From: a virus | Direction: 5' to 3' (one strand) | IMG/VR virus record: IMGVR_UViG_3300015371_000003 | Coordinates: 52,230-116,229 of that record | DNA length: 64,000 nucleotides | Translations under genes and position numbers: made by a program | The notes under the pieces: model-generated | The model's database searches: none | The model's input: only the letters and a program-made list of their open reading frames with translations | What the model was told of the DNA's origin: nothing | Part shown: piece by piece, positions 1-64,000 of the stretch | How the letters are laid out: every line of letters begins with the position of its first letter | Position numbering within the stretch: the first letter of the stretch is position 1

Positions 1-1
1 A

Positions 2-478
2 CTGTACAAGGATAGCTACGGGCCGGGAAGCCCGGATTCTCCCGGTAAGGAGGCCGCAGTCGGGGAGGAACCGACGCTGTTGGTGGTGGCGGAGATGAGC
101 CTGTTCTTCCTGATGGCCTGTCTCTGGTTCCGACAGACGGTGCCGGGGAATCCTAAGAAGAAGATCGAACCTAAGCTCACCCAGACACCCGGTCACATTG
201 AACGGCATGCGCGGAAGCGGTATGAGAAGGCGTTCAAGACCACGCCCACCGTGCATGTGATTGCGCTCCGGAAGTCGGCGGTGGAGCGGGTGGAGTCGGG
301 AGAGGGGACTGGTAGCAAGCTGAAGGTCCGGTTTGTGGTGCGAGGCCACGCGAAGCTGCAACCGTGTGGTCCGGGGAGAGCCGATAGAAAGTTGATTTGG
401 ATTGATCCGTTCGTCAAGGGGCCGGAGGATGCGCCGTTCAAGGAGTCGGGACCACGGGTATTCGCGGTGATCAGATGA
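2..478 (+). CDS. Conserved phage protein, 5' end outside the window
   Basis: The frame is open from base 2 with no stop, so the gene starts upstream; the ATG at 110 lies inside the protein. The C-terminal half contains a VRGHAKLQPCGPG segment followed by LIWIDPFVKGPE. This resembles a recurrent phage and prophage protein with the pattern GHWRxQPYGPG...WIxPFxKGPE, which as far as I recall is often found near terminase genes. No enzymatic motif is visible. It overlaps the next gene at ATGA. Function unknown; the family resemblance is from memory. Confidence 0.75.
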   Translation: MYKDSYGPGSPDSPGKEAAVGEEPTLLVVAEMSLFFLMACLWFRQTVPGNPKKKIEPKLTQTPGHIERHARKRYEKAFKTTPTVHVIALRKSAVERVESGEGTGSKLKVRFVVRGHAKLQPCGPGRADRKLIWIDPFVKGPEDAPFKESGPRVFAVIR

Positions 479-771
479 TGCTTGTGCTCGAAGTGGCAGC
501 AGGCGTATTTCTGGCGTTACTGGCGTGGCGCATACGCCTCTTGTTACTGGTCTTCGTTATGACGGCAGCAGGGTTGACTTGCTTGGGAGCAACTTTTTGG
601 GCAGTGTTCTTGGCTGAGGGTCAGTGGACCGGATACGCTAAATTGGGGTGGTGGGTGATTTTTTGTGTAGGGATGTGGTTGATCGGTCCATTCGCGTCGT
701 GCATAGGGGCATGGTGTTATGGGGGATCCCCCCTCAGTGAGTTATATAACGAGAGTAAGTGGGGAGATTGA
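475..771 (+). CDS. Small integral membrane protein
   Basis: A 98-residue protein with about three hydrophobic segments, near residues 3-20, 22-45 and 60-80, and a short polar C-terminus. The start overlaps the stop of the preceding gene (ATGATG at 475; the stop is 476-478), indicating translational coupling. Size and topology would fit a holin, but there is no endolysin next to it, so the role is open. It could equally be a generic phage membrane protein. Confidence 0.6.
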   Translation: MMLVLEVAAGVFLALLAWRIRLLLLVFVMTAAGLTCLGATFWAVFLAEGQWTGYAKLGWWVIFCVGMWLIGPFASCIGAWCYGGSPLSELYNESKWGD

Positions 772-772
772 T

Positions 773-1036
773 ATGATTGCTCAGGAGTATCTGAAAACGT
801 TCCCGCTGGCGTGTACGTTCTATCCCCATCTGAACGACGCGGCTCCCTGCGGGCAACCAGCCGTGGCGATCTACGTCACGGATGATGAGCGGCGGCGAGC
901 CTGTTTCGTCTGCCGGTCGTGCGCGGAGAAGGCGGAGCAGGATGGAGACGGCCCGGTGTTCTGGATGAAGGAGCGGCCAGCGGAGGCGGAAGCCGGGGAC
1001 GGGATGGACATGCGGTTGTTCTTGGGAGAGGGGTAG
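773..1036 (+). CDS. Small cysteine-containing hypothetical protein
   Basis: 87 residues from the ATG at 773, which follows a GGGGAG ribosome binding site; upstream in-frame codons lie inside the membrane protein gene. Cysteines occur near residues 14, 25, 44 and 48. The last pair forms CRSC, suggesting a small zinc ribbon. No family was recognised. It sits in a run of short genes that ends at the terminator at 1501. Confidence 0.6.
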   Translation: MIAQEYLKTFPLACTFYPHLNDAAPCGQPAVAIYVTDDERRRACFVCRSCAEKAEQDGDGPVFWMKERPAEAEAGDGMDMRLFLGEG

Positions 1037-1038
1037 GT

Positions 1039-1233
1039 ATGACACACTACGTGGATTACGATGTGCAAGTGCCACGTAAAACGATTGTGCAAGCCCTCTG
1101 CGGGGAATACGTCAGACGGGATGAAGGTGTGGGTGCTCCAACCTGTCCGAAGTGCCAACGGTTGCTGAAGATCCGCGAAGACGAGGATGCGGAAACAGCC
1201 CGGAAGTTGGGAGTGATCGATGACCACTCGTGA
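1039..1233 (+). CDS. Small putative zinc-ribbon protein
   Basis: 64 residues starting at the ATG two bases after the preceding stop. It has one Cys near residue 21 and a CPKC pair near residues 36-39, which would fit a treble-clef or zinc-ribbon fold with one ligand unassigned. The 3' end overlaps the start of a tiny membrane-protein gene. No specific function can be assigned. Confidence 0.6.
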   Translation: MTHYVDYDVQVPRKTIVQALCGEYVRRDEGVGAPTCPKCQRLLKIREDEDAETARKLGVIDDHS

Positions 1234-1306
1234 AATTGTCATCATGGTGATCGGCTTTTTCATCGGGTATTTTATCGGGTGGCGGTTTCTGCGGATCATT
1301 CGGTAG
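1220..1306 (+). CDS. 28-residue single-span membrane peptide
   Basis: ATG at 1220 lies inside the end of the preceding gene and the frame closes with TAG at 1304-1306. The peptide is one hydrophobic helix (IVIMVIGFFIGYFIGW) with three arginines at the C-terminus, the layout expected for a one-pass membrane miniprotein. It overlaps its upstream neighbour by 14 bases, implying coupled translation. It is too short for routine gene calling; its reality rests on the clean membrane helix and the tight packing. Confidence 0.5.
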   Translation: MTTREIVIMVIGFFIGYFIGWRFLRIIR

Positions 1307-1316
1307 GAGGCGGCGA

Positions 1317-1490
1317 ATGGGGTGGCGCATTCGGAGCATGACCAAACGCGATTTCCACGGACGCTCCAAGTACTGGTCCTTCAGCGTAGGCTGGACGTGG
1401 TTGGAACATGCGGACGTGTTCACGAACTATGATCGGGAGCACATGCTGTTGCCGCCCGATGGCGTGTGGGAGGAAGTGCAGGACTACTAG
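1317..1490 (+). CDS. 57-residue hypothetical protein
   Basis: ATG at 1317 follows an AGGAGG ribosome binding site directly after the preceding stop, and the frame ends at TAG 1488-1490 just before a strong terminator. The protein is rich in Trp, Arg and aromatic residues (WSFSVGWTWLEHADVF). No family recognised. Filling the gap exactly, with the best Shine-Dalgarno in this block, supports it. Confidence 0.6.
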   Translation: MGWRIRSMTKRDFHGRSKYWSFSVGWTWLEHADVFTNYDREHMLLPPDGVWEEVQDY

Positions 1491-1500
1491 TTTATCAAGA

Positions 1501-1530
1501 GGCCACTGATGATAGTGGCCTATCTTTTTT
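1501..1530 (+). terminator. Rho-independent terminator upstream of the portal gene
   Basis: A perfect 7-bp stem GGCCACT/AGTGGCC with a 6-nt loop is followed by TATCTTTTTT. It separates the leftmost small-gene block from the structural operon. Confidence 0.85.
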
Positions 1531-1555
1531 CTCAGACCCACCCCCCAACTCTCCG

Positions 1556-1585
1556 TTGCAATTGAGTGCAGCAGTCCCGTATACT
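1556..1585 (+). promoter_or_regulatory. Candidate sigma-70-type promoter for the portal operon
   Basis: TTGCAA (1556-1561) and TATACT (1580-1585) are separated by 18 bp, downstream of the terminator and 45 bp before the portal start. The -35 hexamer overlaps copy 1 of the dispersed 14-bp palindrome, so a protein bound there would be placed to repress it. Confidence 0.5.
1557..1570. repeat. 14-bp palindrome copy 1
   Basis: TGCAATTGAGTGCA, intergenic, overlapping the -35 of the portal promoter. All copies fit TGCA(A/C)-YYRA-NTGC(A/C) or a one-base variant. Confidence 0.75.
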
Positions 1586-1630
1586 GGTGTCCGTCTGAAC
1601 TACAACCGATTGATTTGACAAGAGGGCCGT

Positions 1631-3625
1631 ATGCTCAAGTTGACGGACGGCACGCCCCCCAAAGACACTCCTGAATCCAAGATTACCTTCATCCAGAAGG
1701 TGATCAAGGGTGAAACGTGGATGGTGATGGCGCACTCCGCCGTCGAATTAGAGGATGAGTTTTCCAGCCTCTATTACACGGCAGGGCAGCAGAACAACCT
1801 GTTCCTGATGCCCCCGTTCGAACCCAACGTCCTCCTGAACCTCGTCCAGACCAACAACATCCTCAACCAGTGCATCGAAGCGATGGAAGTGAACATCGAT
1901 GGCACCGGGCATGAGTTTATTCCGGCGAAGGATAAAGCCTCCGACAAGTCCGCAGGAAAGCCGGGAGCCGAGGACAACGCTCCGGCACAGTCAGGCATTC
2001 CTCCGCCGACATCTTTTGGCAGCATCCGCAAACAGGATGCGACGGCGGATGACATCGATGAGGAGGAGAAGAAAGTAGCGGAGGGATTCTTCAAAGAACC
2101 CTATCCGAACACCTCGTTTGTGTCGATACGCCGGAGAATGCGGCGGCAGATGGAATCGGTGGGCTATGCGTTCCTCGAAGTACTCCGCAATGTGGCCGGG
2201 GACGTAGTAGCTATCCGGAACATTGAAACGCAGCATGTTCGCATGGTGAAGCTGGATGCCCCCATTCAGGTGAAGAAGAAGATTGAGCGGGACGGGAAAG
2301 TCGTGGAACTGGTGCTCTGGGAGCGGGAGCGACGATTTGCACAGACGGTGGCCCTGAAGCAGCAGGTGTACTACCGGGAGTATGGGTCCACCCGTGAAAT
2401 CAACCGGGAAACGGGGGATTGGGAGACGGACACCGAGAAGGTACCGCCGGAGAAGCGGGGATCAGAACTGCTGATGTTTGGGATCAATCCGGACGTGACC
2501 ACCCCGTACTTCCTCCCCCGGTGGATCAACGAGTTACCCTCCGTCATCGGTTCCCGAGCGGCGGAGGAACAGAACCTGCAATTTCTGGATGCGGGTGGTC
2601 TGCCTCCGGCCATCGTATTTATCCAAGGCGGCACACTCATCAAGGACACCTCCGACCAACTCCGCATGTATTTGTCTGGCCTGAACAAGAACAAGAACCG
2701 GGCGGTGGTCGTGGAGGTGCAATCCTCCAGTGGATCACTGGATGCGGCGGGCAAGGTGGATGTGAAAGTCGAGCGATTCGGTTCTGCCCAATCCCAAGAC
2801 GCGATGTTCACCAACTACGATGAATCCACCGAGGAGCACGTGCGGATCGGCTTCCGGTTGCCCAAGATTTTTCTGGGGCGGGAGGAATCCTACAACTTTG
2901 CGACGGCACAAGTGGCCTACATGATTGCGGAGGCCCAAGTCTTTGGTCCGGAGCGGGAGGAGTTTGACAAGATCATCAACAAGACGATCATCAAGGAACT
3001 GAAGCTCAAGACACTGGAATTCAAGTCCAAGCCCATTACCTTGAAGGATGTCACGTCGATTCTGACGGCTCTGGAATTGTCGGCACCGATGGCAACGCGG
3101 GAATCCTTCCTGAAGGAAGTGAATACGTCGGTGGGCACGTCGTTGGAACTGGCGGAAGTCCCGGCCCCGAATGTGGCCCCCGGTCAAACGCCGTTGCCGA
3201 ATACGCGGACCATCGATGAGATGCACCACGGTGAACTGCCCGCGTCTACCCAAACTCCGCAGATGACGGCTCCGCAACAGGAACCCAAGCCCGAGCCACC
3301 ACCGAAGGAGACACACGTCATCCTGAAACCGGGGGATGAGATGCACCCAGTGCCCGCCAAGGATGAGACGATTCGGGCTAAGCCGAAGGAGAAGAAGGCG
3401 GCGAGTGACATCCTGACGCTAGCGCAGGATTACGCCATCTATCAGGGGTTGATGCCCCAACTGGCGATCAAGCAGGAGTTGACCAAAGAGCGAGCGGATG
3501 CTATCAACGAGGAGCTAGACACGCTCCACCCGGATGATGTGCGTGTGTTCAACAGCCTGCTGGCGATGATGGTGTTTGGATCGGATGACGCGGATCTGTC
3601 CTCCGTGATTGCCGCCACCCGGTAA
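1631..3625 (+). CDS. Portal protein (PBSX/HK97-type)
   Basis: 664 residues. It should form the dodecameric ring at the capsid vertex through which DNA is packaged and ejected. The N-terminal part around residues 65-95 has the pattern of PBSX-family portals: PPF(D/E)P..LxxLxxxNxxLxQCIEAM followed by a Gly/His-containing strand. The middle is a long alpha/beta core. The C-terminal third is proline-rich (residues about 520-590) and then helical, longer than the compact 400-500-residue portals. It opens the structural operon and its stop lies one base before the next ATG. Identification rests on the N-terminal pattern and gene order. Confidence 0.85.
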   Translation: MLKLTDGTPPKDTPESKITFIQKVIKGETWMVMAHSAVELEDEFSSLYYTAGQQNNLFLMPPFEPNVLLNLVQTNNILNQCIEAMEVNIDGTGHEFIPAKDKASDKSAGKPGAEDNAPAQSGIPPPTSFGSIRKQDATADDIDEEEKKVAEGFFKEPYPNTSFVSIRRRMRRQMESVGYAFLEVLRNVAGDVVAIRNIETQHVRMVKLDAPIQVKKKIERDGKVVELVLWERERRFAQTVALKQQVYYREYGSTREINRETGDWETDTEKVPPEKRGSELLMFGINPDVTTPYFLPRWINELPSVIGSRAAEEQNLQFLDAGGLPPAIVFIQGGTLIKDTSDQLRMYLSGLNKNKNRAVVVEVQSSSGSLDAAGKVDVKVERFGSAQSQDAMFTNYDESTEEHVRIGFRLPKIFLGREESYNFATAQVAYMIAEAQVFGPEREEFDKIINKTIIKELKLKTLEFKSKPITLKDVTSILTALELSAPMATRESFLKEVNTSVGTSLELAEVPAPNVAPGQTPLPNTRTIDEMHHGELPASTQTPQMTAPQQEPKPEPPPKETHVILKPGDEMHPVPAKDETIRAKPKEKKAASDILTLAQDYAIYQGLMPQLAIKQELTKERADAINEELDTLHPDDVRVFNSLLAMMVFGSDDADLSSVIAATR

Positions 3626-3626
3626 G

Positions 3627-5144
3627 ATGCCGACGCTCGATCTGCGGACGTATGTGCTGTTGGAGCGGGCCTTTGTCCGGAGGCTCCAACGGTCATGGCG
3701 GCAGCAGTCGGCTCCGCTGTACGCGAAGATTGCCCAAGCCTGCAACGACCACAAATGGGATGAAGCCCGCCGTCTTGTCACCGATCTGGACATGACGGAG
3801 GTCGGCACCGAGAACCGCGAGTGGATCACGTACATGCTCCGGTCGTGTGCCGTCTTCGGAGCCGGTACCGTCTCCAAGAAGAAACCGAGTTTCGTGGGCG
3901 TGGGCAGCTTCGATACCTTCCTGAAGCAGACCACGAACAATTTCCTGCAATACCTCGAATTGACCGCCACCGCTCAGATCCAAGCGGAAGCGTTGCAATC
4001 AATTGCCGAAGATGAGGCTAAGACCAAAGCCGCGATGTTGAAGGCGGCATGGGATGAATCCCAACACCCCCGTGACAAGGAAGGACAGTTCACGGAGGCC
4101 GGGGCCGGAACGGAGGCCAAGTCGGGGGATCCCGAAGGCAGTGGCCCCGCCCGTGTGGAATGGAACAAGCGCAACAAGGCGGTGATGGAAGCGACTGATG
4201 TCTATATTGACACCAGAGAAGCCCATCGAGCTTTAGTGGAGCGATTGAACGCTGAATATCAGGCGGAAACCCCGATGGGGTATCCAGAGGCCGGGTATGC
4301 GGCGTACAAGAAATCCCAAGCCACATTGGAGCAGGCCAACCAAGCGTTGGCACAGGCCGAAACTGCGCTGAAGCAACAAGAACCGCTGATGCGGAAGGAA
4401 ATCGTCCAGAATCTGGCGACAGACGTAGCCAGTGATTTGGGCGTTGATCCACGTTTGATTGACGTGGTGGACGAAGCTCCGCATCCGTTTACGGTTGGAG
4501 ATAAGCAATTTACCGAGGCGGGGCACTACGATCCGACTACCAAACGCATTCAGTTGAATTCCAACAATATCTCGTATGCGAATGCCCCCGGAGTCAAGGG
4601 GGTGGTAGCCCATGAAATTTCTCATGCGATCTATCACCAGTTGAAGATTGCGGCGGAGGAGGAATTTCAACGGTATCTCGTCAAAGCTACGACCGAGGAT
4701 GCCTATACCCCGTGGTTTCATGAGCGGTTTACCACCGATCCCCATAAAATTGGCCGTCAGGTGAAGCCCGAGTACGCCAAGGAAATGGCCGAGGAATTTC
4801 CGGCGTCTACCGTGCTGGCCCGGTTGAGTGGGGGAGATATTTTCTCCGGTATCACTGATGAGATGATTGCTGAAAATGGGCATAGTCGGTATGCCAAATC
4901 GTACTGGGCCGCTGAAGCCGAGAAACGGATAGGGCTGCGGAATTACCGTAACGCCATCAATGAAACGATAGCCGAGATTACGCGGTGGTTGGCCTACCCC
5001 CGGTCATGGGAGGAGGAGAAGCCACCGGATCTGGATTCTCCGTGGGTCAAGTTGACAGAATCCATGTTGGGATGGCATCAACGACAGCAAGCTGAACAGG
5101 CGAGGCAGTTTGCCGCGTCTTTGGCGTCGGGGTTCCGAGCATGA
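3627..5144 (+). CDS. N-terminal half of minor head protein fused to tag and zincin metalloprotease
   Basis: 505 residues; the ATG at 3627 directly follows the portal stop. Residues 1-135 are helical (LLERAFVRRLQRSWRQQ...) and resemble the N-terminus of SPP1 gp7/Mu gpF-type minor head proteins, which normally follow the portal. Residues 142-153 carry the recurrent tag WDESQHPRDKEGQF. A coiled coil follows (about 225-265), then a metalloprotease-like domain with HEISH at 329-333, the HExxH zinc site of zincins. The C-terminal half of the minor head fold is missing here but appears in the gene at 10366. The protein is probably in the virion; whether the protease acts in assembly or in the host is unknown. 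Confidence 0.7.
   Translation: MPTLDLRTYVLLERAFVRRLQRSWRQQSAPLYAKIAQACNDHKWDEARRLVTDLDMTEVGTENREWITYMLRSCAVFGAGTVSKKKPSFVGVGSFDTFLKQTTNNFLQYLELTATAQIQAEALQSIAEDEAKTKAAMLKAAWDESQHPRDKEGQFTEAGAGTEAKSGDPEGSGPARVEWNKRNKAVMEATDVYIDTREAHRALVERLNAEYQAETPMGYPEAGYAAYKKSQATLEQANQALAQAETALKQQEPLMRKEIVQNLATDVASDLGVDPRLIDVVDEAPHPFTVGDKQFTEAGHYDPTTKRIQLNSNNISYANAPGVKGVVAHEISHAIYHQLKIAAEEEFQRYLVKATTEDAYTPWFHERFTTDPHKIGRQVKPEYAKEMAEEFPASTVLARLSGGDIFSGITDEMIAENGHSRYAKSYWAAEAEKRIGLRNYRNAINETIAEITRWLAYPRSWEEEKPPDLDSPWVKLTESMLGWHQRQQAEQARQFAASLASGFRA
3994..4007. repeat. 14-bp palindrome copy 2
   Basis: TGCAATCAATTGCC inside the 3627 gene; codons read L-Q-S-I-A. Confidence 0.7.
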
Positions 5145-6826
5145 TCCTGCCTGAACCTATCACCCTCAACGGTCGGACGGGTACCGTCGCCTATCTGGAC
5201 GCGCAGTGGCATCCAGTCCCGGCGGATCAGGCGACGATGGCGCGAGTCCTGTTCGATGATGGGGGGACTGGTTTCTTTCAGGTGCAACCGATTGCCAAAT
5301 CCACTGAAGATGCGGTAAAATGGGATGAGTCCAAACACCCCCGCGATAAAGAGGGGCAATTTACCGAAGGAGTCGGAGATGGACGAAGTGGTAAGACAAC
5401 CCCGGAATCTGACAGAGGAGCAGGAGGCAGCGGAGGAGTTGGCGTATCGACGCCCCCCAAAGGGGTGGAAGCCGCAGGTCAAAAACGCCCCCCCGCCGTC
5501 CCCGAAGTCCAAGCCGTAGCGCGGGCGTATAACGCGCAGCACGGACTGCCCCCGGTCGAGCACGGCTATGCGACGGTGAATGAGGCCCGAGCAGGGGCCA
5601 TTGCCGATGCCTATGACGCGCTTCCGGTGGATGATACGGATAATCCAGCGGTGCGGGAGGCGTATGCGGCCCTGAGTCGAGAGATTCAGGAGCAGTGGGA
5701 TTTCATCACCTCTCACGGGGTGACGTTCGAACCGTGGACTGGAGAGGGACAGCCGTATCAGAATTCGCCGGAGATGGTGGCGGACATTCAGAAGAACCAC
5801 CACCTGTATTTCTTCACGGGTGGGGAGCCGCATCCGTTGTTGGGGGCGATTGATCCGGCGACGGGGCTGTCCATGAACGACAAACTGCGAGCAGTCCATG
5901 ACTACTTTGGGCATGCCGCAGGCGGCTATGGATTCGGAGCGAGAGGCGAGGAGAATGCGTGGCGGGCGCATTCCCAGATGTTCAGCGCCCAAGCGAGACG
6001 GGCGATGACGACGGAGACACGCGGGCAGAATTCGTGGGTGAATTTCGGGCGACAGAACTACACGCCTGAGGGCATCTACAAGAATATTCCCGCCGCCGAG
6101 CGTCCGTATGCGGTGCAGAAGGTGGCGATTCTCCCCGATGTGTACGTGGTCTTGGAGCATGGTGGAGTCCTGAAATGGGAGGAGTCACAGCATCCACGGG
6201 TGCCGGGAGGGGAGCATGGCGGAGAGTTTACGCGAGTCGCCATTACGAGTCAGCGACCGGCGGATGACCCCGGCCATCAGACCAATCGGGAAGTGTTTGA
6301 GCACATGCGCGTGTTTGCAGGCCGATTGGCAGCCATCCCCGGCGTGACCAACGTGTCGGTGAAGCCCGGAGTCGGGGGGTGGGACGGCGGAGCCGAATCG
6401 ATGTGGCAAGTGTTCTATCGGGGGAATGGTGAAGCTACGCGGTTGGTGGCGATGACGGCCAAGCACTTCAATCAGGATGCGGTGTTGATCCTTAAGAAGT
6501 GTCAGGGTGGAGCGGATTGTCAGCCCGCTACGGAATTGCATTTCTCCAAGGGGATTGGCGGGAAGGTTCGTGTGGGCGTCGAGAAAGTACTGGTTGAGCA
6601 TAAGATTAAGGGCTGGACGTGGATGAAGCGCGACGGACGGACCATTCTTCGAATGGTGGCGATTCCCGAAGAAGGGGATGATCCGGTCACGCATCAGCAG
6701 ACGACAGCGGTGATTAGTCAGCAGTTGCGGGATAAGGGCTTGATGAACAAACGGCACGTGCAAAAGGTGGCCGTGAGTATGATGCGGCGTGAAGGACCAA
6801 ACAGTTATGACCGAATCCTTGGATAA
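5141..6826 (+). CDS. Two-tag virion cargo candidate with a conserved FGHAA/RGQNSWVNFG domain
   Basis: 561 residues, overlapping the previous stop by ATGA. It carries the tag twice: WDESKHPRDKEGQFT from residue 61, and the long variant WEESQHPR..GGEHGGEF from residue 346. Between them, residues about 250-300 contain HDYFGHAAGGYGFG, ARGEENAW and TRGQNSWVNFG. I recall this motif set from other large phage proteins near portals, but its biochemistry is unknown to me. After the second tag comes another unassigned globular domain. The architecture is two independent modules, each preceded by a tag. The linker around residues 80-125 is Gly/Ser-rich and overlaps another reading frame. Confidence 0.65.
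   Translation: MILPEPITLNGRTGTVAYLDAQWHPVPADQATMARVLFDDGGTGFFQVQPIAKSTEDAVKWDESKHPRDKEGQFTEGVGDGRSGKTTPESDRGAGGSGGVGVSTPPKGVEAAGQKRPPAVPEVQAVARAYNAQHGLPPVEHGYATVNEARAGAIADAYDALPVDDTDNPAVREAYAALSREIQEQWDFITSHGVTFEPWTGEGQPYQNSPEMVADIQKNHHLYFFTGGEPHPLLGAIDPATGLSMNDKLRAVHDYFGHAAGGYGFGARGEENAWRAHSQMFSAQARRAMTTETRGQNSWVNFGRQNYTPEGIYKNIPAAERPYAVQKVAILPDVYVVLEHGGVLKWEESQHPRVPGGEHGGEFTRVAITSQRPADDPGHQTNREVFEHMRVFAGRLAAIPGVTNVSVKPGVGGWDGGAESMWQVFYRGNGEATRLVAMTAKHFNQDAVLILKKCQGGADCQPATELHFSKGIGGKVRVGVEKVLVEHKIKGWTWMKRDGRTILRMVAIPEEGDDPVTHQQTTAVISQQLRDKGLMNKRHVQKVAVSMMRREGPNSYDRILG
5283..5296. repeat. 14-bp palindrome copy 3
   Basis: TGCAACCGATTGCC inside the 5141 gene; codons read V-Q-P-I-A. Confidence 0.65.
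5379..5519 (+). CDS. Possible overlapping 46-residue gene inside the cargo gene
   Basis: In another frame of the 5141 gene, an ATG at 5379 is preceded by AAGGAG at 7-nt spacing and opens 46 codons ending at TAG 5517-5519. The peptide is charged and protein-like (RNLTEEQEAAEELAYRRPP, then a Lys/Pro-rich tail). The main frame here encodes only a low-complexity Gly/Ser linker. That suggests the alternative frame may be the more constrained one, or that the two frames were joined by an old frameshift. Comparison with relatives is needed. Confidence 0.35.
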   Translation: MDEVVRQPRNLTEEQEAAEELAYRRPPKGWKPQVKNAPPPSPKSKP

Positions 6827-8003
6827 GGCGTTACAGGAATTGGAACAGCTTGTGGCAGAAGAAGCCGCGTCATCGGACACGGGTGAAGATTTGCCAGAGT
6901 ATGATCCGCTGCCTGAAGACGATGACGATGTGTCAGTCACGTTTCTGGCTGGTCCTGCGGTGAAATGGGATCCATCCAAGCACCCGCGTGACAAAGAGGG
7001 GCAGTTCACGGACACCGTAGGCACCATCCGAGGAGTGGTTCGCACCACCGCTGAACAGGCCCGCCGGGATCTGGTCGCACTCGGGAAGAAGGTGGAGCAG
7101 TTAGACCACCGTCATGCGAAAGCCGCCGAGGAATCGCGGGTAGCGTGGGCGGCGTTCATGAAAGACGCACGGGAGCGGAAACGTCCCCTGAAGATTGACG
7201 GGGCGGCGGCGAAGAAATTGCCGTCCTACAAAGCCGCGCAAGCCGCCGATGCCAAGGTCATCGCCATTTCCGAGGAGACATCCCGAGTCGCCAGAGAAGT
7301 CAACAAAGAAGCGTTACGACAACTCGTGGTGCCGGAACGGGAGCGGTCCCTTGTGGAGTTTCTGGTTCCCGAGGGGCAATTGAATCCGGATCCACGGATT
7401 GAAGCTGGAATTGGCGACCACGCGAAGCGAGCGTTGGATGTCTTCCGCAAGTACGATGGGTCCGGGGAGTTGATGGGCGTCCCCATTCCACCGGGGAAAG
7501 AAGAACAGTTCAAAGAGATTTTTGGGGACGTGGAGTTTGAACATCTGCCGGATGGAAGTACGTGGGTGACGAAGAAGCTCCGGTTGACGCGGGCACCGGC
7601 TGGTGCGCGGGCCAATGCGTCGGCGTTTGGGGTACAAATTGGTGGGACTCGTGAGTTGGAGCGGACCATCTATCACGAGGTGGCGCACCATGTGGAGTTT
7701 GCCAACTCGGACATTTATCAGGCCGCTGTGGATCTGCGGGCTTCGCTTGCCAGCGAGTCTACGCCCAAGTCCTTGAATGACTTGAAGGGCGTGGGTGGGT
7801 ATGGACCCGAAGAAATTGCGCTGCCGGGAAAATTTCTCGATTCGTATGTGGGCAAGGTCTATCCGGAGGATGCACGGGCCACAGAAATGTTGTCCACCGG
7901 GATGGAGTACTATCTGACGGACCCGATTCGATTTGCCCGAGAAGCCCCCGAGCATTTCAAGTTTGTGTGGAACGTGATGCACGGGAAGTATCGGAGGAAG
8001 TAA
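6807..8003 (+). CDS. Tagged zincin metalloprotease, virion cargo candidate
   Basis: 398 residues. ATG 6807 is preferred over GTG 6789 because AAGGA lies just upstream of it. The N-terminus is acidic (residues 1-48), then the tag WDPSKHPRDKEGQFT starts at residue 54. A helical charged region follows. A zincin-type active site HEVAHH starts at residue 290, and a downstream ATEMLSTGMEYY stretch could supply the third metal ligand. The domain resembles phage zinc proteases found beside portal and minor head genes. It is only distantly similar to the HEISH protease two genes upstream, so the block holds two different zincins. Confidence 0.7.
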   Translation: MTESLDKALQELEQLVAEEAASSDTGEDLPEYDPLPEDDDDVSVTFLAGPAVKWDPSKHPRDKEGQFTDTVGTIRGVVRTTAEQARRDLVALGKKVEQLDHRHAKAAEESRVAWAAFMKDARERKRPLKIDGAAAKKLPSYKAAQAADAKVIAISEETSRVAREVNKEALRQLVVPERERSLVEFLVPEGQLNPDPRIEAGIGDHAKRALDVFRKYDGSGELMGVPIPPGKEEQFKEIFGDVEFEHLPDGSTWVTKKLRLTRAPAGARANASAFGVQIGGTRELERTIYHEVAHHVEFANSDIYQAAVDLRASLASESTPKSLNDLKGVGGYGPEEIALPGKFLDSYVGKVYPEDARATEMLSTGMEYYLTDPIRFAREAPEHFKFVWNVMHGKYRRK

Positions 8004-8230
8004 TGGTGGAAGTCGAAGTGTACGGCGAACGAGCACGGTGCCAAAACGGGGTGTGGACGGCGGAGAGTCAGGCGCTGACGGATCTGCTGAACGCTCCGTG
8101 GAATCAGCCGGATGCCTTCCGGTATCGGCTGGATCCGGATATCGATGCGGCGGAGCACGTCGTGAAGACGATGGGCGCACAGGTGATTTCCACCGAACCC
8201 CCGCCCACTGAACCCGGCGTGGTGTACTGA
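8003..8230 (+). CDS. 75-residue hypothetical protein coupled to the zincin gene
   Basis: The start overlaps the zincin stop (TAATG) with GGAGGAA upstream, so the two are translationally coupled. The product is acidic, mixed alpha/beta in appearance, with a Pro-rich end (TEPPPTEPG). It lacks the tag. Tight coupling suggests a partner or inhibitor of the preceding protease, but that is inference from position only. Confidence 0.6.
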   Translation: MVEVEVYGERARCQNGVWTAESQALTDLLNAPWNQPDAFRYRLDPDIDAAEHVVKTMGAQVISTEPPPTEPGVVY

Positions 8231-8245
8231 CGAAACCTTAGGAGT

Positions 8246-8259
8246 TGCACTTGAGTGCA
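8246..8259. repeat. 14-bp palindrome copy 4
   Basis: TGCACTTGAGTGCA, extended to TTGCAC...GTGCAA, between genes immediately 5' of the kinase ribosome binding site. Confidence 0.75.
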
Positions 8260-8273
8260 ACGGAGCAACGCCG

Positions 8274-10082
8274 ATGCGGTCGTACCGAGACATTCTCCGG
8301 GGGGCATTGCGTTACGTCCACATCCTCAAGTGGGATGAGTCTAAAATTCACCGTAATCCTGCCGGGAGTCCGGGTAGTTCCGGGGGGCAGTTTGCGAAGA
8401 TGGGGATGCGGGGGAGTGCGTATGGCACGGCTCCGGTGCCCTCCTCTGAAGCTATTGCCCGTATGCCAAGTGGGGCACCGGAAGCGATGGCCCACATGCG
8501 ACGGGCGGGCCTGATCGCACAGCAGGATCGGGAGAAGTATCAGGAATTAGCCGCAGCGGAATCCCAAGCGGTGCGTCAAGGCGGCGGCGTGGCCGGATGG
8601 CGGTCGAGGGATAAAGCCGCAGAGCGGTACAAGGATGTGCTGATCAACCGCCCCCGTGCGGAGAATTTCGAACCACCTCCTCCCCCACCCCCAGAACCCA
8701 CACCAGTACTCACGTCTGGCAGTGCCACCAGTGTCGTGAAGAAATTGGGCGGCAGTTCGAATGCCTGCTACGTCGTCCAGATGGAGGATGGTTCCAAAGC
8801 CTTCTTCAAACCGGAAGCCGGGGAGACGTGGGAAGCCGGGTTCTGCAACAACGACATTTCCACCTACATCACCAATAAAGACTTTTCACTGGCGGAGCGG
8901 GAAGCCACCGCACATGAAGTGTCTATCGCGTTGGGGTTTGGGGAGTTGGTGCCGGAAACCCATCTCCGTGAACACTTCGACGTGCCGGGGATCGATCTAG
9001 CCACCGATGATGAATCCGGCGGCGGTTACGATGAAGACTACGTGCGGAGCCTCTACAACCAGTACCATGAAAAAGCCCAAGAAAAGGCTTTTGATGAGGC
9101 TGGTGAGGAGATGGCGAATCAGTACTATGATGCTCAGCAGGAGCATTTGAGGGATGTCAAGAATCGCGCCGAGGAAATGACGGATATCTGGAATGAGGTA
9201 ATTAAGGAATTTCCAGATGGTCCGGACTACGGATCACAGTCGGCGTTGCAAGAACATCCTCGTCTCCCGCTTGGGTCACAGCACTTCAGCCGCCCCCCGC
9301 AGGTCGGGGTGGTTGATCCACTGGACGTGTTGAAAGAAGCGGATGTGGACATCTCGGCGGCGATGAACAATGAGGAGCGAGAACGGGTTGCGGACGTGTT
9401 CCGTGATCGGTTGAAAGCCGGTCATCAGGAACTAGGCGATGTGGACGAGGAAGCCGCCAAAGACGATCTGGATCGGGATCAGTGGTACGAGGATCACCAA
9501 AATACCGAGGCACGGTTAATCGAAAGCAAAATTCAGTCGTTTGATTCGTGGCGGCATAGTCAGGGTTACGACAGCGGCGATCAAGGAGGGGGCGGCAACG
9601 TCTTCAAGAATTCCGAGGCTCCTCATCCTCACGGCGGATCCCTGCAACGGTGGTTAAACAGCGGAGGCCGCGATGGGGATATGACCCATGAGGAGGCCAC
9701 GCAATTTGCGGTGCTCGATTATGTGTTGGGCACGATGGATCGGCACGGCAACAACATCATGTTCTCCGGTGGGAAAGCCTACGCCATTGATAACGGTTAT
9801 GCCTTCCCCGGCCCGGATACGCCCGATGGGTTTACTTACCGGTCAGATGCCGTACGGGAGTGGATGGGGGATGACCAACACCGCGAAGTCCCCGAAAGCA
9901 CCCGGAATGAAATCTTGGGAGCGATGAATCGGACGGACTGGAAAGCCTTGGTAGACCGTCACCCGAGCATGAGCCGGGAAGAACGGCAGTCGTTTCTGGA
10001 CCGGGTGGACAAGATGAAAGAAGCCCTGTCCTACGCCGAGGGGTTGTCCACCCTCTGGCATGACCAGCAATTGATGTATTGA
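8274..10082 (+). CDS. Tagged HipA/PI-kinase-like protein, virion cargo candidate
   Basis: 602 residues. The long tag variant begins at residue 20 (LKWDESKIHRNP...GSSGGQF). After a Pro-rich linker (about 138-150), a kinase-like domain begins: an ATP-lobe strand KAFFKPEAGE near residue 180, a catalytic-loop pattern DYVLGTMDRHGNN with H491 and N494, and a metal-binding D506 in AIDNG. This HxxN...D layout is that of HipA, FAM20 and phosphatidylinositol-kinase-like enzymes. A large charged helical insertion (about 245-420) separates the lobes. The substrate is unknown; the HipA relationship makes a host translation or regulatory target plausible. A 14-bp palindrome lies just upstream of its ribosome binding site. 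Confidence 0.7.
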   Translation: MRSYRDILRGALRYVHILKWDESKIHRNPAGSPGSSGGQFAKMGMRGSAYGTAPVPSSEAIARMPSGAPEAMAHMRRAGLIAQQDREKYQELAAAESQAVRQGGGVAGWRSRDKAAERYKDVLINRPRAENFEPPPPPPPEPTPVLTSGSATSVVKKLGGSSNACYVVQMEDGSKAFFKPEAGETWEAGFCNNDISTYITNKDFSLAEREATAHEVSIALGFGELVPETHLREHFDVPGIDLATDDESGGGYDEDYVRSLYNQYHEKAQEKAFDEAGEEMANQYYDAQQEHLRDVKNRAEEMTDIWNEVIKEFPDGPDYGSQSALQEHPRLPLGSQHFSRPPQVGVVDPLDVLKEADVDISAAMNNEERERVADVFRDRLKAGHQELGDVDEEAAKDDLDRDQWYEDHQNTEARLIESKIQSFDSWRHSQGYDSGDQGGGGNVFKNSEAPHPHGGSLQRWLNSGGRDGDMTHEEATQFAVLDYVLGTMDRHGNNIMFSGGKAYAIDNGYAFPGPDTPDGFTYRSDAVREWMGDDQHREVPESTRNEILGAMNRTDWKALVDRHPSMSREERQSFLDRVDKMKEALSYAEGLSTLWHDQQLMY

Positions 10083-10085
10083 AAC

Positions 10086-10114
10086 TTGACATATCCACCA
10101 TTTGGTGGTAAACT
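10086..10114 (+). promoter_or_regulatory. Strong sigma-70-type promoter with palindromic spacer
   Basis: TTGACA (10086-10091) and TAAACT (10109-10114) with exactly 17 bp between them. The spacer contains CCACCA-TT-TGGTGG, a 6+6 inverted repeat, in the ideal place for a repressor operator. It lies between the kinase gene and the small gene at 10135. Confidence 0.8.
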
Positions 10115-10134
10115 TACTACATGGGGGGTGTGTG

Positions 10135-10359
10135 ATGCACGTGGAATTGCTGGATGTTTCGTCAGGAAATGAGGAAGTGTACGGCACCGTCCGGATGGAC
10201 AACGGACAGGTGGTAGTCGAAGGGGACGTGCCCGCCCGTGTCAAACGAGATATCGAATTCGAGCGGCGGCACACCGATGTCGGGGACGAAGCGTTTCTTC
10301 TGCGCCTTGAACAGCGGGTGTTCACAGGCCGGTATCTGCGGGCGCGATTCGTGAAATAA
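10135..10359 (+). CDS. 74-residue hypothetical protein
   Basis: ATG at 10135 follows GGGGGG-TGTGTG and is 20 bp downstream of the promoter at 10086, so it is the first gene of that transcript. The product is predicted beta-rich and charged, with no cysteine clusters or membrane segment. No family recognised. As the first product of a dedicated promoter with a built-in operator it could be a regulator, but no helix-turn-helix is evident. Confidence 0.6.
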   Translation: MHVELLDVSSGNEEVYGTVRMDNGQVVVEGDVPARVKRDIEFERRHTDVGDEAFLLRLEQRVFTGRYLRARFVK

Positions 10360-10365
10360 TCCCCC

Positions 10366-13300
10366 ATGCTCCGTATCCACCCGCCGAAGGTGCAACCCAT
10401 TGCACCCTCCCTTCTTGAAGTCCTGAAGTTTGATCCGAGTGAACCTCGTGATCCTCACGGACGATGGACGACTTTCGGCGCGTCCATTCGAGTTGGGGAC
10501 CGAGAGATTGCCGTAGTCAAACCAGCCCGCGCCAGAGACGATCAACTGGTCCCCCTGAACGTCGTCGCATTTGATACCGAATTTCAGCGGGAGCAGGGGT
10601 TTTATCTGGGCGTCGGTGGAATTGGGGGGATCGGCACCCGCTACCAACGTTTCGGGGACTTCATTGCCTCTCATGACAGCATCGAAGCGGCGGAAGTGTC
10701 CGTGCAGGAGAACGGGCGCGTGGGTTTCACCAACGGACGCCACCGGTATGCGTGGCTCCGTGATCAAGGATTGACCACCATTCCCGTAGCCATGACCCCG
10801 GAGTCAGTCAGGAACGCCAAGAAGCATGGGTATCTGGCGGCGGTCAAGCTGGCGTGGGATGAGAGCCAACCTCGTGACGCTAAAGGACGGTGGGCAAAAG
10901 GATCAGCAGAACCTCCACCAGTCGGTCCACGTATTGGATTTGTGGGGCCGGATGGGAAGGAGCATGTTGGACGTAAGACGGGGGGATTAGGAGGGTATTC
11001 CGAAGATCACACGGACACGGCTCGCCGGTTACTAGATAAGGAATACTCCACGGCACTGAGTCAGGCGCAAGCACGTGGTGGGGATTACCCAAATGCCATT
11101 CGTTTGATGTTGGAACAAGGAGCCATTCGGTATTGGGTGCGGAACGGGGAGATTGCGCTGCATTTTCAAGCAGGCCACCCAAAGACCGTCGAACACGTCA
11201 TTCAATTTCTGCATGACAATTTTCAGGATGGGGATCGCATTTATATCGACATCGAAGGGGCCGAACCGCATGTGCATTTTTTCGATAATGTCGGAGCCGC
11301 GAATCGTACTATTCGTCAGACAAAGCCACTCAAGAAGGTGGCGCAAGAGCATTCCTACGGCAACACCCAGATTCAAATTGCTCCGACCAGTGCCGCCGCA
11401 CTTTCTCTGAATATGGCCCGTGCTGCCATCCGCGATGAACATTGCATGGCAACCGGCAAGGATGTGGATCCGAACCATGTGACGGTGCGCTTCGGCCTCC
11501 TGAACGATGATCTGGATGGTCTGCGGTCGTTTATTGTCCGTCAACAGTCCTTCGAAGCTGAGGTCGGAGAGATTGAACTATTCCCGGCCAGTGAGCACAG
11601 CGATGGAGCCGTGCCCGTCGTGGCCCGCATCGTCAGTCCCGAGTTGCATGCCATCGAAGCGGAGATAGGGCAGTATGCCGACTTCAAGGATAAGAATTTC
11701 CCCGAGTACAAACCCCATTGCACCCTTGCCTACGTCCACCCGGACAAAGCGGATTACTACCGTGATCTGTTCGTCAACGGATCGTTCGTGGTGCAGAGCA
11801 TTACCATCAGTCATGCCTCCGGGGTGCAGGAGACGATCCCCTTCGGGATGGCCCAGAAGTGGGACGTGACGAAGCGGGATGGCAAGAGCACCCGCTTTCA
11901 TAATCGTCCGCATTGGGCCGAGAGCCTACACCCACGTCAGCCTGCGGGATCTTCTCGCGGCGGCGAATTCATGTCCACGTTGCATGGTCCTAGAGATGCG
12001 TTGGATTCTCTGCTCAACAAAGAGAAGAACGTCAGCATTGACCGGAATGATGTCCGTCGCTTTCTCGAATTAGCCGGGGAGCAACTGGAAGATCCGGACC
12101 TCACCGATTTGCAAGTCGAGGGGATGGAGATTTTTGGGGGCAATGGTCTGGGCATCAAACGTGATCAGATGCCGCAGATTCCCCGTGAGCATCGGCAACG
12201 ATTTTTGAGAGAGTTGGTGGCGGCGGGTGTCAAGATTACGGAGGAGTCCGTCGATCCCCTCACCCTGAAACCCACCCAGAAGGAAATCTCCGCCCGCCGG
12301 GTGATGGAGAAGATTACCAAGTACGAAACCAAGAACAAAGCCTTTCCTCCCCTCCTCGTCTCTCTGGATGACCGAGTATTAGACGGCCATCATCATTGGG
12401 GCATGATGGCGGCATTTGCGCTGGATGTACCGGAGGCCAAGGTGCCCATCTTCCGGTTGCACATCAAGACCAAAGCCGCCTTGTCCATGATGCACGCTTA
12501 CATGCGAAAGCACCACATCAAGCGGGCGTCGATTACCGGGGAGAAGATTGCAGCGGATCCAGTCACAGGACGCTACGTTACACCTTTCGTCTCTTTCGAA
12601 AAACAAGGCGATGAACAACTCCGGATGATCGCCAGTCTCAATTCCAGCCGGTTGGCGACGTGGGGATTCACGGCAGAGGCCGAAGTCTTGGGGATGGCCC
12701 GGTACAAGTTGACCGCTGTACTGGACGGTCGCACCAGCAAATTCTGCCGGATGATCAACGGACATATCTTCGACGTGCCGGATGCCCGCCGCAAGGTGAT
12801 CGAAGCCCTGAACGTCCAAGACCCGAACGACTTGAAGACGGTGCAGCCGTGGCCCAAGCAAACCAAGGAGGCGATGGCTGAGTACGCCAAGATGAGTCCA
12901 CAGGATTTTGTGGATCGGGGACTGCACATTCCTCCGTATCATCCCCACTGCCGCACGCTCCTCCGCCATGTGCAATCAAGTGCAGGGAAAGCCACCGAAC
13001 CTCCGGTCCCCACCCTCCCTGATGACACCGAGGTGTTCCATCCGATCACCCAAGCGGACTTGAAAGAGTTGGGGGTGGAGGCCACGCCCGAAGAAGTTGC
13101 GTGGTGGAACAGTCAGATTGGGATGAGTCCCACGGAGTTGATCGCCAAGCTCACCGGCATGCCGCCCCAAGAAATTCTGACCAAGGGCAAAGGCATCGGA
13201 GCCAATCCTATTCGCTTCGATGAGGGGGGCGCGGGGAACATCGGCGTCCGAGCCAGAGGCGAACTACCGAGCGGCGTGGAATTCGCCATGGGCGCGATTC

Positions 13301-13773
13301 TCGATCCGTTCACAGGCATTTTCTACTTGTCAGAAGCCGCACTGGAAGTCGGAACACCAGCGGCAGAAATCTCGTTTCTCAAGAATCTGTTCTCGGAGAT
13401 GATCAATACCGGCCTTCGCACGTCAGCGACCGAAGTGGCGGTGGGCGTGGCCGGGAATGCGGCGTATTATGCGAAACTCGGTTTCCTCCCCGATGATTTG
13501 GAGTGGGAGACGCTACGCACGCATACGTTGACGGAGCTAGAGAGCGGTGGATTGCAGGAGATGTTTCAGTCCTTGGCCCCGCTGGATCAGGAACTGGTGA
13601 AGCATCTGTTGCAGGATCAATCCGCGTCAGCCCTTTCCGCATTGGTGGATCTGCCATTCACCTACGAAGGCCGTACATTCGGAGAGTGGATGCTGGAAGA
13701 TGCGGGCGGGACGTGGGGATTGGATCTGACGGATGAGGCGGTAGTGAACCAAGCGAAAGCCTACCTGTCATGA
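10366..13773 (+). CDS. Giant polyvalent head protein: ParB-like, 2H phosphoesterase, minor-head C-domain, GNAT-like
   Basis: 1135 residues with at least six modules. Tag 1 is near residue 22 (KFDPSEPRDPHGRW). A ParB/sulfiredoxin-like domain carries NGRHRY at 123-128. Tag 2 starts at 164 (WDESQPRDAKGRW). After an unassigned domain comes a 2H phosphoesterase with HVT at 371 and HCT at 451. Long tag 3 starts near 517. A second ParB-like domain has DGHHHW at 673-678. Residues about 745-875 match the C-terminal half of SPP1 gp7/Mu gpF minor head proteins (VLDGRTSKFCRMINGHIF ... PPYHPHCRTLLRHV). The end (about 955-1045) looks GNAT-like, with GNAAYYAKLGF. It is probably a virion component delivering several enzymes. 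Confidence 0.75.
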   Translation: MLRIHPPKVQPIAPSLLEVLKFDPSEPRDPHGRWTTFGASIRVGDREIAVVKPARARDDQLVPLNVVAFDTEFQREQGFYLGVGGIGGIGTRYQRFGDFIASHDSIEAAEVSVQENGRVGFTNGRHRYAWLRDQGLTTIPVAMTPESVRNAKKHGYLAAVKLAWDESQPRDAKGRWAKGSAEPPPVGPRIGFVGPDGKEHVGRKTGGLGGYSEDHTDTARRLLDKEYSTALSQAQARGGDYPNAIRLMLEQGAIRYWVRNGEIALHFQAGHPKTVEHVIQFLHDNFQDGDRIYIDIEGAEPHVHFFDNVGAANRTIRQTKPLKKVAQEHSYGNTQIQIAPTSAAALSLNMARAAIRDEHCMATGKDVDPNHVTVRFGLLNDDLDGLRSFIVRQQSFEAEVGEIELFPASEHSDGAVPVVARIVSPELHAIEAEIGQYADFKDKNFPEYKPHCTLAYVHPDKADYYRDLFVNGSFVVQSITISHASGVQETIPFGMAQKWDVTKRDGKSTRFHNRPHWAESLHPRQPAGSSRGGEFMSTLHGPRDALDSLLNKEKNVSIDRNDVRRFLELAGEQLEDPDLTDLQVEGMEIFGGNGLGIKRDQMPQIPREHRQRFLRELVAAGVKITEESVDPLTLKPTQKEISARRVMEKITKYETKNKAFPPLLVSLDDRVLDGHHHWGMMAAFALDVPEAKVPIFRLHIKTKAALSMMHAYMRKHHIKRASITGEKIAADPVTGRYVTPFVSFEKQGDEQLRMIASLNSSRLATWGFTAEAEVLGMARYKLTAVLDGRTSKFCRMINGHIFDVPDARRKVIEALNVQDPNDLKTVQPWPKQTKEAMAEYAKMSPQDFVDRGLHIPPYHPHCRTLLRHVQSSAGKATEPPVPTLPDDTEVFHPITQADLKELGVEATPEEVAWWNSQIGMSPTELIAKLTGMPPQEILTKGKGIGANPIRFDEGGAGNIGVRARGELPSGVEFAMGAILDPFTGIFYLSEAALEVGTPAAEISFLKNLFSEMINTGLRTSATEVAVGVAGNAAYYAKLGFLPDDLEWETLRTHTLTELESGGLQEMFQSLAPLDQELVKHLLQDQSASALSALVDLPFTYEGRTFGEWMLEDAGGTWGLDLTDEAVVNQAKAYLS
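10391..10404. repeat. 14-bp palindrome copy 5
   Basis: TGCAACCCATTGCA with flanking GG/CC, in the first codons of the giant head gene (V-Q-P-I-A). Confidence 0.7.
12971..12984. repeat. 14-bp palindrome copy 6
   Basis: TGCAATCAAGTGCA within the giant head gene (V-Q-S-S-A). Confidence 0.65.
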
Positions 13774-13946
13774 TCAAAGTGAAACCGATTACTTCCCACC
13801 GAGCAGGACCGGCCATCAAACCACTGGTGACGGTGCCTGCCAAGCCTCCGATGGTGAAGCGGTCCTATCAGCAATTGGTCACGCGACAGAACGTCCCTCC
13901 CGAGAGAGCCATATCTCTCCTGTTGAGCTTGCCTAGAGAAAAATAG
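13770..13946 (+). CDS. 58-residue basic hypothetical protein
   Basis: ATG at 13770 overlaps the stop of the giant head protein (ATGA) and the frame runs to TAG 13944-13946. The product is Pro/Lys-rich in its first half and then has a short helix (ERAISLLLSLPREK). Translational coupling to the preceding gene supports it. No function suggested. Confidence 0.55.
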   Translation: MIKVKPITSHRAGPAIKPLVTVPAKPPMVKRSYQQLVTRQNVPPERAISLLLSLPREK

Positions 13947-13975
13947 TTGTTGCCTCTCAACCGGTCCTGTAAAAT
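13947..13975 (+). promoter_or_regulatory. Candidate promoter upstream of the tagged small genes
   Basis: TTGTTG and TAAAAT with a 17-bp spacer. Copy 7 of the dispersed palindrome (13980-13993) begins 5 bp after the -10 element, where a bound protein would block initiation. Confidence 0.4.
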
Positions 13976-13979
13976 AACG

Positions 13980-13993
13980 TGCAATCAGTTGCA
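13980..13993. repeat. 14-bp palindrome copy 7
   Basis: TGCAATCAGTTGCA, extended by G/C on both sides, between a -10 box and a ribosome binding site. Confidence 0.75.
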
Positions 13994-14007
13994 CCGGGAG
14001 AGCCACC

Positions 14008-14526
14008 ATGCCCCTACATACGACCGGATTGACTTCGCGGCACGACCTCGATCATCCGGACGAGAAACCTCCTGCGAAGGCCGATCCGCTGCCCTATGAA
14101 CGGGTGTTGAAGTTCAACCCCAATCATGGGCCGGATGGCCGGTTCACCTCCGGCGGTGGAGGCCGCAGAGGTGGGACGGAAGGTCCACCGCGAGTGGGAG
14201 CCTTCGGGCAGAAGCTGTCTCCGGCGGAGGTTGAGTTTCGGGTTTCTCGCCCGAAAACATATCAAGATCGATTGAAAGGTTCAGCGGCACGAGCCGCGAA
14301 TGATGCGAGGCTGGATCGACAGCAGGCGGAAGTCGCCCGTCAGCAACAAGAATCTCTCGCAGAAGCAACAAGAATTATTTCTGGAGTGACCTATGCCTCA
14401 GCGGGGCGTCAAGCATCGGCCCGCCAGATGCTGAGCAATGCGAGTCTTGCGACTCGTGCGACGACTACCACGCACACGGGTTCGATGGTCGGAGGTGTTC
14501 CCACCAAGCGATCCACTTTCAGCTAA
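14008..14526 (+). CDS. Tagged low-complexity protein without recognisable enzyme domain
   Basis: 172 residues. A degenerate tag starts near residue 34 (LKFNPNHGPDGRFTSGGG). The rest is Gly-rich, then helical and Gln/Ala/Arg-rich, ending in a Ser/Thr-rich tail. No catalytic motif is visible. It fits the block as a carrier of the tag alone, either a structural filler or a decayed cargo gene. The ATG at 14008 has GGGAGAG upstream. Confidence 0.6.
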   Translation: MPLHTTGLTSRHDLDHPDEKPPAKADPLPYERVLKFNPNHGPDGRFTSGGGGRRGGTEGPPRVGAFGQKLSPAEVEFRVSRPKTYQDRLKGSAARAANDARLDRQQAEVARQQQESLAEATRIISGVTYASAGRQASARQMLSNASLATRATTTTHTGSMVGGVPTKRSTFS

Positions 14527-14538
14527 GGGATTCGGGTC

Positions 14539-14844
14539 ATGCCCATCACTTCCGGGTTTACTACCCGTGCCGCCGCCGCCGAGAAAGGCGAAGGCCATAT
14601 CCACACGGATAAGTGGCATCGCTGTATTGAGCACGTGAAAGGCAAAAGCAGCGGCGTCGATCCCTATGCGGTGTGTACCCACAGCATCGGATATGCGGGA
14701 TCGGTCAATCCTGAACATCGGACGGAAGGACGCCATGCGTCCGCGAATCCCAAGCGGTTCAAGACCAAAGAAGGCCAGCGAAGTGCCCGTGCCCGTGAGA
14801 AAGCCGCGAAACAGTCCTATGCGGAAGTCCTGAAGTTCAAATAG
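14539..14844 (+). CDS. Small His/Cys protein ending exactly where the tag would begin
   Basis: 101 residues. The first ten residues (MPITSGFTTR) are nearly identical to those of the next gene product (MPITEGFTTR). A HxHTDKWHRC...YAVC stretch around residues 22-47 could bind metal. The C-terminus is basic and ends with EVLKFK-stop, matching the (V)LKF that opens the tag in neighbouring proteins. It may be a truncated relative that lost tag and cargo domain, or a free-standing N-terminal module. Confidence 0.6.
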   Translation: MPITSGFTTRAAAAEKGEGHIHTDKWHRCIEHVKGKSSGVDPYAVCTHSIGYAGSVNPEHRTEGRHASANPKRFKTKEGQRSARAREKAAKQSYAEVLKFK

Positions 14845-14847
14845 TCC

Positions 14848-15924
14848 ATGCCGATTACGGAAGGCTTTACCACACGGGGGATGGTCGCCAAAAGTGGCTA
14901 CTCGTGTGTCGGTCCCCCCAAGCAAGGGCACATGGAGAAGCGGGGGCACCAGAAGAAACGGAAAGCCGCCTCCTATCTGGGGGTGTTGAAGTTTGATGAA
15001 AGTGCGGTCAATCGCCAACCAGCGGGTGCTCCCGGTAGCAAAGGCGGAGAATTCGCCCCGAAAGGTCAAGGATTTAAGGGGAGTACCGGCAGCAGAACTG
15101 GTAAAGATTTGACGCCCGCTCAGCGAGCCATGCAGCGGACGTTGAAGGAACAGAGCCGCAAGCGCATCCATAAAGTGGACACCCCCGAACAAGGGGTGGC
15201 GCTGATTCTCAAGGGCGAACGGGTGGAATTACGGGACACCAAAGATGTTCACACGGTCCTCAAAGAACTAGGCGAGATGGCGATCAAAGCCAAGGAAGCC
15301 TGTGGCGGGAAGGAACCGTGTGAAGGCGTCCCCAATTTCGATCCCTGTCTGGTGACGGTCAAAGGCACCAGCTTGTTTTGCTCTGAAAAACTCAAAACGA
15401 AAGAATTTCCTCACGGGATTCCGCGTATTGAGATGCCGCAGTTCAAGTCCAAGAATCCCGTGCCGGGGAGCGAAGCCGATAAACTGCCCCGTGATGCCAA
15501 CGGAGAAGTGGATGCTACGGATGCGTTTCTCAAGCATCTGGATGAAGCAGGTGTGAAAACAAATTCGTATGACACCGTGCTTGCCCGCAAATTGAAGGCG
15601 AGTCAGGCGGAGATGGAAGGCGCGAAAGTCGCCGCCATGATGCTGTCGTCACGGGATCCCAAGAAAGCCCGTATTGTGGTGTCGGCAGACAACTACGTGG
15701 TGGATGGGCACCACACGTGGGCCGCGTCGGTGGGCCGGGATGCTGAGGACGGCAATCTGGACAACGACAAAGAAATGGAAGTGGTCCGGATCAATCTGCC
15801 GATGTCCGACATCTATCAGTTGGCGGTGGAGTGGACCAAGACTTTTGGCATGCCGCAAGCCGGTATCAAAAAGCGTGATTGGTTGAGGGCTGTGCTCACC
15901 TTCGGGCAGGCGTCTCTCAACTGA
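14848..15924 (+). CDS. Tagged ParB-like domain protein
   Basis: 358 residues. Order: N-terminal MPITEGFTTR leader shared with the preceding gene product, basic linker, long tag variant from residue 47 (LKFDESAVNRQPAGAP...KGGEF), an unassigned cysteine-bearing region (about 145-190), then a ParB-like domain with VVDGHHTWAA around residue 286. The DGHHxW motif matches the second ParB-like domain of the giant head protein, so the two are intragenomic paralogues attached to different partners. ParB/sulfiredoxin-like folds can be nucleases, CTPases or kinases; which applies here is unknown. Confidence 0.65.
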   Translation: MPITEGFTTRGMVAKSGYSCVGPPKQGHMEKRGHQKKRKAASYLGVLKFDESAVNRQPAGAPGSKGGEFAPKGQGFKGSTGSRTGKDLTPAQRAMQRTLKEQSRKRIHKVDTPEQGVALILKGERVELRDTKDVHTVLKELGEMAIKAKEACGGKEPCEGVPNFDPCLVTVKGTSLFCSEKLKTKEFPHGIPRIEMPQFKSKNPVPGSEADKLPRDANGEVDATDAFLKHLDEAGVKTNSYDTVLARKLKASQAEMEGAKVAAMMLSSRDPKKARIVVSADNYVVDGHHTWAASVGRDAEDGNLDNDKEMEVVRINLPMSDIYQLAVEWTKTFGMPQAGIKKRDWLRAVLTFGQASLN

Positions 15925-15935
15925 ATGGAGAGCCT

Positions 15936-16676
15936 ATGCCAACAAGACAGGTACTGATTCAGGGCATCATGACGTGGGATGAGCCGACACAGCCTCAGCC
16001 CCCGAGTGGTGCTCACCCGGAGCATCCGATCTTCTATCCACCGGGGATCTGGGGACCGACCGATCCTCGTCCTTCGAATCCGATTGCCAACGTTCCCGGT
16101 ATCAGCAATCCCAATCCTCCGGGGTGGGGTCAGCGACCGGAACATCCCATCGTGCTGCCTCCTCCGGGTGGTGGCGGTGGGACTCCTCCGGGGATCTGGG
16201 GGGGAGGCAATCAGCCGTTCCCCACGCCCCCGATTGCCAATGTGCCGGGGATCGACAATCCCAATCCTCCGGGCTGGCAACCGCCGGGGATCTGGGGTCC
16301 ACCGGGACCGTGGCCCACTCCGCCGATTGCGTTTCCGCCCGGATGGGTAGGAGGCGTACCACCCGGTGGGGGGACTCCGCCGTCCGGTGCTCATCCGGAG
16401 CATCCCATCGTGCTGCCGCCGAACGTGCCGCCATCAGGACCGGGAGGTCCGAGCGGAGGCGTTCCGACGCATCCCATCGGTGGGGTGCAAGGTCCAGCCG
16501 GGATGTTCGTGTGGTACTGGTCCCCGGCATGGGGGTGGTTCGCAGTGCCTGCGAGCGGGCCGATTCAGCCGCCGCAACAGCCACCGACGCAGCCTCCGAC
16601 CGAGCCGCCGTTACCGGGAGATATTCCGCATCCGGAGCATCCGATTGTGCTGCCGCCGGAAGCGGAGCCGAAGTAG
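15936..16676 (+). CDS. Proline-rich repeat protein with PEHPIVLPP motifs
   Basis: 246 residues starting at ATG 15936; the longer open frame from 15879 overlaps the previous gene. Composition is dominated by Pro, Gly and Trp. The motif (H)PEHPI(V)LPP or a close variant occurs at least four times, and PGIWG, NVPGI(S/D)NPNPPGW and PPI(A)xxPG units recur. Such a protein would be extended or polyproline-helical, perhaps a capsid-associated spacer or decoration. An N-terminal TWDEP may be a remnant of the tag. Located directly before the protease gene. Confidence 0.65.
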   Translation: MPTRQVLIQGIMTWDEPTQPQPPSGAHPEHPIFYPPGIWGPTDPRPSNPIANVPGISNPNPPGWGQRPEHPIVLPPPGGGGGTPPGIWGGGNQPFPTPPIANVPGIDNPNPPGWQPPGIWGPPGPWPTPPIAFPPGWVGGVPPGGGTPPSGAHPEHPIVLPPNVPPSGPGGPSGGVPTHPIGGVQGPAGMFVWYWSPAWGWFAVPASGPIQPPQQPPTQPPTEPPLPGDIPHPEHPIVLPPEAEPK

Positions 16677-16690
16677 CAGGGGAGGGGCGT

Positions 16691-17287
16691 ATGCCGAAAC
16701 CAAAACACAAGGCACTCGTGATCAAGAACGAAGAAGCACAACTTGTGTTTGGGGAGGTGTACGCCCCGAACCGTCCCGACGCGCAAGGTGAGTACATGAC
16801 GGCCACGGACATTCAGAAGATGGCCCATGAATTCATCCGGTCAGGCAAGATGGGTCAGATTGATGTGATGCACGGGAACAAAGTGGTGACGGGCGCGAGT
16901 GTGGTTGAGTCCTTCGTGGCGGATGACACGGATTCCCGCTTCCTGCCCGGTTCGTGGGTGATCGGTGTCCACATTCCCGATCCTCAACTCTGGTCTGCCA
17001 TCAAGAAGGGTGAAATCAACGGCTTCAGCATGGAAGCCTTGGTGACACGCCATGAGATGGATGTGGAAGTCGAAATTCCTCCGGTGGTCACAGGCTTGAC
17101 CAGTAAGCATGACGATCATCAACACAAATTTTTCGTCGCCTACGACCAAAAAGGGGAATTCAAAGGCGGTGTGACGGATACGGTCAATGGGCATTTCCAT
17201 GCGATTGTCGCCGGGACACATACTCAGGATGCCGCAGGCCACCGTCACCGCTTTTCTAGCGTTGATAACGTGCGGATTCTAGGGTAG
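16691..17287 (+). CDS. XkdF-like prohead serine protease
   Basis: 198 residues from ATG 16691, preceded by GGGGAGGGG; the longer open frame upstream is in the proline-rich gene. LVFGEVYAPNRPDAQGE(Y)MT near residues 18-37 and the downstream helix are typical of phage XkdF-type proteases (peptidase S78-like). Candidate catalytic residues are H61 (VMHGN), S113 (NGFSMEA) and possibly E73. The enzyme would process scaffold and other head proteins during maturation. The C-terminal 60 residues are unusually His-rich (HDDHQHKF, NGHFHA, GHRHRF), suggesting a metal site not needed for S78 catalysis. Confidence 0.8.
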   Translation: MPKPKHKALVIKNEEAQLVFGEVYAPNRPDAQGEYMTATDIQKMAHEFIRSGKMGQIDVMHGNKVVTGASVVESFVADDTDSRFLPGSWVIGVHIPDPQLWSAIKKGEINGFSMEALVTRHEMDVEVEIPPVVTGLTSKHDDHQHKFFVAYDQKGEFKGGVTDTVNGHFHAIVAGTHTQDAAGHRHRFSSVDNVRILG

Positions 17288-17297
17288 TCTTGCACAC

Positions 17298-18392
17298 ATG
17301 GCTACGATTCAAACCAAGCTGAAGCAGTTGCGAAACGCGGATGTCCGGTTTATTTCGCTGGTGGATCGTGCCGCCACGCGCATTCCCTTCCGGGTGCTGA
17401 AGCGGAACAAGGAGAATTCGATGGGCATTGATTTGACGAGCGTGTTCAAGTCGGAGGCACAAGTACCGCCACACGTCTCGGCAGTGGTGGTCTTTGCCCA
17501 GAAGAATGAAGCCGCCGGGAAGCAGATCGCGGAGGCGATCAAGGCCCACGGCTTCATCACGGATCGGGTGCAGAAATCTGACGAGGGAGAAACGCTGGTG
17601 TTCTCCCAAGGCGATCAGCCGAAGGACACCGTGGTCGTGCGTCTGAGCGATCAGATGCTGGTGTCGGTAGCTGGTCTGGGCATCCCCGAAGGATGGGTGG
17701 GGGATCTGGTCGAGGAGCACGGTTTCTTCCCCGATCTGGCAATGGCGAATGCGGCGATGGAAGATCGGTTGCAGGAAGTCGTCACCAAGTCCGAAGCCCC
17801 GCAGCAGGACGCCCAAGCGGTGCTCACCAGCTATGCTCAGTACGTGAGCCAGATGGCGGTGTTGCCGACCGCCGTGTTCAAGCTGGATGAAGCCATCCGT
17901 GACATCGTGCAGAAGTGCGCGTGTCAGGAACCGGCGGAAAAAACCGACGATGCCTCGCCCACCAAGAAGATCGTGGAGAAGGCGGCAGGCACCACGGAAA
18001 CCGACGCGGAGAAAGCGAAGCGAGTCAAGAACCATCCGCCTGCGGAGATGGCTCCTCCGGACGAAGACGACGATCAGAAACCACCACCGGATGAAGTCAA
18101 CAAGTCCGACGAATCGGCTATTCTCACGGCGCTGAAGGGCATCGAAACGACCGTCTCCGGGTTGTCCGCCAAGCTGGAAACGGTTGTCACCGAGCAAGTC
18201 GCGCAGAAGAAAGTGCTTGACGACGTGGTGCAGAAATCCGACACTCTGGCAACTACGTTGAAGTCCACCGTGACGGCTCCCCCGCTCGCAGGGGATCATC
18301 CGGCGGGCCTTCCCCGGATGCGGGTGGAGAAGCAGGACACGGATCCCCGCACGGGCAATTTCGACACGGCGTTTCTCCGGAGACGGCGCTAG
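17298..18392 (+). CDS. Scaffold-like protein with XkdF-type N-terminus
   Basis: 364 residues. The N-terminus (VRFISLVDRAATRIPFRVLKRN) matches the ISLVD(R/K)xAxRxxF signature often found in XkdF-family proteins. After a globular middle, residues 225-345 are highly charged and predicted coiled coil, as expected for a scaffold. The C-terminus is Arg-rich (FLRRRR). Position between protease and major capsid gene is the canonical scaffold slot. The ISLVD module and the protease core are separate genes here, whereas I recall them together in some phages. Confidence 0.65.
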   Translation: MATIQTKLKQLRNADVRFISLVDRAATRIPFRVLKRNKENSMGIDLTSVFKSEAQVPPHVSAVVVFAQKNEAAGKQIAEAIKAHGFITDRVQKSDEGETLVFSQGDQPKDTVVVRLSDQMLVSVAGLGIPEGWVGDLVEEHGFFPDLAMANAAMEDRLQEVVTKSEAPQQDAQAVLTSYAQYVSQMAVLPTAVFKLDEAIRDIVQKCACQEPAEKTDDASPTKKIVEKAAGTTETDAEKAKRVKNHPPAEMAPPDEDDDQKPPPDEVNKSDESAILTALKGIETTVSGLSAKLETVVTEQVAQKKVLDDVVQKSDTLATTLKSTVTAPPLAGDHPAGLPRMRVEKQDTDPRTGNFDTAFLRRRR

Positions 18393-18432
18393 ATCACGGT
18401 TCACCGGCAGTTCTTTTTGGTAAGGAGCAGAC

Positions 18433-19377
18433 ATGACGAATCAGGAAGTGATCATCCAGAAAGCTGATCTGGCGCTGAGTGATCTGGCGACCGCCGGGAA
18501 GCTGAATCCCGAGCAGACCGACCGGTTCATTCGGACGCTGATCGATCAGCCGACGTTGCTCGCCTCTGTCCGCACGGTGGCGATGGGCGCTCCGCAGATG
18601 AAGATCAACAAGATCGGATTCGGGAGCCGCATTCTGCACCCGGCAGTCAGCGCCACCCCGCTGCCTGACAACCTCCGCTCGAAACCCGATCTGGGTCAGG
18701 TCCAACTCGAAACCGCCGAAGTCATCGCGGAAGTTCACATTCCGTACGATGTCATCGAGGACAACATCGAGAAGGGCAACGTCAACGTGCCGATGCAAAC
18801 CGGCGCGGGCGGATTGCATCAGACCATCGTGGACCTGATGGCGGAACGGGCGGCTCTCGATCTGGAGGAACTTGCCATTCAGGGCGATACCACCAACGTG
18901 GGGGATCCCTATCTGGCCCTTCAGGACGGGTACCTGAAGATGGCGACGGCGAACGTCGTCAACGTCGGGGGCGCGTTCGACAAGACGGCGGTCAAACAGG
19001 CGCTCAAGACGATGCCCACCCGGTACCTCCGGAACCGGAGTGCCATGTCGCACTTCGTCTCCGTGGACAACGAGACGGAAATCCGTGACCAGTACGGCGC
19101 ACGGCAGACGGCACTCGGGGATCAGCAGTTGCAGGGGCTGCTGCCCGTTTACATCTACGGTTCGAAGGTCGTGCCGGTTGCCATGATGTTGGGCACCAGC
19201 GGGCTGTTCACCGATCCGATGAACCTGATCTTCGGGATCCAGCGCAACATCATGATCGAGTACGACAAGGACATCCGGGCGCGGGTGTTCATCATCGTGC
19301 TGACGGCCCGCATCGACTTCGCCATCGAAGAAGCGAACGCCGTCGTCAAGTACACCGGCATCACCGGAAGCCGGTAG
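18433..19377 (+). CDS. Major capsid protein (HK97 fold, PBSX-like)
   Basis: 314 residues, preceded by AAGGAG. The N-terminal helix, SVRTVAMGAPQMKINKIGFGSRIL strand region (about residues 49-71) and AEVHIPYDVIEDNIEK segment (about 97-112), followed by a helix with MAERAALDLEELAIQGDT, follow the layout of XkdG/SPO1-type HK97-fold capsid proteins. The length is right for a mature-sized protein with no long delta domain, consistent with a separate scaffold gene. It lies directly after protease and scaffold. Confidence 0.85.
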   Translation: MTNQEVIIQKADLALSDLATAGKLNPEQTDRFIRTLIDQPTLLASVRTVAMGAPQMKINKIGFGSRILHPAVSATPLPDNLRSKPDLGQVQLETAEVIAEVHIPYDVIEDNIEKGNVNVPMQTGAGGLHQTIVDLMAERAALDLEELAIQGDTTNVGDPYLALQDGYLKMATANVVNVGGAFDKTAVKQALKTMPTRYLRNRSAMSHFVSVDNETEIRDQYGARQTALGDQQLQGLLPVYIYGSKVVPVAMMLGTSGLFTDPMNLIFGIQRNIMIEYDKDIRARVFIIVLTARIDFAIEEANAVVKYTGITGSR

Positions 19378-19441
19378 GCACTCTCCTTGCTTTGGTTCAG
19401 GCCGGTTTTATTGGTGGAGTAGGAACGACAAGGAGGATGCG

Positions 19442-19954
19442 TTGACTGACAAGCATGACAAGACGCCGTTGGAGTCCAAGTTGGGGCAGAAAACGGAAAT
19501 CGTCGGTGGGAAGCCGATGACCCCGGAGGAAGCCCAACAGAACGTCAAGCAAGTCGAGGCGGAGCAGGCCAAGCTGTCCGATCCGGGCGAACGCAACGTT
19601 CCGCCGGATGCCAAGGTAAACCAGCCGCCGCAGCCGTCTCACCCCGAAACCATCCGTTCCGCGAAGGAGACGGAGAAGGAAAGCGGCGAGTCCAAGGCCA
19701 AGCGCGTGGACACCGCTGACGTAGATCCTGCCGGGGAGAAAGCTCCCGCCGGGTGGGGCAAGAAGCCGACCGTCTACGTCATGACCAACGTGGACGGCGA
19801 GAAGATGAACGTGACGGTCAAGCAGTGGGCCAAGCACGGACAGCTTCTCCGCGCCAAGGGCTGGACCACGCCGGAATTCGCGGAAGGCGATCAGGGGGGC
19901 AGCGAGCCGATCCCCGGCGATGTCGTGTGGGGCAAGGACAAGCCCGAGGAGTAA
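19442..19954 (+). CDS. Capsid-associated hypothetical protein with TTG start
   Basis: 170 residues beginning at TTG 19442 with AAGGAGG 5 nt upstream, which decides the start. The first 100 residues are charged, Pro-rich and probably disordered. A compact C-terminal domain (about 110-165) contains KKPTVYVMTNVDGEKMNVTVKQWAKHGQLL. It is followed by a strong terminator, making it the last gene of the head-assembly transcript. Decoration or head-completion roles are possible but unsupported. Confidence 0.65.
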   Translation: MTDKHDKTPLESKLGQKTEIVGGKPMTPEEAQQNVKQVEAEQAKLSDPGERNVPPDAKVNQPPQPSHPETIRSAKETEKESGESKAKRVDTADVDPAGEKAPAGWGKKPTVYVMTNVDGEKMNVTVKQWAKHGQLLRAKGWTTPEFAEGDQGGSEPIPGDVVWGKDKPEE

Positions 19955-19978
19955 GTCATTCTCGGTCCTACCGGATGA

Positions 19979-20007
19979 GGGAGGCGAGTACGTGGCCTCC
20001 CTTTTTT
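19979..20007 (+). terminator. Rho-independent terminator after the capsid genes
   Basis: Perfect 7-bp stem GGGAGGC/GCCTCCC, 9-nt loop, then six T (20002-20007). One of the two clearest terminators in the window. Confidence 0.9.
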
Positions 20008-20009
20008 GT

Positions 20010-20023
20010 TGCACTTGATTGCA
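20010..20023. repeat. 14-bp palindrome copy 8
   Basis: TGCACTTGATTGCA directly after the terminator at 19979. Confidence 0.75.
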
Positions 20024-20066
20024 CCACAAAGTGTGGTAAGCTGTGGCTCCATCCAAAGGAGTGCTG

Positions 20067-20372
20067 ATGCCACAATTTCCGCGCCCGATCAAGTTTCAGA
20101 CGCCTGCCATGCGTGTTGCACAGCCGGTAGATTATCTCGGAAACGGCACTATCGTCCGCTCCACCTACAAGGAAGGCGAATTCAGCATTCAGGGTCCGGA
20201 CGGACAGTGGCTGTCTCCCTGTCAGGAAGGCAACCCGATGAACGACCAGTGGGCGGGAGCCGTGCTGGATCAGGAGTCGTTCGCCCCGGATCCGAATCTT
20301 CCCAACGTTCTTATCATTGACCGCAGTCGGTTCGAAGGGGGCAAGTCCTACACACTGGTGATCTTCGGATGA
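20067..20372 (+). CDS. 101-residue hypothetical virion protein
   Basis: ATG 20067 follows AAAGGAG. Mixed beta-rich protein with IRSTYKEGEFSIQGPDGQW-like strands near the N-terminal third and a short VLIIDRSRFEGGKSYTLVIFG end. No family recognised. The stop overlaps the next start (ATGA). Between terminator 19979 and this gene lies copy 8 of the 14-bp palindrome; no clear promoter was found there. Confidence 0.6.
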   Translation: MPQFPRPIKFQTPAMRVAQPVDYLGNGTIVRSTYKEGEFSIQGPDGQWLSPCQEGNPMNDQWAGAVLDQESFAPDPNLPNVLIIDRSRFEGGKSYTLVIFG

Positions 20373-21460
20373 CTCCCGCGATTGATGTCACCCGTGGCGT
20401 CGGCAGTCTGATAGGCGCACCCTCTGGCGGAGGCGGTGGACGGCATCCTATCCCCACGCCAGTACAGCGGGAGCCGCTGCCCCCGTTTGATCCGAATACC
20501 ACCGACAAGGAAACCGGTTCTCCCCTGCCGGTGTACACAACACTTCCCAGACCGTTCCCCCCGTTGGATGATCCCAATTACATGCGAGCCGATTTATGGA
20601 GTCTCACGATTCCCGGCTTGCCACCGATTCCCGGTGGGGCGGGTGGGCCTGCTCAGGAACGGGTGCTCACCTATTTGTGGGAACGCTACGGCATGGTGCC
20701 GGGGGACTGGCAACAGAAAATCCTGAAAGCCTACGGTGAAGCGGGCCTCCGGCTGTTCGTTCGTTCGTGGCCGGATGAACGGAGTGCCAGCGGGATTTCG
20801 GTGCAGCAGTACGTCGATGACACCAAGCGCATTCAGGATGCGGGCCTCGACAACGGGCACATGCTCCGCAGCAAGTACTACGACGGTCCGGACAATTACA
20901 CCACTTGCGATGAGGTGGTGGACGCGCTTGTCAAGATCAACGGGATTCAGTGGGCCGCACATGCGTGGGAAGCGAGTCTCTGGATGTCCCCGGAGCAGTA
21001 CCGCCGCATGATTGACCACGACGCGCTTCGGCATCCCGATATTCGTTGGTTGATTCACCTCCAAGAGCACTATGCTGACTTCGGCCCAGACGGAGCAGGT
21101 CACTCGAAGAAATTTTGGGAAGCCAATTTTGCCGTGGGCGTGCGTCATCTGGCGTATCAGCATGTGACCACGAGCGGTTCTCCGAATGACCCGTGGGCCG
21201 CAGGGATGATGGCGGCACGTCTCGAAGATGTACAGGTCCGTCGTGTGGCCGGAGGGCTGTGGGGGTTGTCGCAGTCGTTCGAAATAATTGATTTCGAACG
21301 GACGGCGCAGTTGCAATTCAACAACCAAAGGGACGGCGACGGCAACATCGCGGATGAACTGCACGGCAACTTGAAAGGCTATGAGAATTCGTGTCACCCC
21401 AAGGTGGTGATGGCTGGATACGGCAACGGCAATCGGAAGCCGGATGGGAGCTACGCATGA
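20369..21460 (+). CDS. Unknown 363-residue protein, possibly TIM-barrel-like virion protein
   Basis: The first 80 residues are Pro/Gly-rich and likely extended. Residues about 95-310 look like an alternating alpha/beta fold: GEAGLRLFVRSWPDERSA, VQQYVDDTKRIQDAGLD, WAAHAWEASLW and IRWLIHLQEHYADFGPDG. I recall similar sequences in other phages near capsid genes without a proven activity; the repeating strand-helix pattern suggests a barrel and perhaps carbohydrate binding or hydrolysis. Catalytic residues cannot be assigned. It overlaps both neighbours by four bases. Confidence 0.5.
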   Translation: MTPAIDVTRGVGSLIGAPSGGGGGRHPIPTPVQREPLPPFDPNTTDKETGSPLPVYTTLPRPFPPLDDPNYMRADLWSLTIPGLPPIPGGAGGPAQERVLTYLWERYGMVPGDWQQKILKAYGEAGLRLFVRSWPDERSASGISVQQYVDDTKRIQDAGLDNGHMLRSKYYDGPDNYTTCDEVVDALVKINGIQWAAHAWEASLWMSPEQYRRMIDHDALRHPDIRWLIHLQEHYADFGPDGAGHSKKFWEANFAVGVRHLAYQHVTTSGSPNDPWAAGMMAARLEDVQVRRVAGGLWGLSQSFEIIDFERTAQLQFNNQRDGDGNIADELHGNLKGYENSCHPKVVMAGYGNGNRKPDGSYA

Positions 21461-21672
21461 CACCGAAGCCACCGCCTGCGGTTCTCGAACGTGTGGAAGA
21501 AGCCCTCCGGAATCTCAAGGGCACGCGCAACGAGCAAGAGGAGCAGGAAGCTGTCTCCCGAGCCGTGAGCGTCCCGTTGGTTGCCGCCAAGTGGTTGATC
21601 GCCCACGTCCGGGGCGAGGAGAAAGTCGTTGCGGATCCGCAATACATTCCCGGTGGGAAGGGCGGATGTTGA
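21457..21672 (+). CDS. 71-residue helical hypothetical protein
   Basis: ATG 21457 overlaps the preceding stop (ATGA). The product is a charged amphipathic helix (VLERVEEALRNLKGTRNEQEEQEAV) followed by a hydrophobic stretch and a Gly-rich end. No family recognised. Confidence 0.6.
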   Translation: MTPKPPPAVLERVEEALRNLKGTRNEQEEQEAVSRAVSVPLVAAKWLIAHVRGEEKVVADPQYIPGGKGGC

Positions 21673-21698
21673 ACTAGGTGTTGCACTTGCAGTAAACT
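21669..21698 (+). promoter_or_regulatory. Candidate promoter upstream of the connector genes
   Basis: TTGAAC (21669-21674), 18-bp spacer, TAAACT (21693-21698). The spacer contains TTGCACTTGCA, two half-sites of the dispersed palindrome at shortened spacing. Confidence 0.55.
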
Positions 21699-21725
21699 CG
21701 CGTCAAAGGAGTAGCCTGTGACGTT

Positions 21726-22127
21726 ATGGCCTTGAAAACTTCGGACAAGCCCGCCGCCACGCCCGCCCAACCGCCGTTTACGCAGACGACGGTGTTGGAG
21801 TTGGCCCTGTACAAGTTGTATACGTGGCAGAACAACACGTATGAACAGGGCAAGCCCTATCGCTTTCGCAACGAGGATGCGATGTTGCTTCTCGGAGAAC
21901 AGGATCTGGGCCGTCAAGTTTGGAAGCTGTATCAGCCGCCCAAGAAGCGGGAAGCTCCCAAACATGAAATCGTGGACGCCACACGAGTGGTTGCCACGCG
22001 CCCGGTGGAAGATGTCGGCTTCGGCACGCTGAACAAAGCCTCAGGCCGCATTGAAGTGGGCACCGATGACGAGATTCAAGACATTCTGGAGCGGAACGAA
22101 GAAGGCGGTGGAGATGTGACGGTCTAG
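21726..22127 (+). CDS. Hypothetical connector-region protein
   Basis: 133 residues. A globular core around residues 20-75 (FTQTTVLELALYKLYTW, YRFRNEDAMLLLGEQDLG) is followed by a charged tail. Position just before the head-tail connector gene and after a promoter suggests a head-completion or virion role. No family recognised. Confidence 0.55.
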   Translation: MALKTSDKPAATPAQPPFTQTTVLELALYKLYTWQNNTYEQGKPYRFRNEDAMLLLGEQDLGRQVWKLYQPPKKREAPKHEIVDATRVVATRPVEDVGFGTLNKASGRIEVGTDDEIQDILERNEEGGGDVTV

Positions 22128-22129
22128 TC

Positions 22130-22939
22130 ATGTCCCCCACCAAGATGCACATGCCGTTGTTCGTGGATCCGCAGGATGTGATTCTGCGGATGCAGTTGAG
22201 TCCTGACCTGACGGGCATCGAAGACGTGGTTACGTCAGGCATCATCGGAGCACAACTCCATGTGGAACGCATCATTGATGGACGCCTATCTCGACAAGCC
22301 CAAGACTGCCTATTCTTCATCGATGCGGAGTCCTTCTCTGGAATCGCTCCGGGCGGTGCTTACCGACTGGAAATCCCAAGCGGGCTGGTCCGACAGGATG
22401 TCCCCCAGAACGTATCATCCTCAACCGGGACGGTTAGTGGCCCCTTTACGGACTACGAAGCGGTTCAGACGAACCTGATGAAGTTTGATTACAACCGAGG
22501 CTACTTGTACCTCGACACGCAGTATGCGAATAACCACATTCGCGTGACGTGTGAAACGGGGTACGAGGACGGCACCCGCCCGCTCCCGCCCACGGGGTTG
22601 CCGGATTTCGATGACACGGTGCAATATCAAGTTGGGGACCGAGTGGCGTATCTTGAAGCTGCCTTTGAATGTACGGCGGCTCCGCCCGTTGGTACGGTCC
22701 CCACCACCGCCGCGTATTGGAAGCGAGCACTCGTCCCGCAGGAACCGCTACCGGATGCCATCTACGAAGCGATCATGTCGCTGGTGCCGATGGTGTTCAA
22801 CGCGAATCAAACGACCAACCGGAGCGACGAAGCCAAGAACCAGTACCAGACGTTGACGGATCACGCCAACCTGTTGCTGCAACCGTGGGTGCGGACCAAA
22901 GGGTTTACGTTCCGCACGGTGTTTGGACATACGGGATGA
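22130..22939 (+). CDS. Head-tail connector with an inserted carbohydrate-binding-like module
   Basis: 269 residues. The N-terminal helices (residues 10-55) and the C-terminal helical part (about 212-255) fit gp6/gp15-type head-tail adaptor proteins. Between them, around residues 165-205, is VQYQVGDRVAYLEAAFECTA...YWKR, matching the pattern of CBM5/12 chitin-binding modules (YxxGDxVxYxxxxYxA...YW). Such an insertion would project from the connector. Adaptor assignment is supported by position before the tail-completion gene; the module is a pattern match. Confidence 0.6.
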   Translation: MSPTKMHMPLFVDPQDVILRMQLSPDLTGIEDVVTSGIIGAQLHVERIIDGRLSRQAQDCLFFIDAESFSGIAPGGAYRLEIPSGLVRQDVPQNVSSSTGTVSGPFTDYEAVQTNLMKFDYNRGYLYLDTQYANNHIRVTCETGYEDGTRPLPPTGLPDFDDTVQYQVGDRVAYLEAAFECTAAPPVGTVPTTAAYWKRALVPQEPLPDAIYEAIMSLVPMVFNANQTTNRSDEAKNQYQTLTDHANLLLQPWVRTKGFTFRTVFGHTG

Positions 22940-23400
22940 GACTCCTCAGCGTCACCGTCCAAGGGCAACCCGGCTTGGTAAAAGCCATGCAGGGGATGGC
23001 CGATGCCCTCGATACGGTGAAGATTCTGGACGAAGGGGCAGCGGTCATCTACAACCGCATGCGCTCCCGGTTTCTGGTGGAGACGGATCCGTTGGGGAAC
23101 AAGTGGCCCCCGAGTCAAGCGGCTCTCAGGCGAGCACGGTCAGGACGGGGTGGTGGGACGCTGTTCGACAGCGGGAAGCTGTTTCGCAGCATTCAGTTGT
23201 ATGCGGACAGCCCAACTACCCGAGCGATTGGGACCAACGTTACGTCTCCACAAGGCTACTTCTATCCCTATCAGCATCAATATGGGATTGGCTTCCCACA
23301 GCGGCAATTCTTGGGCTTCGCCCCTGAGGACATGGACGTGATGTCCAAAGTCATCATCAACCGTGTCGTGAGGGGATTGAAGCAGGGGATGACGCCGTGA
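22936..23400 (+). CDS. Tail-completion protein (Mu gpG/virion morphogenesis-like)
   Basis: 154 residues from ATG 22936, overlapping the preceding stop. DPLGNKWPPSQAALRRARSGRGGGTLFDSGKLFRSI matches the phage virion morphogenesis family (nKWxplsxxtlxxK...LxxTGxLxxSI), which acts at the head-tail joint. The QRQFLGF near the C-terminus corresponds to the conserved R(xFLG) segment. The longer open frame upstream is only read-through. Confidence 0.75.
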   Translation: MRLLSVTVQGQPGLVKAMQGMADALDTVKILDEGAAVIYNRMRSRFLVETDPLGNKWPPSQAALRRARSGRGGGTLFDSGKLFRSIQLYADSPTTRAIGTNVTSPQGYFYPYQHQYGIGFPQRQFLGFAPEDMDVMSKVIINRVVRGLKQGMTP

Positions 23401-23891
23401 GTAAGTTGAACGAAGTCTTGGATGAAGCCAAGCAGCGGTTGCTGCAATTGAATGCACCACCCGTGACCCTCACCGGCAAGGTGGTCGTGGCCTACGATGA
23501 GAACGATTTGCTGGATGTGCTGAAGGGCGTCCGGTCGTTTCCTGCGGTGGGTATCGTCTACGAAGGCATGCGCTCCATGTCGGAGGAGCCGAATCCTACG
23601 GCGAAGGTTGGGCTGTCGTGTGAAATCGTGTTGGGCTTTGTGCTGGTGGAACGGGGTGATGAAATTCACGCCACCGACCAGAAGAAAACCCGAGCGATTG
23701 ATTACTTGGATGCGATGCGCCTGCAATTCATCGGGCAGCGCAGTACTGTCTCGAAACACTATTGGCACTTCATGGTAGAGGCTCCTGCCGCGCTTCGATC
23801 CGGAGCCGTCTGTTGGGTACAGCGATGGTCCTTGCCAGTGCAACTGCCTCACTTGCCCCCGAACGGCCAGCAACACCCGTTCTGCCCGTAG
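23397..23891 (+). CDS. Tail terminator-like protein
   Basis: 164 residues with a GTG start overlapping the preceding stop. Its place, between tail-completion protein and tail genes, and its size fit a tail terminator or gp37/DUF1834-like protein that caps the tube. The first 135 residues look alpha/beta. The last 35 (Trp/Pro-rich) overlap the next gene by 67 bases in another frame, so they may be an added tail created when the downstream island was inserted. Identification is mainly positional. Confidence 0.5.
   Translation: MSKLNEVLDEAKQRLLQLNAPPVTLTGKVVVAYDENDLLDVLKGVRSFPAVGIVYEGMRSMSEEPNPTAKVGLSCEIVLGFVLVERGDEIHATDQKKTRAIDYLDAMRLQFIGQRSTVSKHYWHFMVEAPAALRSGAVCWVQRWSLPVQLPHLPPNGQQHPFCP
23443..23456. 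repeat. 14-bp palindrome copy 9
   Basis: TGCAATTGAATGCA inside the tail terminator-like gene (L-Q-L-N-A). Confidence 0.65.
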
Positions 23892-24559
23892 TCTCGTGCA
23901 TTCTGCCGACGAAGGACCGAGCGGCGTACATCCCACACGCCATCCGTAGCTATCAGTCGCAAACCTACCCCGCCAAAGAACTGATCGTCGTGGATAATGG
24001 GACCGATGCGACGGAGGCGCTGATTCCGCCGGATCCATCGATTCGGTATACCAAGGTGACGGGCACGCTGTCCACCGGAGAAATGCGGAATCTCTGTGTG
24101 AAACAGGCGCAGGGAAAGTTTATCTGTCATTTTGATTCGGATGATTGGAGTGCGCCGGAACGGGTGGCCGATCAAATTACGCGCCTTGGAGTGTTTGGGG
24201 TCGTGACCGGGTACGACTCCATGTTATTTTATGATGAGCGGGATGGGCAGTGCTACCAGTGGTCGTATCCGGCCCCCATCCGTTTTGCCTTGGGTACGTC
24301 GTTGTGCTACCGGAAGGCATGGTGGGATCACCATCCGTTTCATGCGTTGCGGGTGGGGGAGGATGTGCGGTTTTTTATGCAGGCCATCCGCGAAGCCAAT
24401 CGACTGGTTCTGACGGCTCCCGCCAATCACCTGATGGTGGCGCGAGTCCACAATCAGCAGACGAGTCGCAAGACGTTGAATCGCACCAGTTACAAACCCG
24501 TCCCTCCGGTGCATCTCCCCCCGTTGTACCCATGCGATTTAACCTCATCTCCAATCTGA
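23825..24559 (+). CDS. Family 2-type glycosyltransferase
   Basis: 244 residues from ATG 23825. VSCILPTKDRAAYIPHAIRSYQSQ (about residues 22-45) is the GT-A N-terminal signature, followed by ELIVVDNG, MRNLCVKQAQGKFICHFDSDDW with the DxD metal motif near residue 113, and a GEDVRFFMQA acceptor-side motif. It would transfer a nucleotide-sugar-derived residue to phage DNA, virion protein or host glycan. It starts a five-gene modification island set between tail terminator and tail tube. Confidence 0.8.
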   Translation: MVLASATASLAPERPATPVLPVVSCILPTKDRAAYIPHAIRSYQSQTYPAKELIVVDNGTDATEALIPPDPSIRYTKVTGTLSTGEMRNLCVKQAQGKFICHFDSDDWSAPERVADQITRLGVFGVVTGYDSMLFYDERDGQCYQWSYPAPIRFALGTSLCYRKAWWDHHPFHALRVGEDVRFFMQAIREANRLVLTAPANHLMVARVHNQQTSRKTLNRTSYKPVPPVHLPPLYPCDLTSSPI

Positions 24560-25395
24560 CCAACGGGTGCGGGCTGCAACAGGATTACCTGTTGCTGAAG
24601 TCGGCCTTGGAAGCCCGTGGGCATTCGGCGTATGGCATTCAGTTCAATCACAAGCCCTTGCTGGTGAAGCCTGCGGATGTCAATATTTTCTTGGAAGTGG
24701 TGGTGCCTCAGGTGTTTACGGCGGCTCCGAAACAATGGGCCATTCCCAATCCCGAATGGTGGTTTGCCGGGTGGGATGCGAGTCCGTGGGATCGGGTGTT
24801 CGCCAAGACGCACGATTGCGAACGGATTTTTCGGGAGAAGGTTGGGAACCGGTGTGAATATCTGGGGTGGATGGCCCGTGACCTCTACCACGAGGGGATT
24901 CAGCGGGAACGGAAGTTTTTGCATGTGGCCGGGAAATCCCGGTTCAAGAATACTGCGGCAGTGGTGACAGGATGCCGCATGGCGGGTGTGCCGTTGACGG
25001 TCGTAAGTGCCTTTCCTCCCTACACCCGAGTCTCCGATTATACGCTTATCCAATTGATGAATTCTCATTTCTGCCACGTCATGCCTTCGGCCTACGAAGG
25101 GTATGGGCACGTGTTGCATGAGGCGTTGGGGACCGGTCAGATTGTCATTACGACCAATGCCCCACCGATGAATGAAATTACGCCCGCGATCTACGTGCCG
25201 AGTGTGGCGACGACGGCGCATCATTCCGGGTGGTTGCACCGGGTGGACGCTCAAGCTGTCGCCAAGGCGGTGCAGGAAGTTTCGGCGTACTCCGATGACG
25301 AGGTGAAGCAGCAACAGCGTCAGGCCCGAGCGTCGTTTCAGCAGAGTCAACAGGCGTTTGAATACGCCTTGGATCACGTGGTGGGACACGCATGA
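24532..25395 (+). CDS. GT-B glycosyltransferase
   Basis: 287 residues from ATG 24532, overlapping the previous gene by 28 bases. The C-terminal half carries the GT4-type signature PSAYEGYGHVLHEALGTGQIVITTNAPPMNEI around residues 184-215, with the E residues that contact nucleotide sugar. An N-terminal Rossmann-like start (MRFNLISNLTNGCGLQQDY) is visible. The acceptor is unknown. The last 30 residues are Gln-rich and helical. Confidence 0.75.
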   Translation: MRFNLISNLTNGCGLQQDYLLLKSALEARGHSAYGIQFNHKPLLVKPADVNIFLEVVVPQVFTAAPKQWAIPNPEWWFAGWDASPWDRVFAKTHDCERIFREKVGNRCEYLGWMARDLYHEGIQRERKFLHVAGKSRFKNTAAVVTGCRMAGVPLTVVSAFPPYTRVSDYTLIQLMNSHFCHVMPSAYEGYGHVLHEALGTGQIVITTNAPPMNEITPAIYVPSVATTAHHSGWLHRVDAQAVAKAVQEVSAYSDDEVKQQQRQARASFQQSQQAFEYALDHVVGHA

Positions 25396-25943
25396 AGTGG
25401 CAGTGGTCTGGTACGGCTGGACTGGATTTACATGAGGCGTTGCGGGCCGCATGTGCGTTCATCAAACCCGTGAACAGTTATCTGGAAATTGGGGTGGATG
25501 GCGGCGGATCCCTGAACACGGTGCTCTGTGAAGGTCGCCCCGAGCGGATTGTGCTGTGTGATATCTGGGATCCCACTTACTGCGAGCACGGAGACGCCAA
25601 GCCCCGTGTGCTGGAAATCCTTGACTTCTTCGAAGCCACGGCCCGATTTTTGGATGGGGATTCGAAACGGCTCATTCCCACGTTGAAGGAGTCCTTCGAT
25701 CTGGTGACTGTGGATGGGGACCACAGTCCAGAGGGAGCCTATATCGATCTGTGTAACGCATGGCCCCTCGTGAAAGTCGGTGGCATTTTGGTAATGGATG
25801 ACATTCACCATCCGAATTACCCGTGGCTCAAGCAAGTCTGGGAAGGCTGTCTGCAACAGTGGCATCTCCAACAGTGGCGGTTGGAACGCATCATCGAACA
25901 ACACGGGGGCTGTAACGCCGACATGGTGAAGAAGATCGCATGA
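25392..25943 (+). CDS. Class I SAM-dependent methyltransferase
   Basis: 183 residues. SAM motif I is SYLEIGVDGGGSLNTVL (about residues 29-45); VDGDHSPEGAYIDLCNAWPLVKVGGILVMDDI (about 110-140) is typical of the Methyltransf_24 group that often methylates sugars or small molecules in glycan gene clusters. Placed between two glycosyltransferases, it may modify the transferred sugar. It overlaps both neighbours. Confidence 0.75.
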   Translation: MKWQWSGTAGLDLHEALRAACAFIKPVNSYLEIGVDGGGSLNTVLCEGRPERIVLCDIWDPTYCEHGDAKPRVLEILDFFEATARFLDGDSKRLIPTLKESFDLVTVDGDHSPEGAYIDLCNAWPLVKVGGILVMDDIHHPNYPWLKQVWEGCLQQWHLQQWRLERIIEQHGGCNADMVKKIA

Positions 25944-25957
25944 AACTGGAATTGGGG
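25940..25957 (+). pseudogene. 5' fragment of an interrupted methyltransferase gene
   Basis: ATG 25940 overlaps the preceding stop and encodes M-K-L-E-L-G, the expected start of SAM motif I. The frame then runs into foreign sequence and stops after 11 codons. The rest of motif I (CGNHPTPGY) resumes at 26540, past the HNH gene. Confidence 0.65.
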
Positions 25958-25961
25958 CCAA

Positions 25962-26531
25962 ATGGTAGCATTTGAGAATTTAACAGGGCACCGATTTGGC
26001 CGTCTTGTGGTGTTGGGGCGTGCTGGTACTGATAAGAACGCTTTTGTTCTTTGGAAATGCCGGTGCGATTGCGGGAAGGTGGTGGATCGTGTTAGGACTC
26101 CCGGCTTAAAGAAGGGCAAAGCTAAAAGTTGTGGGTGCCTGAATAGGGAGAGAGTGCGAGCATTACACGCAAAGAACGCCAACGAAATGTCAGCTTTGCG
26201 TAGGTTGTATTACGAGACGGGAGCCTCCGCACGCCAGAGGGAGCTTAGTTTTACACTAACCCTTGAAGTTTTTATTGAGTTGGTAAAGTCTGATTGTGTT
26301 TATTGTGGAGCACCACCATCGAGAGTATTCAGACGAACGAATAAGGGTGGAATGAAGGCCCATTCGTTATGTGTGGTGAACGGGATCGATAGACGAGACA
26401 ATCAGTATGGATATGAAACGCTCAATTGCGTGACTGCCTGCGAGCTTTGCAATCGAGCCAAGTCTGCGATGGGGGAAGTTGAATTCGTGGCTTGGATTGA
26501 TAGATTGGCGAGGCACCGAAAATTCGATTAG
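25962..26531 (+). CDS. HNH homing endonuclease inserted in a methyltransferase gene
   Basis: 189 residues. The N-terminus (NLTGHRFGRLVVL...WKCRCDCGK...KSCGCLN) is a Cys-rich DNA-binding module seen in phage homing nucleases. The HNH nuclease follows: CVYCGAPPS near 110-118, NGIDRRDNQYGYETLNC near 142-158 and CELCNRAKS. It is more AT-rich and uses different codons from its neighbours, which points to recent transfer. It fills almost all of the gap between two parts of a methyltransferase frame, leaving no room for a self-splicing intron. It probably cleaves the intact allele in competing phages. Confidence 0.85.
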   Translation: MVAFENLTGHRFGRLVVLGRAGTDKNAFVLWKCRCDCGKVVDRVRTPGLKKGKAKSCGCLNRERVRALHAKNANEMSALRRLYYETGASARQRELSFTLTLEVFIELVKSDCVYCGAPPSRVFRRTNKGGMKAHSLCVVNGIDRRDNQYGYETLNCVTACELCNRAKSAMGEVEFVAWIDRLARHRKFD

Positions 26532-26983
26532 AACTTGGTTGCGGAAACCACCCGACACCGGGCTACCTGCATCATGATCGGTGGGTGCATTCACCGCACA
26601 TCGATATTGCCTTTGATCTAGATACGTTTCCGTGGCCCGTCGAGGACGGGTCCGTCGAAATGCTCCTTGCCACAGACGTGTTCGAACATCTCAAGTGCGA
26701 CGTGCAGACATGGTTGGATGAGTGCTGGCGAATTCTCAGACGACAAGGCGTGCTGAGCATGCGCCTCCCTGCGTATGACAACCCGTATAGCTGGCGGGAT
26801 CCCACGCACCAACGGGTGTTTCATCAGGAATCGTTTCTTTACTGGTGCCCCCAAGCGGAGGGCACAGTATGGAAGGATTTTGGGCGCTACTACTTCGGTC
26901 CTGCGTATCAGAAGTGGTGGCGGCAGCAGTCCGTGATTCGTGAAGTCAAAGACTGGCGTTTTACGCTATGCAAGATGTCGTAA
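26522..26983 (+). pseudogene. 3' part of the interrupted methyltransferase
   Basis: From 26525 the frame reads R-L-E-L-G-C-G-N-H-P-T-P-G-Y, a full SAM motif I, followed by IDIAFDLDTFPW, DVFEHL and a C-terminal methyltransferase region. No normal start precedes motif I in frame: a TAG lies at 26501. The first good start is GTG 26585, which would give 132 residues lacking motif I. Either the gene is dead, it starts at an ATT such as 26504 or 26522, or an unusual mechanism joins it to the 5' fragment. The 3' end overlaps the next glycosyltransferase. Confidence 0.6.
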
Positions 26984-27729
26984 TCATCCCTACGTATGAC
27001 CGGCCTGAACTGTTGTGGCTTTGTCTGGATTACCTGTCTAAGTGTCCTGATAGCGTGCATGTGCCGATTCGGATTTACGTGGATGCTCATATCGGACAGC
27101 CGCCCCCGCCACGAGAGGATATTACGGCGGTGGTTGAGAAGTTTCCCACGCTCTCCATCCAAGTGGCCTATCGCGCCTCCCATCCCTACCCCGGCAACAG
27201 TCATAACGTCCTGATGGCCTACAAGGATGCCTACGAATCGGAAGCGTCCTACGTCTTTCTCGTGGAAGACGATGTGCTAATTCATCCGCAGTTTTTTACG
27301 TGGCACCGGTATGTGCAGAACGGGAGTAAAGCCATCGGGTGCAGTATTGCGGTGACGAATCCGGGGCATGGCGCGTATGCGTCGTTGGGCGTGTGTTTCA
27401 AGCGGGAGCGGCTTCAACTGGTGATGCCCCACTGCAAAGCCGCCTATTTTCAGGATATGCGGGGGTATTGTCGTGCCCATTTCCCACCCTCACGGTTTGA
27501 CTGTGAACAGGATGGGTTATTCGCACGAGTGCTGGCAGGCCATCCGGTCGTGTGGGCAGGCACCCCCTACGCACAGCATGTGGGATGGTACGGGTATCAC
27601 CGTCCGAGAAGTGTCCGACCACAGGGCACCTTAGAAGATCGCTATTTTCAAGTGAAGCAGGCGTTGCGAACCACGCAATCCATCCGGAAAGTCTCGCGTG
27701 ATTTCAGGGATATCCAACCGTTGACGTAA
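26968..27729 (+). CDS. Glycosyltransferase-like protein (GT-A)
   Basis: 253 residues. VVIIPTYDRPELLWLCLDYL (residues 4-23) is the GT-A entry signature, and FLVEDDVLIHPQFF near residues 92-105 provides an EDD metal-binding motif. The rest, including CEQDGLFARVL, resembles GT2-like proteins in phage and bacterial glycan loci. Last gene of the modification island; a new promoter follows. Confidence 0.75.
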   Translation: MQDVVIIPTYDRPELLWLCLDYLSKCPDSVHVPIRIYVDAHIGQPPPPREDITAVVEKFPTLSIQVAYRASHPYPGNSHNVLMAYKDAYESEASYVFLVEDDVLIHPQFFTWHRYVQNGSKAIGCSIAVTNPGHGAYASLGVCFKRERLQLVMPHCKAAYFQDMRGYCRAHFPPSRFDCEQDGLFARVLAGHPVVWAGTPYAQHVGWYGYHRPRSVRPQGTLEDRYFQVKQALRTTQSIRKVSRDFRDIQPLT

Positions 27730-27739
27730 CCTCAACCGC

Positions 27740-27753
27740 TGCAACCAATTGCA
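27740..27753. repeat. 14-bp palindrome copy 10
   Basis: TGCAACCAATTGCA, intergenic, 11 bp upstream of the tail promoter -35. Confidence 0.75.
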
Positions 27754-27764
27754 CGAAAAGTCCG

Positions 27765-27793
27765 TTGACTTTGGGGGGTGGCCCCCTTACAGT
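27765..27793 (+). promoter_or_regulatory. Candidate promoter for the tail genes
   Basis: TTGACT (27765-27770), 17-bp spacer, TACAGT (27788-27793). The spacer contains GGGGG-TGG-CCCCC, a second case here of an inverted repeat between -35 and -10. Copy 10 of the 14-bp palindrome ends 11 bp upstream of the -35. Confidence 0.55.
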
Positions 27794-27838
27794 ATCTGTT
27801 GCAGCCGAATAGGTTGCCCCTATCAAGGAGTCATTGCT

Positions 27839-28666
27839 ATGGGGATGGTAAATGTACGAAACTTGGGGTTTGGTGGATCAGGGATTCCTGACACTTTGCC
27901 TCAGGCGATTGCCGAACTACAGGGCATGAGACAATCCGTCGTGAACGGGGCGGCGGCTGGCACCGTCATCGTGGTGCCGGGAATGGACCCCGAGGACAGC
28001 GTGGGAGCGGTGGTGGATCTGACTACGCCCGCCACGATTGATCCGGCTACGGTCACTGTGGCGGAGAGGAATGCCTCTGCCACGATCACGGCGCTTACCA
28101 CTGCCGCCGATGGCGACAAGGTGATCGTCAACGGCAAGACGTACACGATCAAAGATGTGGTCGTGAACACCAGCTATAACGCGCCCCCCTTCGTGGTGCC
28201 GGTGGACATTACGCCGAGCGGCAACGACGCGGAGATTCTGGCGGATCGTCTCGCCAAGGCCATCATGTCCGGGGACAGCACCCTGACCACTTCCGTGGGA
28301 CCGAATGCGGCGTCTCCGCCCGCCCGTGTGGTGGTCACTGTGAAGGTGCGGCAACCCGGCACCGCAGGCAACTCGTACACCCTGTCCGAAGTCGGCAGTG
28401 CCGTGACCGTCTCAGGTGCGAATTTCACCGGAGGTGTGGCGGCGGCATCGGCTGGTTTTTCCAGCAGCGTCAACACGTCGGGCAAGAAACTGCTGGTGAC
28501 GTGGTACGACCGTCATCCGGGTGCTGCCACGGCTCCGCTGATGGTGGAGTCGGAGGACATCGCATCTCCGCCCGAAGGTGACGATCTTCAGTCGCCGCCG
28601 GAGCCGAACACTCACGCGAATCTGCACATGCCGGATTCGCCTAACAAGAAGCCCGTCAGGAAGTAA
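27839..28666 (+). CDS. Virion or tail-associated beta-rich protein
   Basis: 275 residues from ATG 27839 after AAGGAG. The first 45 residues resemble a structural N-terminus with Gly-rich loops. A domain at about 70-200 (DGDKVIVNGKTYTIKDV ... AEILADRLAKAIMSGD) matches modules I recall in phage tail and decoration proteins. The C-terminal 60 residues are Pro/Ser-rich. First gene after the promoter and just before the tail tube, so a tail role is likely. It lacks features of a contractile sheath. Confidence 0.55.
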   Translation: MGMVNVRNLGFGGSGIPDTLPQAIAELQGMRQSVVNGAAAGTVIVVPGMDPEDSVGAVVDLTTPATIDPATVTVAERNASATITALTTAADGDKVIVNGKTYTIKDVVVNTSYNAPPFVVPVDITPSGNDAEILADRLAKAIMSGDSTLTTSVGPNAASPPARVVVTVKVRQPGTAGNSYTLSEVGSAVTVSGANFTGGVAAASAGFSSSVNTSGKKLLVTWYDRHPGAATAPLMVESEDIASPPEGDDLQSPPEPNTHANLHMPDSPNKKPVRK

Positions 28667-28692
28667 ACTGGCCGTAGCTAAGGAGAATCAGC

Positions 28693-29526
28693 ATGAGCAC
28701 TTTTGATGCGGCCAACTGGTACTTCAGCGGCCAAGGGGTGATCATGATCGGGCGTCGTGACCCGATCACGGGCAACCCGATTGGGCTGAGGCCAGTGGGC
28801 AACTGCCCGGAGATGCGCTTGACGGTCGCTACCACCGTCGTCAACCACAAAGGTTCGCAGGATGGACAGCGGGCCACCGATGCTCGACTGCAAACCGAAG
28901 TCAACGTGACGGCCTCGTTCACGTGCGAGAACTGGAATGCCCGGAACCTTGCGGAAGCCACTCGTGGGTCCGATACGCTGATCCCGGCAGGGTCCGTGGT
29001 CAACGAAGCGGCCAAGGCGTTCCCCGGACTGGTGACGGCCCTCCGGTACATCAAGGTCAACGGTGTCGTGGTCAAGAAGGGCGCGACCACCCTGACCAAG
29101 TACACCGATGGCACCGTGCCGTGGGATTACAAGCTGAATCCCGAGGCCGGTTCCATCATGTTCAACGACGGGGATCTGATGGACTTCGCGGGGTTCGTGC
29201 CCTCGTCGCCGCCGGATCCTGATGGGGATGATCTGACGGTGAGCTATTCGTACGAGGAACAGTACCTCGTCTCGTCTCTCACCCGTCCGATCACCGACAA
29301 CTGGCTCCGCTTCGAGGGTCTGAACACCATCGAGGAGAACAGCCCGGTCATCGTGGACGTGTTCCGCTTCTCCAACGATCCGCTCAAGGAACTGGCGCTC
29401 CTGTCCGATACCTTCGGGCAGTTTGTCATCGAGGGATCGGTGCTGAAGGACGACACGCGGCTGAGCGGCAGCAACTATTTCAGCATCAAGAAGCTGAAGG
29501 CACAGCCTGACAATCTCGTCAACTAA
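28693..29526 (+). CDS. Major tail tube protein
   Basis: 277 residues after AAGGAG. Beta-rich throughout, with the pattern of siphovirus tube proteins: an early strand pair, TASFTCENWNARNLAEAT, and a C-terminal VIVDVFRFSNDPLKELALL...FVIEGSVLKD segment. It directly precedes the overlapping chaperone pair and tape measure, the invariant order for tail genes. Stop is followed by a strong hairpin that may adjust expression of downstream genes. No sheath gene accompanies it. Confidence 0.8.
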   Translation: MSTFDAANWYFSGQGVIMIGRRDPITGNPIGLRPVGNCPEMRLTVATTVVNHKGSQDGQRATDARLQTEVNVTASFTCENWNARNLAEATRGSDTLIPAGSVVNEAAKAFPGLVTALRYIKVNGVVVKKGATTLTKYTDGTVPWDYKLNPEAGSIMFNDGDLMDFAGFVPSSPPDPDGDDLTVSYSYEEQYLVSSLTRPITDNWLRFEGLNTIEENSPVIVDVFRFSNDPLKELALLSDTFGQFVIEGSVLKDDTRLSGSNYFSIKKLKAQPDNLVN

Positions 29527-29544
29527 CGCCGCATCGTGATCGGG

Positions 29545-29572
29545 GGTGACTCCTCAATGGTGGGGAGTCACC
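29545..29572 (+). terminator. 9-bp hairpin after the tail tube gene, weak terminator or attenuator
   Basis: GGTGACTCC/GGAGTCACC is a perfect 9-bp stem with a 10-nt loop but only two T follow. It could reduce read-through or protect the 3' end of the tail tube message. Full termination is unlikely because chaperone and tape measure genes follow without a visible promoter. Confidence 0.6.
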
Positions 29573-29605
29573 TTCCGTGTCGAGGCCAGAAGACAAGGAG
29601 TGGAT

Positions 29606-30070
29606 ATGGCCCCCAAGCAAGTTGTCAAAATAACGGACCTCGCACAACTTAGCCGTCCTGTTGACATTTCCGACGACAAACAAATCATGGTCCGCGCTCT
29701 CAATTTGCGCGAGATGGTGACGTTGTTTGTGGATTCACGGGATGTGTTCCTTCCGCTGTATGCCGCAGGCGTCGAAGGACGCATGAACCCGGATGATTTA
29801 GCGCCGTTTCTGCTGTCCGCCCCACAGGTAGTCGCCCAGATCATTGCGATGGCCGGGGATGAACCGGAATCGGCCTCCACTGTTGAAAAACTCATGCCTG
29901 CTACGTCGCAATTGATTGCATTGTCGGAGATTTGGCGAGCGTCGGTACCGGATCAAAAAAAAGCGAAGCAACTGTTATCCGAGGTGACGGCGCTAGTGCA
30001 AAAGCTATCCGAAAAAGGCGAAAACTTACTCCAGAAGACGCCTTCTCTCATGGACTCGCCGCCTCTGTAG
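29606..30070 (+). CDS. Tail assembly chaperone, zero-frame product (gpG-like)
   Basis: 154 residues from ATG 29606 after AAGGAG. Helical protein with ALNLREMVTLFVDSRDVFLPLYAA and an acidic middle, lying between tail tube and tape measure, where siphoviruses encode the G/GT chaperones that coat the tape measure during tail assembly. An A8 run at 29955-29962 lets a fraction of ribosomes slip into the -1 frame. The zero-frame product continues about 36 residues beyond the slip. Confidence 0.8.
   Translation: MAPKQVVKITDLAQLSRPVDISDDKQIMVRALNLREMVTLFVDSRDVFLPLYAAGVEGRMNPDDLAPFLLSAPQVVAQIIAMAGDEPESASTVEKLMPATSQLIALSEIWRASVPDQKKAKQLLSEVTALVQKLSEKGENLLQKTPSLMDSPPL
29907..29920. repeat. 14-bp palindrome copy 11
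   Basis: CGCAATTGATTGCA inside the tail chaperone gene, 35 bp before the slippery site (S-Q-L-I-A). Confidence 0.6.
29956..29962 (+). promoter_or_regulatory. Slippery heptamer A-AAA-AAA for -1 frameshifting
   Basis: In the zero frame the codons are CAA AAA AAA GCG, so the heptamer A-AAA-AAA is correctly phased for tandem -1 slippage. The -1 frame is then open to 30267. Confidence 0.8.
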
Positions 30071-30267
30071 AGGTGTTGGTCGCCAATGGGCATCGTCCTG
30101 CGGAAGTCTGGGGTTATAGTTTGCGGGTCATTGATGCCTATATCGAATTGATTGCTCAACGTCTTCAGCACGAGTTGCATGATCTGACCGTGGCAGTTCG
30201 ACACTCTCAAGGAACGGACGCAAAGGTGTTTCGTCAATTTTTAGAGAGTTTGCAGGGAGACGAGTAA
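29962..30267 (+). CDS. -1 frame extension of the tail chaperone (gpT-like)
   Basis: The -1 frame from the slippery site is open for 101 codons and ends at TAA 30265-30267, overlapping the tape measure start. After a basic linker (RKRRKL) it reads PEDAFSHGLAASVEVL and VWGYSLRVIDAYIEL, a helical domain like the T part of GT proteins. It lacks a convincing independent start, so it should be made as a fusion of about 220 residues. The recurrence of G/GT frameshifting in siphoviruses is established; the exact site is read from this sequence. Confidence 0.75.
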   Translation, partial: SEATVIRGDGASAKAIRKRRKLTPEDAFSHGLAASVEVLVANGHRPAEVWGYSLRVIDAYIELIAQRLQHELHDLTVAVRHSQGTDAKVFRQFLESLQGDE

Positions 30268-33200
30268 TGCCCCCGACCTCCGCCGCGATGGAACTGAAAG
30301 TCCTGATCAGCGTGCTTCAGAGCGGCAATGCGCTGAAGACGCTACTCGGGCAGGTCAATCAGCTATCGTCGGCGCTGACCACTCTCCAATCGAAAAGTAA
30401 TGGGGCACAGCCTCCCGGTATTCCTCCGACACTCAAGCCCCGTGCTGATGAAGCTACCAAGTCCCTGCTGAATATTGAAGGCGCGGCGAATAAGGTTACG
30501 AATGCTCTCAAGTTTATGGTCGGGGGGTTTCTGGCCCTTGAGAGCGTACGGTTCGTGAAAGATTTGGCGGATGCGGCGGCGAGAGCGGAGGTGTTGCAAA
30601 CTGTTCTGCATGTGGTGGGGAACAACGCCGGGTACATGCGAACGGAATTGGATGCTGCTGACAAAGCGGTCCAGAAGCTCGGAATCACGGCGTCGGCATC
30701 TCGTCAGGCGTTGACCCAAGCGATTCAAGCCGGGATCCCCCTTGCCGATGTGACCAAGTTGGCGCGGGCGGCTCAGGATACGGCGGTCATTCTCGGGACG
30801 AATTCATCAGAAGCCTTCCAGCGGCTTGTGACAGCGGTGCAGACCAGTAACACCCTGATGCTTCGGCATATGGGGATTACGGTGCAAGCGCAAGCTGCGT
30901 ACGACCGGTTTGCCTTATCGATTGGAAAGACCGCGAGTCAGTTGACCGCTCACGAGCGAGTGCTGGCGTTTTCGAACGCCACATTGCGGGAGGCCGCGAA
31001 ACTCCAAGGCACGTACGAAGCCGCAATGGGGAATGTCGGTAAGCAACTGACTTCTCTGGATCGGTTGCAAGAAAACCTCAAGGTATCGTTGGGCGCGGGA
31101 CTGTTGCCTGCGTATTCAGCGTTAGTCGAGGAACTATCGGAATTTCTGAAGTATCTGGGCCTGACCACTGACGAAATGGGTGGGCAGACCAAAGCCGCAC
31201 GGGATCTTGGAGCGACCATCAAAGATTTGGCCCATAGTTTTTTTGAAATTGGGAAATTTTTGATTGAGCACAAGGGTGTGGTGTTGGGGGTGATCGAAGC
31301 CTACTTCGTCTTCACTCGTGTGCTTCCGTGGATACGAAGTTTGGTTGCTGCGCTGCCCGCGTTAGAAGCCGCTATAGCCGGAGTAGCGGGCGGCGGAGCC
31401 GGTCTGGTCGCGGCCTTAGGCGGATGGCCCGTCATTATTGCCGGAGTGATTGCCATTCTTGTTGCACTGGCGGCTCAATTCCCCACAGTCCGGGCGGGAT
31501 TGCTCAGCGTGTGGTATGCCTTCTTGACGGTGCTGACCGTCATTGGGGCTGTGGCGAAAGCCATCTTCGGGCTGATTCCCCTGTTGAATACGCTGAATGA
31601 TGTGTTGATCCATCCGTGGAGAGCCGCTGATTTGGCAGCGGCATGGAAACAATGGGAGGACACCGCGAAGCAGTCGATGGACGAGGTGGTGGCTTATGCC
31701 AAAAAAACACAGGAGCAAGTTGGTAAAGCCTTAACTCCTGAAACACCAGAACAGGCGGCAGCACGAGAAAAACAGGCCAGAGAAGACGACATTGCCAAGG
31801 GCCGCGTCGAAATTGCCAAACTCATGGCGCAGGAGGCGGATGCGAAAGAGCGATTGGAGAAGGCCCAAACGCTTGGGGGAGGAAGTAAAGTCACGGATCT
31901 TGAGGAGGCGCTGAAACGAGTCCGAGAGGAACTAGGCAAAGCGCAAGCGGCCCAAGACAAACTGTATGGGGCGGGCGGGTATTCCCCCGAAAGTATCGAG
32001 CGGGAAAAGAAGATGGTGGCGGTGCTGGCTGAAGAACAGAAAGCCCGCTATGACATGGAAGGGATTGAGGAAGCCAGATCCAAGAGTCGATTTACCTACG
32101 GGGCGGAAGGGGAGTTGAGTCGAAGTTTTGGCTTACAGATCGGGCAATATAGCGAATTGCTGAATGGGTACGTCAATAAAACGAAAGATGCCAATGTTAC
32201 GACCGCTGAACTGACTACCAATCTCGAAGAAGCTGGTAAAGCGGCCCAAACTGCGGGCGATTTGAAGCTGCTGACAGCGGCGGTGAATGACCTTCTGAAA
32301 AGTAACAAAGAACTGTCCGCCGAAGAACGTTCGCGTGTCCGGTCAGCCCTGACAACAGGGCGTTTGCAAGTGGAGCAGGCAACGCTGGCCCGAACAAATG
32401 AAATTTTCCAACGTCAACAAGCCTTGCGGAATGAAGCCAACAAGCAGACTGATCAGCAGCTACAGCTTGAGTTGACGCAGTTACAGACTCATAACGCTCA
32501 GACACAGGCTCTCGAAGATCAGGCGTACGCCCGTGGAGCCATTTCCCTCCAAGATTATTACGATCATCGTGCGGCCATCATTGAGGCGGAATACCAGAAA
32601 CAAAAACAAGTTGCAGAGACAGACTTACAGCAAGCGATTACGAGGCCCGTGCGAAACGTGCAGGAGGAAGCTGCTCGGGCTACAGAGGTTCAAGCGGCCC
32701 GGAATCGTTTGGCAAAATTGGAAGACGATACCGAGGGGAAGCGGCAAGAGAACCGGATCAAACGGGATCAGGAACGTACGTCGATTAACAACGAGATTCT
32801 GGATATTCAGCGGGAAATTGCGGAATACGAGGGAGACGAAGCGACCGTTCTTGAAGTCCTGAATGCGAAGTATCAGGACCGATTAAATAGGCTCAAGGAT
32901 TCAAAACCGGAAGCTCGGGAATTGCTACGGATTCAACAGACCATCGAAGAATTTGATATTGCCCGAGAGAATCGTGAAAAAAGGGCACAACCCATCTTTG
33001 ATGAGTTGGCGGCTCGGAAACAGACGCTGGATCTGGAGCAGAAGCAAGCCGATCTTGAGAAAATTCGTGTGGATGCGCTGGAGAAGTCTGGGAATCTGAC
33101 GGCGACTCAAGCCGCCCGTGCTCGCAATCAATTGCTGCAACAACAGGAACAGCGGGTCTACCAGCAGGGGTTGAACGAAGCCAATAAACTCCGGCAGACG

Positions 33201-34364
33201 AGTATTCGGTTAGCTGAGGAGGAGGCGGCCAAACGGAAGGAGTTGGAGAGTATTGGTGTTAAAGATTCTGGACAGATGGAATTGCTGCTGTCTCAGGACA
33301 AAGCGATTATCAAACTGCGTGAGGATTTCCGCCAAGGGAAGATTGCCGTTCAAGATTTCGAAAATCAGATGGCGGCTCTCGCTACGCAAATCGAGCGGTC
33401 TGGGGATCAAATTCGAAAAGCTTTCCAAGATGGGTTGGGGAAGGCCATCAACGATTCAATTTACGGGATCAAGAAACTCGGAGAGACGTGGGGCACGTTC
33501 CTTGTAGATTTCAGCAAGAGCGTGACTGGAATGATCACGGGGGATATCGCGGCCCGCATTACGAATGCGATCAATCGGATTGGGGCGAAGACCGATAAAG
33601 GAAATGTGGTTCCGGGGACAGGGTTGTTTGAACGGTTTCTGCCCCCGTGGTTGCGAACAGCCCCCAAGCGGGATGGTAGTTCGCCCGGAATGTCGCTGTA
33701 TGTGGATTTTGCGAATCCGGAAAAGCTGTTCAATTATCTCAAGCCCACGGCGATTGGAGAACAACCACAACTCAATTTCTCACCCAAAACGAATCAGCAG
33801 TTCAATTTCTTGATGGCGGGGGTGAGTAGTGCGTCCACGTCGTTCAGTCAGTTTGCACCTCTTGCCAATTTGGGAGCTAATTTAGCACCCCACCTTCTAC
33901 GGATGTTTAGCACGAGAGCACCGGTTTTTGAAGGGGGATCGACGCTTGCCGCCAATCTCGGCGGAGCCGGAGCACTAACAGGGTTTGAAGAAGGTGGCCC
34001 GGTCCAAGGGCCGGGAACCGGCACCAGTGATTCCATCTTGGCCCGAGTCTCAGCGGGTGAGCACATCATGCCAGCGGCCAAAGCCGCACGATGGATGCCC
34101 CTGCTAGAGAGCATTCGGCTTGGGACACTGGCTCCGGCGTTTGCCTTGGGTGGGGTGGTCGCGTTGCAATCAATTGCCATGTCTCCGGTGATCCCCCGTC
34201 GCTATGCCTCCGGTGGGGTGGTGGTGACGGATGGCGGAGCCTCAGCGGTAGAAACCGGAGGCGGAGCCGGGAATATGGTGGTGTCTCTCCATCCCGATGC
34301 CTTGAATCTGACCATGCGAGAGTGGTTGGAGCATGAAGTGGTGCGTCAGCAGGGGAGACGGTAG
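30267..34364 (+). CDS. Tape measure protein
   Basis: 1365 residues. The N-terminal 300 residues are helical. A cluster of hydrophobic segments at about residues 330-450 would form membrane-inserting helices during DNA ejection. A long charged coiled-coil region runs from about 490 to 1090. The C-terminus has FEEGGPVQGPGTGTSDSI then ARVSAGEHIM near residues 1235-1270, a motif common at tape measure C-termini. Using the usual figure of about 0.15 nm per residue, the tail would be roughly 200 nm long. It follows the chaperones directly. Confidence 0.9.
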   Translation: MPPTSAAMELKVLISVLQSGNALKTLLGQVNQLSSALTTLQSKSNGAQPPGIPPTLKPRADEATKSLLNIEGAANKVTNALKFMVGGFLALESVRFVKDLADAAARAEVLQTVLHVVGNNAGYMRTELDAADKAVQKLGITASASRQALTQAIQAGIPLADVTKLARAAQDTAVILGTNSSEAFQRLVTAVQTSNTLMLRHMGITVQAQAAYDRFALSIGKTASQLTAHERVLAFSNATLREAAKLQGTYEAAMGNVGKQLTSLDRLQENLKVSLGAGLLPAYSALVEELSEFLKYLGLTTDEMGGQTKAARDLGATIKDLAHSFFEIGKFLIEHKGVVLGVIEAYFVFTRVLPWIRSLVAALPALEAAIAGVAGGGAGLVAALGGWPVIIAGVIAILVALAAQFPTVRAGLLSVWYAFLTVLTVIGAVAKAIFGLIPLLNTLNDVLIHPWRAADLAAAWKQWEDTAKQSMDEVVAYAKKTQEQVGKALTPETPEQAAAREKQAREDDIAKGRVEIAKLMAQEADAKERLEKAQTLGGGSKVTDLEEALKRVREELGKAQAAQDKLYGAGGYSPESIEREKKMVAVLAEEQKARYDMEGIEEARSKSRFTYGAEGELSRSFGLQIGQYSELLNGYVNKTKDANVTTAELTTNLEEAGKAAQTAGDLKLLTAAVNDLLKSNKELSAEERSRVRSALTTGRLQVEQATLARTNEIFQRQQALRNEANKQTDQQLQLELTQLQTHNAQTQALEDQAYARGAISLQDYYDHRAAIIEAEYQKQKQVAETDLQQAITRPVRNVQEEAARATEVQAARNRLAKLEDDTEGKRQENRIKRDQERTSINNEILDIQREIAEYEGDEATVLEVLNAKYQDRLNRLKDSKPEARELLRIQQTIEEFDIARENREKRAQPIFDELAARKQTLDLEQKQADLEKIRVDALEKSGNLTATQAARARNQLLQQQEQRVYQQGLNEANKLRQTSIRLAEEEAAKRKELESIGVKDSGQMELLLSQDKAIIKLREDFRQGKIAVQDFENQMAALATQIERSGDQIRKAFQDGLGKAINDSIYGIKKLGETWGTFLVDFSKSVTGMITGDIAARITNAINRIGAKTDKGNVVPGTGLFERFLPPWLRTAPKRDGSSPGMSLYVDFANPEKLFNYLKPTAIGEQPQLNFSPKTNQQFNFLMAGVSSASTSFSQFAPLANLGANLAPHLLRMFSTRAPVFEGGSTLAANLGGAGALTGFEEGGPVQGPGTGTSDSILARVSAGEHIMPAAKAARWMPLLESIRLGTLAPAFALGGVVALQSIAMSPVIPRRYASGGVVVTDGGASAVETGGGAGNMVVSLHPDALNLTMREWLEHEVVRQQGRR
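33123..33136. repeat. 14-bp palindrome copy 12, weak
   Basis: CGCAATCAATTGCT in the tape measure gene; the only coding copy in a different reading phase (R-N-Q-L-L). Confidence 0.4.
34165..34178. repeat. 14-bp palindrome copy 13
   Basis: TGCAATCAATTGCC near the 3' end of the tape measure gene (L-Q-S-I-A). Confidence 0.7.
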
Positions 34365-34367
34365 ATC

Positions 34368-35267
34368 GTGCATCGGGTCCAAGGCGCATCTCGCAGCGAA
34401 AATTTTCAGGCGTTCACGAACCTGATTTTTGCTGCACCCCCTATTGTGGGAAGTGGCATCGTCGTCGCCATGAACATGACGCTGTTTGATACCAATGACG
34501 TGACCACTTCGTGTGCCGATAGCGGAGGGCACGAGTACGTGCGGGTGGTGTCCCGGTGGCATCAAACAGGCCGGGTGAAGTCGGAGATTTGGTATCTACC
34601 ACGAGTGCAGCGCACGAGTGCTTCGTATACGGTGGTTGCTGGCGCTTCCGGGGGCCGCATGGCGGCGTCGGCGGTGGAAGTCGGGGACTTAGGGTATGCG
34701 GGGTTGTTGTCCGGAGTGTTCACCGGGGCCATCGGCAACTCCAACGTGATTGATACCGGCGCGACAATTCCGTTGACAGCACTCGAAAGTTTTGTGCTGG
34801 CCGCAACGATCATTGGCGTCAACAGCACTAGTTCATTGGTGATTCGGGCGGATACCCCGGCATGGTATGAGGAGGGGGAACACCGGTCCCTGTTTTTCTT
34901 CCCGAGTGAGGAGGATAGCCGTAAAGTCGTCAAGCCGACACTGGCTGATGGAGATCCCCAACAAGCAATCTGGGATTTTCCTACGGCTGGCCCGTGGGCG
35001 ACGGTGCTGGCGACGTTCTCCACCGATGCCCGTCCTCAGCCGGTCATTCGCAATTTGACTGGTTCCGTGCGGCAATTCGGAGGCGCGATTCTCTGTTTCC
35101 AAGGGCCACCCAATAAGAGCGTGGACTGGCGGATTCTCGAAGGGCATGGCACGTTGACGCCGTTTACCACCTTCACGGATGCGTTGGGGCGGTGTTCGTG
35201 CCGATATGAGGCGGCGGGGTTCGTAGAGCATGTGGTGGTCGGTGTGGCCTACGTGCCGGAGGACTGA
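34368..35267 (+). CDS. Tail tip protein with C-terminal Ig-like domain
   Basis: 299 residues with a GTG start. The first 220 residues are beta-rich with several hydrophobic strands and no recognised family. The last 60 (WRILEGHGTLTPF ... DALGRCSCRYEAAGFVEHVVVGV) resemble a bacterial Ig-like (Big_1-type) domain, which also ends the next gene product. Placement after the tape measure suggests a distal-tail or tip component. Confidence 0.55.
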   Translation: MHRVQGASRSENFQAFTNLIFAAPPIVGSGIVVAMNMTLFDTNDVTTSCADSGGHEYVRVVSRWHQTGRVKSEIWYLPRVQRTSASYTVVAGASGGRMAASAVEVGDLGYAGLLSGVFTGAIGNSNVIDTGATIPLTALESFVLAATIIGVNSTSSLVIRADTPAWYEEGEHRSLFFFPSEEDSRKVVKPTLADGDPQQAIWDFPTAGPWATVLATFSTDARPQPVIRNLTGSVRQFGGAILCFQGPPNKSVDWRILEGHGTLTPFTTFTDALGRCSCRYEAAGFVEHVVVGVAYVPED

Positions 35268-36244
35268 TGGCCCTTCGACTCCTGTCAGGTCCGAACAAGA
35301 TCGTGGATGACGAGGGAAATCTTCCCTTGACCATGAATCTGTCCTCGTACTATCCGGGCCGGGGGTTACTGGCGTATGGGTACTACGACTACTACAAAAG
35401 CACCAGCTATCATTGGGTGACGTTTGACGGCGTGAGTCAGCGGTGTCCAATGGCGGGCACAGCCACGAGTGAGTTGGGGTGGTGGGTAGTCAAGAAGCGC
35501 ATGGTGAGTTATCCGGGGTTTGCGTTCAATCAACCTGAAATTGTCTGGGAACCCAAGGTGTTCATGGCTCAGAATGCTGAGGATCCGGGCACGGGGTTGC
35601 TCAATCCACCGGGGGGATTGGCACATAAGCCATACGTGCGGCTGTCAGATCGGTGGCTGTACGGAGATAGCACGCGCATCAACGTCGTGCGGCAGAATGG
35701 CACCAGTTATACCAACGTACAAGAGGGTCCAGTGTGGCCGTTTACGTTGAATGGACTCCGCCCCGGACGGTCAGACATCGAAGTGTTGGGTATTGGTATC
35801 AACCATGACCGTGCCCGGTTCTACGATGTCGAACGACACGAATTTACCTCTGATGTGTTGTATCTGGGCATGACGGCCAATTGTCTGGTGTTCGCGCCGG
35901 AATGGGGCGTGCTGGTGTCCGGGCATTCGAATGAGCCGTTTGATGAGGGGAATGCCTACGCCATTCGGGTGTGGAGTCTGGAAGTTAACCCGATAGTGCT
36001 GTCCGATCCGGCCCCATGGTTTGGCACGGTGAAATCAGGGCAGATCGTGACCTACGCCACGGTGTTGGCCGGGGCGCAGGGGGATCCAGCGGCTGATGAA
36101 TTTGTGAACTGGCAACTCGGTGGAGCGGGCGTGCTGCTGGATGTGCAGTCCAAGACCAATGCCGCCGGGAGAGCCTTTGCTAGAGTCCAATACCGAGTCG
36201 GAGAAACGGGCACGTCTACGGTGCAGGCGAGCGTGCAATGCTGA
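35267..36244 (+). CDS. Tail tip protein with beta-propeller-like body and Ig-like end
   Basis: 325 residues, start overlapping the previous stop (TGATG). The body has repeated aromatic-rich strands (LLAYGYYDYYK, YHWVTFDGV, WVVKKRMVSYPGFAFN, LYLGMTANCLVFAPEWGVLVSGHS) consistent with an incomplete beta-propeller. The C-terminal 80 residues contain a Big_1-like pattern (NWQLGGAGVLLDVQSKTNAAGRAFARVQY). The architecture parallels the upstream gene, and together with the next gene they form a paralogous-looking tip series. Confidence 0.5.
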   Translation: MALRLLSGPNKIVDDEGNLPLTMNLSSYYPGRGLLAYGYYDYYKSTSYHWVTFDGVSQRCPMAGTATSELGWWVVKKRMVSYPGFAFNQPEIVWEPKVFMAQNAEDPGTGLLNPPGGLAHKPYVRLSDRWLYGDSTRINVVRQNGTSYTNVQEGPVWPFTLNGLRPGRSDIEVLGIGINHDRARFYDVERHEFTSDVLYLGMTANCLVFAPEWGVLVSGHSNEPFDEGNAYAIRVWSLEVNPIVLSDPAPWFGTVKSGQIVTYATVLAGAQGDPAADEFVNWQLGGAGVLLDVQSKTNAAGRAFARVQYRVGETGTSTVQASVQC

Positions 36245-37983
36245 GGGAAATTTTCAAAACGGTGCCTATTCCCTACCTAAAGCGGGATGATCCGCTCAGT
36301 CCGTTGGGGAAAACGATTTTCGGGGGGCTGGAGTACCACGCCAATCAAGAGCCGTATATCGAAAGCATGCGGTGGTTCAATGGCATTCATGTGGGACGAC
36401 AGCAGTCAAATGCCAAAGCTACGCTTGGGGACAGTAACCCCGATAGCCCGACTTCAATTTATGTGTGGACCACGCTCAACGTGGCGTGGTGGCCGAGTTG
36501 GGGATTTGGCTACTACCGGTTCAATGGAAAAACGGGTGTCTTTGTCCGGCGGTTGGGCATTCCGGGTACGGAGTCCATCGGGCAGGCGCTTGCCATTGGG
36601 CACGTGACCACGACACGAAACGGCGTCCCCTACGCCACGAATTGGTACGGCAATGCGATTTTCAAAATTTCGTTGGGCGATACGGCTCAAGCGTTAGTCG
36701 GAGAAGTCCCTGAAGATCGGGATAGTTGGCGGCTGGTGGCGGAAGGGGATCCCGGTGGGAATCCCTTCGATGGCTACATGGTGTCTCGGTTTCATGGAGA
36801 AATCAATTCCTATGGGAGTTTTGCGTTGGACGATCAACAGGGGGAGAACATCTTCCTGAATTTGTCCTATCAGGATTTGCGGGTGTTTACGTGGACCACG
36901 GGTGAACTGCTCTACAAAACATTCTTACCGAATCTCGGAGTGGCGATTGCGCTGGAAGATGCTCAACGATGCTACATCCTGCTGGAAGATCGGTCCATCA
37001 TTCTGTTTGATTACATGCGGGGGGAAGTCCTTGGGGCCAGTCGCATTCCTCCGAGTGAATCAGGGTTGAGTTATTGGAACAATGGTGACGTGACCCTCAC
37101 GTACGATGCGGTCAACCGCCGCATTTTGATTGCGGAACAGACGCCGGATGACCCGGATACCGGAGCCTGCACCTGTCAGATTCGCGGCTATCGCATGGTG
37201 CCGGAACCTACTCGGTTGACGGTGCCTATTCCCCTCAAAGCCCCCCGGCAACGTCGTGTGATCCCCGTGCTGGTGCAAGCGGTGGGAGATACCAACGAAG
37301 GTGTGGGCGGGTATGTGATCAAGGCCAAGGTGACGGGATCCGGCTCACTGGTGGGCATTCCGATTTCTGATCATTACGGCAACACGGTGATGCAAGTCGC
37401 CTGTGAAGGCTCCTCGTTGTTTGCCGAATCGATGGGGGATTGGGCGTCCACTGGTTCTCCAGAAGCGACTCCGCCCCATACCGGATTGGTGAATATCTCC
37501 GCCACGGCATACGTCTATCAACCCGATCCTCCTGATATTCAGACGAGTGCGGGGCCGGTGGACCCGTCGAAGCCTAAAATTGGTGCGCCCGGAGGCGGGG
37601 TGGATAGCGGAACGGGGCTGCATGAATCCGCGCCGAATATGTTTGAGGTGGTCAAGCAAGTCCGGGCCTCTCGGAAGTGGGTGTTGGGGAAAGGCGATGC
37701 CTACGACAGCACCGCATCCGATGGGCGGGGGGAGTTTACGGAACAGTGCGCCAATTCCATGCACGATTTGGATGCCCGGTGGGGGCACATCAAAAAGAAT
37801 CCGGGGCAGTTGCAGTACAACAAACACTCTGTGGATTCCGTCATTTTCCTGAACGATGATCATGTGACCGCAGAAATTTTCAGCATTGTCAGCACGCCCA
37901 CGGTGAAGGGTGATGTCACGATCAAGTGGGAGTTTGTGAGTCGCAATTCGAATTCCCGAAGTCTGTGGTATTACCCGGCGTAA
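36238..37983 (+). CDS. Large beta-propeller-like tail protein
   Basis: 581 residues, overlapping the preceding gene by 7 bases. Residues about 60-325 read as strand repeats typical of a propeller (WWPSWGFGYYRFNGKTGVFV, YATNWYGNAIFKIS, SFALDDQQGENIFLNLS, CYILLEDRSIILFDYMRGEVLG). An Ig-like segment at about 345-425 follows (GGYVIKAKVTGSGSLVGIPI). The C-terminal 120 residues look like a separate baseplate domain. A receptor-contact or tip role is plausible; no enzymatic motif is seen. Confidence 0.5.
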   Translation: MLREIFKTVPIPYLKRDDPLSPLGKTIFGGLEYHANQEPYIESMRWFNGIHVGRQQSNAKATLGDSNPDSPTSIYVWTTLNVAWWPSWGFGYYRFNGKTGVFVRRLGIPGTESIGQALAIGHVTTTRNGVPYATNWYGNAIFKISLGDTAQALVGEVPEDRDSWRLVAEGDPGGNPFDGYMVSRFHGEINSYGSFALDDQQGENIFLNLSYQDLRVFTWTTGELLYKTFLPNLGVAIALEDAQRCYILLEDRSIILFDYMRGEVLGASRIPPSESGLSYWNNGDVTLTYDAVNRRILIAEQTPDDPDTGACTCQIRGYRMVPEPTRLTVPIPLKAPRQRRVIPVLVQAVGDTNEGVGGYVIKAKVTGSGSLVGIPISDHYGNTVMQVACEGSSLFAESMGDWASTGSPEATPPHTGLVNISATAYVYQPDPPDIQTSAGPVDPSKPKIGAPGGGVDSGTGLHESAPNMFEVVKQVRASRKWVLGKGDAYDSTASDGRGEFTEQCANSMHDLDARWGHIKKNPGQLQYNKHSVDSVIFLNDDHVTAEIFSIVSTPTVKGDVTIKWEFVSRNSNSRSLWYYPA

Positions 37984-37995
37984 AAGAGAGCACCT

Positions 37996-39408
37996 ATGAT
38001 CGTCAATCCGCAAGGTCACATCGCCCACGGCATCGGCACTGCCGGAGCCTGTCTGGATAACGTCAAGTTCGATGACGGGGGTGATACTCGGTGGCTGACA
38101 AGTACGAAACTCATTTATCAGCATGGCGTAGCGGGGGATCCGGACTGGCATTTGTCCACGTATGACCCCACCACATCTCCTCCGACCATCACTCAAATCC
38201 ATGCGCTCGGGGAGAATGCGCTATTTGCTGATGAGCATGGACATTGGGCCGCATGGATTTACGGGACGGGGATCTTTACGTCGTGGGGGCTGACCAAGCC
38301 CAATGCCGGGTTGTTGGGGATGGGGCGGGATGGCACGTTGGCCTTTCGTCCAGTCTACAGCGAAGCGGGCGGGTTGACGCTCCGCACGTTGAGTGGCACG
38401 GAGACGCCCATTTCTACTGGTCCTGCCGATCAGGTGGCGATTGTCGGGCCGGGGCAGGCGCTCTGGCACGAAGTGAACGTGCTCAAGAGTTACGGCATGC
38501 CGCCCATTCAGGTGGTCACAGGCGGGATCTGGTCCCCTAAGGCAGTGTTGGCCGGAGGCAAGTGGTGGATTGCCTACTACTCGGCGTCGTATGGCACGGT
38601 GCTCCACCCGATTGATTCGTTGGAAGGGATCAAACCCATCACGATGGATGGGTGGTTCGATATCTGTGTGCTGGAAGGCCAACCGAATGTGATTCGGTTC
38701 GCATGGTCCACCACTCAATTGGAATTCGAAGGCACGATTCACTACACCGATATCGATGTGACGACGGCAGATCGTACGTTGTTGGGGGAAGCCGGTACGC
38801 CTGTGGAGGGTGTCACCCCTCTCGATGAGACGATTGATGCGGCGGGGACTCGGACCATCGTGGTGTCTGGATCGTTTGGGGTAGCATCAGCCGCTGAAGA
38901 AATCGTATCGTTGCCCATCGAAGTCTTTCCGGCCTTTCCAGAGGAGAGTGGGCGGGGCCGCATTGTCCACCCTATTCTCGGAGCCTTCGATTACGAAGTG
39001 AAACCCGATGAGTGGGTGAACATCGATGCGGATGCGGTGATTCCGCCAGTCTGGTCTTCTTCTCGGACGCTCACGAGTGCGGCCAACGTGCTGTGGTTGG
39101 GCAATATCCGAGATGTGGTGGTCGAGGAACGGTGGAAGGCGTTGGGCGGGTTGGCGATGCCGATCACTCAACTGCGGATGCTGATGGCTATTTGGACCAT
39201 GCCCATTGATCCAGATGTGGGATACGTTCATTGGCACCCCAATTACATTACCTCAGTGGCCTTTAAGGTGTTACCGGTCATGCTCTCAGCAGGAGGGCAG
39301 GGACTGACGTTCGATGACATCGTGAACTACAAAGATGAGTTTGGGGATCCGATTGGGTGGATGACAAATCCGGTGACGTTTCAACTGAAGTTGGTGGAGC
39401 GGATCTAA
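37996..39408 (+). CDS. Beta-rich tail protein, possible distal tail component
   Basis: 470 residues. The first 250 residues repeat short beta elements with Trp (HWAAWIYGTGIFTSWG, KWWIAYYSASYGTVLHPI, NVIRFAWSTTQLEFEGTIHYTDI), again propeller-like. The last 150 residues (GAFDYEVKPDEWVNID... through KLVERI) have the feel of a distal tail or baseplate wedge domain. It lies immediately before the hub gene, where distal tail proteins are usual. Confidence 0.5.
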   Translation: MIVNPQGHIAHGIGTAGACLDNVKFDDGGDTRWLTSTKLIYQHGVAGDPDWHLSTYDPTTSPPTITQIHALGENALFADEHGHWAAWIYGTGIFTSWGLTKPNAGLLGMGRDGTLAFRPVYSEAGGLTLRTLSGTETPISTGPADQVAIVGPGQALWHEVNVLKSYGMPPIQVVTGGIWSPKAVLAGGKWWIAYYSASYGTVLHPIDSLEGIKPITMDGWFDICVLEGQPNVIRFAWSTTQLEFEGTIHYTDIDVTTADRTLLGEAGTPVEGVTPLDETIDAAGTRTIVVSGSFGVASAAEEIVSLPIEVFPAFPEESGRGRIVHPILGAFDYEVKPDEWVNIDADAVIPPVWSSSRTLTSAANVLWLGNIRDVVVEERWKALGGLAMPITQLRMLMAIWTMPIDPDVGYVHWHPNYITSVAFKVLPVMLSAGGQGLTFDDIVNYKDEFGDPIGWMTNPVTFQLKLVERI

Positions 39409-41352
39409 GTGGACTACCGCTGGAAACCGTTCAGCCCGGATAGCCGGAAGGATGTGCGGGTCATCCTGCACCCTACGGCTCCTATCTGGGCAGTGCGTGA
39501 GGGCTTGGACCCCGGATCGGATGATTCGGTGGACTTGTCTCCGTACGTGACGCAGGGTTCGCATTCAGCCTTCGAAGCCCGTGTGACGCTCAAATTCAAT
39601 CGGGAGTTGTTTGGGGAGACGCAACCCAAGCCGTTTCAGATTCTCGAAATTCAACTGTGGCAGAGTAACGAGTGGAAGCCCGTGTGGTTGGGCATTGTCG
39701 ATTCGCTGAATTCGTTCACCCTCCAACGGGGAGAGCGGTCGGTGCAATTGACTGCAAAAACCCGAGAGCAGCAGGACATCTGGAAGAACACCAAGCGCAT
39801 TACTCCGTTGTTTCCGCAGATGACGGATTTATCCTACATCATTCAGCGGGTGGCACGGTCGGCGGGCATGCGCGGGGATGAAATTCTCCTGCCCAACACC
39901 TCATTTACGACGGCGCACAGCAACACACAGCTAGCCGATATGAATGCGTGGGACATGGTGCAATCGGTCTGCACTCCTATTGGTTGGACACCGTTCATTG
40001 ATGCGTTGGGGCGTTTGAGAGTCGCCAATCGAGAACTACAACACCGAGTTTCCGATGTCGTGTTGAAAGACGCGCTGTTGGTGAAGGTGGGTGGGCAGCG
40101 GCAGCGGCCCCCGAAGTCTCGCGTCCGGGTGAGTTGGTTGAACCCCACGATGAAGATGTATCGGAGGCAGGATCAATCTCTCGGGGGGCCACAGACCATT
40201 ACGATGGGGTGGTTCCTGCCGTACTGGAAGCATACCGTCTGGTTTTCTGCCGATAAAACCCAACGAGCCGATCATACCCGGATCAATTGGGACACGAGTC
40301 AGAGCGTCAATATCTTTGGGCATTTGCTGCATGCGAATATTTTGAATTGGTGTAAGGAATCATGGACGCAACAAGCCCCGAATCACGGGAAGTTGTCGTT
40401 TGTAAATTACGACACGTTTGCGGTGGTGGGGGCGTTGATTATTTCATGGTTAGCGGCCCATAAAACACCGGATACGGTGCATGTTCCAAGTGTGCCCATA
40501 ACAGTACCTACTCAACCCACCGGACGGACAGCGGAAGCCGCCGCTGGTGCGCTTCTGATGTTTACGATGATGAACGTTGGCACCGGAGCCTATGACATCT
40601 GGGGCACCCCGTACGATTGGGTGCATGCCCGGAACGTCTCCGAAGCCTTTGATAGCTCCGTGCCCACCTACGTGGACAACGCGGATGAGATTGAATCGGA
40701 TTTCATCGTCAACGAGGAACATGCGAAGGCGGTGGCGATTCGAGAACTGATCTATCAAGCGAGAGCCGCCAACAAATGGTCGGTGACGATGGTGGACGAT
40801 CCCCGCATTGAATTCGGGGACATTTTGCAGTTCACGGATGGCAGTCAGTTGTATGTCGAAGATTTCACGCGCTCGATTGAGCGGGGCAGCGAAGCCATCC
40901 TCGATGTGAGTGGATTCCTCATTCCGTTGACCAAGACGGCGGCGTTTGCGGGCTTCGAAGGATCGTCGCCCCCGCCGCCCACAGGAGATGGCGTGACACC
41001 CCCAACAGGGGCTGGTGATGGATCGGATGGCCTCCAACCGGGTGAACCGGCGTTTGGTCCGGGTTCTCGCAATGAGCCGCTGATTCCCATGAGCGATGAT
41101 CCGGCGCAGATGGAGAGTGCGATCAAGGCGAGTCTGTACTATTTCAATCGCAAGGATTTCAGCTATTGGTTTAATGCGGTCAACCATCCGGGGCAGTATG
41201 GGGATGGGCGATGGGTCATTGGGTGGAATGCCTACATGGAACAGCGGATGGCACCGGGAGATACCGGAGCCGCGTTGCATTCTTTGATTGAACAGCCTTC
41301 AGTCCATACCACGCCTCCGCCGCCGGGGTATCCGCCGGGAGGATGGGTCTGA
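39409..41352 (+). CDS. Tail hub protein (gp27/gp44-like)
   Basis: 647 residues with a GTG start abutting the previous stop. FQILEIQLW...WLGIVDSLNSFTLQRGERSVQLTAKTREQQ (about residues 65-125) and DMNAWDMVQSVCTPIGWTPFIDALGRLRV (about 178-206) match the folds of phage hub proteins that resemble T4 gp27. EFGDILQFTDGSQLYVEDFTRSIERG near 465-490 fits the second hub barrel. The C-terminal 150 residues are Pro-rich linker plus a small domain repeated in no other gene. It should close the tail tube. Confidence 0.7.
   Translation: MDYRWKPFSPDSRKDVRVILHPTAPIWAVREGLDPGSDDSVDLSPYVTQGSHSAFEARVTLKFNRELFGETQPKPFQILEIQLWQSNEWKPVWLGIVDSLNSFTLQRGERSVQLTAKTREQQDIWKNTKRITPLFPQMTDLSYIIQRVARSAGMRGDEILLPNTSFTTAHSNTQLADMNAWDMVQSVCTPIGWTPFIDALGRLRVANRELQHRVSDVVLKDALLVKVGGQRQRPPKSRVRVSWLNPTMKMYRRQDQSLGGPQTITMGWFLPYWKHTVWFSADKTQRADHTRINWDTSQSVNIFGHLLHANILNWCKESWTQQAPNHGKLSFVNYDTFAVVGALIISWLAAHKTPDTVHVPSVPITVPTQPTGRTAEAAAGALLMFTMMNVGTGAYDIWGTPYDWVHARNVSEAFDSSVPTYVDNADEIESDFIVNEEHAKAVAIRELIYQARAANKWSVTMVDDPRIEFGDILQFTDGSQLYVEDFTRSIERGSEAILDVSGFLIPLTKTAAFAGFEGSSPPPPTGDGVTPPTGAGDGSDGLQPGEPAFGPGSRNEPLIPMSDDPAQMESAIKASLYYFNRKDFSYWFNAVNHPGQYGDGRWVIGWNAYMEQRMAPGDTGAALHSLIEQPSVHTTPPPPGYPPGGWV
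39743..39756. repeat. 14-bp palindrome copy 14
   Basis: TGCAATTGACTGCA in the hub gene (V-Q-L-T-A). Confidence 0.65.
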
Positions 41353-41930
41353 TGACAGTTCTCACGGATCTAGCCTCAGCAGAGGTCAAGCGCAACGCCA
41401 AGCGGCTGTATGGCGAGACGTTGACGCGCCCCACACTCCTCGTGTCGGATGGCATCAACGAGCAGTACGCCTGCGATGTGCATATTGGTCCGACCGATCC
41501 GACCGGGCAGATTCGGCAGTACGTGGACAAGAAGAATCACTCCACGTATTTGACCGGCCTCCCCGGACAGAAGCCGGAAGACTGGCAATTGGATGATTCG
41601 TTGCCGGGGCACGTGGATACCACGCTTCGCAATGTCGTCATCTCTCGCAACAACGCCGATTTGATTTATGCCGATGTCGGGAGTCCGGTGATCTGTGATC
41701 GCACGGAATCCGGCAATTGGCAGATCACGGGGTTCTCCATTGAGCGACCGGGTACCCACATGCTCTATCCGGTGGACTTGGGCGATATGTCCATCGGAAC
41801 CGTGATTGATTTGTCGATTGACACGCGCCTGTTGACGCTGGCGGAGATGGGGGAATTCAAACCGTTTGGCGTCCTTCCGTTTGGCGCAAGTGCGATTTTC
41901 GAAGGTGGCGAACTGGTGAACATCGTTTAA
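41352..41930 (+). CDS. Tail tip or baseplate accessory protein
   Basis: 192 residues from ATG 41352, overlapping the preceding stop; ATG 41343 is an alternative. The second half is beta-rich (ADLIYADVGSPVICDRTESGNWQ, TGFSIERPGTHM). Position between hub and appendage genes points to a tip role. No family recognised. Confidence 0.55.
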   Translation: MTVLTDLASAEVKRNAKRLYGETLTRPTLLVSDGINEQYACDVHIGPTDPTGQIRQYVDKKNHSTYLTGLPGQKPEDWQLDDSLPGHVDTTLRNVVISRNNADLIYADVGSPVICDRTESGNWQITGFSIERPGTHMLYPVDLGDMSIGTVIDLSIDTRLLTLAEMGEFKPFGVLPFGASAIFEGGELVNIV

Positions 41931-41939
41931 GAGGGCCGC

Positions 41940-42908
41940 ATGGAACTACGAAACTTTGCCAGTGGCGATACTGACTATATTGCCAAACTGAATTCGAACA
42001 ATTCCGAGATTCAAGCGGCCATTGATGCGTTGCAGGCGGCAGCAGGGGCAGCAGGGGCGGGCACTGCGCTGTCGGCGGGTCTATTTATCAGTTCCCTGTG
42101 TAATGGGGAAGATTGTCTGATCGGTCCCGGCAGTTACACCCTCACTCAGAATCCTACGTCGGTGACGGTGAGTCCCGGCAGTATATTTTTGGCGGGTTCT
42201 CAAGCGGTGGTGCAGTCGTTGTTGACGCCCACGCTGAATTTTTTGGGGCAGACGGCGGGCACCAAGTACATCGTGGTGGATGCGGCGGGCACGCCTGCGA
42301 TTCGATCCACGGCAGATGCGGGTGCGATTTATTCGGTGTTTTGGACAGGCAGCGGGTTTCTCGGGGAACCGGTGCGTATCGCGTCCGTGTTATCGGATGC
42401 TGATGAAGATACAGCGGCCCGACTCAGTACGGCCCTTGGGGATTTGGAATCGCCTCCAAACGATAAACCGTTCGACACGTTGGATGATCGGCTGGAAGCC
42501 ATTGAATTGGTGGCGACTCAAGCCAAAGCCCTCGCAGGGGGGACTCGAAAAATTGGGGCGACGGTGGATGGTTCGACAGGGGTGAAAGGAGCCATCCAGA
42601 TCGATTTTGCAGGCACCATCATTGGATGGAGCATCATTGCCGATCAACCGGGGGATATCACGGTGACGGTGAGTCGAGCGTCCTCCTCTCCACCTGATGA
42701 CGCCCCGGCGATTCCCGATCCGGTGGCAGACAAGATTTCGGCCAGTGCGCCCATTCAGTTGGTCGGTGCCCAATCAGCGTCTGGGAATGAATCGGATGTC
42801 TCGACGTGGGATCCGGATTTGTTGCCGTGGGACGTGGTGCAATTTGCTGTAACTGCGGCCACGACACTCACGAGTGCCACGTTGTATCTCCGCATTGCTC
42901 CGCTGTAA
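41940..42908 (+). CDS. Tail appendage protein
   Basis: 322 residues. The start (MELRNFASGDTDYIAKLNSNNSE) is a typical N-terminal anchor of phage appendage proteins, followed by an Ala-rich helix, a beta-rich body, a short linker with a predicted coiled coil (residues about 175-200) and a C-terminal beta domain (KGAIQIDFAGTIIGWSIIADQPG) of the kind found in fiber tips. Likely part of the receptor-binding apparatus. Confidence 0.6.
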   Translation: MELRNFASGDTDYIAKLNSNNSEIQAAIDALQAAAGAAGAGTALSAGLFISSLCNGEDCLIGPGSYTLTQNPTSVTVSPGSIFLAGSQAVVQSLLTPTLNFLGQTAGTKYIVVDAAGTPAIRSTADAGAIYSVFWTGSGFLGEPVRIASVLSDADEDTAARLSTALGDLESPPNDKPFDTLDDRLEAIELVATQAKALAGGTRKIGATVDGSTGVKGAIQIDFAGTIIGWSIIADQPGDITVTVSRASSSPPDDAPAIPDPVADKISASAPIQLVGAQSASGNESDVSTWDPDLLPWDVVQFAVTAATTLTSATLYLRIAPL

Positions 42909-42917
42909 ACGAGGCAC

Positions 42918-44504
42918 ATGGCGTTTGCACTCACAACTTCTCTGACGGCGGGCCTCGGTGCCAGTGGTGGCACCACGGGGACGTTTGATTCAACCGGCGC
43001 GAAGCTGATCGTTGTCGGGGTGTCCTATTACAACGGGGGTGGGGGCGCACCTTCCAGCATCAGTGATAACAAGGGCAATACCTACATTCCGACCACACTC
43101 CGAGCAGCGGTGAACGTTGCCCATCGTTTTTACTATGTGCTCAATCCCACCGTAGGCACAGGGCACACGGTCACGATATCTGGGTCGAATTTCTATCCCG
43201 GTGTCGTGATTCAGGCGTTTAGTGGGAATGGGACGTTTGACGTACAGAATGGAGCCGGATTTAACGGTCCCACTCCTCCGCAGAGTGCGGGATCGATTAC
43301 GCCTACTGCGAACAATTCGCTGGTGGTGACAGGCTTCGCGTCGGATAACGTCGCAAGCCCCACGACCAGTGGATTTACCGTCACGACGCAGGCGTATGGC
43401 GCAGGCGTCAACATGACGGGCGCGTCGGGGTACGTGGTGCAGACCACGGCGACTGCCGTGAATCCGTCGTGGTCATGGTCTACCGCCCCCGCAGGCGTCA
43501 AAGATGTCGCGTTATCCGTCATCTCGTTTACGGTGGCGGCAACTATTCCGACGAGAGTCCAGACCACCGCTAAACTTCAACGGTCGAATACGAACACGGC
43601 GACGATTACGTTTGCGGGGGCACAGCCTACCGTTGGGAACGCGATTGTCATTCCCATCATTGGATGGAATTCTGGTTCCATCTCTGCCACGGATAACTAC
43701 GGCAATACCTATAACTTGGCGCGGCAGACCAACAATGGCAGCGTCAACGTTCATGCGTTGTATTGCGGGCGGGTCAATGCGTCTGGATCCGGGTTCACGA
43801 TCAACGTGCTGTCCTCCGTCAATCAGTACTGGATCTTGTGCGCGATTGAAGTCACGAATATTGGAACGGGTTTAACGGCGAATCAAACTGCGGTAGCGAC
43901 GGGGAACAGCACGGCTCCGTCCGTGACGACTCCCACGTTGCTGTCCACCTCTACCGATGCGTTTCTGTTGGGCGTGATGGGGTGCGGCGGGGGGCAATCC
44001 TCTATTACCGTGGCCGGAGGGTGGACGCAGGAAGTCGAAGAATTACCGTTTTCGATTGTGCCGGGGGAGGCGGATAGTAAATCCATCACAGGAGCGGTTG
44101 GCACGACGGAAACGGTGTCATGGACGCTCGCTTCGTCAGCGACGTGGGCCACGGCTATTGTGGTGTTTGTCCCGGCCTTTGTTTCAGCCGAAGAACGAGT
44201 CTCCCAAGATGTAGTGGAGATTGTGGCCCTCCCCGGCACGACCGGGCGCGTCTCCCAAGATGTGGTGGAAGCGATTACGCTGCCCCCCTCCTCCGCGCAG
44301 TTGACGCAAGGGGTGGTGGAAGTTCTGAGTCTCCCGGCGATTGAGTCTCGGGTAACGCAACAGATTGTGGAAACGCTGAGTGTGCCACTGGCTCCGGTGC
44401 GAGTCACGCAACTCGTGGTCGAAGTGCTGTTTCCCACGCCCCCGAGTGGAGTGGTGAATTCGGTGTGGTTGGGGGAGCGAGTCGGGAACATTTGGGTGGA
44501 ATAG
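42918..44504 (+). CDS. Appendage protein with two related beta domains and five 17-residue repeats
   Basis: 528 residues. Two beta domains, about 10-205 and 215-420, share a pattern LIVVGVSYYNG...ISDNKGNTY / IVIPIIGWNSG...ATDNYGNTY, so one arose from the other. Residues about 427-504 hold five tandem 17-residue units of the form RVSQDVVEIVALPGTTG. A short C-terminal strand pair (VVNSVWLGERVGNIWVE) ends the protein. This architecture fits a receptor-binding or decoration protein with a repetitive stalk. Confidence 0.6.
   Translation: MAFALTTSLTAGLGASGGTTGTFDSTGAKLIVVGVSYYNGGGGAPSSISDNKGNTYIPTTLRAAVNVAHRFYYVLNPTVGTGHTVTISGSNFYPGVVIQAFSGNGTFDVQNGAGFNGPTPPQSAGSITPTANNSLVVTGFASDNVASPTTSGFTVTTQAYGAGVNMTGASGYVVQTTATAVNPSWSWSTAPAGVKDVALSVISFTVAATIPTRVQTTAKLQRSNTNTATITFAGAQPTVGNAIVIPIIGWNSGSISATDNYGNTYNLARQTNNGSVNVHALYCGRVNASGSGFTINVLSSVNQYWILCAIEVTNIGTGLTANQTAVATGNSTAPSVTTPTLLSTSTDAFLLGVMGCGGGQSSITVAGGWTQEVEELPFSIVPGEADSKSITGAVGTTETVSWTLASSATWATAIVVFVPAFVSAEERVSQDVVEIVALPGTTGRVSQDVVEAITLPPSSAQLTQGVVEVLSLPAIESRVTQQIVETLSVPLAPVRVTQLVVEVLFPTPPSGVVNSVWLGERVGNIWVE
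44196..44429 (+). repeat. Five in-frame 51-bp coding repeats
   Basis: Units start at 44196, 44247, 44298, 44349 and 44400, the fifth incomplete. Consensus (R/Q)(V/L)(S/T)Q-(D/x)(V/I)VE-x(L/I)xLP. Amino acids are conserved better than codons, so the array is under protein-level selection. Confidence 0.85.
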
Positions 44505-44505
44505 T

Positions 44506-44519
44506 TGCACTCAATTGCC
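44506..44519. repeat. 14-bp palindrome copy 15
   Basis: TGCACTCAATTGCC between the last tail gene and 44531, touching the ribosome binding site. Confidence 0.7.
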
Positions 44520-44530
44520 ACGGAGGGTCT

Positions 44531-44935
44531 ATGTTGCCGGATCGTCAGGGAGAGGCACAGGATTACGCGCAGTGCATGACATTGACGCGGTATTTCTATC
44601 CCCCATCGGAGCGGCCTGATGTGATATTGCAGGCCCAACTCCAAGAAGCGGAGCAGGTCGTAGACAAACTCATCGTGCGCCCGTTGCTGCCCCACCAACG
44701 GGAGGCGTTGTTGTGTCTCGTGTCTGATGTGATCGCAGGGTTAGCCACGGCTCCGCCCCCCGTGAAGTTGGAGAAAAGTTTCCTTGTCTCAGCCCTGAAC
44801 AAAGGCATGTTCCAAATCGCGGCGGCGGAATTCCATGTGTTCTGCTACGCGAAGGGGAAGGTGCAAACCCGACTCTGGCAGAAGCGGCGGGCCGAATCTT
44901 TTCTCTTTACCACGGGGCAGTTGCTTTTCGAATAA
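44531..44935 (+). CDS. Helical hypothetical protein
   Basis: 134 residues from ATG 44531 after GGAGGG. Mostly alpha-helical (VILQAQLQEAEQVVDKLIV, HQREALLCLVSDVIAGLA), no membrane segment. It follows the last tail gene and copy 15 of the 14-bp palindrome, which lies next to its ribosome binding site, and precedes a promoter, so it may belong to either module. No function assigned. Confidence 0.55.
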   Translation: MLPDRQGEAQDYAQCMTLTRYFYPPSERPDVILQAQLQEAEQVVDKLIVRPLLPHQREALLCLVSDVIAGLATAPPPVKLEKSFLVSALNKGMFQIAAAEFHVFCYAKGKVQTRLWQKRRAESFLFTTGQLLFE

Positions 44936-44949
44936 ACCTCTGCTACAGT
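44921..44949 (+). promoter_or_regulatory. Promoter for the AAA+ ATPase gene
   Basis: TTGCTT (44921-44926), 17-bp spacer, TACAGT (44944-44949), 34 bp before the ATG at 44983. The element overlaps the 3' end of the preceding gene. Confidence 0.6.
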
Positions 44950-44982
44950 AGACCCGGCACCAATGGAGTGGCTGGTTAGGTC

Positions 44983-46185
44983 ATGATTTCGTTCGAAATT
45001 GCATTCAAGGCGCATCTCCCGTTTATCGGGATTCGCACCGATGATCCGGTCAATGTCCGCATGGTGTTGCAGCAGTTGACCGGGAAGCCGGTGCAACCAC
45101 TGCCAACTGTCCGAACGGCCCCGGTCGGGGACAGCTATCTCTGGTGGACGGAGAACCCGGACCACATCACCACCGATATGTACCGTAAGCTGTGTGCAGC
45201 GACGGCGAGTGCCGTGGTGATCAACCCGGACAAGCCCAATCCGCTGGTCTACGACACGGGCATTCTGCCCACGCCCAACGAGTTTTACCGTGACTACCTC
45301 AAGAATTTCGTGGCGGCGGAGCAGATCGAACCAATTGTCCAACAATTGAAGGGGTTGTCTCTCAAAACCGCCCAAGAGGTCGTACAGTTGACGATGGCGC
45401 GGGTGCAATCGATTGCCCCGCATGAGGTGCGGAAAACCCGGCAGATGATGGGCGGGGAAACCCCCGGCCTGATGGCTCTGGAAACGGATTACGACTTTTA
45501 CGAGTGGCCTACGGCCCTCAAAGAGTGGTTGACGCTGAATGAAAGCTATTTTCTGGACCTAAACACCCCTCAGCAACTGGTCCCTCGTGGCCTCTTGTTG
45601 GGCGGGGAACCGGGCGTCGGCAAGACCATGGCGGCAAAGGTCTTAGCCAAGCATTGGGACGTACCACTGTTCCGATTGGACATCTCCACCAGTTTGAACC
45701 GCTATCTGGGGGAGAGCGAGAGCCGGATCGCCCGGAATATGGCGGTCATTGAACAGAACGCCCCGTGCGTCTGGTTGCTGGATGAAGTGGAGAAGCTGTT
45801 CGTCAGCAATGGGGACGAAGGCACCACCCAACGCATCCTGAGTCAGATGCTCTGGTGGCTCCAAGCCCATACGTCTCGTGTGCTCACCATCATGACCACG
45901 AATAACCTTGCGGGAATTCCCAAAGAGTTGTATCGTGCGGAACGGCTGGACAAGGTGTTGCACCTTGAAAAGCTGTCCCTGTCGGGAGCCAAGGCGTTTG
46001 CGGTCCAAGTGTACGAGTCGGTGCTCAAGACACCCATTCCACAGAAACGGGCCAAGGCACTGCGGGAGATGCTGGACAAGGGGGACAAAGGTACCTATGC
46101 CCATGCGGAAGTGCGAGTCCTCGTGTATGAGGCAATAAAGGCCCAAAACTGGCTAGTTGACAAACCTTCGGAGCCTGTGTTATAG
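44983..46185 (+). CDS. AAA+ ATPase
   Basis: 400 residues. A helical N-terminal domain of 190 residues precedes an AAA core: Walker A GGEPGVGKT (207-215), Walker B VWLLDEVEKL (about 263-272), sensor 1 MTTNN (about 303-307) and an arginine-finger region ELYRAERLDK. The core resembles the FtsH/p97/CbbX type rather than helicase loaders. Phages carry such ATPases in early regions with roles that are mostly unproven, such as remodelling of host or phage complexes. It has its own promoter. Confidence 0.8.
   Translation: MISFEIAFKAHLPFIGIRTDDPVNVRMVLQQLTGKPVQPLPTVRTAPVGDSYLWWTENPDHITTDMYRKLCAATASAVVINPDKPNPLVYDTGILPTPNEFYRDYLKNFVAAEQIEPIVQQLKGLSLKTAQEVVQLTMARVQSIAPHEVRKTRQMMGGETPGLMALETDYDFYEWPTALKEWLTLNESYFLDLNTPQQLVPRGLLLGGEPGVGKTMAAKVLAKHWDVPLFRLDISTSLNRYLGESESRIARNMAVIEQNAPCVWLLDEVEKLFVSNGDEGTTQRILSQMLWWLQAHTSRVLTIMTTNNLAGIPKELYRAERLDKVLHLEKLSLSGAKAFAVQVYESVLKTPIPQKRAKALREMLDKGDKGTYAHAEVRVLVYEAIKAQNWLVDKPSEPVL
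45404..45417. repeat. 14-bp palindrome copy 16
   Basis: TGCAATCGATTGCC in the AAA+ ATPase gene (V-Q-S-I-A). Confidence 0.65.
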
Positions 46186-46186
46186 T
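46157..46186 (+). promoter_or_regulatory. Strong promoter upstream of the acidic protein gene
   Basis: TTGACA (46157-46162), 18-bp spacer, TATAGT (46181-46186). It overlaps the end of the ATPase gene and lies 44 bp before the ATG at 46230. Confidence 0.75.
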
Positions 46187-46229
46187 TGATGCCGGGTCAC
46201 GAATGACCCCCATCAATGGAGTGAATGAC

Positions 46230-46850
46230 ATGAGTGAATCCACCGCCCCGATTGCCCCGCTTCGCTACCGAGGATCCTACAGCCAGTATGTGGACATCGC
46301 CATCCGTGGCGAGGAGCATCTGGGCATCTCCGCGCAGTACCAGATCCACCCGTCCAACGTCGGCTTCGTGATCATCCGATTCGTGTCACATGGCGCGGGC
46401 AAGCCCAAGCCGGAGAACTACACGCGCCTGTCCCTTCGGGAAGGGGCCAAATTCAAGACGTTTGGCGACCACTCCGAGGTCTTTCATGGCGTCCGTCTGA
46501 ACAAGGTGGCGGTGCCGGTGTTCAAGCCTGCCGTGCAGCCGTTCGAAGTCGGCGCATTCGCAGTCACGTCGAATCTCTACCCCACTCTTGCGGCGTGGGT
46601 GGCGGAACAGATCACGGCGGAAGGTTTCGAGTTGACAGTGCCCGATGTGGCGGCACTCATTCAGGACCAGATCGAAATTCAACCCACGGATCCCTCGACG
46701 GTCGAGAGCGTGGTGGAGTTTCCGGATCTGACGGATCCGAAGAACAAGACGAAGGCGAAGAAGTCGTACACGCCCGATCCGGAACCGGAAGACGAGGAAG
46801 ACGAAGACGGCGACGAGTCGGATGAGGAATCCGAAGACTGGTTGAACTGA
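46230..46850 (+). CDS. Protein with long acidic C-terminal tail
   Basis: 206 residues. A compact domain (residues 1-150) is followed by a basic stretch (KNKTKAKKSYTP) and then about 25 residues rich in Asp/Glu ending in DWLN. Acidic tails ending in an aromatic/hydrophobic tip are used by SSB proteins to recruit partners, so a nucleic-acid-binding or chaperone role is possible. A better SSB candidate exists at 55973. It has a dedicated strong promoter, suggesting high early expression. Confidence 0.55.
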   Translation: MSESTAPIAPLRYRGSYSQYVDIAIRGEEHLGISAQYQIHPSNVGFVIIRFVSHGAGKPKPENYTRLSLREGAKFKTFGDHSEVFHGVRLNKVAVPVFKPAVQPFEVGAFAVTSNLYPTLAAWVAEQITAEGFELTVPDVAALIQDQIEIQPTDPSTVESVVEFPDLTDPKNKTKAKKSYTPDPEPEDEEDEDGDESDEESEDWLN

Positions 46851-46981
46851 ACCGAAAAACGCTCAGGGTAAGCGAGTAGGGACGCCGGGAGGTCGCAGGG
46901 CCATGCGGACATCGGTGAGCAATCTGGGCGGGGGGAGATGCGCGTCCTAGCAGGCTCCTCCACTTTTTCAAGGAGTGAAGT
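46851..46981 (+). other. 131-nt structured noncoding gap
   Basis: No gene is visible. TAGG-G-ACGC near 46878 can pair with GCGTCCTA near 46943 to enclose a GC-rich segment, and ACGCT/AGCG forms a small hairpin at its 5' side. Next to the following gene, CTCCT (near 46952) can pair with AGGAG of its ribosome binding site, which would limit translation of 46982. Confidence 0.4.
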
Positions 46982-47785
46982 ATGAAGCACGTGTCGTTGG
47001 CGGAACGCCTTCAAGCCAAACTGCAAAAGTTGGGGCTGTCGAAGCGCAAGGCCACCACGCTGGCGCAGGGGGTGACGCCCACGGCACAGCGGGCGAAGGT
47101 GTCAGGGACCGTCACGGAGAAGCTGGTGGCGCGGCTGATTGCCTTGGGCCTGACGAAGAAGAAGGCGGCGGAACTGGCAAAGGGGCTGGCCCCGGTTGTG
47201 CGGGCGTCCATCAAGGCCAAGGCCAAGCAGAAACAGATCAAGCTGGCCGAGGTCGAGGATGAGATGGTCAACCAGACGGTGGAGCAGACCACCGATGAGG
47301 CCGAGGATGAGGCACTGGATAAGGTGGCTCCTCGTGTCAACGGGCATCGGGTCCGTCTGGATCTGCCGGTCGTGCGTCGGTCCACGTGGATGAATACCCG
47401 TGTGACGGGGATCGAAATACTCCGGGTCATGGATGGTCTGACCACGGAAGCGACCTATCTCGTGGCGGCGGTCAAGAGTGATCAGGGCATTGTGGCCGTC
47501 CGTCAATTGGGTACGGATTTCTACAACGTGAAGTTCTATCCGACCATGCGGTACTGGGATCGGACCCCGGATGAACTGCTGTCCGTGGATGGGGCGTCGG
47601 AGTACCTGCAACGGCAGTGGTACGAGCGGGTGCATGTGACCAAGGCGGGGCTGGCAATCATCCTGAAGTCGGTGGACAATCGGCCCAAGATCAAGCAGGT
47701 GCTGGACCGGCTGTTGTCGGTGACAGCCACGGTGCTGGTCAAGGCGTTCGATCATCTACACAAGCGGATCGGCGCGGCGGCGTAA
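46982..47785 (+). CDS. Basic, possibly nucleic-acid-binding protein of unknown function
   Basis: 267 residues. The N-terminus holds two related helical motifs, LQKLGLSKRKATTLAQGV (about 14-31) and LIALGLTKKKAAELAKGL (about 52-69), both Lys-rich and similar to small DNA-binding helix pairs. A basic helix and then an acidic stretch (EDEMVNQTVEQTTDEAEDEALD) follow, then a globular C-terminal domain. A phage nucleoid or RNA-binding role is possible. Its ribosome binding site may be masked by an upstream hairpin. Confidence 0.55.
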   Translation: MKHVSLAERLQAKLQKLGLSKRKATTLAQGVTPTAQRAKVSGTVTEKLVARLIALGLTKKKAAELAKGLAPVVRASIKAKAKQKQIKLAEVEDEMVNQTVEQTTDEAEDEALDKVAPRVNGHRVRLDLPVVRRSTWMNTRVTGIEILRVMDGLTTEATYLVAAVKSDQGIVAVRQLGTDFYNVKFYPTMRYWDRTPDELLSVDGASEYLQRQWYERVHVTKAGLAIILKSVDNRPKIKQVLDRLLSVTATVLVKAFDHLHKRIGAAA

Positions 47786-47790
47786 ACAGT

Positions 47791-47875
47791 TGAGTCGAAG
47801 GTGTCTGCCGATATATCTGAATAAGGCAGCAGGGATGGCTTGTGAGCCTCCTCGTCATGGGCATCCTTCGACTCA
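47791..47875 (+). ncRNA. Candidate three-way-junction RNA upstream of the lipoprotein gene
   Basis: Perfect 11-bp outer arms TGAGTCGAAGG (47791-47801) and CCTTCGACTCA (47865-47875) enclose two small hairpins, CTGCC/GGCAG and GGCT/AGCC. It occupies most of a 114-nt gap in a genome with almost no gaps. A possible promoter (TTGAGT, 17 bp, ATATCT) overlaps it. It could be a leader regulating the lipoprotein, an independent small RNA, or a large operator. Confidence 0.4.
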
Positions 47876-47899
47876 TTTATTCACATTTTCCATGAGGTA

Positions 47900-48457
47900 A
47901 TGAGGAAATTCGCAATGACGAAAGTAACGGTAACGGGAAGTCTCATCGTGCTGGCGGCTCTCATCCTGTCAGCGTGCGGCGGCAACGGCAACGGACCAAG
48001 CGGCAAGGTTCCGGATTATAGCGGCGGGTGGACCGGCAATTATACCGTCACCGGCTGTACGCAGTCGGGGGGCGTAGCACTGGCGAACCTCTGCGGATCG
48101 ATTGGCAATTCGGCTCCCTACACCTTCAGCCTGCAACAGAGCAGCCGGAGCGTGACAGGCACCTTTGCACTCGGATCTATCGGCTTCCCTTCGACGGGTG
48201 GGACGATTGATGACGGTGGCGGGCTGACGCTCCAAGGTACGACCCTCTCGAATGGTGTGACCATCATTGTGACGTGGCACCTGACGAATAACGGCACGCT
48301 TGGCGGAACCGTCACACAGAACTGGACATCGACCACGCTGGCCGGTCAAGCCAATGTGGTGGGGACGTTGACCAACGCGATTCGGAGTAAGGCCGCAGTC
48401 GTGGAAGGCGTCCGACCGGCGACGTTGGAAGGGTTGCTGAAGGCGCTCAAGGAATAA
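47900..48457 (+). CDS. Lipoprotein with lipobox signal peptide
   Basis: 185 residues (ATG 47900; ATG 47915 is an alternative start). A signal peptide (VTVTGSLIVLAALILSAC) ends in the lipobox LSAC, followed by GG and a Ser/Pro linker, so the mature protein would be a lipidated exported protein. The rest is beta-rich (GGWTGNYTVTGC ... YTFSLQQSSRSVTGTFALGS ... ITVTWHLTNNGTLGGTVTQNW) and looks like cellular lipocalin-like or META-like lipoproteins. In a phage this suggests surface exclusion of superinfecting phages, as Llp does for T5, but that is inference. Confidence 0.7.
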   Translation: MRKFAMTKVTVTGSLIVLAALILSACGGNGNGPSGKVPDYSGGWTGNYTVTGCTQSGGVALANLCGSIGNSAPYTFSLQQSSRSVTGTFALGSIGFPSTGGTIDDGGGLTLQGTTLSNGVTIIVTWHLTNNGTLGGTVTQNWTSTTLAGQANVVGTLTNAIRSKAAVVEGVRPATLEGLLKALKE

Positions 48458-48600
48458 CCAAGCTGTACAGCACGCGCCGATGCGTGTTCCTTTACGTCGG
48501 CACCCGGCGACGGGGTTCTCAAGTCGCGGGCTGTGCTCCGGTCTAAATTCCAAGGAGCAGCCGCTGAGGGCGTGGCGGGATACAAAGTAGACGCCCTCCA
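48458..48600 (+). other. Structured noncoding gap downstream of the lipoprotein
   Basis: The 176-nt gap before 48634 has no gene. ACAGC/GCTGT can close a multiloop holding two hairpins, CACGC/GCGTG and CGTCG/CGACG. Further 3', GAGGGCGT (48566-48573) and ACGCCCTC (48591-48598) form a perfect 8-bp stem followed by CATTCTTT, a possible weak terminator. Confidence 0.4.
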
Positions 48601-48605
48601 TTCTT

Positions 48606-48619
48606 TGCACTTAATTGCA
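48606..48619. repeat. 14-bp palindrome copy 17
   Basis: TGCACTTAATTGCA just before the GGAGGTGAT of gene 48634, at the entry to the replication block. Confidence 0.75.
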
Positions 48620-48633
48620 CGACGGAGGTGATC

Positions 48634-48858
48634 ATGGCCCGAGTGACCGTTTCCCCGTTTCGAGCACCAGAGTTTCCTTCTTCGAAGAAAAAGTCGCCCA
48701 CCAGAGGGTTGAAAGCCCGAGCCACGCGCTTCGCCAACGATGTTCGAACCTTCTGTGATTGGTACTTCACCGGCACCAATCGGCGGAAGCGGTCTGAAGT
48801 CAACGGGTACGTGGAGTGGTTGCGGGACCGATCCAAGCAAGCGGGGTGTACCAAATGA
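48634..48858 (+). CDS. 74-residue basic hypothetical protein
   Basis: ATG 48634 after GGAGGTGAT, a near-perfect ribosome binding site, so it starts the replication block with strong translation. The product is Lys/Arg-rich with helical segments (LKARATRFANDVRTFCDWY). No family recognised. Copy 17 of the 14-bp palindrome lies 15 bp upstream of the start codon. Confidence 0.6.
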   Translation: MARVTVSPFRAPEFPSSKKKSPTRGLKARATRFANDVRTFCDWYFTGTNRRKRSEVNGYVEWLRDRSKQAGCTK

Positions 48859-49109
48859 TTACGTGCAGTGCCACGGGTGAAAACGGCCAACGCATCATCG
48901 TGTTGGGCCTCACCGCCGAGAACGTGGACCTATTGGTGGACGGCAACGCGATTCATGTCAGTGCGGAGACGCATCCGGGGTTTCCCACGGATATCAACAT
49001 TCTCATCATGGTGAAGGAGACGGAGCAGGAGTTGTTGGAGGTGTTGAAGCCCTACATGGGTCCGGACACCAAGATCGTGCCCTACACCACGAAGTCCAAA
49101 CCGTCCTAA
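48855..49109 (+). CDS. 84-residue hypothetical protein
   Basis: ATG 48855 overlaps the previous stop (ATGA). Alpha/beta-looking protein (RIIVLGLTAENVDLLVDG ... INILIMVKETEQELLEVLKPYMG). No family recognised. Coupled to its neighbour. Confidence 0.6.
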   Translation: MITCSATGENGQRIIVLGLTAENVDLLVDGNAIHVSAETHPGFPTDINILIMVKETEQELLEVLKPYMGPDTKIVPYTTKSKPS

Positions 49110-49125
49110 AGACTCGGAGTCGTTT

Positions 49126-50166
49126 ATGGCAACGTCCGTCGTGGCGTTCTACCCGGCACTGGTCCCCGCTACCGGGGATCATGTGCTGGCGTCTGTGTTG
49201 TGTCATCTCTTTCACTGGCACCAGACGGATCCCGGTGTGTACTGGCAGGGCAAACCGTGGATTGTGAAATCCCGTGCCCAATTCTGTAAAGAGACGGCCA
49301 TCACGCTGGATCAATACAAGCGGGTCATTCCGAAGTTGATTCGGCAAGGGTGGATCGTCTCCGAACGCCACCAACGCTACGACAAAGTGCGGGCGTACAT
49401 CCGACTGGCTGAAAAAGGCAAATCGACGTGTGCGGCCCTTTTTGCCTCCGCAACGCATGGATTGGTGGCGTACGCCTCCAAGCCTTTTAATAATAAAGAT
49501 ACTAAGAAGAACGGAGTAGAGAATAAGAGTAGTAGTACCAGTAATGGCGACTTAACAGTCGCAAAGGAAACGGGGAAGGAGATAATAGAGAAAGTCAACA
49601 CAGTAGAGGATCTGAACAAGAGCAATATAATTTTTACGGCTGAGCTAGCGAAACCCAACAAACCGTGGTGGGCCATGAAAGCTGAGCATGTCTTGGCGGC
49701 GATGAAGGACATCACCCTCAAGAGTAGTCTGGAGTCCCATTGGAAGAAAAAATGCTCGCTGGCGATGGATGGGATCTACCAGAAGCCCTTGACCGGGAAA
49801 GAGCGGGGCCAGTTGAAGATGCTGGCAAAGTATCTCGGGGGGAATGAGCAGGCCAAGGAAGTCATCAGTTATGCCGTGGAACACTGGTGGAAATTTGCGG
49901 TGGCCGCGAGTGCTGCCGCCGATACCGGGATGCCCACCGAACCGCATATCGGGTATCTGTTGAAACACCATGCGGTGGCCGTGAAATTGCTAAGCAAGGA
50001 ACAGACGGCTCAGCCGTTGCCCTCGTCCCCTGAGCCGGTGCAACTGATTGCACCTCCGGTCCCGGTGGAGGAGGTCTACGTGATATCCGATGACGACTAC
50101 GCCAAGATGATGGCGGAATTGGCGGACATTCACGCGCAGCAGGCCGCAAAGAAGAACGCGCCCTAA
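49126..50166 (+). CDS. Replication initiator-like protein (winged helix, O/DnaD-type organisation)
   Basis: 346 residues. The N-terminal 100 residues (AFYPALVPATGDHVLASVL ... KSRAQFCKETAITLDQYKR ... KLIRQGWI) form a winged helix-turn-helix like phage initiators. A polar linker at about 120-170 is encoded by strikingly AT-rich DNA. A helical domain follows (LKMLAKYLGGNEQAKEVISYAVEHWWKF). The tail is Pro-rich and acidic. It is followed by a loader-like gene and the helicase, the order initiator-loader-helicase. By analogy to lambda O, the origin may lie inside the linker DNA. Confidence 0.65.
   Translation: MATSVVAFYPALVPATGDHVLASVLCHLFHWHQTDPGVYWQGKPWIVKSRAQFCKETAITLDQYKRVIPKLIRQGWIVSERHQRYDKVRAYIRLAEKGKSTCAALFASATHGLVAYASKPFNNKDTKKNGVENKSSSTSNGDLTVAKETGKEIIEKVNTVEDLNKSNIIFTAELAKPNKPWWAMKAEHVLAAMKDITLKSSLESHWKKKCSLAMDGIYQKPLTGKERGQLKMLAKYLGGNEQAKEVISYAVEHWWKFAVAASAAADTGMPTEPHIGYLLKHHAVAVKLLSKEQTAQPLPSSPEPVQLIAPPVPVEEVYVISDDDYAKMMAELADIHAQQAAKKNAP
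49486..49640 (+). other. AT-rich island, candidate replication origin inside the initiator gene
   Basis: This stretch contains TTTTAATAATAAAGATACTAAG-type sequence and several AGAGAATAAGAG/GTAGTAG direct purine runs, ending in AATATAATTTTT. It is far more AT-rich than surrounding genes and encodes only a polar linker. No iterons were proven by eye. Confidence 0.4.
50039..50052. repeat. 14-bp palindrome copy 18
   Basis: TGCAACTGATTGCA with flanking GG/CC in the initiator gene (V-Q-L-I-A). Confidence 0.7.
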
Positions 50167-50179
50167 GGAGGGTGCCACC

Positions 50180-50737
50180 GTGCAGAGCATTCCATTCCCT
50201 CAGACGACGGGTATGCTAGACGCCAAGGAGCATGCAAGGATCATTGCCGACTTCGAACGGGTGTGTACGACCGCCGGGATTCAAGGGCATTTCCTCTATG
50301 AATCCATGACGAAGTATTGCGGGGATGTGGAGGTTGGATGGGTGAAGCACTTCTGGACCCACAAGGCGAAGGGTATACCGGGACTATTGCTACAGGGCGT
50401 GTCGCGTCCTGATACGCGGTGTCAGTCGATTGCGGCGGCATTGGTCCGGAACTACGTGGATGCCCGTGTGATTCCGTTGAACACCCTGATCGAGAGCACG
50501 ATGAATGGGAATACGCCGCCCTCCCCCACGGTGCTGTTGATTCCGAACCTGTTCATGGTGGCGACGACGGGGAAGCAGATCCCGTGGCGCGTCCAAGCCA
50601 TCTACGATGTGCTGTTGGAGCGGAGCATCCGCAACAAGCCTTCGGTGGTCTACGTGGAGGATCTGACCAAGCTCAGCACGATGTATGGTGCCCCATTTCA
50701 TGATTTTCTCAGCCGATTTCTCGCCGTCGAGAAATAG
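50180..50737 (+). CDS. Helicase loader-like protein with degenerate ATPase motifs
   Basis: 185 residues, GTG start after AAGGAGG. It sits between initiator and DnaB-type helicase, the position of DnaC/DnaI loaders. Residues 68-83 read GLLLQGVSRPDTRCQS followed by IAAALVRNY, matching a DnaC P-loop region (GLLLxGxxGxGKTxLAAAI) in everything except the Gly-Lys-Thr. VLLIPNL (118-124) replaces the Walker B LLIDD. The C-terminus (VLLERSIRNKPSVVYVEDLTKLSTMYG) also follows the loader pattern. I infer a non-ATPase loader; a chance resemblance is possible. Confidence 0.55.
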   Translation: MQSIPFPQTTGMLDAKEHARIIADFERVCTTAGIQGHFLYESMTKYCGDVEVGWVKHFWTHKAKGIPGLLLQGVSRPDTRCQSIAAALVRNYVDARVIPLNTLIESTMNGNTPPSPTVLLIPNLFMVATTGKQIPWRVQAIYDVLLERSIRNKPSVVYVEDLTKLSTMYGAPFHDFLSRFLAVEK

Positions 50738-50745
50738 AGGGGTGA

Positions 50746-52032
50746 ATGCCGTTTGCGCTCGGCACCAAAGCGATTAAGCGATTCTGTCAGGAACAAAACC
50801 CGTTGGGGTGGCAGAAAGCCAAGTTGTCTCCCCAACTCTTTCATACCCACGAACATCCGTTGCTCGCATACGTGGCGAATCATGTGAAACTCCACCATGT
50901 GCTGCCACAAGTGGCGACGGTGGAAGCGCAGTTTCCAGATGTGGTGCCGGTGGATGCCCCAGAACCATCCAGTTACTACGTCCAATTGCTGGAGAACCAG
51001 TATTTCTACAACCGCCTGAACCGGGCGTCTCTCGAATCGCAAGCCATCCTGCAACAGAATCAGGATGCCCACGAGTTAGCCATTGAAGTGGTGCGGCAGG
51101 GACTCCGAGATATTGTTGAACAGCAACATCGGGTGCGGATTCTGGATATGGGGGTGGAAGGCGCGAATCTGGTCCTCGCGGCCTACCACCACATGACCTC
51201 CTCCGAATTCGTCGCCGCCTTCGGATGGCCGTATCTGGATTCCCAGAGTGGTGGGGTGATGCCGGGGGATGTGATTTCTTTTGTGGGCAGACCCGCAGTC
51301 GGCAAGACATGGTTGACGCTCTGGACGGCCCTGCACAATTGGGTGATCCGGAAGTTGAACGTGCTGTATGTCTCCATGGAAATGATGACCCTGCCCATTG
51401 CCCAACGAGTCGCGTCCCTCTACACCAAGCAGAACATTTCCCAATTGAAAATGGGCGGCTACAGCAATCAGACCTTTGCGAAATTCTATGCGGGCCTCAA
51501 GACGATGGCGTTGGAGCAGGCCAAGTTCTACGTGGTGGACGGCAATCTGGCGACGAACGTCGAAGATTTGTTTGGCTTGGCCGAGACGTTGAGTTGCCGC
51601 GTCATCATCATCGATGGAGCCTACCTCCTCCGCCACCGCAATACGCGATTGGATCGCTTCACGCGGGCGGCGGAGAACGTCGAACTAATCAAACGCGCCT
51701 GCACCGATCTGGAAATGATGGCGTTCTGCTCATGGCAGTTCAATCGGGAAGCCAGTAAGAAGCAGAAGAAGGGCAAAGGCGACTCCGGGGATCTGGAAGA
51801 TATTGGGTACTCGGATGCCATCGGCCAGATTTCGAGCATTGCCCTGTCCCTCTTTCAAGAGGATGGGATCGAAACCATGAAGACCCGGAAGGTGCAAATC
51901 ATGAAGGGCCGGAATGGAGAAGTCGGACAGTTTGCCATCGCATGGGATTTCAATTTGATGAATTTCAGTCAGACGTTCCCTCCCCTCATCGGCCAACCGG
52001 CGGAGGAAAGCGGGTTGTTGCAATGGGTTTGA
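50746..52032 (+). CDS. DnaB-type replicative helicase
   Basis: 428 residues. The N-terminal 140 residues are helical, like a DnaB N-terminal domain. The RecA-type core has GVMPGDVISFVGRPAVGKTWLTL with Walker A at 181-188, a LYVSMEM strand, Walker B VIIIDGAYLL (about 285-294), and SWQFNRE followed by a YSDAIGQISS helix. Shorter than bacterial DnaB. It should unwind DNA at the phage fork with the loader and primase encoded nearby. Confidence 0.8.
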   Translation: MPFALGTKAIKRFCQEQNPLGWQKAKLSPQLFHTHEHPLLAYVANHVKLHHVLPQVATVEAQFPDVVPVDAPEPSSYYVQLLENQYFYNRLNRASLESQAILQQNQDAHELAIEVVRQGLRDIVEQQHRVRILDMGVEGANLVLAAYHHMTSSEFVAAFGWPYLDSQSGGVMPGDVISFVGRPAVGKTWLTLWTALHNWVIRKLNVLYVSMEMMTLPIAQRVASLYTKQNISQLKMGGYSNQTFAKFYAGLKTMALEQAKFYVVDGNLATNVEDLFGLAETLSCRVIIIDGAYLLRHRNTRLDRFTRAAENVELIKRACTDLEMMAFCSWQFNREASKKQKKGKGDSGDLEDIGYSDAIGQISSIALSLFQEDGIETMKTRKVQIMKGRNGEVGQFAIAWDFNLMNFSQTFPPLIGQPAEESGLLQWV

Positions 52033-53231
52033 CGGTCGTGAAAAAGACGGTGCCCCTTTTCTTGTGGTCGGGGTGTTATGAACAACGCTGGCATTCGCGT
52101 CTTGTACCCGCTGCTTTTGTTCATCCCGCGAAGGTCAGTCGGGCGCTGCTTGTACGGATTTATAACCATCTGCGGGATTGCGGTTTTCTTCAACCGGGGG
52201 ACACGGTGCTTGATCCATTTGCGGGGGTTGGGACAACAGCGATTGAAGGGGCGAACCGAGGGTTGCGAGTGGTTGGGGTGGAACTGGAATCTACGTTTGT
52301 GGATTTGGCCCGAGCCAACTTCGATAAGCATCGTCGCTATTGGGAGTGGATGGGCTACCCTCTGCCGATCATTGTGCAAGGGGATAGTCGGCAGTTGCGG
52401 CAAGTGTTGGGAGAAGTGGGTATCGATGTGGTGATGGGGTTTCCTCCTTTTCAAAATCAACTTGCAAATGTGACTCAACGAGGTATTGGGTCTGGTCAGT
52501 ATCGATCAGATGGGTCTGTGTCAATAGAAGAACGGCGAATGACCTATCCTATAGATTTTGACCATGCTGGTTTTGCGAGTTATTTGAAGAAGGCGCGTGA
52601 AGTATCCGGGTTTACGAAGGCAGAAATCGATCAAAAAGTCGGAACGAATACGGCGTATGCGTTTTGGGAAGGAAGAAATGTTGGGGGTCAAATTGAATAC
52701 CGCCTTCCAACTCCGAAATTTTATCGTAAGTTAAAACAAGTGTTGTCGTTGGACGACCGTTTTGACGAGGATCTTTTGACCACGACTAGGGTCACTGTTG
52801 TTCGAAAGCCCATTAAATTGGGGCATACGGCACATGATTATGGCACGACAGAGGGTCAGCTTGGGGCCTTGCAGAAGGACGAGACGTTTTGGTCAGCCGC
52901 ACAGCAAGTAGTGAGCGAATGTTACGCGCTTCTGAAGCCGGGTGGAGTGGCGGTGTGGATCGTGAAAAGTCTAGTCAGACATAAAAAGATCGTGGACTTT
53001 CCCGGTGATTGGCAAAAGCTGTGCGAGCAGGTGGGGTTTGAGACGCAGGAAGAAATTCATGCGTTGTTCGCGCAGGAACGTACGGTGAAGGGGCAGAAAG
53101 TTCGAGTGGAACGGAAGTCGTTCTTCCGGAGACTGGCGGAGAAAAAAGGATCGCCTCCTATTGATTGGGAGACGATCTGGATTATGCAGAAACCCCTTTC
53201 GCGGCGACGAGGAGTGGTGACATGGCGTTGA
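52023..53231 (+). CDS. DNA methyltransferase with altered catalytic motif and inserted HTH
   Basis: 402 residues from ATG 52023. SAM motif I is DPFAGVGTT (64-72), followed by LRVVGVELE. The position of catalytic motif IV, (D/N/S)PP(Y/F/W), holds GFPPFQN, with Phe-140 where a polar residue is expected. Residues about 182-255 form an insertion that looks like a helix-turn-helix (YLKKAREVSGFTKAEIDQKVGTNTAYAF), also known to me from other phage methylases. ALLKPGGVAVWIVKS is motif VI-like. It probably methylates adenine-N6 or cytosine-N4, but activity is uncertain. Confidence 0.75.
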   Translation: MGLTVVKKTVPLFLWSGCYEQRWHSRLVPAAFVHPAKVSRALLVRIYNHLRDCGFLQPGDTVLDPFAGVGTTAIEGANRGLRVVGVELESTFVDLARANFDKHRRYWEWMGYPLPIIVQGDSRQLRQVLGEVGIDVVMGFPPFQNQLANVTQRGIGSGQYRSDGSVSIEERRMTYPIDFDHAGFASYLKKAREVSGFTKAEIDQKVGTNTAYAFWEGRNVGGQIEYRLPTPKFYRKLKQVLSLDDRFDEDLLTTTRVTVVRKPIKLGHTAHDYGTTEGQLGALQKDETFWSAAQQVVSECYALLKPGGVAVWIVKSLVRHKKIVDFPGDWQKLCEQVGFETQEEIHALFAQERTVKGQKVRVERKSFFRRLAEKKGSPPIDWETIWIMQKPLSRRRGVVTWR

Positions 53232-53235
53232 GGCG

Positions 53236-53490
53236 ATGAGTATGGACGAACGCTATCAGGTACGGGATCCGGAGATTGAACGGGCGCTCCGCACCCTTGC
53301 CGCCTTGGTGGATGATTGCGTGCCAGAAGGATGGGGGTGGGGCATCTTCCTCGTGCCCTTCGGGGAGAATGAAGCGGCCCCGAAAGGCAAGGGAGCCGTG
53401 TTCTGGATTTCGAGCGGGGAGCGGGAAGGCATGGTGGATGCGGTGCAAGGGTGGATTGACGAAAACAAGAAGAACAAAAAGAAGCGGTAG
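53236..53490 (+). CDS. 84-residue hypothetical protein
   Basis: Starts at ATG 53236. A conserved-looking core (WGWGIFLVPFGENEAAPKGKG, WISSGEREGMVDAV) ends in a poly-Lys tail. No family recognised. Part of the closely packed replication block. Confidence 0.55.
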   Translation: MSMDERYQVRDPEIERALRTLAALVDDCVPEGWGWGIFLVPFGENEAAPKGKGAVFWISSGEREGMVDAVQGWIDENKKNKKKR

Positions 53491-53498
53491 GAGAGTGC

Positions 53499-54035
53499 AT
53501 GGCGCTCAAGTTTCGCACGCACACAGATGCAGTTGGCACGACCGGCGGGAAAGCCACGATAGCGACGTTGATGCCTCCCCTCGTGGAACCGGTGGTGGAG
53601 CCGGAGCCACAGAAGGTGTTGGTGGAGCCACTGTCTCCCACAGAGCAGGCTCATGCGGAAATTTTGGCGGCGGAGTATATCGAACTGTGGAAGAAGTTTG
53701 AATACTTCGAAGTCAAGGCGTTGGTGAAGCGGATGGAGGAAATCCGCAAGACGCTGGTGGGGGTGGCGAACGAGACGATGGACGACAAGAAGCCCGCGCT
53801 CTTTACGTGTTCGAAGGGCACCATCGAATTTTCGGAGCGGGGCAAGGAAGCCACGGTGCCCAACCCCTTGGCGCTCATCCAGCAGCTTCTGGTAAAATTC
53901 GGACCAGAGGCCACCGCCAGTGTGGTGGACATCGCCATCACGCCGTTGCGGAAGATTCTGAGTGAGCACGAGTTGCAACAGCATCTCGTGGATGTCCCGG
54001 CCACACGCAGGCTTCTGGGGGTGCGGCCCAAGTAA
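53499..54035 (+). CDS. 178-residue hypothetical protein
   Basis: The first 45 residues are Pro/Glu-rich and disordered. The core (about 48-175) is helical with a KGTIEFSERGKEATV hairpin, ending in VDVPATRRLLGVRPK. Resembles in outline some phage proteins that act on nuclease inhibition or on Gam-like functions (a long helical pair with a short beta insertion), but the evidence is weak. Preceded by GGAGAG. Confidence 0.5.
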   Translation: MALKFRTHTDAVGTTGGKATIATLMPPLVEPVVEPEPQKVLVEPLSPTEQAHAEILAAEYIELWKKFEYFEVKALVKRMEEIRKTLVGVANETMDDKKPALFTCSKGTIEFSERGKEATVPNPLALIQQLLVKFGPEATASVVDIAITPLRKILSEHELQQHLVDVPATRRLLGVRPK

Positions 54036-54047
54036 AGGACGGAGCAC

Positions 54048-54233
54048 ATGGATCTGATTACGCTGATCATCGGGATCGTGATTCTCGGCGTGGCGTTGTA
54101 TCTGATCGAGAACTACGTGCCGATGTCGCCGCCGATTCGTGTCGTGCTTCGCGTGATCGTGGTGCTGGTCATCGTGGTGTGGTTGCTCAGGTTCATAGGA
54201 GTCCCGTTTGGTGGCGTCCGAACAGTCCGTTGA
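54048..54233 (+). CDS. Two-span small membrane protein (Thivi_2564-like)
   Basis: 61 residues with two hydrophobic helices, LITLIIGIVILGVALYLI (3-20) and VVLRVIVVLVIVVWLL (32-47), separated by ENYVPMSPPIR. This layout matches a small membrane protein family widespread in Proteobacteria and phages (Thivi_2564-like), of unknown function. Identification is from memory of the family's appearance. Stop overlaps the next gene. Confidence 0.65.
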   Translation: MDLITLIIGIVILGVALYLIENYVPMSPPIRVVLRVIVVLVIVVWLLRFIGVPFGGVRTVR

Positions 54234-54450
54234 TGTGTTGTGTGGGTGGACCATCTACGTTCACCCACTCGACTTTCCCAAGCATTATGTGGTCCGGATG
54301 TGGGTGGCCCATGAGGGGCGTCCTGTCTTTCGGATGGTCGGCGTGCTGTGCGATACGCTGGCCGAAGCCCGTGCTCAGGTGCCCACTGGCACGTATCGGT
54401 TTCCTCGTGATGAGTCTGATGACGCGGTGATCGTGGAGACGTGGATTTGA
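54208..54450 (+). CDS. 80-residue hypothetical protein
   Basis: Starts at TTG 54208 or GTG 54211, both suitably spaced from AGGAG at 54197; overlaps the membrane protein. Alpha/beta-looking (WTIYVHPLDFPKHYVVRMWV ... VLCDTLAEARAQVP). No family recognised. Confidence 0.55.
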   Translation: MVASEQSVDVLCGWTIYVHPLDFPKHYVVRMWVAHEGRPVFRMVGVLCDTLAEARAQVPTGTYRFPRDESDDAVIVETWI

Positions 54451-54659
54451 GTTTGTTTTCCTTGCAGGAACTGCGGTGCTGCATCTGCGGGGCGCAGTAC
54501 GAAACGACCGTCACTTCCGGTACTCGGTGGAGCAATGGCGTCTGTTCGATGCGCTGCCACTACGAAAAGGAGTGGCGGGGTTTTCTCTCCACGATGGGGA
54601 AACCGTATCGGCCTGACGAGCGGCAGTATGATGAGTCCGGGTATCCAGTCAAATCATGA
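54441..54659 (+). CDS. Small zinc-finger protein
   Basis: 72 residues from GTG 54441 (TTG 54447 is an alternative). CCICGAQYE ... CSMRCHYEKEW provides a C-x2-C...C-x3-C zinc site around residues 13-39. It overlaps the previous gene and the primase start, so it is translated as part of the same unit. Possibly a small nucleic-acid or protein adaptor. Confidence 0.6.
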   Translation: MDLSLFSLQELRCCICGAQYETTVTSGTRWSNGVCSMRCHYEKEWRGFLSTMGKPYRPDERQYDESGYPVKS

Positions 54660-55606
54660 CGGCTGAACAGGTGGTTTCGTTTCTCGAAGCCCTGCACGCG
54701 AAGCAAATTCATATCAAGGGGAACGGGTGGGTGGAGGCGAGTTGCCCCCTTGCCCGCTGGACCCATTCCCATCACAAAGATTCGAAACCGAGTTTCGGGA
54801 TCAGCGTGGTGCCGGGGGGCAAAAGCTACTTTCTCTGTTTCTCGTGCCGACAAGGGAGTGTCGAGGAACTGTTACAGACCATTGAATGGTATACCAAGGG
54901 GAATGGGCCGGAGGACTTCGCTAGGTGCCGTCAGATCCTAGCGGATGAACCGCAGATTGTCACGCTCCCTCCCTATCAGGAATTCGCGGCGTCGAAGACG
55001 GTCTTTATCGAGTGGCCGCAATATTGGGTAGAAAGTTTCAAACGGGCGGATTGGGTGCTGGACGCCATGACCTACCTGACTTCCCGCGAAGTCAGTCCGC
55101 AGACCATCGAAACGTTTGACTTGCGATGGGATCCGAAACGCTGCATGATTGTCGCGCCCTACCGGGATGTGTATGGGCGGCTGGCAGGCGCACGGGGACG
55201 CACCATCCTTCCCACCGTGGGGAACAAGCACTACGATTACACGTTCCAAGCGGTCAACAATGCCCGGTTGGTGTGGTACAACGAAGCAGTGCTCAACCTC
55301 CCCGGCCCAGTGGTCGTAGTCGAAGGGCAGTTTGACTGTTTCCGCACGGTGCAAGCCTTTCCCAAGACGGTGGCGGCTCTCACGGCCAAACCAACATGGG
55401 ACAAGATGAAAAAGCTCGGGGAGTGTGGGACGGTCATTCAGATTCCTGACCGGGATGAAGCGGGGCATCAGAGTGTGCATCGCTATGCCGCCCTCTGCCA
55501 TCAATTTAACTTGAAGCATCGGGTGGTTTGGTTAGACGAGGGAGTCAAGGATCCGGCACAGTGCCACGTGGACTACCTGCGGGATCGCATTCAGGAGATG
55601 GTGTGA
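54656..55606 (+). CDS. DNA primase (zinc-binding plus TOPRIM)
   Basis: 316 residues. A CHC2-type zinc domain occupies residues 20-70, with Cys-30, His residues in WTHSHH and CFSC. A catalytic region follows with YRDVYGRLAGARGR and a TOPRIM fold, VVVEGQFDCFR (about residues 217-227) and IPDRDEAG (about 262-269). It lacks a helicase domain, so it works with the separate DnaB-type helicase. It is about half the length of bacterial DnaG. Coupled by overlap to both neighbours. Confidence 0.8.
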   Translation: MTAEQVVSFLEALHAKQIHIKGNGWVEASCPLARWTHSHHKDSKPSFGISVVPGGKSYFLCFSCRQGSVEELLQTIEWYTKGNGPEDFARCRQILADEPQIVTLPPYQEFAASKTVFIEWPQYWVESFKRADWVLDAMTYLTSREVSPQTIETFDLRWDPKRCMIVAPYRDVYGRLAGARGRTILPTVGNKHYDYTFQAVNNARLVWYNEAVLNLPGPVVVVEGQFDCFRTVQAFPKTVAALTAKPTWDKMKKLGECGTVIQIPDRDEAGHQSVHRYAALCHQFNLKHRVVWLDEGVKDPAQCHVDYLRDRIQEMV

Positions 55607-55893
55607 TGGTGCTCCATTACAACGGTTTGAAGCCGCGCTCCAAAAAAACGCCCGCTGGTGTTAGTCCGTGGACAGCGGAGAAAGCGGCGGAGATAGACCA
55701 GAGCGGCAAGGGTGGCTACATTTTCCTGCTGACGGATGCGGCAGGCGCACGGTTGTTGGCGTCAGGTGTGCTGCCGGAGTATATTCGGGAGCAAGCGGAG
55801 CGGGCGATTGATTGGATGGCCCTTGATGAGCGACGAGAAGGCTTAGAAGAAGTGTTGCAATCAATTGCCGGAGAGGAGGGGCTTGACAAATAG
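55606..55893 (+). CDS. 95-residue hypothetical protein
   Basis: ATG 55606 overlaps the primase stop (TGATG). Helical C-terminus (IREQAERAIDWMALDERREGL). Promoter 55883 overlaps its 3' end, and copy 19 of the 14-bp palindrome lies in its last 40 bases. No family recognised. Confidence 0.55.
   Translation: MVLHYNGLKPRSKKTPAGVSPWTAEKAAEIDQSGKGGYIFLLTDAAGARLLASGVLPEYIREQAERAIDWMALDERREGLEEVLQSIAGEEGLDK
55856..55869. repeat. 14-bp palindrome copy 19
   Basis: TGCAATCAATTGCC, 13 bp upstream of the SSB promoter -35 (L-Q-S-I-A). Confidence 0.7.
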
Positions 55894-55911
55894 GTAGGAG
55901 TTTGGTAGACT
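55883..55911 (+). promoter_or_regulatory. Strong promoter for the SSB-like gene
   Basis: TTGACA (55883-55888), exactly 17 bp, TAGACT (55906-55911). Just downstream, GTGGTC (55917-55922) and GACCAC (55930-55935) form a 6-bp inverted repeat around the start region. Palindrome copy 19 ends 13 bp upstream of the -35. Confidence 0.8.
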
Positions 55912-55972
55912 GAGCCGTGGTCATTGTAGGACCACAATGGAGGCCAATCGTATGGCCGAAGGAGCCAATCAA

Positions 55973-56743
55973 ATGGCATTTACGTTCTTGAAGAAGGGGG
56001 CCGAAAGCGCGAAACTCGCGCAACGTGCCGCCGCAGAAGCGGAACAGCGTCAGGGTAACAAGGCGTTCCGTTTCTGGATGAAAGAGAAAGAGGAAGCCCG
56101 GATTACCTTCATCGACGGGGATCTTCAGGAGGATGGCCCACACGCGGGACACCTCGATCAGTACCGGTATTACGAACACAACCTGTTTCTGAACGGACAG
56201 TGGAACAACTTTTTCGTCTGTCCGGAGCGGACCAACCCGGACTCCGGGGAGAAGTGCCCCATCTGTGAGAGCGGCGACAAACCGGCGTTCGTGGCTCTGT
56301 TCACGGTCATTGACCACCGGCAGTTCACGTCCTCCAAGGACAAGACCAAGGTCTACAAGGACACCAAGAAACTGCTGGTCGCCAAGCCCCAGACGTACGA
56401 ACTGCTGACCAAGCACGCCATCAAGCGGGGCGGGTTGACGGGCTGCACCTTCGACGCTTCACGGATCGGAGACAAGTCGGCGTCGGTCGGCTCCATGTTC
56501 GATTTTGTGGAGAAGAAGTCTGTCGAAGACTGGAAGAAGCTGTACCAGATCGAACGGACGGATCCGAAGACCAATCAAAAGTCCAAGGTGAGCAACTTCA
56601 CGCCGCTGGAGTACGAGAAGGAAATTAGCTATCGAACCGCCGACGAACTGCGTAAGGAGGTGGCGGCGGATGCGGATGTCCCTTTTAAGGCACCCGGTGG
56701 GACCGGGGCAGCAGGTTCGCCGGATTACAGCGACGAGTTGTGA
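55973..56743 (+). CDS. Single-stranded DNA-binding protein candidate
   Basis: 256 residues from ATG 55973, chosen because GAAGGAG lies 8 nt upstream; ATGs at 55937 and 55952 are in frame. Residues about 15-110 include FWMKEKEEARITFIDGD, HNLFLNGQWNNFFVCPER and CPICESG, the zinc-containing OB-fold pattern of T4 gp32-like proteins. The C-terminus is acidic and ends SDEL, as in SSBs that recruit replication partners. A strong promoter precedes it, fitting an abundant protein. Assignment is by pattern. Confidence 0.65.
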   Translation: MAFTFLKKGAESAKLAQRAAAEAEQRQGNKAFRFWMKEKEEARITFIDGDLQEDGPHAGHLDQYRYYEHNLFLNGQWNNFFVCPERTNPDSGEKCPICESGDKPAFVALFTVIDHRQFTSSKDKTKVYKDTKKLLVAKPQTYELLTKHAIKRGGLTGCTFDASRIGDKSASVGSMFDFVEKKSVEDWKKLYQIERTDPKTNQKSKVSNFTPLEYEKEISYRTADELRKEVAADADVPFKAPGGTGAAGSPDYSDEL

Positions 56744-56750
56744 AATCGTG

Positions 56751-56808
56751 GTGAGGCAAGCCGAGGCATGGCGCGGTTAGGCAAGGTTCGGTGCGGTGAG
56801 GCATGGTA
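56751..56808 (+). repeat. Degenerate GGCA(A/T)GG short-repeat cluster
   Basis: Units GTGAGGCAAG, CGAGGCATGG, CGCGGTTAGG, CAAGGTTCGG and TGCGGTGAGGCATGG repeat a roughly 5- and 10-base period of GGCAAGG/GGCATGG type. I recall similar G-rich repeat strings between genes in other phages. It forms the only gap between the SSB-like and helicase genes. Confidence 0.6.
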
Positions 56809-56812
56809 AGGG

Positions 56813-56818
56813 TATAAT
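56813..56818 (+). promoter_or_regulatory. Isolated consensus -10 box TATAAT
   Basis: A perfect TATAAT follows the short-repeat cluster, 76 bp before the likely helicase start. No good -35 is seen at 16-18 bp upstream; the repeats might serve as an activator site. Confidence 0.4.
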
Positions 56819-56893
56819 CGCGGTGGGGGTTCATGCTGGAAGTTCTGAGAGCCGTGTTTCAGCCCCTGAGACACGAATGGAGCGACTTCTCGT

Positions 56894-58246
56894 GTGGATC
56901 CCCACTACGAACCGATGGAGCGGACGATGGGATTTATGACGACGGAATTGCCGTTGCGAACAGGTGCGATGTCGGTCTACCCCTATTCGAAGGGGTTGGA
57001 GTCGTTGTACACCTTCAAGACGGCGTTCGAAGACGAGGTGTGCGGAGCCGTGCGGCAGGGCAATACACTACTGGTGCCACGTGAGAGCGTGCCGTACGCT
57101 CCATCTGGGTGTGACTTCCGCGTCAGCAAAGTGGCGCAGCCGCTGAAGGTTGAATTCCTCCCCCGGAGTCAGGAACAAGCGGACCTGACCATGAAGTCAC
57201 TGGCGCTTCTGGATCAAGGGCAAAGTCATATCTTCGAAGCCCCCACGGGGTGGGGCAAGACGGTAGTCGGCAGTGTCATTGCGGCTCAGTTTGGACAACC
57301 GACGTTGATCGTCGTGACCAAGGAAGATTTGCTGGATCAATGGCGTAAGTCCTTACTGATGTTGGGGATACCGCCGAATCTGATCGGCCACATTCAGGCG
57401 GATGTCGCGGACTGGCAGGGGAAGCAGTTTGTCTTGGGGATGGTGCAGAGCCTGATCATTCCGGACAAGTATCCCTACGACCTGTACCGCTACTTTGGGC
57501 TGATGATTCTGGATGAAGTGCATCAGATGGCGGCGGACTGTTTCGTGCGGTCCTGCCAACTGTTCTCCGCGCAGTATCGGTTGGGGTTCAGTGCCACCCC
57601 TCAGCGCCGGGATGGGAAAACGAAGCTGTTGCACTGGCACATCGGCCCCGTCATGGTCCGGGGCACGATCCTTGAAGCCAAACCCAAGGTGTTGGTGCGG
57701 CAGACCGGTTGGCGGATTCCGGAACGCAATGGTGCGCCCATCTACTACAAGCCGGGGCGTATGACGTTGGTGACAAAGGCAATGGCGGCGTCGGATGTCC
57801 GGAACATGGAAATCGTGAACTGCGTGATTCAGTCCTATCGGGCTGGACGCATTACGCTGGTCATGTCCGAACTGCGGGAGAGCCATCTGGATCGGTTGTT
57901 TCAGATGTTGACGGGAGAGGGTATTCCCGGTGAGGATATCGGCTATTACGTGGGTGGGATGACCAAACACGAACTGGCCTGCACGAAGAAACGCAAGATT
58001 GTGTTGGGCACCTACAAGATGTGTTCGACGGGCACGGATGTGCCACATTGGGACACGCTGGTGCTCGCCACGCCACGAGCGGACGTGAAGCAGGCCATCG
58101 GGCGCGTCCTGCGAGCGGTGGACGGGAAGAAGCAACCGGTCATTTTTGATTTGGTGGACCGTGACGCCATTTTTCAAAACTTTCATTTATCACGGCTGAA
58201 GACGTATTATCAAGTACGGTCAGAGGTAGTGAAGATTCGAGCCTAA
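56894..58246 (+). CDS. Superfamily 2 DNA/RNA helicase
   Basis: 450 residues. An N-terminal domain of about 90 residues precedes the helicase core: Walker A APTGWGKT (116-123), DEVH box near 207-210, SAT motif FSATPQRRDG, and motif VI QAIGRVLR near the C-terminus. The order and size resemble UvsW/ComFA-like SF2 enzymes that remodel recombination and replication forks. Start is uncertain: GTG 56894 has GGAG 11 nt upstream, and an internal ATG at 56936 is possible. Linked by position to RecA-like and resolvase genes. Confidence 0.8.
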   Translation: MDPHYEPMERTMGFMTTELPLRTGAMSVYPYSKGLESLYTFKTAFEDEVCGAVRQGNTLLVPRESVPYAPSGCDFRVSKVAQPLKVEFLPRSQEQADLTMKSLALLDQGQSHIFEAPTGWGKTVVGSVIAAQFGQPTLIVVTKEDLLDQWRKSLLMLGIPPNLIGHIQADVADWQGKQFVLGMVQSLIIPDKYPYDLYRYFGLMILDEVHQMAADCFVRSCQLFSAQYRLGFSATPQRRDGKTKLLHWHIGPVMVRGTILEAKPKVLVRQTGWRIPERNGAPIYYKPGRMTLVTKAMAASDVRNMEIVNCVIQSYRAGRITLVMSELRESHLDRLFQMLTGEGIPGEDIGYYVGGMTKHELACTKKRKIVLGTYKMCSTGTDVPHWDTLVLATPRADVKQAIGRVLRAVDGKKQPVIFDLVDRDAIFQNFHLSRLKTYYQVRSEVVKIRA

Positions 58247-58255
58247 GGGGGAGTC

Positions 58256-58711
58256 ATGTTGATTTGGAAAGCAACGGAGGTGCAGCCAACGAGCGTGCCG
58301 GTGAAGAAAGCCGGTTTCGATTGGGATGCGTGGTACGAGAAGAACAAGCAGCGGCTGTCCGAGAAGCGGGCGAAGCGGTACCGGGAGGATTCTGCGTATC
58401 GAGCCGCCGCGTTGGAGCGGAGTCGGCATCAGCGGGCGGGCAAAAAGCCCCACGTCGTGGCTTCGACGGATGTCTCGTTCTCGCAGGCCGCAGTAGCCAT
58501 CGGGGTGTCGATCTGGACGTTGCGGGAGTGGCGGCGGAAGAATTACTTTCCGGAACCACTGCGTCGAAACGGCCAGTTGTGGTTTTCGCCGGAACAGGTG
58601 GAGCGGTTGCGGATGCTTCAGCACTTTTTCGAGGTGCATGGCGTTCGCACGACCAAGCAGACCAAACCGGATCTGGAGTCGTTGGTCAGTTTGACCTACG
58701 CCAATTGGTAA
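58256..58711 (+). CDS. MerR-like helix-turn-helix protein
   Basis: 151 residues. The first 60 residues are a highly basic helix. Residues about 78-125 (FSQAAVAIGVSIWTLREWRRKNYF ... NGQLWFSPEQVERLRML) form a MerR/excisionase-type winged helix. It is the clearest stand-alone DNA-binding regulator in the window and so a candidate to bind one of the operators, including the dispersed palindrome, but nothing links them directly. Confidence 0.65.
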   Translation: MLIWKATEVQPTSVPVKKAGFDWDAWYEKNKQRLSEKRAKRYREDSAYRAAALERSRHQRAGKKPHVVASTDVSFSQAAVAIGVSIWTLREWRRKNYFPEPLRRNGQLWFSPEQVERLRMLQHFFEVHGVRTTKQTKPDLESLVSLTYANW

Positions 58712-58739
58712 ATTCGTTTCGGTCCAAGGGAGTGGCACT

Positions 58740-59087
58740 GTGGCGTTGAAGATGAAAGAACACAAGAATCTTGGTGTGGATTACCAGCAACATCTCCACA
58801 CCAAGCCGATGACGGGCATTACCTCCACCTCAAAGAATGTCGGGGGCAAAGAGGTGGCAGCGTCTGCCTCCGCCACCCAAACGCTCCATCCGGGGGTGTT
58901 CACGAGCGGGATGAGCGTGACGGTGGAAGGCGGACGGGTGATCAATCTCGGGAATTACGAGACGGCCCGGATCGGGGTGTCGATTACGGTGCCCTGCACC
59001 CCGGAGACGCTGGCGGAGGCGTATGGCTTTGCCACGGATTGGGTGTCCAGCAAGATCGATGAAGCGGTGGCGTCAGCCAAGGAGTGA
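58740..59087 (+). CDS. 115-residue hypothetical protein
   Basis: GTG 58740 after AAGGGAG. A beta-rich core (MSVTVEGGRVINLGNYETARIG) and an amphipathic helix (WVSSKIDEAVASAKE) are visible. I recall similar short proteins in phage replication regions; no function known. Confidence 0.55.
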   Translation: MALKMKEHKNLGVDYQQHLHTKPMTGITSTSKNVGGKEVAASASATQTLHPGVFTSGMSVTVEGGRVINLGNYETARIGVSITVPCTPETLAEAYGFATDWVSSKIDEAVASAKE

Positions 59088-59270
59088 ATGATGCCGAATA
59101 CGACCAAGACCCCGGCCCCGCTGTTGTATGACTTGATTCGAGAGGAATTCGAAAAGGAAATCAGTCAGAAAACGGGGTGGGGCAAAAATGAAATCATGGT
59201 GGCTTTCGACAAGGCGTGCTCTCGGGCGCTCTACCGATTAGCGGCGGCAAGAGGCATCAGTCTCGATTAA
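59088..59270 (+). CDS. 60-residue helical hypothetical protein
   Basis: ATGATG at 59088 after AAGGAG, coupled to the preceding gene. One domain of two or three helices (LIREEFEKEISQKTGWGKNEIM). No family recognised. Confidence 0.55.
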   Translation: MMPNTTKTPAPLLYDLIREEFEKEISQKTGWGKNEIMVAFDKACSRALYRLAAARGISLD

Positions 59271-59275
59271 ATCGC

Positions 59276-59304
59276 TTGACACCCCCTTCGAAGTCTGTCA
59301 GTCT
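59276..59304 (+). promoter_or_regulatory. Candidate promoter for the RecA-like gene
   Basis: TTGACA (59276-59281) is perfect; 17 bp later CAGTCT (59299-59304) is a poor -10, so the promoter may need an activator. Confidence 0.45.
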
Positions 59305-59325
59305 GCCGTTCGCAAGGAGTGCTCC

Positions 59326-60525
59326 GTGGCGCTTGTGTTGAAAAAGCCGCTTCCCTCACCTCCGTCTGTGGTTGAAGAAGTGACGCACTCGGCCCCCGCG
59401 AAGAAAAAGGCGGAGCGGCTGGTGTCGGGGACGTTAGAGGAAGTACTGGCCGGGATTCGCAAGGACAAGGGCGATAAGGTCATTGTCAGTGGGAACAAGA
59501 TTCCGGTGGTCCGTCGTTTGCCCACGGGCATTTTCGAATTCGACTTCTATACCGGCGGCGGATTCCCCTGCGGACGCTATAGCATCGTGTACGGCCCCGA
59601 GTCGAGCAACAAGAGCAACGTGTGCCTCCGGGCGGTCGCCACGGCGCAGAAGCTGCCTCCGCCCTGCAACAAGGCCATCTGGGTGAACATCGAACAGAGT
59701 TTCGATCCCGTGTGGGCGGAGAAGATGGGCGTCGATACGACTGAACTGCTGGTCGTGCAGGCGGGGTACGGGGAAGAAGCCATCGATCTGGTGGATGCGC
59801 TGGTGCGGGCCGAAGACGTGGCGATTGTCGTGGTCGATTCGATGGCGGGCTTGATTGCCTCCAAGGAAATTGCCCAGAGCGTCGAGAACTATGATATTGG
59901 TTCTTCTGCTCTGCTCATCAAACGCATGGTCAACAAGCTGATGATTGCCTTCTGTGAAGAACAGAAGCGGGATCACGATCCGTGTATTGTCCTGATCAAC
60001 CAGACGCGCTATAAACCGGGCGTGCTGTTTGGGGATCCGGAGACGATGCCCGGTGGGGAGGCGCAGAAATTCCTCTCCAGCCTCCGAGTCCGTCTCAGTG
60101 CCAAGAACGTCATCGATAAGGCCACCAACACGCTGGTGTTCAAAGACACCCACGTGGTGGTGAAGAAGTCCAAGGTGCCGGTGCTCGCCACGAGTTTCGA
60201 TTTTCAGATGTGCGTCCACCCCGTGGATGATTTGAAGGTCGGGGAAACCGATAGCTTCACGATGGTGAAAGGGCATCTGGCCGCAATGGGCGCGTTGGAG
60301 AAGCACAAAGACGGGTGGGCATTGAACGTGGAGGGCACTACGAAAGTGTTTCCGACGCTTAGCGCGATTGCGGATAAATATGCGAAGCAGTCTGTGTTTC
60401 GCAGTGCCCTGCAAGCGATGGTGATTGCGGCCCATCGGGACAAGCTGATGCTGGTGGAAGAAGAAACGTTTGAGCCAAACGATGTCCCTCCGGGCCAAGC
60501 GGTGAAGATCGAAAATGGCAAGTAA
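59326..60525 (+). CDS. RecA/UvsX-like recombinase with unusual P-loop
   Basis: 399 residues, GTG start after AAGGAG. The RecA core is clear: LPTGIFEFDFYTGGGFPCGRYS then YGPESSNKSN, where Walker A (90-97) has Asn-95 in place of the invariant Gly before Lys-96. WVNIEQSFDPVWAEKMGVD corresponds to the E-containing strand, VAIVVVDSMAGLI is Walker B, and IVLINQTRYKPG and GGEAQKFLSSLRVRL follow as in RecA. It would pair homologous strands during recombination-dependent replication. The substitution may alter ATP use. Confidence 0.8.
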   Translation: MALVLKKPLPSPPSVVEEVTHSAPAKKKAERLVSGTLEEVLAGIRKDKGDKVIVSGNKIPVVRRLPTGIFEFDFYTGGGFPCGRYSIVYGPESSNKSNVCLRAVATAQKLPPPCNKAIWVNIEQSFDPVWAEKMGVDTTELLVVQAGYGEEAIDLVDALVRAEDVAIVVVDSMAGLIASKEIAQSVENYDIGSSALLIKRMVNKLMIAFCEEQKRDHDPCIVLINQTRYKPGVLFGDPETMPGGEAQKFLSSLRVRLSAKNVIDKATNTLVFKDTHVVVKKSKVPVLATSFDFQMCVHPVDDLKVGETDSFTMVKGHLAAMGALEKHKDGWALNVEGTTKVFPTLSAIADKYAKQSVFRSALQAMVIAAHRDKLMLVEEETFEPNDVPPGQAVKIENGK

Positions 60526-60880
60526 CCCCTATCTGGATCGACTCGCCAACGAAGGCAAGAACGCCCACGGTAAACGGTCGGAGAAGCGGATGGCGAAGAA
60601 ACTCGGCGCGAAGCAACATCCGAATTCAGGAGCCATGCGCGGGGCCAAGTCCGATGCGAGTCTCAAAACATTTCGCATGGAGATGAAAAGCACCAAGACG
60701 GACATCATGCCCCTCGAAATGTCGTGGCTGGTGAAGATCGCGCATGAAGCCTTGGCGCATGGACAGACCCCGGTGGTGACGCTTTCGTTTGTGGATCCCG
60801 GCGGCAGACCTCGATTGCAACGATATGCGGAGTGGGTGTTGATGCCGCTGGTGACGTTTCAGGAGCTAACGCAGGAATGA
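60515..60880 (+). CDS. PD-(D/E)xK nuclease, Holliday-junction resolvase candidate
   Basis: 121 residues overlapping the RecA-like gene by 11 bases. KRSEKRMAKKLGAKQHPNSGA, then D47 in AKSDA and E56-M-K58 in RMEMKST give the PD-D/E-x-K active site with nine-residue spacing. WLVKIAHEALAHGQTPVV completes the pattern of small phage resolvase-like nucleases. With the RuvC-like gene downstream the block encodes two potential junction-cleaving enzymes. Confidence 0.7.
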   Translation: MASNPYLDRLANEGKNAHGKRSEKRMAKKLGAKQHPNSGAMRGAKSDASLKTFRMEMKSTKTDIMPLEMSWLVKIAHEALAHGQTPVVTLSFVDPGGRPRLQRYAEWVLMPLVTFQELTQE

Positions 60881-61767
60881 CGGTGCCGTGGCTGAAGAAG
60901 GCGCTGACCCCCATCAGACCGAAGCATTCGGTGATCGGGGTGCTCCGGCAGCAATTGGGTGGTCCTCGCGTCGGACGGTCCATGAAGATAGTCCATGCGT
61001 CAGACGTGACCAAGATTGATTTCTGCCCCCGGAAATGGGCGTTCTTCGATTTGTTCGACAAGACAGCCGCCACCGATACGATATCGACGGCGCTTGACGT
61101 GACGTTTCAAATGGGGAACGTTGCGGAAACCTTGTTAGTCGAGGAATGGGCCGGGGATGCGGCCATTGGCAATTGGCGGTGCCGGTACTGCGATGAGCAG
61201 CGGAGCATGGTGCCCAATCCCGGTGGGTGGTGCAAGTCCGGGCGGAAGCACTGGTGGCAATACATCCATGTGATCGTGGAAGCCGCCGACTACGGGATTC
61301 AGGGGGAGATTGATGCGCTGTTCAATCTGGGCGCTCCGCAACTGGTGGTGACGGAGGTCAAGATCCTGAATCCGGCGGAATTCGACACGATTCTCGTGCC
61401 GTTGCCGGAGCATCGGTTGCGAACCAACCTCTACCTGTGGATTCTGGAGCACTCGAAACACCCCCACCGCGAAAAAATCAATGCTTCTGAAGCCAGAGTG
61501 TTGTATATTAGTCGTGGCTATGGAAAGCTCAATGCGGAGTGGCAGGAAATTCTGCCGTTTAAGGAATTCACCGTCAAGCGCAATGATGCTGATCTGACCG
61601 AGTTTCTGAAGCGGGCAGCGGCGTTGCAAGTGTTTCGGCAGCAGGGATTGATGCCCCACGGGATTTGCACGACGGCGTTGGACAAGATTGCCAAGAATTG
61701 CAGCGTCTCCAAGCCATGTTTCTCCGGGCAGTATCCATCGGGCAAGTATCCGCCACCTCCGGAGTGA
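60877..61767 (+). CDS. Cas4/RecB-like PD-(D/E)xK exonuclease
   Basis: 296 residues from ATG 60877, overlapping the previous stop. SDVTKIDFCPRKWAFFDLF near residues 42-60 resembles the Cys-containing entry of Cas4/RecB nucleases. The active site is D146 (GEIDALF) with E160-V-K162, and a RTNLYLWIL motif supplies the Q/Y region. Cysteines at WRCRYCDE and NCSVSKPCF near the C-terminus could hold an iron-sulfur or zinc cluster. Expected to resect DNA ends. Confidence 0.7.
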   Translation: MTVPWLKKALTPIRPKHSVIGVLRQQLGGPRVGRSMKIVHASDVTKIDFCPRKWAFFDLFDKTAATDTISTALDVTFQMGNVAETLLVEEWAGDAAIGNWRCRYCDEQRSMVPNPGGWCKSGRKHWWQYIHVIVEAADYGIQGEIDALFNLGAPQLVVTEVKILNPAEFDTILVPLPEHRLRTNLYLWILEHSKHPHREKINASEARVLYISRGYGKLNAEWQEILPFKEFTVKRNDADLTEFLKRAAALQVFRQQGLMPHGICTTALDKIAKNCSVSKPCFSGQYPSGKYPPPPE

Positions 61768-61991
61768 CATTGACGTGTCCGTGGTGGTCACGATGGCAGC
61801 ATCGTCGCCTCCGTACGATGGACGTGGAGGTGATGTGGCGTTCCTTGCGGGAGCGGGCGGAAACTATCGAAGAAGCCCGAGTCGCATGGGAGGTGTTTCT
61901 GTTGCAGGATGGGCAGGAGCATTGGCATTGTGCCTGCGGGAGTCCGATAGTCGAACTGTTTCGCACGGTGACTATCGTGGTGAGCGAATGA
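61764..61991 (+). CDS. 75-residue hypothetical protein
   Basis: GTG 61764 overlaps the preceding stop; the next gene start overlaps this stop. Trp-rich and charged, with a CACG motif near residue 58 that might pair with CPWW near residue 5 as a metal site. Conserved overlap suggests a real gene. No family recognised. Confidence 0.5.
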   Translation: MTLTCPWWSRWQHRRLRTMDVEVMWRSLRERAETIEEARVAWEVFLLQDGQEHWHCACGSPIVELFRTVTIVVSE

Positions 61992-62494
61992 GGACCGTGG
62001 GCCTAGACATTGCGACGTGTACGGGCATGGCAGTGGTGGGCGATGGGGAGGACCGGGGAAAAACGGTGCATCTCCCTCAGGAACAAGGGTTTCTGCGCCT
62101 GCAATTGATTGCCGAGAGCGTGGCCGAGACGTTGGCGGTGTGGCAACCAGCATTCGCGGCAGTGGAAGCCTACGCTTATGTGAAGAACGTGGATGCCTTC
62201 GTACGACTGGTTGAGGTAGGCACGGTGATTCGCGGAGTGCTCTACAAACAAGGGATTTCGTGGGTGGAAGTGCCCCCGACCGTCTTAAAGAAGTGGACAA
62301 CCGGCGTCGGAAATGCTAAAAAAGATCACATGGCGTTTTCGGTGAGGCAACGCTGGCAGTTTTCAAGCCTGTCGCATGACATCATCGATGCCTATGCGCT
62401 CGCACAGATGGCGCAACTCGGGTGGGAGCAGATTCAAGAGATTCGTGGTGTTTCAGTGGGGTATCAAACCCAAGGGAGTGGACAAAGGAGTTAG
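61988..62494 (+). CDS. RuvC-like Holliday-junction resolvase
   Basis: 168 residues from ATG 61988. The RNase H-fold quartet is visible: D7 in TVGLDIATCTG, E60 in VEAYAY, and D131 and D134 in HDIIDAYALAQM. A KKWTTGVGNAKKDHM basic stretch precedes the last motif as in RuvC. The length is normal for the family. It should resolve branched DNA before packaging. Confidence 0.8.
   Translation: MRTVGLDIATCTGMAVVGDGEDRGKTVHLPQEQGFLRLQLIAESVAETLAVWQPAFAAVEAYAYVKNVDAFVRLVEVGTVIRGVLYKQGISWVEVPPTVLKKWTTGVGNAKKDHMAFSVRQRWQFSSLSHDIIDAYALAQMAQLGWEQIQEIRGVSVGYQTQGSGQRS
62100..62113. repeat. 14-bp palindrome copy 20
   Basis: TGCAATTGATTGCC in the RuvC-like gene (L-Q-L-I-A). Confidence 0.65.
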
Positions 62495-62496
62495 TT

Positions 62497-63243
62497 ATGC
62501 AGATTGGAACGTTTCGACGGAATGTGATGAAGACGATGACCAACAAGGCCACGAAGCTAGCCCTGCGAACCGTGTCGAAGAACACGGCGCGGGTACAGGT
62601 GGCAGCGGCGACGGTGGCGTTCAAGCGGCACACGGGGCAGTTGCTTCAGGTGCTGGCTCCGTATCTTCTGGGTCTGCCCATCACGCAGGAGCAGAAGGAG
62701 GCGTCGGTCAAGACGCTCGGGGACATCGGGTTTGATCTGGCAGCGTTGGCGCGGGTGCTCAAGGTGAAGCTCCCGGCGGCGACCAAGAAGGTCAAGCTGG
62801 TGGGGACTCGTGGCGCGGCTATCCTTCAGTTGGACAGTCTGGCGACCGACATGCTGTCTCAGGTGGAGCAGGGGTTGTTCATCAGCCCGAAGATGACCAC
62901 GGCGACCAAAATGGTGCCCATGCCGCAGAAGGGTGGGGCCAAGGAGGAGCGTCAGGTCGAGGTCGTGGATTCGGCGGCGGATTTCGCGGTGGAGCAGGAG
63001 CGTCAGACGGCTCTGCGGTCCTTTGCAGCGGGAGCCATCGATGTGTACTGGCGGCTGTGTCTGGATCTGACGGGTCAACCGCCGCAGTCGGTGCTGGATG
63101 CCAAGGCCGGTCGGATGCCCACTGAGTATCCCGGCGTGGCGTTCAACTTCTCCGAGGAGAAGAAGGCTCCGCCGAAGGCGGGCTTCAAGAAGGGTCAGAA
63201 GCCGAAGGCCAAGGCACCGGCAGCGGAGCCGGTTTCGGCCTAA
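62497..63243 (+). CDS. Basic hypothetical protein, possibly DNA-binding
   Basis: 248 residues from ATG 62497 after AAAGGAG. Helical and Lys/Ala-rich, with a central region ADMLSQVEQGLFISPKM and a very basic C-terminal tail (APPKAGFKKGQKPKAKAPA). Tail composition suggests nucleic-acid binding. No family recognised. Confidence 0.55.
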   Translation: MQIGTFRRNVMKTMTNKATKLALRTVSKNTARVQVAAATVAFKRHTGQLLQVLAPYLLGLPITQEQKEASVKTLGDIGFDLAALARVLKVKLPAATKKVKLVGTRGAAILQLDSLATDMLSQVEQGLFISPKMTTATKMVPMPQKGGAKEERQVEVVDSAADFAVEQERQTALRSFAAGAIDVYWRLCLDLTGQPPQSVLDAKAGRMPTEYPGVAFNFSEEKKAPPKAGFKKGQKPKAKAPAAEPVSA

Positions 63244-63256
63244 TTTCCTGAGGAAA

Positions 63257-63295
63257 ACACAACATTTGACAAACAGTCAGATGTTGTGTCATACT
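63257..63295 (+). promoter_or_regulatory. Promoter enclosed by a 9-bp operator-like inverted repeat
   Basis: ACACAACAT (63257-63265) and ATGTTGTGT (63281-63289) are perfect 9-bp arms flanking TTGACA (63266-63271). CATACT (63290-63295) follows at 18 bp as the -10. The repeat overlaps all of the spacer 5' of the -10, so binding would block polymerase. Confidence 0.7.
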
Positions 63296-63336
63296 TAGGC
63301 ACGGTTTGAGAGTTTCGTAAACGTAAGGAGAATTAC

Positions 63337-64000
63337 ATGGCAGAAGCAGCGGCGGCAGCAACCGAAGTGGTCGAGAAGCCGGAAACGACCACCATCGGGA
63401 AGAAGAAGGTCGAGAAGACGGGCAACCTCATTCTCGATATCGCCCATGAAGTGGAGAGCCTGACCAAAACCAAGGCGCTCAACATGGCGGAGAATCTGGC
63501 CGAGAATATCGAAGTCAACTACTTCAAACTCGGCGGGGTGCTCAAACTCATCAACGACAACTCGTGGTTTGAAGGCTTCGATTACTTCGATGACTTCGTG
63601 TACGAGCGGTACGGCTTTCAGGGCCGCAAGGCGCGGTACCTCGTCAGCATCTACGACAACCTCGTCACCAAGCAGATTCCGTGGGACAAGGTGTCGCATC
63701 TCGGCTGGACCAAGCTGAAGGATCTGGCTCCTATCATTACGCCGGAGACGGTGGACGAGTGGGTGGCGAAGGCCGAGAAGGTCACGGTCGTGGAGTTGCA
63801 GGCGCTGATCAAGGCGTCGAAGCCTTCCGAGGAAGGCGACAAGACGGCCAAGACCACGGACGAAGTGGTCAAGATCACCTTCAAGCTGAAGCCGGATCAG
63901 GCGGAGGCGGTGACGCAGGCGCTTGCCAAGGCCAAGGGTGAACTGCACACCGAGTACGATACCGTCGCGCTCGAAAACATCTGCGCCGGGTATCTCGGAG
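63337..64000 (+). CDS. Conserved hypothetical protein, 3' end outside the window
   Basis: ATG 63337 after AAGGAG opens a frame that runs off the end of the window, 221 codons so far. N-terminal Ala/Glu-rich linker, then VNYFKLGGVLKLINDNSWFEGFDYFDDFVYERYG and LGWTKLKDLAPIITPETVDEWVAKAEKVTVVELQALI, two helical segments resembling DNA-binding regions of phage ParB- or Kor-like regulators. Controlled by the operator-bearing promoter just upstream, so an autoregulated DNA-binding protein is plausible. Confidence 0.6.
   Translation, partial: MAEAAAAATEVVEKPETTTIGKKKVEKTGNLILDIAHEVESLTKTKALNMAENLAENIEVNYFKLGGVLKLINDNSWFEGFDYFDDFVYERYGFQGRKARYLVSIYDNLVTKQIPWDKVSHLGWTKLKDLAPIITPETVDEWVAKAEKVTVVELQALIKASKPSEEGDKTAKTTDEVVKITFKLKPDQAEAVTQALAKAKGELHTEYDTVALENICAGYLG

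Follow-up and report, generated by a model that had tools for sequence, protein, structure and literature searches.

To our knowledge, the way in which proteins are chosen for loading beside the DNA in phage heads is known for few systems, such as the capsid targeting sequence (CTS) of T4 and the Dar proteins of P1. The T4 CTS is removed by the prohead protease. This conserved short sequence is carried by otherwise diverse internal proteins directed at defence and loads them into the scaffold core (PMC3012670). The P1 Dar proteins are anti-defence proteins that are loaded into the head and ejected with the DNA, some of them being cut by the prohead protease (PMC12810830). Multi-enzyme polyvalent proteins, which are encoded at phage portals and are thought to ride in heads, have been published (Iyer et al. 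2017, PMC5512222; PMC9503650), and packaged ADP-ribosyltransferases (ARTs), Nudix and 2H domains fused to MuF, portal or protease have been described (PMC9503650). In the MuF polymorphic toxins, whose gene adjoins that of the portal, the MuF domain is linked to variable effector domains (Jamet et al. 2017, PMC5576092).

The locus described here has effector-like modules that share a short peptide tag. Text searches of PMC5512222, its 2022 follow-up PMC9503650 and PMC5576092 found no shared short tag before modules, and the motif strings had no match in the open-access journal papers searched, in which notation varies. The shared tag is apparently undescribed so far. The cargo system is thus of a known kind, since the polyvalent and MuF literature describes it, and the tag, which was not found there, appears to be the new element.

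Setting and forms of the tag

The window, the whole stretch of DNA analysed, is 64,000 nucleotides long and covers positions 52,230-116,229 of a 116,229-base IMG/VR virus record. Its head genes run from the portal through the tagged block and the S78_2/XkdF protease to a probable scaffold and the major capsid protein (Table 1), and portal, protease, scaffold and capsid are each homologous to those of Stenotrophomonas phages of the genus Delepquintavirus. Ten tag copies, all in frame and on the plus strand, are distributed over seven ORFs between the portal and the protease, and no further plausible copies were found elsewhere in the window. The original prediction, made from the letters of this DNA, had named the ORFs of all ten copies and had placed the block between the portal and the protease and capsid genes. 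Both statements held, with the portal (PHROG 12) and the S78_2 protease (PF14550) flanking the block directly.

Table 1. Positions in the window of the tags, the tagged ORFs and the bordering head genes
Feature	Position	Strand	Sequence or basis
Portal protein, without tag, upstream border	1631..3625	+	PHROG 12 portal 4.5e-20; 43-46% identity to Delepquintavirus portals
Tagged block	3627-15924	+	seven tag-bearing ORFs between portal and protease
ORF o1: N-domain common with Delepquintavirus minor head protein, tag 1, zincin (HEISH)	3627..5144	+	homology and motif
Tag 1, short, in o1	4050..4091	+	WDESQHPRDKEGQF
ORF o2: small beta domain, tag 2, helical domain (phrog_3170), tag 3, alpha/beta domain	5141..6826	+	PHROG, structure model
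Tag 2, short, in o2	5321..5362	+	WDESKHPRDKEGQF
Tag 3, long, in o2	6176..6229	+	WEESQHPRVPGGEHGGEF
ORF o3: tag 4 near N-terminus, C-terminal HEVAHH zincin-like domain (phrog_33618)	6807..8003	+	motif, PHROG
Tag 4, short, in o3	6966..7007	+	WDPSKHPRDKEGQF
ORF o4: tag 5 near N-terminus, PI3/PI4/HipA-like kinase	8274..10082	+	PF00454 34 bits, cut-off 27.1
Tag 5, long, in o4	8331..8393	+	WDESKIHRNPAGSPGSSGGQF
ORF o5: tag 6, PFIN/ParB-like, tag 7, 2H phosphoesterase, tag 8, ParB-like (phrog_2859), MuF region, C-terminal domain	10366..13776	+	Pfam, PHROG
Tag 6, short, in o5	10429..10467	+	FDPSEPRDPHGRW
Tag 7, short, in o5	10855..10893	+	WDESQPRDAKGRW
Tag 8, long, in o5	11914..11970	+	WAESLHPRQPAGSSRGGEF
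ORF o6: short protein, tag 9 behind conserved N-terminus	14008..14526	+	comparison with relatives
Tag 9, third variant, in o6	14113..14145	+	FNPNHGPDGRF, then TSGGGG
ORF o7: 3' end VLKFK-stop, the first residues of a tag	14539..14844	+	fused to o8 in relative L108
ORF o8: tag 10, ParB-like domain (phrog_2859)	14848..15924	+	PHROG
Tag 10, long, in o8	14992..15054	+	FDESAVNRQPAGAPGSKGGEF
Prohead protease XkdF/Peptidase_S78_2, downstream border	16697..17287	+	PF14550 86.6 bits; 58% identity to Delepquintavirus
Probable scaffold protein, without tag	17298..18392	+	homolog of Delepquintavirus gene preceding capsid gene
Major capsid protein, without tag	18433..19377	+	70-71% identity to Delepquintavirus major capsid protein

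The core of the tag is W/F-D/N-x3-HPR-x3-G-x-F or a long "PxG…GGxF" form. The short form has the consensus W/F-D-x3-(H)PR-D-x2-G-Q/R/K-F/W and the long form …PR/HR/NR-x-P-x-G…GG-E/Q-F. A third form, FNxxHxP-x-GRF, occurs once in the window. The variant FNxxHDPx(S/T)G(R/K/Q)F was found in 32 IMG/VR stretches (L310-L340; L numbers are labels of the loci compared), often N-terminal on small proteins. An 11th tag, VLKFDPAQPRDAKGRWV, lies in the same record 12.6 kb upstream of the window (G000:C1:39659-40192, plus strand), at the N-terminus of a lone ART-like protein of about 177 residues that has a YHGT motif of the ADP-ribosyltransferase kind. The ART assignment is based on homology to L104 and on this motif, with no Pfam hit behind it.

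Proteins of the tagged block

Among the enzyme types originally predicted for the block, the HipA/PI-kinase-like domain of o4 scored above the Pfam cut-off, ParB-like domains matched phrog_2859 in both o5 and o8, and the 2H phosphoesterase of o5 scored at its Pfam cut-off of 27.0. The two unlike HExxH zincins stood as motifs, HEISH in o1 and HEVAHH in o3, and less firmly as domains: o3 is a putative zincin assigned on its motif, and the Zn_peptidase_2/SprT-like match of o1 is below the Pfam cut-off and accompanied by a weak minigluzincin fold match. For the o1 model, a fold search found nothing at E <= 0.001, and the sole match in a related-locus search with o1 was the contig carrying the window's own sequence. 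A possible GNAT, also proposed, was not detected by Pfam in the window. The C-terminal domain of o2 (6230-6823) has a weak likeness to phage SAM lyase (Pfam E 0.022; Foldseek 6znb, probability 1.00, TM 0.46) and is a possible anti-restriction enzyme. ORFs o7 and o8 share the start MPIT-GFTTR, are in the same frame and form a single ORF in L108.

The original prediction had overlooked a weak MuF domain in o5 and the minor-head anatomy of the block. The MuF region (residues 750-865) scores 19.4 bits against a Pfam cut-off of 29.6 and is 40-56% identical to the Delepquintavirus minor head protein (DLP3 gp2/Summit gp2). The first 130 residues of that protein match the N-domain of o1 and its middle matches the MuF region of o5, which indicates that the block can be read as an expanded minor-head (MuF) locus. 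The Delepquintavirus phages have the same order of portal, protease, scaffold and capsid. However, their minor head protein is a single, untagged chain of about 445 residues, whereas the window splits its parts into o1 and o5, with about 8-9 kb of tagged cargo between them. No short-form tag was found anywhere in the Delepquintavirus genomes, in which portal, protease, capsid and minor head protein are homologous to those of the window; the tag is therefore not needed to build that head. We infer that cargo was inserted into a Delepquintavirus-like minor head gene, rather than lost from one.

Occurrence and carriers of the tag

A degenerate DNA pattern of the short form matched at least 118 stretches in IMG/VR, and the reversed pattern matched none. 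With a looser pattern, all 50 tagged records and none of 48 control records were matched, again with no match of the reversed pattern. These counts indicate that the tag is not a chance product. By the looser pattern, tagged records contain one to seven copies each, always on a single strand per record. Bacterial and archaeal genomes totalling 257 Gb yielded few short-form matches: 27 stretches, mostly in Gastranaerophilales and Clostridia MAGs and also in Rhodoblastus, Stieleria and others. Bare tag peptides gave three matches or none in underpowered tblastn searches against INPHARED, and a 48-residue tag query added Streptomyces phage Gilgamesh and unrelated matches. Gilgamesh is a cultured phage, and its unannotated gp48 (L304:13935-27809) has 4624 residues, with the tag at residue 31; the gene directly follows that of a portal-MuF fusion. 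In another isolate, Xanthomonas phage PhiXhv-5, the portal bears the tag in its C-terminal portion. The core motif is alike in phages with different portal and protease families. A tag universal in portal-enzyme fusions was rejected, as the published portal-InPase fusion of BcepF1 is untagged.

Among 89 deduplicated tagged proteins from the matches listed, Pfam and PHROGs detected ARTs (including Alt-like ones), MuF, minor head and head morphogenesis proteins, portals of several families, Zeta toxins, Nudix, 2H/Acb1, PFIN, prohead proteases, RelA/SpoT, topoisomerase and methyltransferases; kinases and ParB-like proteins also carry the tag. Architectures include portal-tag (L023), portal-Mu-tag (L084, L019), portal-tag-Nudix (L053) and portal-tag-RelA/SpoT (L077), an N-terminal tag followed by ART (L008, L064, L086), and a tag directly before an S78_2 protease domain (L027). 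Six tags separate ParB, GNAT and PI/HipA-like kinase domains in one chain of L016, and six occur in a PFIN-2H-...-MuF chain of L119. In L006:91-3111, a single chain contains Acb1 (anti-CBASS), RyR-like and methyltransferase domains, a tag and a Zeta toxin. Known relatives of tagged portals align only to residue 450-475, about 40 residues before the tag (510-512), and the tag and enzyme thus look like add-ons to an ordinary portal. Of 147 tags, 37 lie within 25 residues of the N-terminus, 3 near the C-terminus and 107 internally.

On the same strand, the genes adjoining tagged genes mostly encode portals, large terminases, head morphogenesis proteins and head proteases. MuF was present in 36 of 49 tagged records versus 8 of 48 controls, an enrichment that is weakened, yet not removed, by the choice of tagged contigs to hold a head module and of random contigs as controls. 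The median distance from tag to MuF was 3.4 kb, compared with 11.8 kb under random shifting. S78 or S78_2 occurred in 22 of 50 tagged records versus 2 of 48 random contigs; among MuF-positive records the counts were 16 of 36 and 2 of 8, and the difference is not clear. Given this and the selection of tagged contigs for a head module, the co-occurrence was dropped as a sign of cleavage. A profile search had been proposed to ask whether the tag always lies near portals and beside varied enzymes. The variety of enzymes and the adjoining portal, terminase, MuF and head-protease genes were found; "always" was not borne out, because the distance from the MuF gene is 15-75 kb for some tagged proteins and the 11th tag lies about 14 kb upstream of the portal.

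Selection, shuffling and predicted disorder

Pairs of tags from the same genome are 73% identical, whereas their 18-20 flanking residues are 10-11% identical (7-8% between genomes). At 1150 residue-identical sites of such pairs, 603 codons were identical versus 518 expected from codon usage. Silent sites are thus near-saturated while the residues are kept, which indicates selection on the peptide rather than the DNA, as had been proposed from third codon positions that differ between copies, and led us to reject recombination at conserved DNA. At the variable tag positions, likeness was 0.52 within and 0.27 between genomes (0 of 2000 permutations), and 0.47 versus 0.32 when only tags of different ORFs were compared. 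Together with the unrelated flanks and the near-saturated silent sites, this likeness fits co-adaptation to a partner in that phage; shared ancestry of the copies and base composition may contribute to it.

The window phage was compared with relatives L009, L010, L014, L047, L048, L057, L070, L071, L078, L095, L098, L104, L108 and L119, and homology often starts or stops at tags. The zincin module of o1 starts at its tag, is preceded by other upstream parts in L014 and in L009, and is a separate ORF in L057, with the tag at residue 25. The middle domain of o2 is absent from L119 and L095 and occurs alone, tag to tag, in L035 (361 residues). The tag-ART module, a lone N-terminally tagged protein in the record of the window phage, lies between the o1 N-domain and the tag-zincin in L104; the two are 70% identical, and the match begins at the tag. 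When all tagged proteins are taken together, an internal homology start falls within 10 residues of a tag in 25% of cases versus 9% expected, a count in which related contigs are not independent and tags themselves draw alignment ends. These breaks indicate that "tag + domain" behaves as a shuffled unit.

In the AlphaFold model of o2, pLDDT is below 50 solely at 51-63, 74-114 and 337-361, and these stretches contain or flank its two tags, between three folded domains. In the o1 model, the tag is in a low-confidence stretch (about 133-167) before the zincin, and the N-domain is modelled poorly too. The 30 residues behind tags are rich in Gly/Ser (24% versus 15%), and those before tags show no enrichment. 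The tags are accordingly predicted by these models to sit in disordered linkers.

Possible function of the tag

We consider it an even chance that the tag is a head-cargo tag, recognized in head assembly and probably also processed. Effector-like domains would travel as "tag-linker-domain" modules within the expanded minor-head (MuF) locus, and the tag, as a short linear peptide, would dock each module on some component of the head as it grows. In this way, terminally tagged single-domain proteins as well as the individual modules of fused polyproteins would end up inside the capsid, the head protease would probably later cut at the tag, parting modules from the portal, MuF or one another, and the encapsidated modules could exit together with the DNA. 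We infer docking, cleavage, packaging and injection from several features. The tagged set joins proteins of the head interior (portal, MuF, head protease) with toxin and counter-defence types (ART, Alt-like ART, Zeta, Acb1/2H, Nudix and RelA/SpoT). The N- and C-terminal tags counted above are as an address tag would show, and terminal tags on single-domain proteins, some far from the MuF gene, speak for such a tag as well. A cut site is suggested where tags stand between portal and enzyme or separate the domains of long chains, and a conserved partner is suggested by the core that phages have in common although their portals and proteases differ. These three observations point different ways. 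The likeness of the core across different portal and protease families and the homologous Delepquintavirus head, which is built without the tag, count against the head-cargo reading. The original prediction is supported in part, for its effector-like modular enzymes at a head locus with a shared peptide under selection, and the packaging or processing signal that it saw in the peptide is a candidate function.

A processing linker only, at which the prohead protease or zincins encoded in the block would cut while other parts bring the proteins into the head, is an unlikely explanation that still deserves weight. Chains of portal, tag and enzyme or extension (L053, L077, L084, L019) favor it, because the portal stays in the head and delivery needs release; related portals that align only until shortly before the tag, the six-tag chains of L016 and L119, and the tag immediately upstream of the S78_2 domain in L027 point the same way. 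P1 DdrB and DarA are cut before or during packaging (PMC5512222, PMC12810830). However, roughly one tag in four is so close to a protein end, within 25 residues, that cutting frees nothing, 22 of 50 tagged records have S78 or S78_2, with no clear excess over controls among MuF-positive records, and the capsid and scaffold of the window, natural protease substrates, are untagged. Recruitment alone in turn fails to explain the fused copies, since a portal or MuF protein needs no address tag. The T4 CTS unites address and cut properties, and a head-cargo tag, probably processed, is thus preferred over processing alone.

It is improbable that the tag works during or after ejection, as a handle for unfolding, tail passage or a host factor. 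Phages that differ in their head proteins, and presumably in their hosts, have a constant core in common, which agrees better with a partner that is widely conserved than with a single phage protein, yet the likeness of tags within a genome suggests a partner specific to the phage. A functionless relic of domain shuffling, left as a recombination junction or duplicated linker, would account for the frequent homology starts near tags, which show that shuffling there is common, and is nevertheless very improbable: it is not identity of the DNA that has been preserved, single-domain proteins with terminal tags have no junction at the tag, and a neutral linker would not have kept W, HPR, G and F in such a range of phages. 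That the tag forms an inner structural element of one known fold common to all carriers, the case that the original prediction had named as refuting it, is hardly credible. A profile of 40 tags had no match among PDB chains, disorder is predicted between domains, and a dozen or more unrelated domains carry the tag, which also stands at the ends of proteins.

The head-cargo reading extends to a phage-wide cargo code, in which one motif across many tailed-phage lineages and distant hosts would mark almost any enzyme for head loading (and release), with payloads built by swapping tag-domain cassettes; we place its probability somewhat short of even. A tag that can be recognized from sequence alone would allow injected effectors of metagenomic phages to be predicted, new toxins and counter-defence enzymes among them, and packaging could then be tested by changing a few residues. 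The tag could also be used for loading in phages engineered for laboratory strains.

Comparison with known systems

The tagged proteins resemble the polyvalent proteins (PMC5512222) in combining unrelated effector-type domains (zincin, 2H, ParB, ART, RelA/SpoT, Nudix) in one or adjacent chains and in lying near portal or terminase genes, often fused to MuF or portal. ORF o5 has at least two unrelated effector-type domains in one chain (PFIN/ParB-like, 2H and ParB-like, with MuF), and the block is encoded with virion genes, directly between portal and protease. Metallopeptidases, typical of the polyvalent class, may be represented by the HEISH and HEVAHH motifs, with Pfam hits below cut-off and a weak fold match. 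Unlike polyvalent proteins, the tagged modules are often spread over several tagged ORFs. As in the MuF toxins (PMC5576092), MuF is tied to variable effector domains near the portal gene. However, the MuF toxins have MuF and a C-terminal toxin immediately downstream of the portal, whereas the MuF of the window, below the Pfam cut-off, is in the C-terminal half of o5, several genes downstream, and many tagged proteins have no MuF domain. The P1 Dar proteins are different proteins from the tagged set, and no common tag was found among them in the passages of PMC12810830 searched.

The T4 CTS, like the tag, is one conserved short sequence on otherwise diverse proteins; head loading is known for the T4 set, and the tag is read from sequence alone. 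In contrast to the CTS, which is N-terminal, the tag is often internal (107 of 147 copies), is repeated in one chain and occurs also on portals and proteases. By this analogy, the tag would work most like the capsid targeting sequence of T4.

Follow-up and report, generated by a model that had tools for sequence, protein, structure and literature searches.

What joins several unrelated modules in one viral polypeptide, and what is the short peptide that recurs between them? These questions are raised by the gene at 10366..13773 (+ strand) of the window, the stretch of 64,000 nucleotides analyzed here (IMG/VR virus record IMGVR_UViG_3300015371_000003, positions 52,230 to 116,229). A sequence-only reading had described its product as a single 1135-residue chain with two ParB-like domains, a 2H phosphoesterase, a minor-head domain and a GNAT-like end, and with three tags at the domain boundaries. 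The chain is indeed encoded by one open frame, and the tags start where they had been placed: FDPSEPRD at residue 22, WDESQPRD at residue 164 and WAESLHPRQ at residue 517.

Modules of the 1135-residue protein

Tag 1 (residues 19-39, 10420..10482; HMM score 18.4 bits) leads into an Osa/PFIN-like module of the ParB/Srx superfamily at about residues 36-159 (10471..10842). In a structure comparison residues 18-159 matched the fold of Osa (VIA; Z 10.7, rmsd 3.5, 128 residues aligned), and PF22162, the plasmid fertility inhibition factor family, matched with E 5e-4, below its cut-off. Tag 2 (residues 159-180, 10840..10905; 28.8 bits) precedes a module without assigned function (about residues 183-325, 10912..11340), which is followed by the 2H domain (residues 327-495, 11344..11850; PF13563 E 5e-6, at the cut-off). 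Tag 3, a long form (residues 512-539, 11899..11982; 44.5 bits), is followed by a ParB-like module (residues 542-718, 11989..12519) with DGHHHW at residue 673; DGHHxW is conserved in this module family. Here phrog_2859 covers residues 544-715 with E 2e-31, and residues 619-714 resemble the ParB N-domain (Z 6.7, rmsd 3.7, 89 aligned), a match under the caution level of Z 8. In the structure model all three tags are located where confidence is low (block means 49, 49 and 40).

The remainder of the chain is a MuF minor-head core (12556..12975) and a conserved C-terminal domain (residues 884-1135, 13015..13770). The core matched TIGR01641 (E 7e-8) and PF04233 (E 0.0018), both under their curated cut-offs, and residues 736-866 are 57% identical over 131 residues to the minor-head protein, gp2, of Stenotrophomonas phage DLP_5. 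In relatives the MuF core itself opens with a tag-like sequence, DPVSGRYVTPF. The proposed GNAT-like end was not confirmed: the C-terminal domain has a candidate GNAT-like order of elements, its fold comparison gave no clear match, with acetyltransferases at Z 3.6-3.7 among the matches listed, and its model is of low confidence (pLDDT 66). A profile built from the family alignment found no match among PDB sequences, and a PADLOC scan reported nothing for the 1135-residue protein.

The architecture had been called extreme. The multi-module chain is real, but multi-domain polyvalent phage proteins, 2H-MuF fusions included, were already described by Iyer et al. 2017 (PMC5512222, available text). 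Like them, the protein combines at least two domains with widely differing activities in a single chain, and it is encoded among virion genes, with a portal upstream and a protease and a virion structural protein downstream.

The 2H domain had also been suggested to act against host defenses. Both HxT motifs (HVT at 371 and HCT at 451) are present, and each of the 8 aligned 2H modules has the pair intact. The predicted fold matches LigT (Z 13.1, rmsd 2.9, 148 aligned) and Acb1 (Z 11.0, rmsd 3.1, 134 aligned). Since LigT and Usb1 match the domain as well as or better than Acb1, the fold does not fix the substrate; in the comparison with Acb1, PF23474 scored 18.7 against a cut-off of 27. Thus the domain shares the fold and both motifs with Acb1 and other 2H phosphoesterases and differs in being embedded in a head protein and in its score under the PF23474 cut-off. 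An anti-defense role of the predicted enzyme is plausible.

A minor-head gene with tagged cargo between its halves

The tag had been noted in this chain only. We found the same tag in six neighboring ORFs of the window as well, all seven lying on the + strand between the portal gene (1631..3625; phrog_12 E 4.5e-20) and the gene for an XkdF-like (S78_2) head maturation protease (16670..17287; PF14550 E 1.9e-24). The ORF following the portal gene (3609..5144) begins with a segment (3633-4016) that matches residues 3-138 of DLP_5 gp2 with E 1e-21. About 20 bases past the end of this segment is a tag (4038..4109; 45.7 bits), and the ORF also contains a zincin-like peptidase module with a weak match to Zn_peptidase_2/SprT. 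Next come a two-tag cargo ORF (5141..6826) with a phrog_3170 module and a weak S-AdoMet lyase match (tags at 5306..5377, 44.8 bits, and, in the long form, 6164..6238, 42.2 bits), and a one-tag ORF (6789..8003; tag at 6954..7022, 44.2 bits) in which a HEVAHH metallopeptidase-like motif was seen by eye. The ORF at 8274..10082 has one tag of the long form (8325..8399; 26.9 bits) and resembles PI3/4-kinases (PF00454 E 3.7e-8) and SCO1664 (TIGR03843 E 2.6e-8, below cut-off). Downstream of the 1135-residue protein are an ORF (14008..14526) with a weak tag at about 14104-14163 (8.9 bits) and a one-tag ORF (14848..15924; tag at 14980-15066, 36.5 bits) whose ParB-like family is the one found in the 1135-residue protein (phrog_2859 E 1e-17). 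In the virion structural protein at 18433..19377, the putative major capsid protein (phrog_1623 E 8e-98), and in the ORF at 17298-18392, the tag HMMs found no tag even at 3 bits.

In DLP_5 the two parts of the minor-head protein lie within one ORF, the N-terminal part ending at 2272 and MuF beginning at 2324. In the window the N-terminal part ends at 4016 and MuF starts at 12556; the halves of the gene are 8.5 kb apart, with tagged cargo and 8 tags between them. The 1135-residue protein is therefore best explained, from this sequence comparison, as the C-terminal half (2H, MuF and C-terminal domain) of an opened, cargo-filled minor-head gene. DLP3 gp2, the counterpart of DLP_5 gp2, has been detected in virions with 8 unique peptides (PMC7326821, available text). 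The DLP_5 and DLP3 proteins share the N-terminal part and the MuF core with the window phage, but each is the product of one short, tag-free gene.

Specificity, conservation and position of the tag

With a threshold of 8 bits, two tag HMMs found 422 tags, distributed over 284 ORF segments; the tag had served to fetch most of these loci, and several of them overlap, which makes the figures a measure of specificity, not prevalence. Reversed copies of the same segments gave 1 match, and shuffled copies gave 4 (2 per HMM) and 0 at 10 bits. Among 47 random loci, 5 had matches at 8 bits, one of which was convincing (locus L159).

The tag is placed N-terminally on its cargo, as capsid-targeting sequences are, although internal tags exist as well. 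Of 154 ORFs that are complete and distinct, 68 have their first tag within 40 residues of the earliest start and 2 have their last tag within 40 residues of the end, and in many prophage proteins the tag begins only a few residues in. Where tags follow each other in one ORF, they are at least 89 residues apart (107 gaps). In a sample of 26 rows the residues P, R, D and G never vary, and G/S-rich sequence often follows the tag. The five short tags of the window give 80 same-residue codon pairs, of which 37 agree, compared to 30.9 expected from codon usage; this near-expected identity indicates conservation at the protein level and not of the DNA.

Module shuffling and remote tagged loci

The suggestion that the tags mark module junctions holds: modules are inserted, dropped and moved at tags in relatives (L005, L003, L063 and L113, compared to the tag-free forms L096 and L052), and both the gaps between tags and the low-confidence stretches of the model agree with it. 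In L005, for example, the module of residues 183-325 and its own tag are positioned after the 2H domain.

We also considered that tags might be limited to the head cluster. This proved wrong: the window phage has a second tagged locus, 14-18 kb upstream of its portal, and so have G001, G018 and G036, the three relatives in which the portal position was established; relatives G008 and G026 have a remote tagged locus as well. Five of the ten ORFs at these remote loci are ART-like.

Tagged genes in other phages

A module scan covered 145 of 166 clusters. Among the 145 non-redundant stretches that follow a tag, the commonest Pfam families were ART-PolyVal (5), zeta toxin (4), ADPrib_exo_Tox (4) and GNAT (4), and PHROGs assigned head maturation proteases (4), minor head proteins (3), ADP-ribosyltransferases (3) and Alt-like proteins (2). 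Effector-type modules are among these; some stretches match ordinary metabolic families (oxidoreductase, topoisomerase; Pfam). In the 65 stretches ahead of a first tag, portals were the commonest PHROGs.

For genomic context we used 48 tagged records, hand-picked from the first listing among contigs from about 19 kb and not all such contigs, and 34 of 47 random records (contigs of at least 12 kb). Of the 48 tagged records 23 contain MuF, against 4 of the 34 random records, and one of these 4 carries a tag (Fisher p = 0.0007). Record length is greater in the tagged set, which tilts this comparison toward it, and many tagged records are fragments. S78_2 proteases occurred in 11 tagged and 2 random records (p = 0.06), and a strict tie of the tag to the XkdF-type protease was rejected as not universal. 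The neighbor test used random draws of 120 of 191 non-redundant neighbors and 120 of 429 control genes, excluded L159, a control that carries a tag, as well as loci of the family to which the 1135-residue protein belongs, and judged enrichment from the family matches listed.

Isolates provide further examples, identified by weak tblastn matches to short consensus peptides (E 0.3-7, best 0.3) together with inspection; tag HMM scores (18-23 bits) were obtained among them for Forza, Gilgamesh, Orimi01 and a Helicobacter prophage only. In Gordonia phage Forza the gene order is portal, tagged gene, ADP-ribosyltransferase and head protease, and a tag-like peptide opens the proteins annotated as head proteases in Konstantine and in Nocardia phage P3.1.

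Possible roles of the tag

By analogy with the capsid-targeting sequences of T4 and P1, the tag on cargo may be a head-packaging or delivery label, a reading to which we assign a probability of roughly one half. A minor-head gene would have been opened and extra enzyme modules spliced in, with others placed as separate genes between the halves, and the tag would be the N-terminal label of these cargo modules. A component of the assembling head (the portal, the minor-head protein, a scaffold or an inner shell) would recognize the tag in trans, so that the tagged module would be enclosed in the procapsid. Leaving with the DNA at infection, the enclosed module could then bring its enzymes to bear on the new host; for the 2H domain, RNA ends and cyclic or 2'-5' oligonucleotide signals are possible substrates. 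Our searches found no packaging or injection data for any tagged protein. Several points run against the packaging reading: if MuF by itself takes the 1135-residue chain into the head, the tags within that chain would be superfluous; neither S78_2 nor MuF, nor any other single protease or head family, is present in every tagged record, although many records are fragments; and some of the stretches that follow a tag match the metabolic families named above.

The tag could instead be a recognition or cleavage site of the head maturation protease, with a packaged, polyprotein-like cargo array being cut at the tags. The tags do lie at module junctions in probably flexible stretches, an XkdF-type protease gene is found downstream, and the prohead protease removes the T4 capsid-targeting peptide. 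Judged on these sequences, cleavage is nevertheless unlikely as the main role because many tags are at the very N-terminus, where nothing upstream could be released, because the putative capsid protein, like the ORF at 17298-18392, is untagged, and because S78_2 was seen in 11 of the 48 tagged records. Moreover, with about 14 conserved positions the tag is longer than a protease site usually is. We regard it as similarly improbable that the tag is an exit leader, serving in portal or tail threading or in refolding in the host and not in head entry. N-terminal polarity and cargo types would fit this equally, and sequence cannot separate exit from packaging; on the other hand, the tag-like peptide also opens annotated head maturation proteases, the ejection of which is not needed.

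Position between domains, often with G/S-rich sequence next, is what a plain flexible linker would have, or a relic of gene fusion with the minor-head protein, lacking a function of its own. The invariance of P, R, D and G argues against this, as do tags that open stand-alone proteins, some of them far from the head cluster, and we consider it quite improbable. Finally, the swaps, insertions and moves at tags might be aided by the tag as a joint for recombination at the DNA level. The codon test lends no support to such a joint, and we give this explanation very little credence.

Comparison with known systems

The packaging reading has precedents. N-terminal peptides direct cargo into the heads of T4 and P1, and the first 30 residues of P1 DarB are enough to package a reporter (PMC9024508, available text). 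The sequences of the T4 internal proteins and P1 DarB resemble the window tag in being short N-terminal peptides on diverse head cargo, but in that text each is confined to one phage group, and the P1 authors report no consensus among Dar N-termini. The window tag, by contrast, has one consensus across very different phages, is found internally too, and has a predicted function.

Polyvalent proteins (PMC5512222) are alike in joining disparate enzymatic domains in one chain in a late-gene context, in their 2H-MuF fusions, in their ParB-like, zincin, ART and GNAT modules, and in their predicted packaging and injection; neither a shared short tag nor a minor-head gene split by cargo is found in the available text of that paper. 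MuF polymorphic toxins (Jamet et al. 2017, PMC5576092, available text) likewise have effector domains fused to MuF. These have the delivery domain at the N-terminus and the toxin at the C-terminus (PMC12226406, available text), whereas in the window the known enzymatic folds precede MuF and the cargo is tagged. A search by motif spelling, with subscription papers and outside preprints beyond its coverage, found no description of the tag, nor did titles and abstract openings on polyvalent proteins, capsid targeting and packaged effectors.

Implications

We tentatively propose, at somewhat less than even odds, that one portable tag, common to tailed phages of many bacterial phyla, is an address label for head protein cargo that enables interchangeable kits of injected effectors. 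If this is true, phage-delivered effectors could be listed straight from a tag search. Should the tag direct packaging, the question of which proteins are injected, and how they are chosen, would become a sequence search, and the delivery of proteins from phage heads could be approached in a general way through the tag. Packaging role aside, the way in which phages assemble and trade sets of effectors is shown by the split minor-head gene and its interchangeable tagged modules.

An array of tagged ORFs within the minor-head gene

The source virus record is 116,229 bases long, of which the window covers 52,230 to 116,229. A run of head genes on one strand begins with a portal (1631-3625), continues with a series of tagged ORFs that includes the main ORF (10366-13773, encoding the 1135-residue protein), and leads 3' of these to an XkdF-type protease (16670-17287) and then to a virion structural protein, the putative major capsid protein (18433-19377). 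The window holds ten tags, one of them weak, across seven plus-strand ORFs in the interval 4.0-15.1 kb.

In Stenotrophomonas phage DLP_5, one tag-free gene sits between the portal and the XkdF protease. Its first part is homologous to the beginning of window ORF 3609-5144 (35% over 136 aa, E = 1e-21); about 50 bases further on, a second part shares 57% identity with the main protein over residues 736-866. In the window, 8.5 kb and eight tags separate the two parts, the first tag lying about 20 bases past the N-terminal part. Because one DLP_5 gene thus corresponds to two window parts separated by tags, the cargo array sits inside the minor-head gene. The same distance is 10.9 kb in relatives L001 and L002, about 13 kb in L003 and L052, and 5.6 kb in L096. 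We infer that the single-chain form is the ancestor of the split form, rather than the reverse. Mass spectrometry of virion ghosts detected the DLP3 form of the product (8 unique peptides; PMC7326821).

Alignment of relatives to the 1135-residue protein was piecewise. In L005, residues 164-324, including the tag, are placed 3' of the 2H domain; L003, L063 and L113 carry additional tagged modules, and the tag-free L096 and L052 have the 2H, MuF and C-terminal domains only.

Three glycosyltransferase genes lie among the head-tail genes (23762-24559, 24250-25395 and 26968-27729) and possibly serve virion glycosylation; between them, inspection by eye suggests a methyltransferase and an HNH-like ORF. 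Locus L006 encodes a family A DNA polymerase, upstream of the window, that is split by an intein splicing domain (7017-10277; PF14890, E = 1.2e-10), a pyruvate phosphate dikinase-like protein (334-2313; PF01326, E = 7e-40; PEP-utilisers, E = 7e-22) and two small dual-specificity/tyrosine phosphatase-like ORFs (4673-5407, PF22785, E = 3.5e-7; 2957-3490, by eye).

Domains of the 1135-residue protein

Family scans matched the protein to PFIN (E = 5e-4), to 2H at the cut-off (E = 5e-6) and, under the cut-off, to Acb1 (E = 0.0015) and MuF (PF04233, E = 0.0018; TIGR01641, E = 7e-8). Residues 544-715 correspond to phrog_2859 (E = 2e-31). An AlphaFold2 model from a 27-row alignment (mean pLDDT 61) was confident over residues 40-155, 333-495 and 540-720 (approximate limits) and fair over 960-1135; the MuF region was modelled poorly and the tags lie in low-confidence stretches. 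In fold comparisons of the model, residues 18-159 matched Osa (Z 10.7), residues 327-495 matched 2H enzymes (mostly Z 9-14; Acb1, Z 11.0) and residues 619-718 matched ParB N-domains (Z 6.7). Both HxT motifs are intact in all eight 2H modules. The C-terminal domain, read from sequence as GNAT-like, was modelled separately (pLDDT 66) and gave acetyltransferase matches of Z 3.7 at best; it is a possible GNAT domain.

The MuF core opens with a tag-like DPVTGRYVTPF (12556-12588), which is DPVSGRYVTPF in the aligned relatives. The tag may derive from this junction in the minor-head protein; alternatively, MuF may bear a degenerate tag.

Forms and distribution of the tag

The short form of the tag reads WDESxHPRDxxGxF or FDPxxPRDxxGRW; the long form, HPRxPxGxxxGGxF, contains an insert. 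At 8 bits, HMMs of the two forms located 422 tags, spread over 284 segments, the majority of the scanned loci having been fetched by the tag itself. Reversed and shuffled copies of these segments gave 1 and 4 matches, respectively. Convincing tags occurred in 1 of 47 loci fetched by an arbitrary 16-mer (411 kb in total). Nearly all strict peptide matches (170/173) in the fetched loci sit in open segments 100 aa or longer. The exact pattern occurs in at least 119 IMG/VR stretches and a second pattern in 22. Bacterial genomes contributed 39 tagged stretches; the labels of their records include Gastranaerophilales, Treponema, Clostridia, Actinomadura, Acinetobacter, Rhodoblastus and Stieleria. 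The tag opens many prophage proteins. Examples in isolate phages were located at weak E-values (0.3-7): Gordonia phage Forza has a tagged gene immediately after the portal, with an ADP-ribosyltransferase and the head maturation protease next in order, and in Mycobacterium phage Konstantine and Nocardia phage P3.1 the protein annotated as head protease starts with a tag-like peptide.

Position, cargo and possible role of the tag

Of 154 distinct, complete ORFs, 68 have their first tag no more than 40 aa from the earliest possible start, and 2 have their last tag that close to the C-terminus. Tag-to-tag spacing is domain-sized, the smallest of 107 gaps being 89 aa. The 145 non-redundant stretches that follow a tag have matches among effector-type families and head proteins; portals are the commonest match of the 65 stretches preceding a first tag. 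Portals and large terminases also lead among neighbors of tagged genes (best 25 of 72 families); for control genes, no portal is among the best 25 of 221 families. MuF was present in 23/48 tagged versus 4/34 random records, the tagged ones being longer, a bias in their favour. At the DNA level, 37 of 80 same-residue codon pairs among five short window tags were identical against 30.9 expected, indicating no conservation beyond codon usage. In locus L022, a tagged ORF (6952-9450) encodes 833 aa, and an S78_2 protease domain occurs in its record within a frame of the same length; the two are probably one chain, with tag and protease in a single polypeptide.

Seven of the tag profile's hits on this genome lie in the head cluster; one more lies outside the window, in an ORF about 14 kb upstream of the portal (G000:C1:39665-39739, locus L241). 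Relatives have a comparable remote tagged locus; where the portal was placed (three relatives), it lies 14-18 kb upstream of it. Five of ten remote tagged ORFs matched ADP-ribosyltransferase exoenzymes (E of 0.01 or better), and relatives have such genes there; HD-hydrolase and HEVAHH-like motifs were seen by eye. A fusion scar would hardly account for a tag carried by stand-alone genes at such a distance. The sequence-only reading had proposed that the tags mark cleavage or module junctions; cleavage is possible as a secondary role. Because the tag is short, N-terminal, carried by unrelated cargo and by head components, conserved as protein and present in trans, it may be a signal for head packaging or delivery, a function to which we assign, on sequence evidence, a probability of about one half. 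P1 DarB, whose first 30 residues packaged a reporter, is a direct precedent (PMC9024508); the authors of that work detected no consensus across the Dar proteins. The concept of the tagged modules as cargo comes from polyvalent proteins (PMC5512222).

Follow-up and report, generated by a model that had tools for sequence, protein, structure and literature searches.

A virus of bacteria carries a PacI-like HNH endonuclease gene inserted in the start of a methyltransferase gene, at the S-adenosylmethionine (SAM)-binding motif I. The methyltransferase is not simply broken by this, since its full start, in a different spelling, occurs again 3' of the HNH gene. The DNA analysed is a stretch of 64,000 nucleotides (the window), which is part of a 116,229-base IMG/VR virus record. 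Taken as a whole, the best explanation, to which we give a probability of about 65%, is that the nuclease gene invaded the methyltransferase start at LELG|CG and carried with it a diverged replacement for the start that it displaced.

An interrupted gene start with a second copy

At ten loci (L039-L048) the same methyltransferase is encoded and no HNH gene lies at the place of insertion. A start codon lies at most 8 codons before the (x)LELG motif in all ten; seven of the relatives begin with MTRLELGAG, MIRLELGCG, MNLELGCG, MTRLELGCG, MKLELGCG (two) and MRLELGCG, and three of the ten start with GTG or TTG. Three of the closest relatives (L039, L040 and L042) share with the window an ATG that overlaps the stop codon of this same upstream gene; in the window, the TGA of the Methyltransf_24 gene overlaps the ATG at 25940. 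Because the ten relatives are uninterrupted and start just before the motif, the arrangement in the window is an insertion, and the ancestral gene did not start at GTG 26585, a position occupied by K or L in the aligned relatives. An earlier note on this DNA had proposed an HNH insertion at motif I, had suggested a search for an uninterrupted allele in relatives, and had said that relatives always starting at GTG 26585 would speak against the proposal; the ten loci provide that allele, their starts precede the motif, and the insertion is thereby borne out. A near-identical uninvaded allele of the window phage was not found in public phages, which gave no DNA match and only 7 distant protein matches, or in bacterial and archaeal genomes, which gave no close allele.

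The 5' stub (Table 1) reads ATG AAA CTG GAA TTG GGG, only 4 bases separate its LELG from the HNH start codon, and the short ORF that it forms is a possible leader for coupled translation. The methyltransferase frame, which is not that of the HNH gene, is open from ATT 26522 (IRLELGCGNHPTPGYLHHDRW...) to a stop at 26981-26983, and it opens with ATT CGA TTA GAA CTT GGT TGC GGA AAC CAC CCG (IRLELGCGNHP). The first 10 bases of this 3' copy double as the C-terminus and stop of the HNH gene. The frame aligns with 14 relatives, and against L039 the body has 54 synonymous versus 28 nonsynonymous codon changes, which is purifying selection. In a predicted structure started at ATT, residues 2-5 (RLEL) form the first beta strand (beta-1), so a start at GTG 26585 would remove both this strand and the SAM loop. 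If translation does start at ATT 26522, the protein has motif I on beta-1 and a Rossmann-like fold, as expected of a class I SAM methyltransferase.

Two sequence observations of the earlier note stand: 5 of the 12 LELG bases differ between the two sides, with every difference synonymous (CTG GAA TTG GGG in the 5' copy versus TTA GAA CTT GGT in the 3' copy), and the downstream part has no standard start before motif I, with no in-frame ATG, GTG or TTG between the preceding in-frame stop and the motif (L038). What its wording implies, a methyltransferase left as a headless fragment, does not, given that the frame is complete and includes motif I; ATT in the start-codon position, GAGG 5' of it and the overlap with the HNH stop also speak against that reading. 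When scored blind as a flank duplication, the LELG/LELG match reaches 33, below the null 99th percentile (43 to 46), and is not significant alone. Since the gene start is placed there by ten relatives, chance is not an explanation.

Table 1 Features of the invaded locus and its surroundings (window coordinates)
Feature	Position	Strand	Remarks
Upstream methyltransferase gene (Methyltransf_24)	25392..25943	+	Pfam PF13578 E 2e-15; relatives 71-74% identical
5' stub, displaced start of Methyltransf_11 gene	25940..25957	+	ATGAAACTGGAATTGGGG (MKLELG); gene-start position in relatives
Short ORF formed by the stub (MKLELGPNGSI, then stop)	25940..25975	+	Overlaps HNH start; stops at TGA 25973-25975
HNH endonuclease gene, PacI-like	25962..26531	+	189 aa; phrog_374 E 1.5e-19, phrog_1035 E 3e-17
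GAGG, Shine-Dalgarno-like	26510..26513	+	8 nt before ATT 26522
3' copy of gene start (I/M R L E L G)	26522..26539	+	ATT CGA TTA GAA CTT GGT
HNH stop TAG	26529..26531	+	Inside methyltransferase start codons
Complete Methyltransf_11 reading frame	26522..26983	+	153 codons plus stop if initiated at ATT; PF08241 E 9e-6
Glycosyltransferase gene	26968..27729	+	PF13641 E 6e-7; overlaps methyltransferase 3' end
Major tail protein gene	28693-29526		Downstream of cluster 23762-27729
Tape measure gene	30267-34364		Downstream of cluster 23762-27729

The genes belong to a glycosyltransferase and methyltransferase cluster (23762-27729) that precedes the tail genes, an unusual position for sugar-modifying genes. 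A second contig (IMGVR 3300015374_000793, 9,053 bp) is 100% identical to the window over the 7,549 bases compared, and the HNH join is therefore not an obvious error of a single assembly, with the proviso that the two contigs may share one sample.

A free-standing PacI-like nuclease

The HNH protein combines an N-terminal four-Cys domain, present in many phage HNH proteins, with a C-terminal nuclease motif CxxC-(G)IDR-GY-N-CxxCN. Its C-terminal domain resembles the restriction enzyme PacI both in sequence (phmmer E 1e-4) and in predicted structure (model pLDDT 92; Foldseek top match 3ldy, E 3e-4). The motif residues are invariant or nearly so in 34 sequences, so the enzyme looks intact; by motif and modelled fold it is a PacI-like HNH (beta-beta-alpha-metal) nuclease with predicted cleavage activity. 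Its relatives end a few residues past the last helix; the corresponding residues of the window protein, and its stop codon, are encoded by gene-start DNA. Relatives of the locus have an uninvaded allele at the site and the HNH gene is not inside a self-splicing intron or intein, which marks it as a probable free-standing homing endonuclease gene, with putative cutting of the uninvaded allele and putative spread in crosses.

Phage HNH genes are often intron-borne, but it is extremely improbable that this one resides in an intron of group I or II or in an intein. Rfam gave no match in 25300-27300 at E up to 5 and no intron core RNA, the 5' side offers four non-ORF bases, the stub frame ends at TGA 25973-25975, and splicing does not need a duplication of LELG. 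The earlier note had likewise seen no space for an intron core.

No second HNH gene of the same kind was found in this virus, the other phrog_374 match being only in a DNA polymerase intein region. There, before the window in the same record (G000:C1 48916-49272; L062:1220-2030), a DNA polymerase A gene contains an intein (Intein_splicing E 1e-10), and an HNH/AP2-like ORF (L062:1447-1950; phrog_374 E 2e-41) overlaps the middle of the intein in another frame. Both frames are open for about 500 bases, as with the out-of-frame HNH of ShiLan (see Discussion) but within an intein.

Duplicated gene ends at other HNH loci

HNH loci were gathered with alignments of the window nuclease, giving 130 distinct loci, mostly PacI-like, and their translated upstream and downstream flanks were compared by local alignment, which replaced exact 5-residue matches (too noisy), with mismatched flank pairs as the null. 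Ten of the 130 have a diverged gene-end duplicate on both sides of the HNH gene that scores above the 99.9th percentile of mismatched pairs and looks real on inspection. Two high null scores (94 and 101) are probably locus pairs that share the same methyltransferase end. Two loci were left out of the count: L304, with a null-level score in low-complexity sequence, and L264, in which the repeat is a tandem pair of HNH genes (1959-3897, both PacI-like, near tandem and each opening with KRI(I/V)LCG(F/L)GENLGKFID).

In six of the ten the duplicate is at SAM motif I of a DNA methyltransferase. Duplicated 3' ends of DNA methyltransferases are found at L110, L069 (phage phi93), L236, L237, L238 and L240; the remaining duplicates belong to an ISGTKIR protein, probably a nucleotidyltransferase (L089), to what is probably a nuclease (L126), and to the start of a MAHP-type protein (L145/L147 and L207), which we take to be DUF6915-like. 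In the 3'-end cases the upstream gene holds one copy, and the other forms an orphan ORF (37-58 codons) immediately 3' of the HNH gene. The phi93 orphan, which is the displaced native end, begins within the GSG|TT codons of motif I, and those of L110, L236, L237, L238 and L240 begin near this point; in function, GSG|TT in phi93 corresponds to LELG|CG in the window. Four of the six invaded DNA methyltransferases (L069, L236, L237 and L238) have a replacement end that reads GSF for GSG in motif I, L240 has GSM and L110 keeps GSG; GSF is perhaps a cut-resistant spelling.

Lactococcus phages have the same architecture together with an uninvaded allele and alleles without the HNH gene. The methyltransferase of PhiL.18 is uninvaded, and PhiL.18 1-816 aligns to phi93 11-826 and PhiL.18 780-1528 to phi93 1553-2301. 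Compared with PhiL.18, the gene body in phi93 and PhiM1127 is 97% identical, its last part is foreign and is followed by the HNH gene, and the native end is displaced behind the HNH gene at 99.9% identity. A native end has been displaced here and a foreign one supplied. Phi40 (L151) and phi145 (L152) keep the foreign methyltransferase end and have no HNH gene, and they are probable scars of a lost homing gene. The phi93 and PhiM1127 nucleases belong to the same family as that of the window (34% identical) and represent the same type of insertion in a methyltransferase SAM motif, although they target an N6/N4 DNA methyltransferase in which motif I is 3'-located. A study of Skunavirus HNH enzymes classed that of phi93 as PacI-like, at one location (PMC12724721); its text has no match to methylase, methyltransferase or MTase, so gene-end replacement appears not to be described there.

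The 5' geometry of the window recurs, by sequence comparison, at the MAHP-type gene. At L147 a gene-start stub of 22 codons is followed by an HNH gene that overlaps the restored gene start by about 29 nt, as in the window. The flanks are 88-95% identical to those of the uninvaded L225 and the gene only 81%, so the HNH gene and the gene copy probably came as a foreign tract. L195 and L207 have an HNH gene directly before the same MAHP-type gene, L207 with its own short stub. At L118 (2450-3200) a PacI-like HNH gene stops just short of the ATG that opens an unrelated methyltransferase gene (MEQIKLNLGSGS; motif LNLGSG), which is possibly a donor-like arrangement. L047 (3084-5696) has the order glycosyltransferase, Methyltransf_11, PacI-like HNH and Methyltransf_24, with an HNH ORF that touches both neighbours and is 36% identical to the window HNH; here a nuclease gene has inserted independently into this set of genes.

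Which copy is foreign, and whether the gene is read

The earlier note held that the 3' copy probably came in with the insert by homing recombination, and this is favoured but not proven. The 5' copy uses codons that are common in the phage (CTG 35%, TTG 27%, GGG 37%) and the 3' copy rarer ones (TTA 6%, CTT 11%, GGT 14%), which from codon counts gives about 40:1 over LELG for the 3' copy being foreign. On the other hand, L039, the closest relative of the methyltransferase, matches the 3' copy in 12 of 15 bases and the 5' copy in 8 of 15, which would make the 3' copy native; the nucleotide similarity of the other relatives to the two copies is mixed. An import in the reverse direction, with a native 3' copy and an HNH gene that brought the 5' MKLELG in front of it, would also fit the agreement of I-R-L-E-L-G with MIRLELG of L040 and the TTA codon common to L039 and the 3' copy. 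We nevertheless consider it unlikely, given the codon usage and the direct evidence from phi93 and L147, in both of which it is the foreign copy that continues into the gene body.

ATT 26522 is at the position of the ATG in L041, L044, L045 and L046, GAGG is 8 nt 5' of it, and the HNH stop begins 4 bases after it. Termination followed by reinitiation commonly couples the translation of overlapping genes, and a Shine-Dalgarno sequence enhances it (PMC6728339, PMC2268962). The position of the ATT, the GAGG and the overlap with the HNH stop together make coupled AUU initiation at 26522 likely. AUU is able to start translation, as in infC, but it is a weak start codon, which counts against the best explanation, as does the size of the duplicated piece in the window, six codons. 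The main rival to AUU initiation is loss of methyltransferase expression: the HNH insertion would have cut the gene from its ATG and left it silent, or made as a fragment from GTG 26585 without motif I, with a frame that is intact only because the insertion is recent. The lack of an ATG, GTG or TTG before motif I and the rarity of AUU initiation fit this possibility, and purifying selection measured against distant relatives cannot show use after the insertion. We regard it as possible but doubtful, since the frame takes in beta-1 and motif I and has no gap as far back as the position of the start codon, the GAGG and the overlapping HNH stop are in place, and the genes joined to a replacement end in phi93, L147 and L110 are intact with an ordinary start. 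An HNH-methyltransferase fusion (...RHRK-IRLELGCG) could instead be made by -1 ribosomal frameshifting at A-AAA (HNH codons CGA AAA TTC GAT TAG), where a tRNA can slip back by one base and still pair with AAA, and the -1 frame runs exactly into ATT CGA TTA, with GAGG upstream. This is very unlikely, as the site is not a classical heptamer, the RNA structure at the junction is not unusually stable (z -0.14) and it is a single example.

Discussion

Under replacement of the gene start, a free-standing PacI-like HNH gene would invade the methyltransferase start at the SAM-binding glycine loop (LELG|CG), and the incoming DNA would bring, fused to the HNH gene at its 3' end, the opening codons of the target in diverged form. 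The HNH enzyme would cut at the conserved motif in alleles that lack the insert, and an invaded allele, serving as repair template, would then pass on the HNH gene together with the replacement end. The native start MKLELG would be left as a stub, and the gene body would continue from a full start in another spelling. The result would be guarded from re-cutting by the split site and possibly also by the changed spelling, and the methyltransferase would be made from AUU 26522, aided by GAGG and by ribosomes that end at the overlapping HNH stop.

The closest parallel, by analogy, is the mORF elements of fungal mitochondria (Allomyces atp6; Glomus atp6, atp9, cox2 and nad3). In the part of that literature used here, an endonuclease ORF inserts with a foreign, diverged carboxy-terminal gene end that displaces the native end, and the gene continues with the foreign end (PMC3630166). 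The same part describes mitochondrial cases at the 3' end of genes, with LAGLIDADG or GIY-YIG endonucleases in Glomus, whereas the window has a phage, a PacI-like HNH and a 5' end. The window shares with mORFs a diverged gene-end copy on both sides of the nuclease gene and a gene that is continuous with one of them, but it lacks homology to LAGLIDADG or GIY-YIG endonucleases; its HNH is PacI-like, so the element would work like a mORF and is not one by descent. T4-type free-standing mob/seg endonuclease genes, such as mobE in Aeh1 nrdA and mobA in T4 gene 60, are likewise intronless HNH insertions in functionally critical parts of genes, with ORFs that overlap their neighbours and are likely translationally coupled; there, however, the two gene pieces must reassemble, and the sections of the source drawn on describe no replacement end (PMC2988022). 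The ShiLan domain, a hidden out-of-frame HNH in a mycobacteriophage methylase (PMC11855218), is also an HNH insertion in a phage methylase without an intron or intein, but there the methylase frame reads through the insert, whereas in the window it stops and restarts.

Among the open-licence papers searched, none was found to report that phage HNH genes replace gene ends. The strategy is known in fungal mitochondria and, as far as our searches show, is apparently undescribed for phages. Whether widespread phage PacI-like HNH elements carry re-spelled target ends, mainly at SAM motif I of methyltransferases, keep the invaded gene whole and leave a foreign-end scar when the HNH gene is lost, with the window gene started at AUU and coupled to the HNH stop, is in our judgement evenly balanced. 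The phage pair phi93 and PhiL.18 makes the replacement-end model testable now.

A free-standing homing gene has to insert between genes or bear the cost of disrupting one, and a replacement end is a third way, resembling in nature the recoded rescue of gene drives. If true, this would explain mosaic ends of phage methyltransferases that have no nuclease gene, as in Phi40 and phi145, and through the AUU join in the window a nuclease gene would supply the ribosome site for the gene that it has invaded, which is rare in nature.
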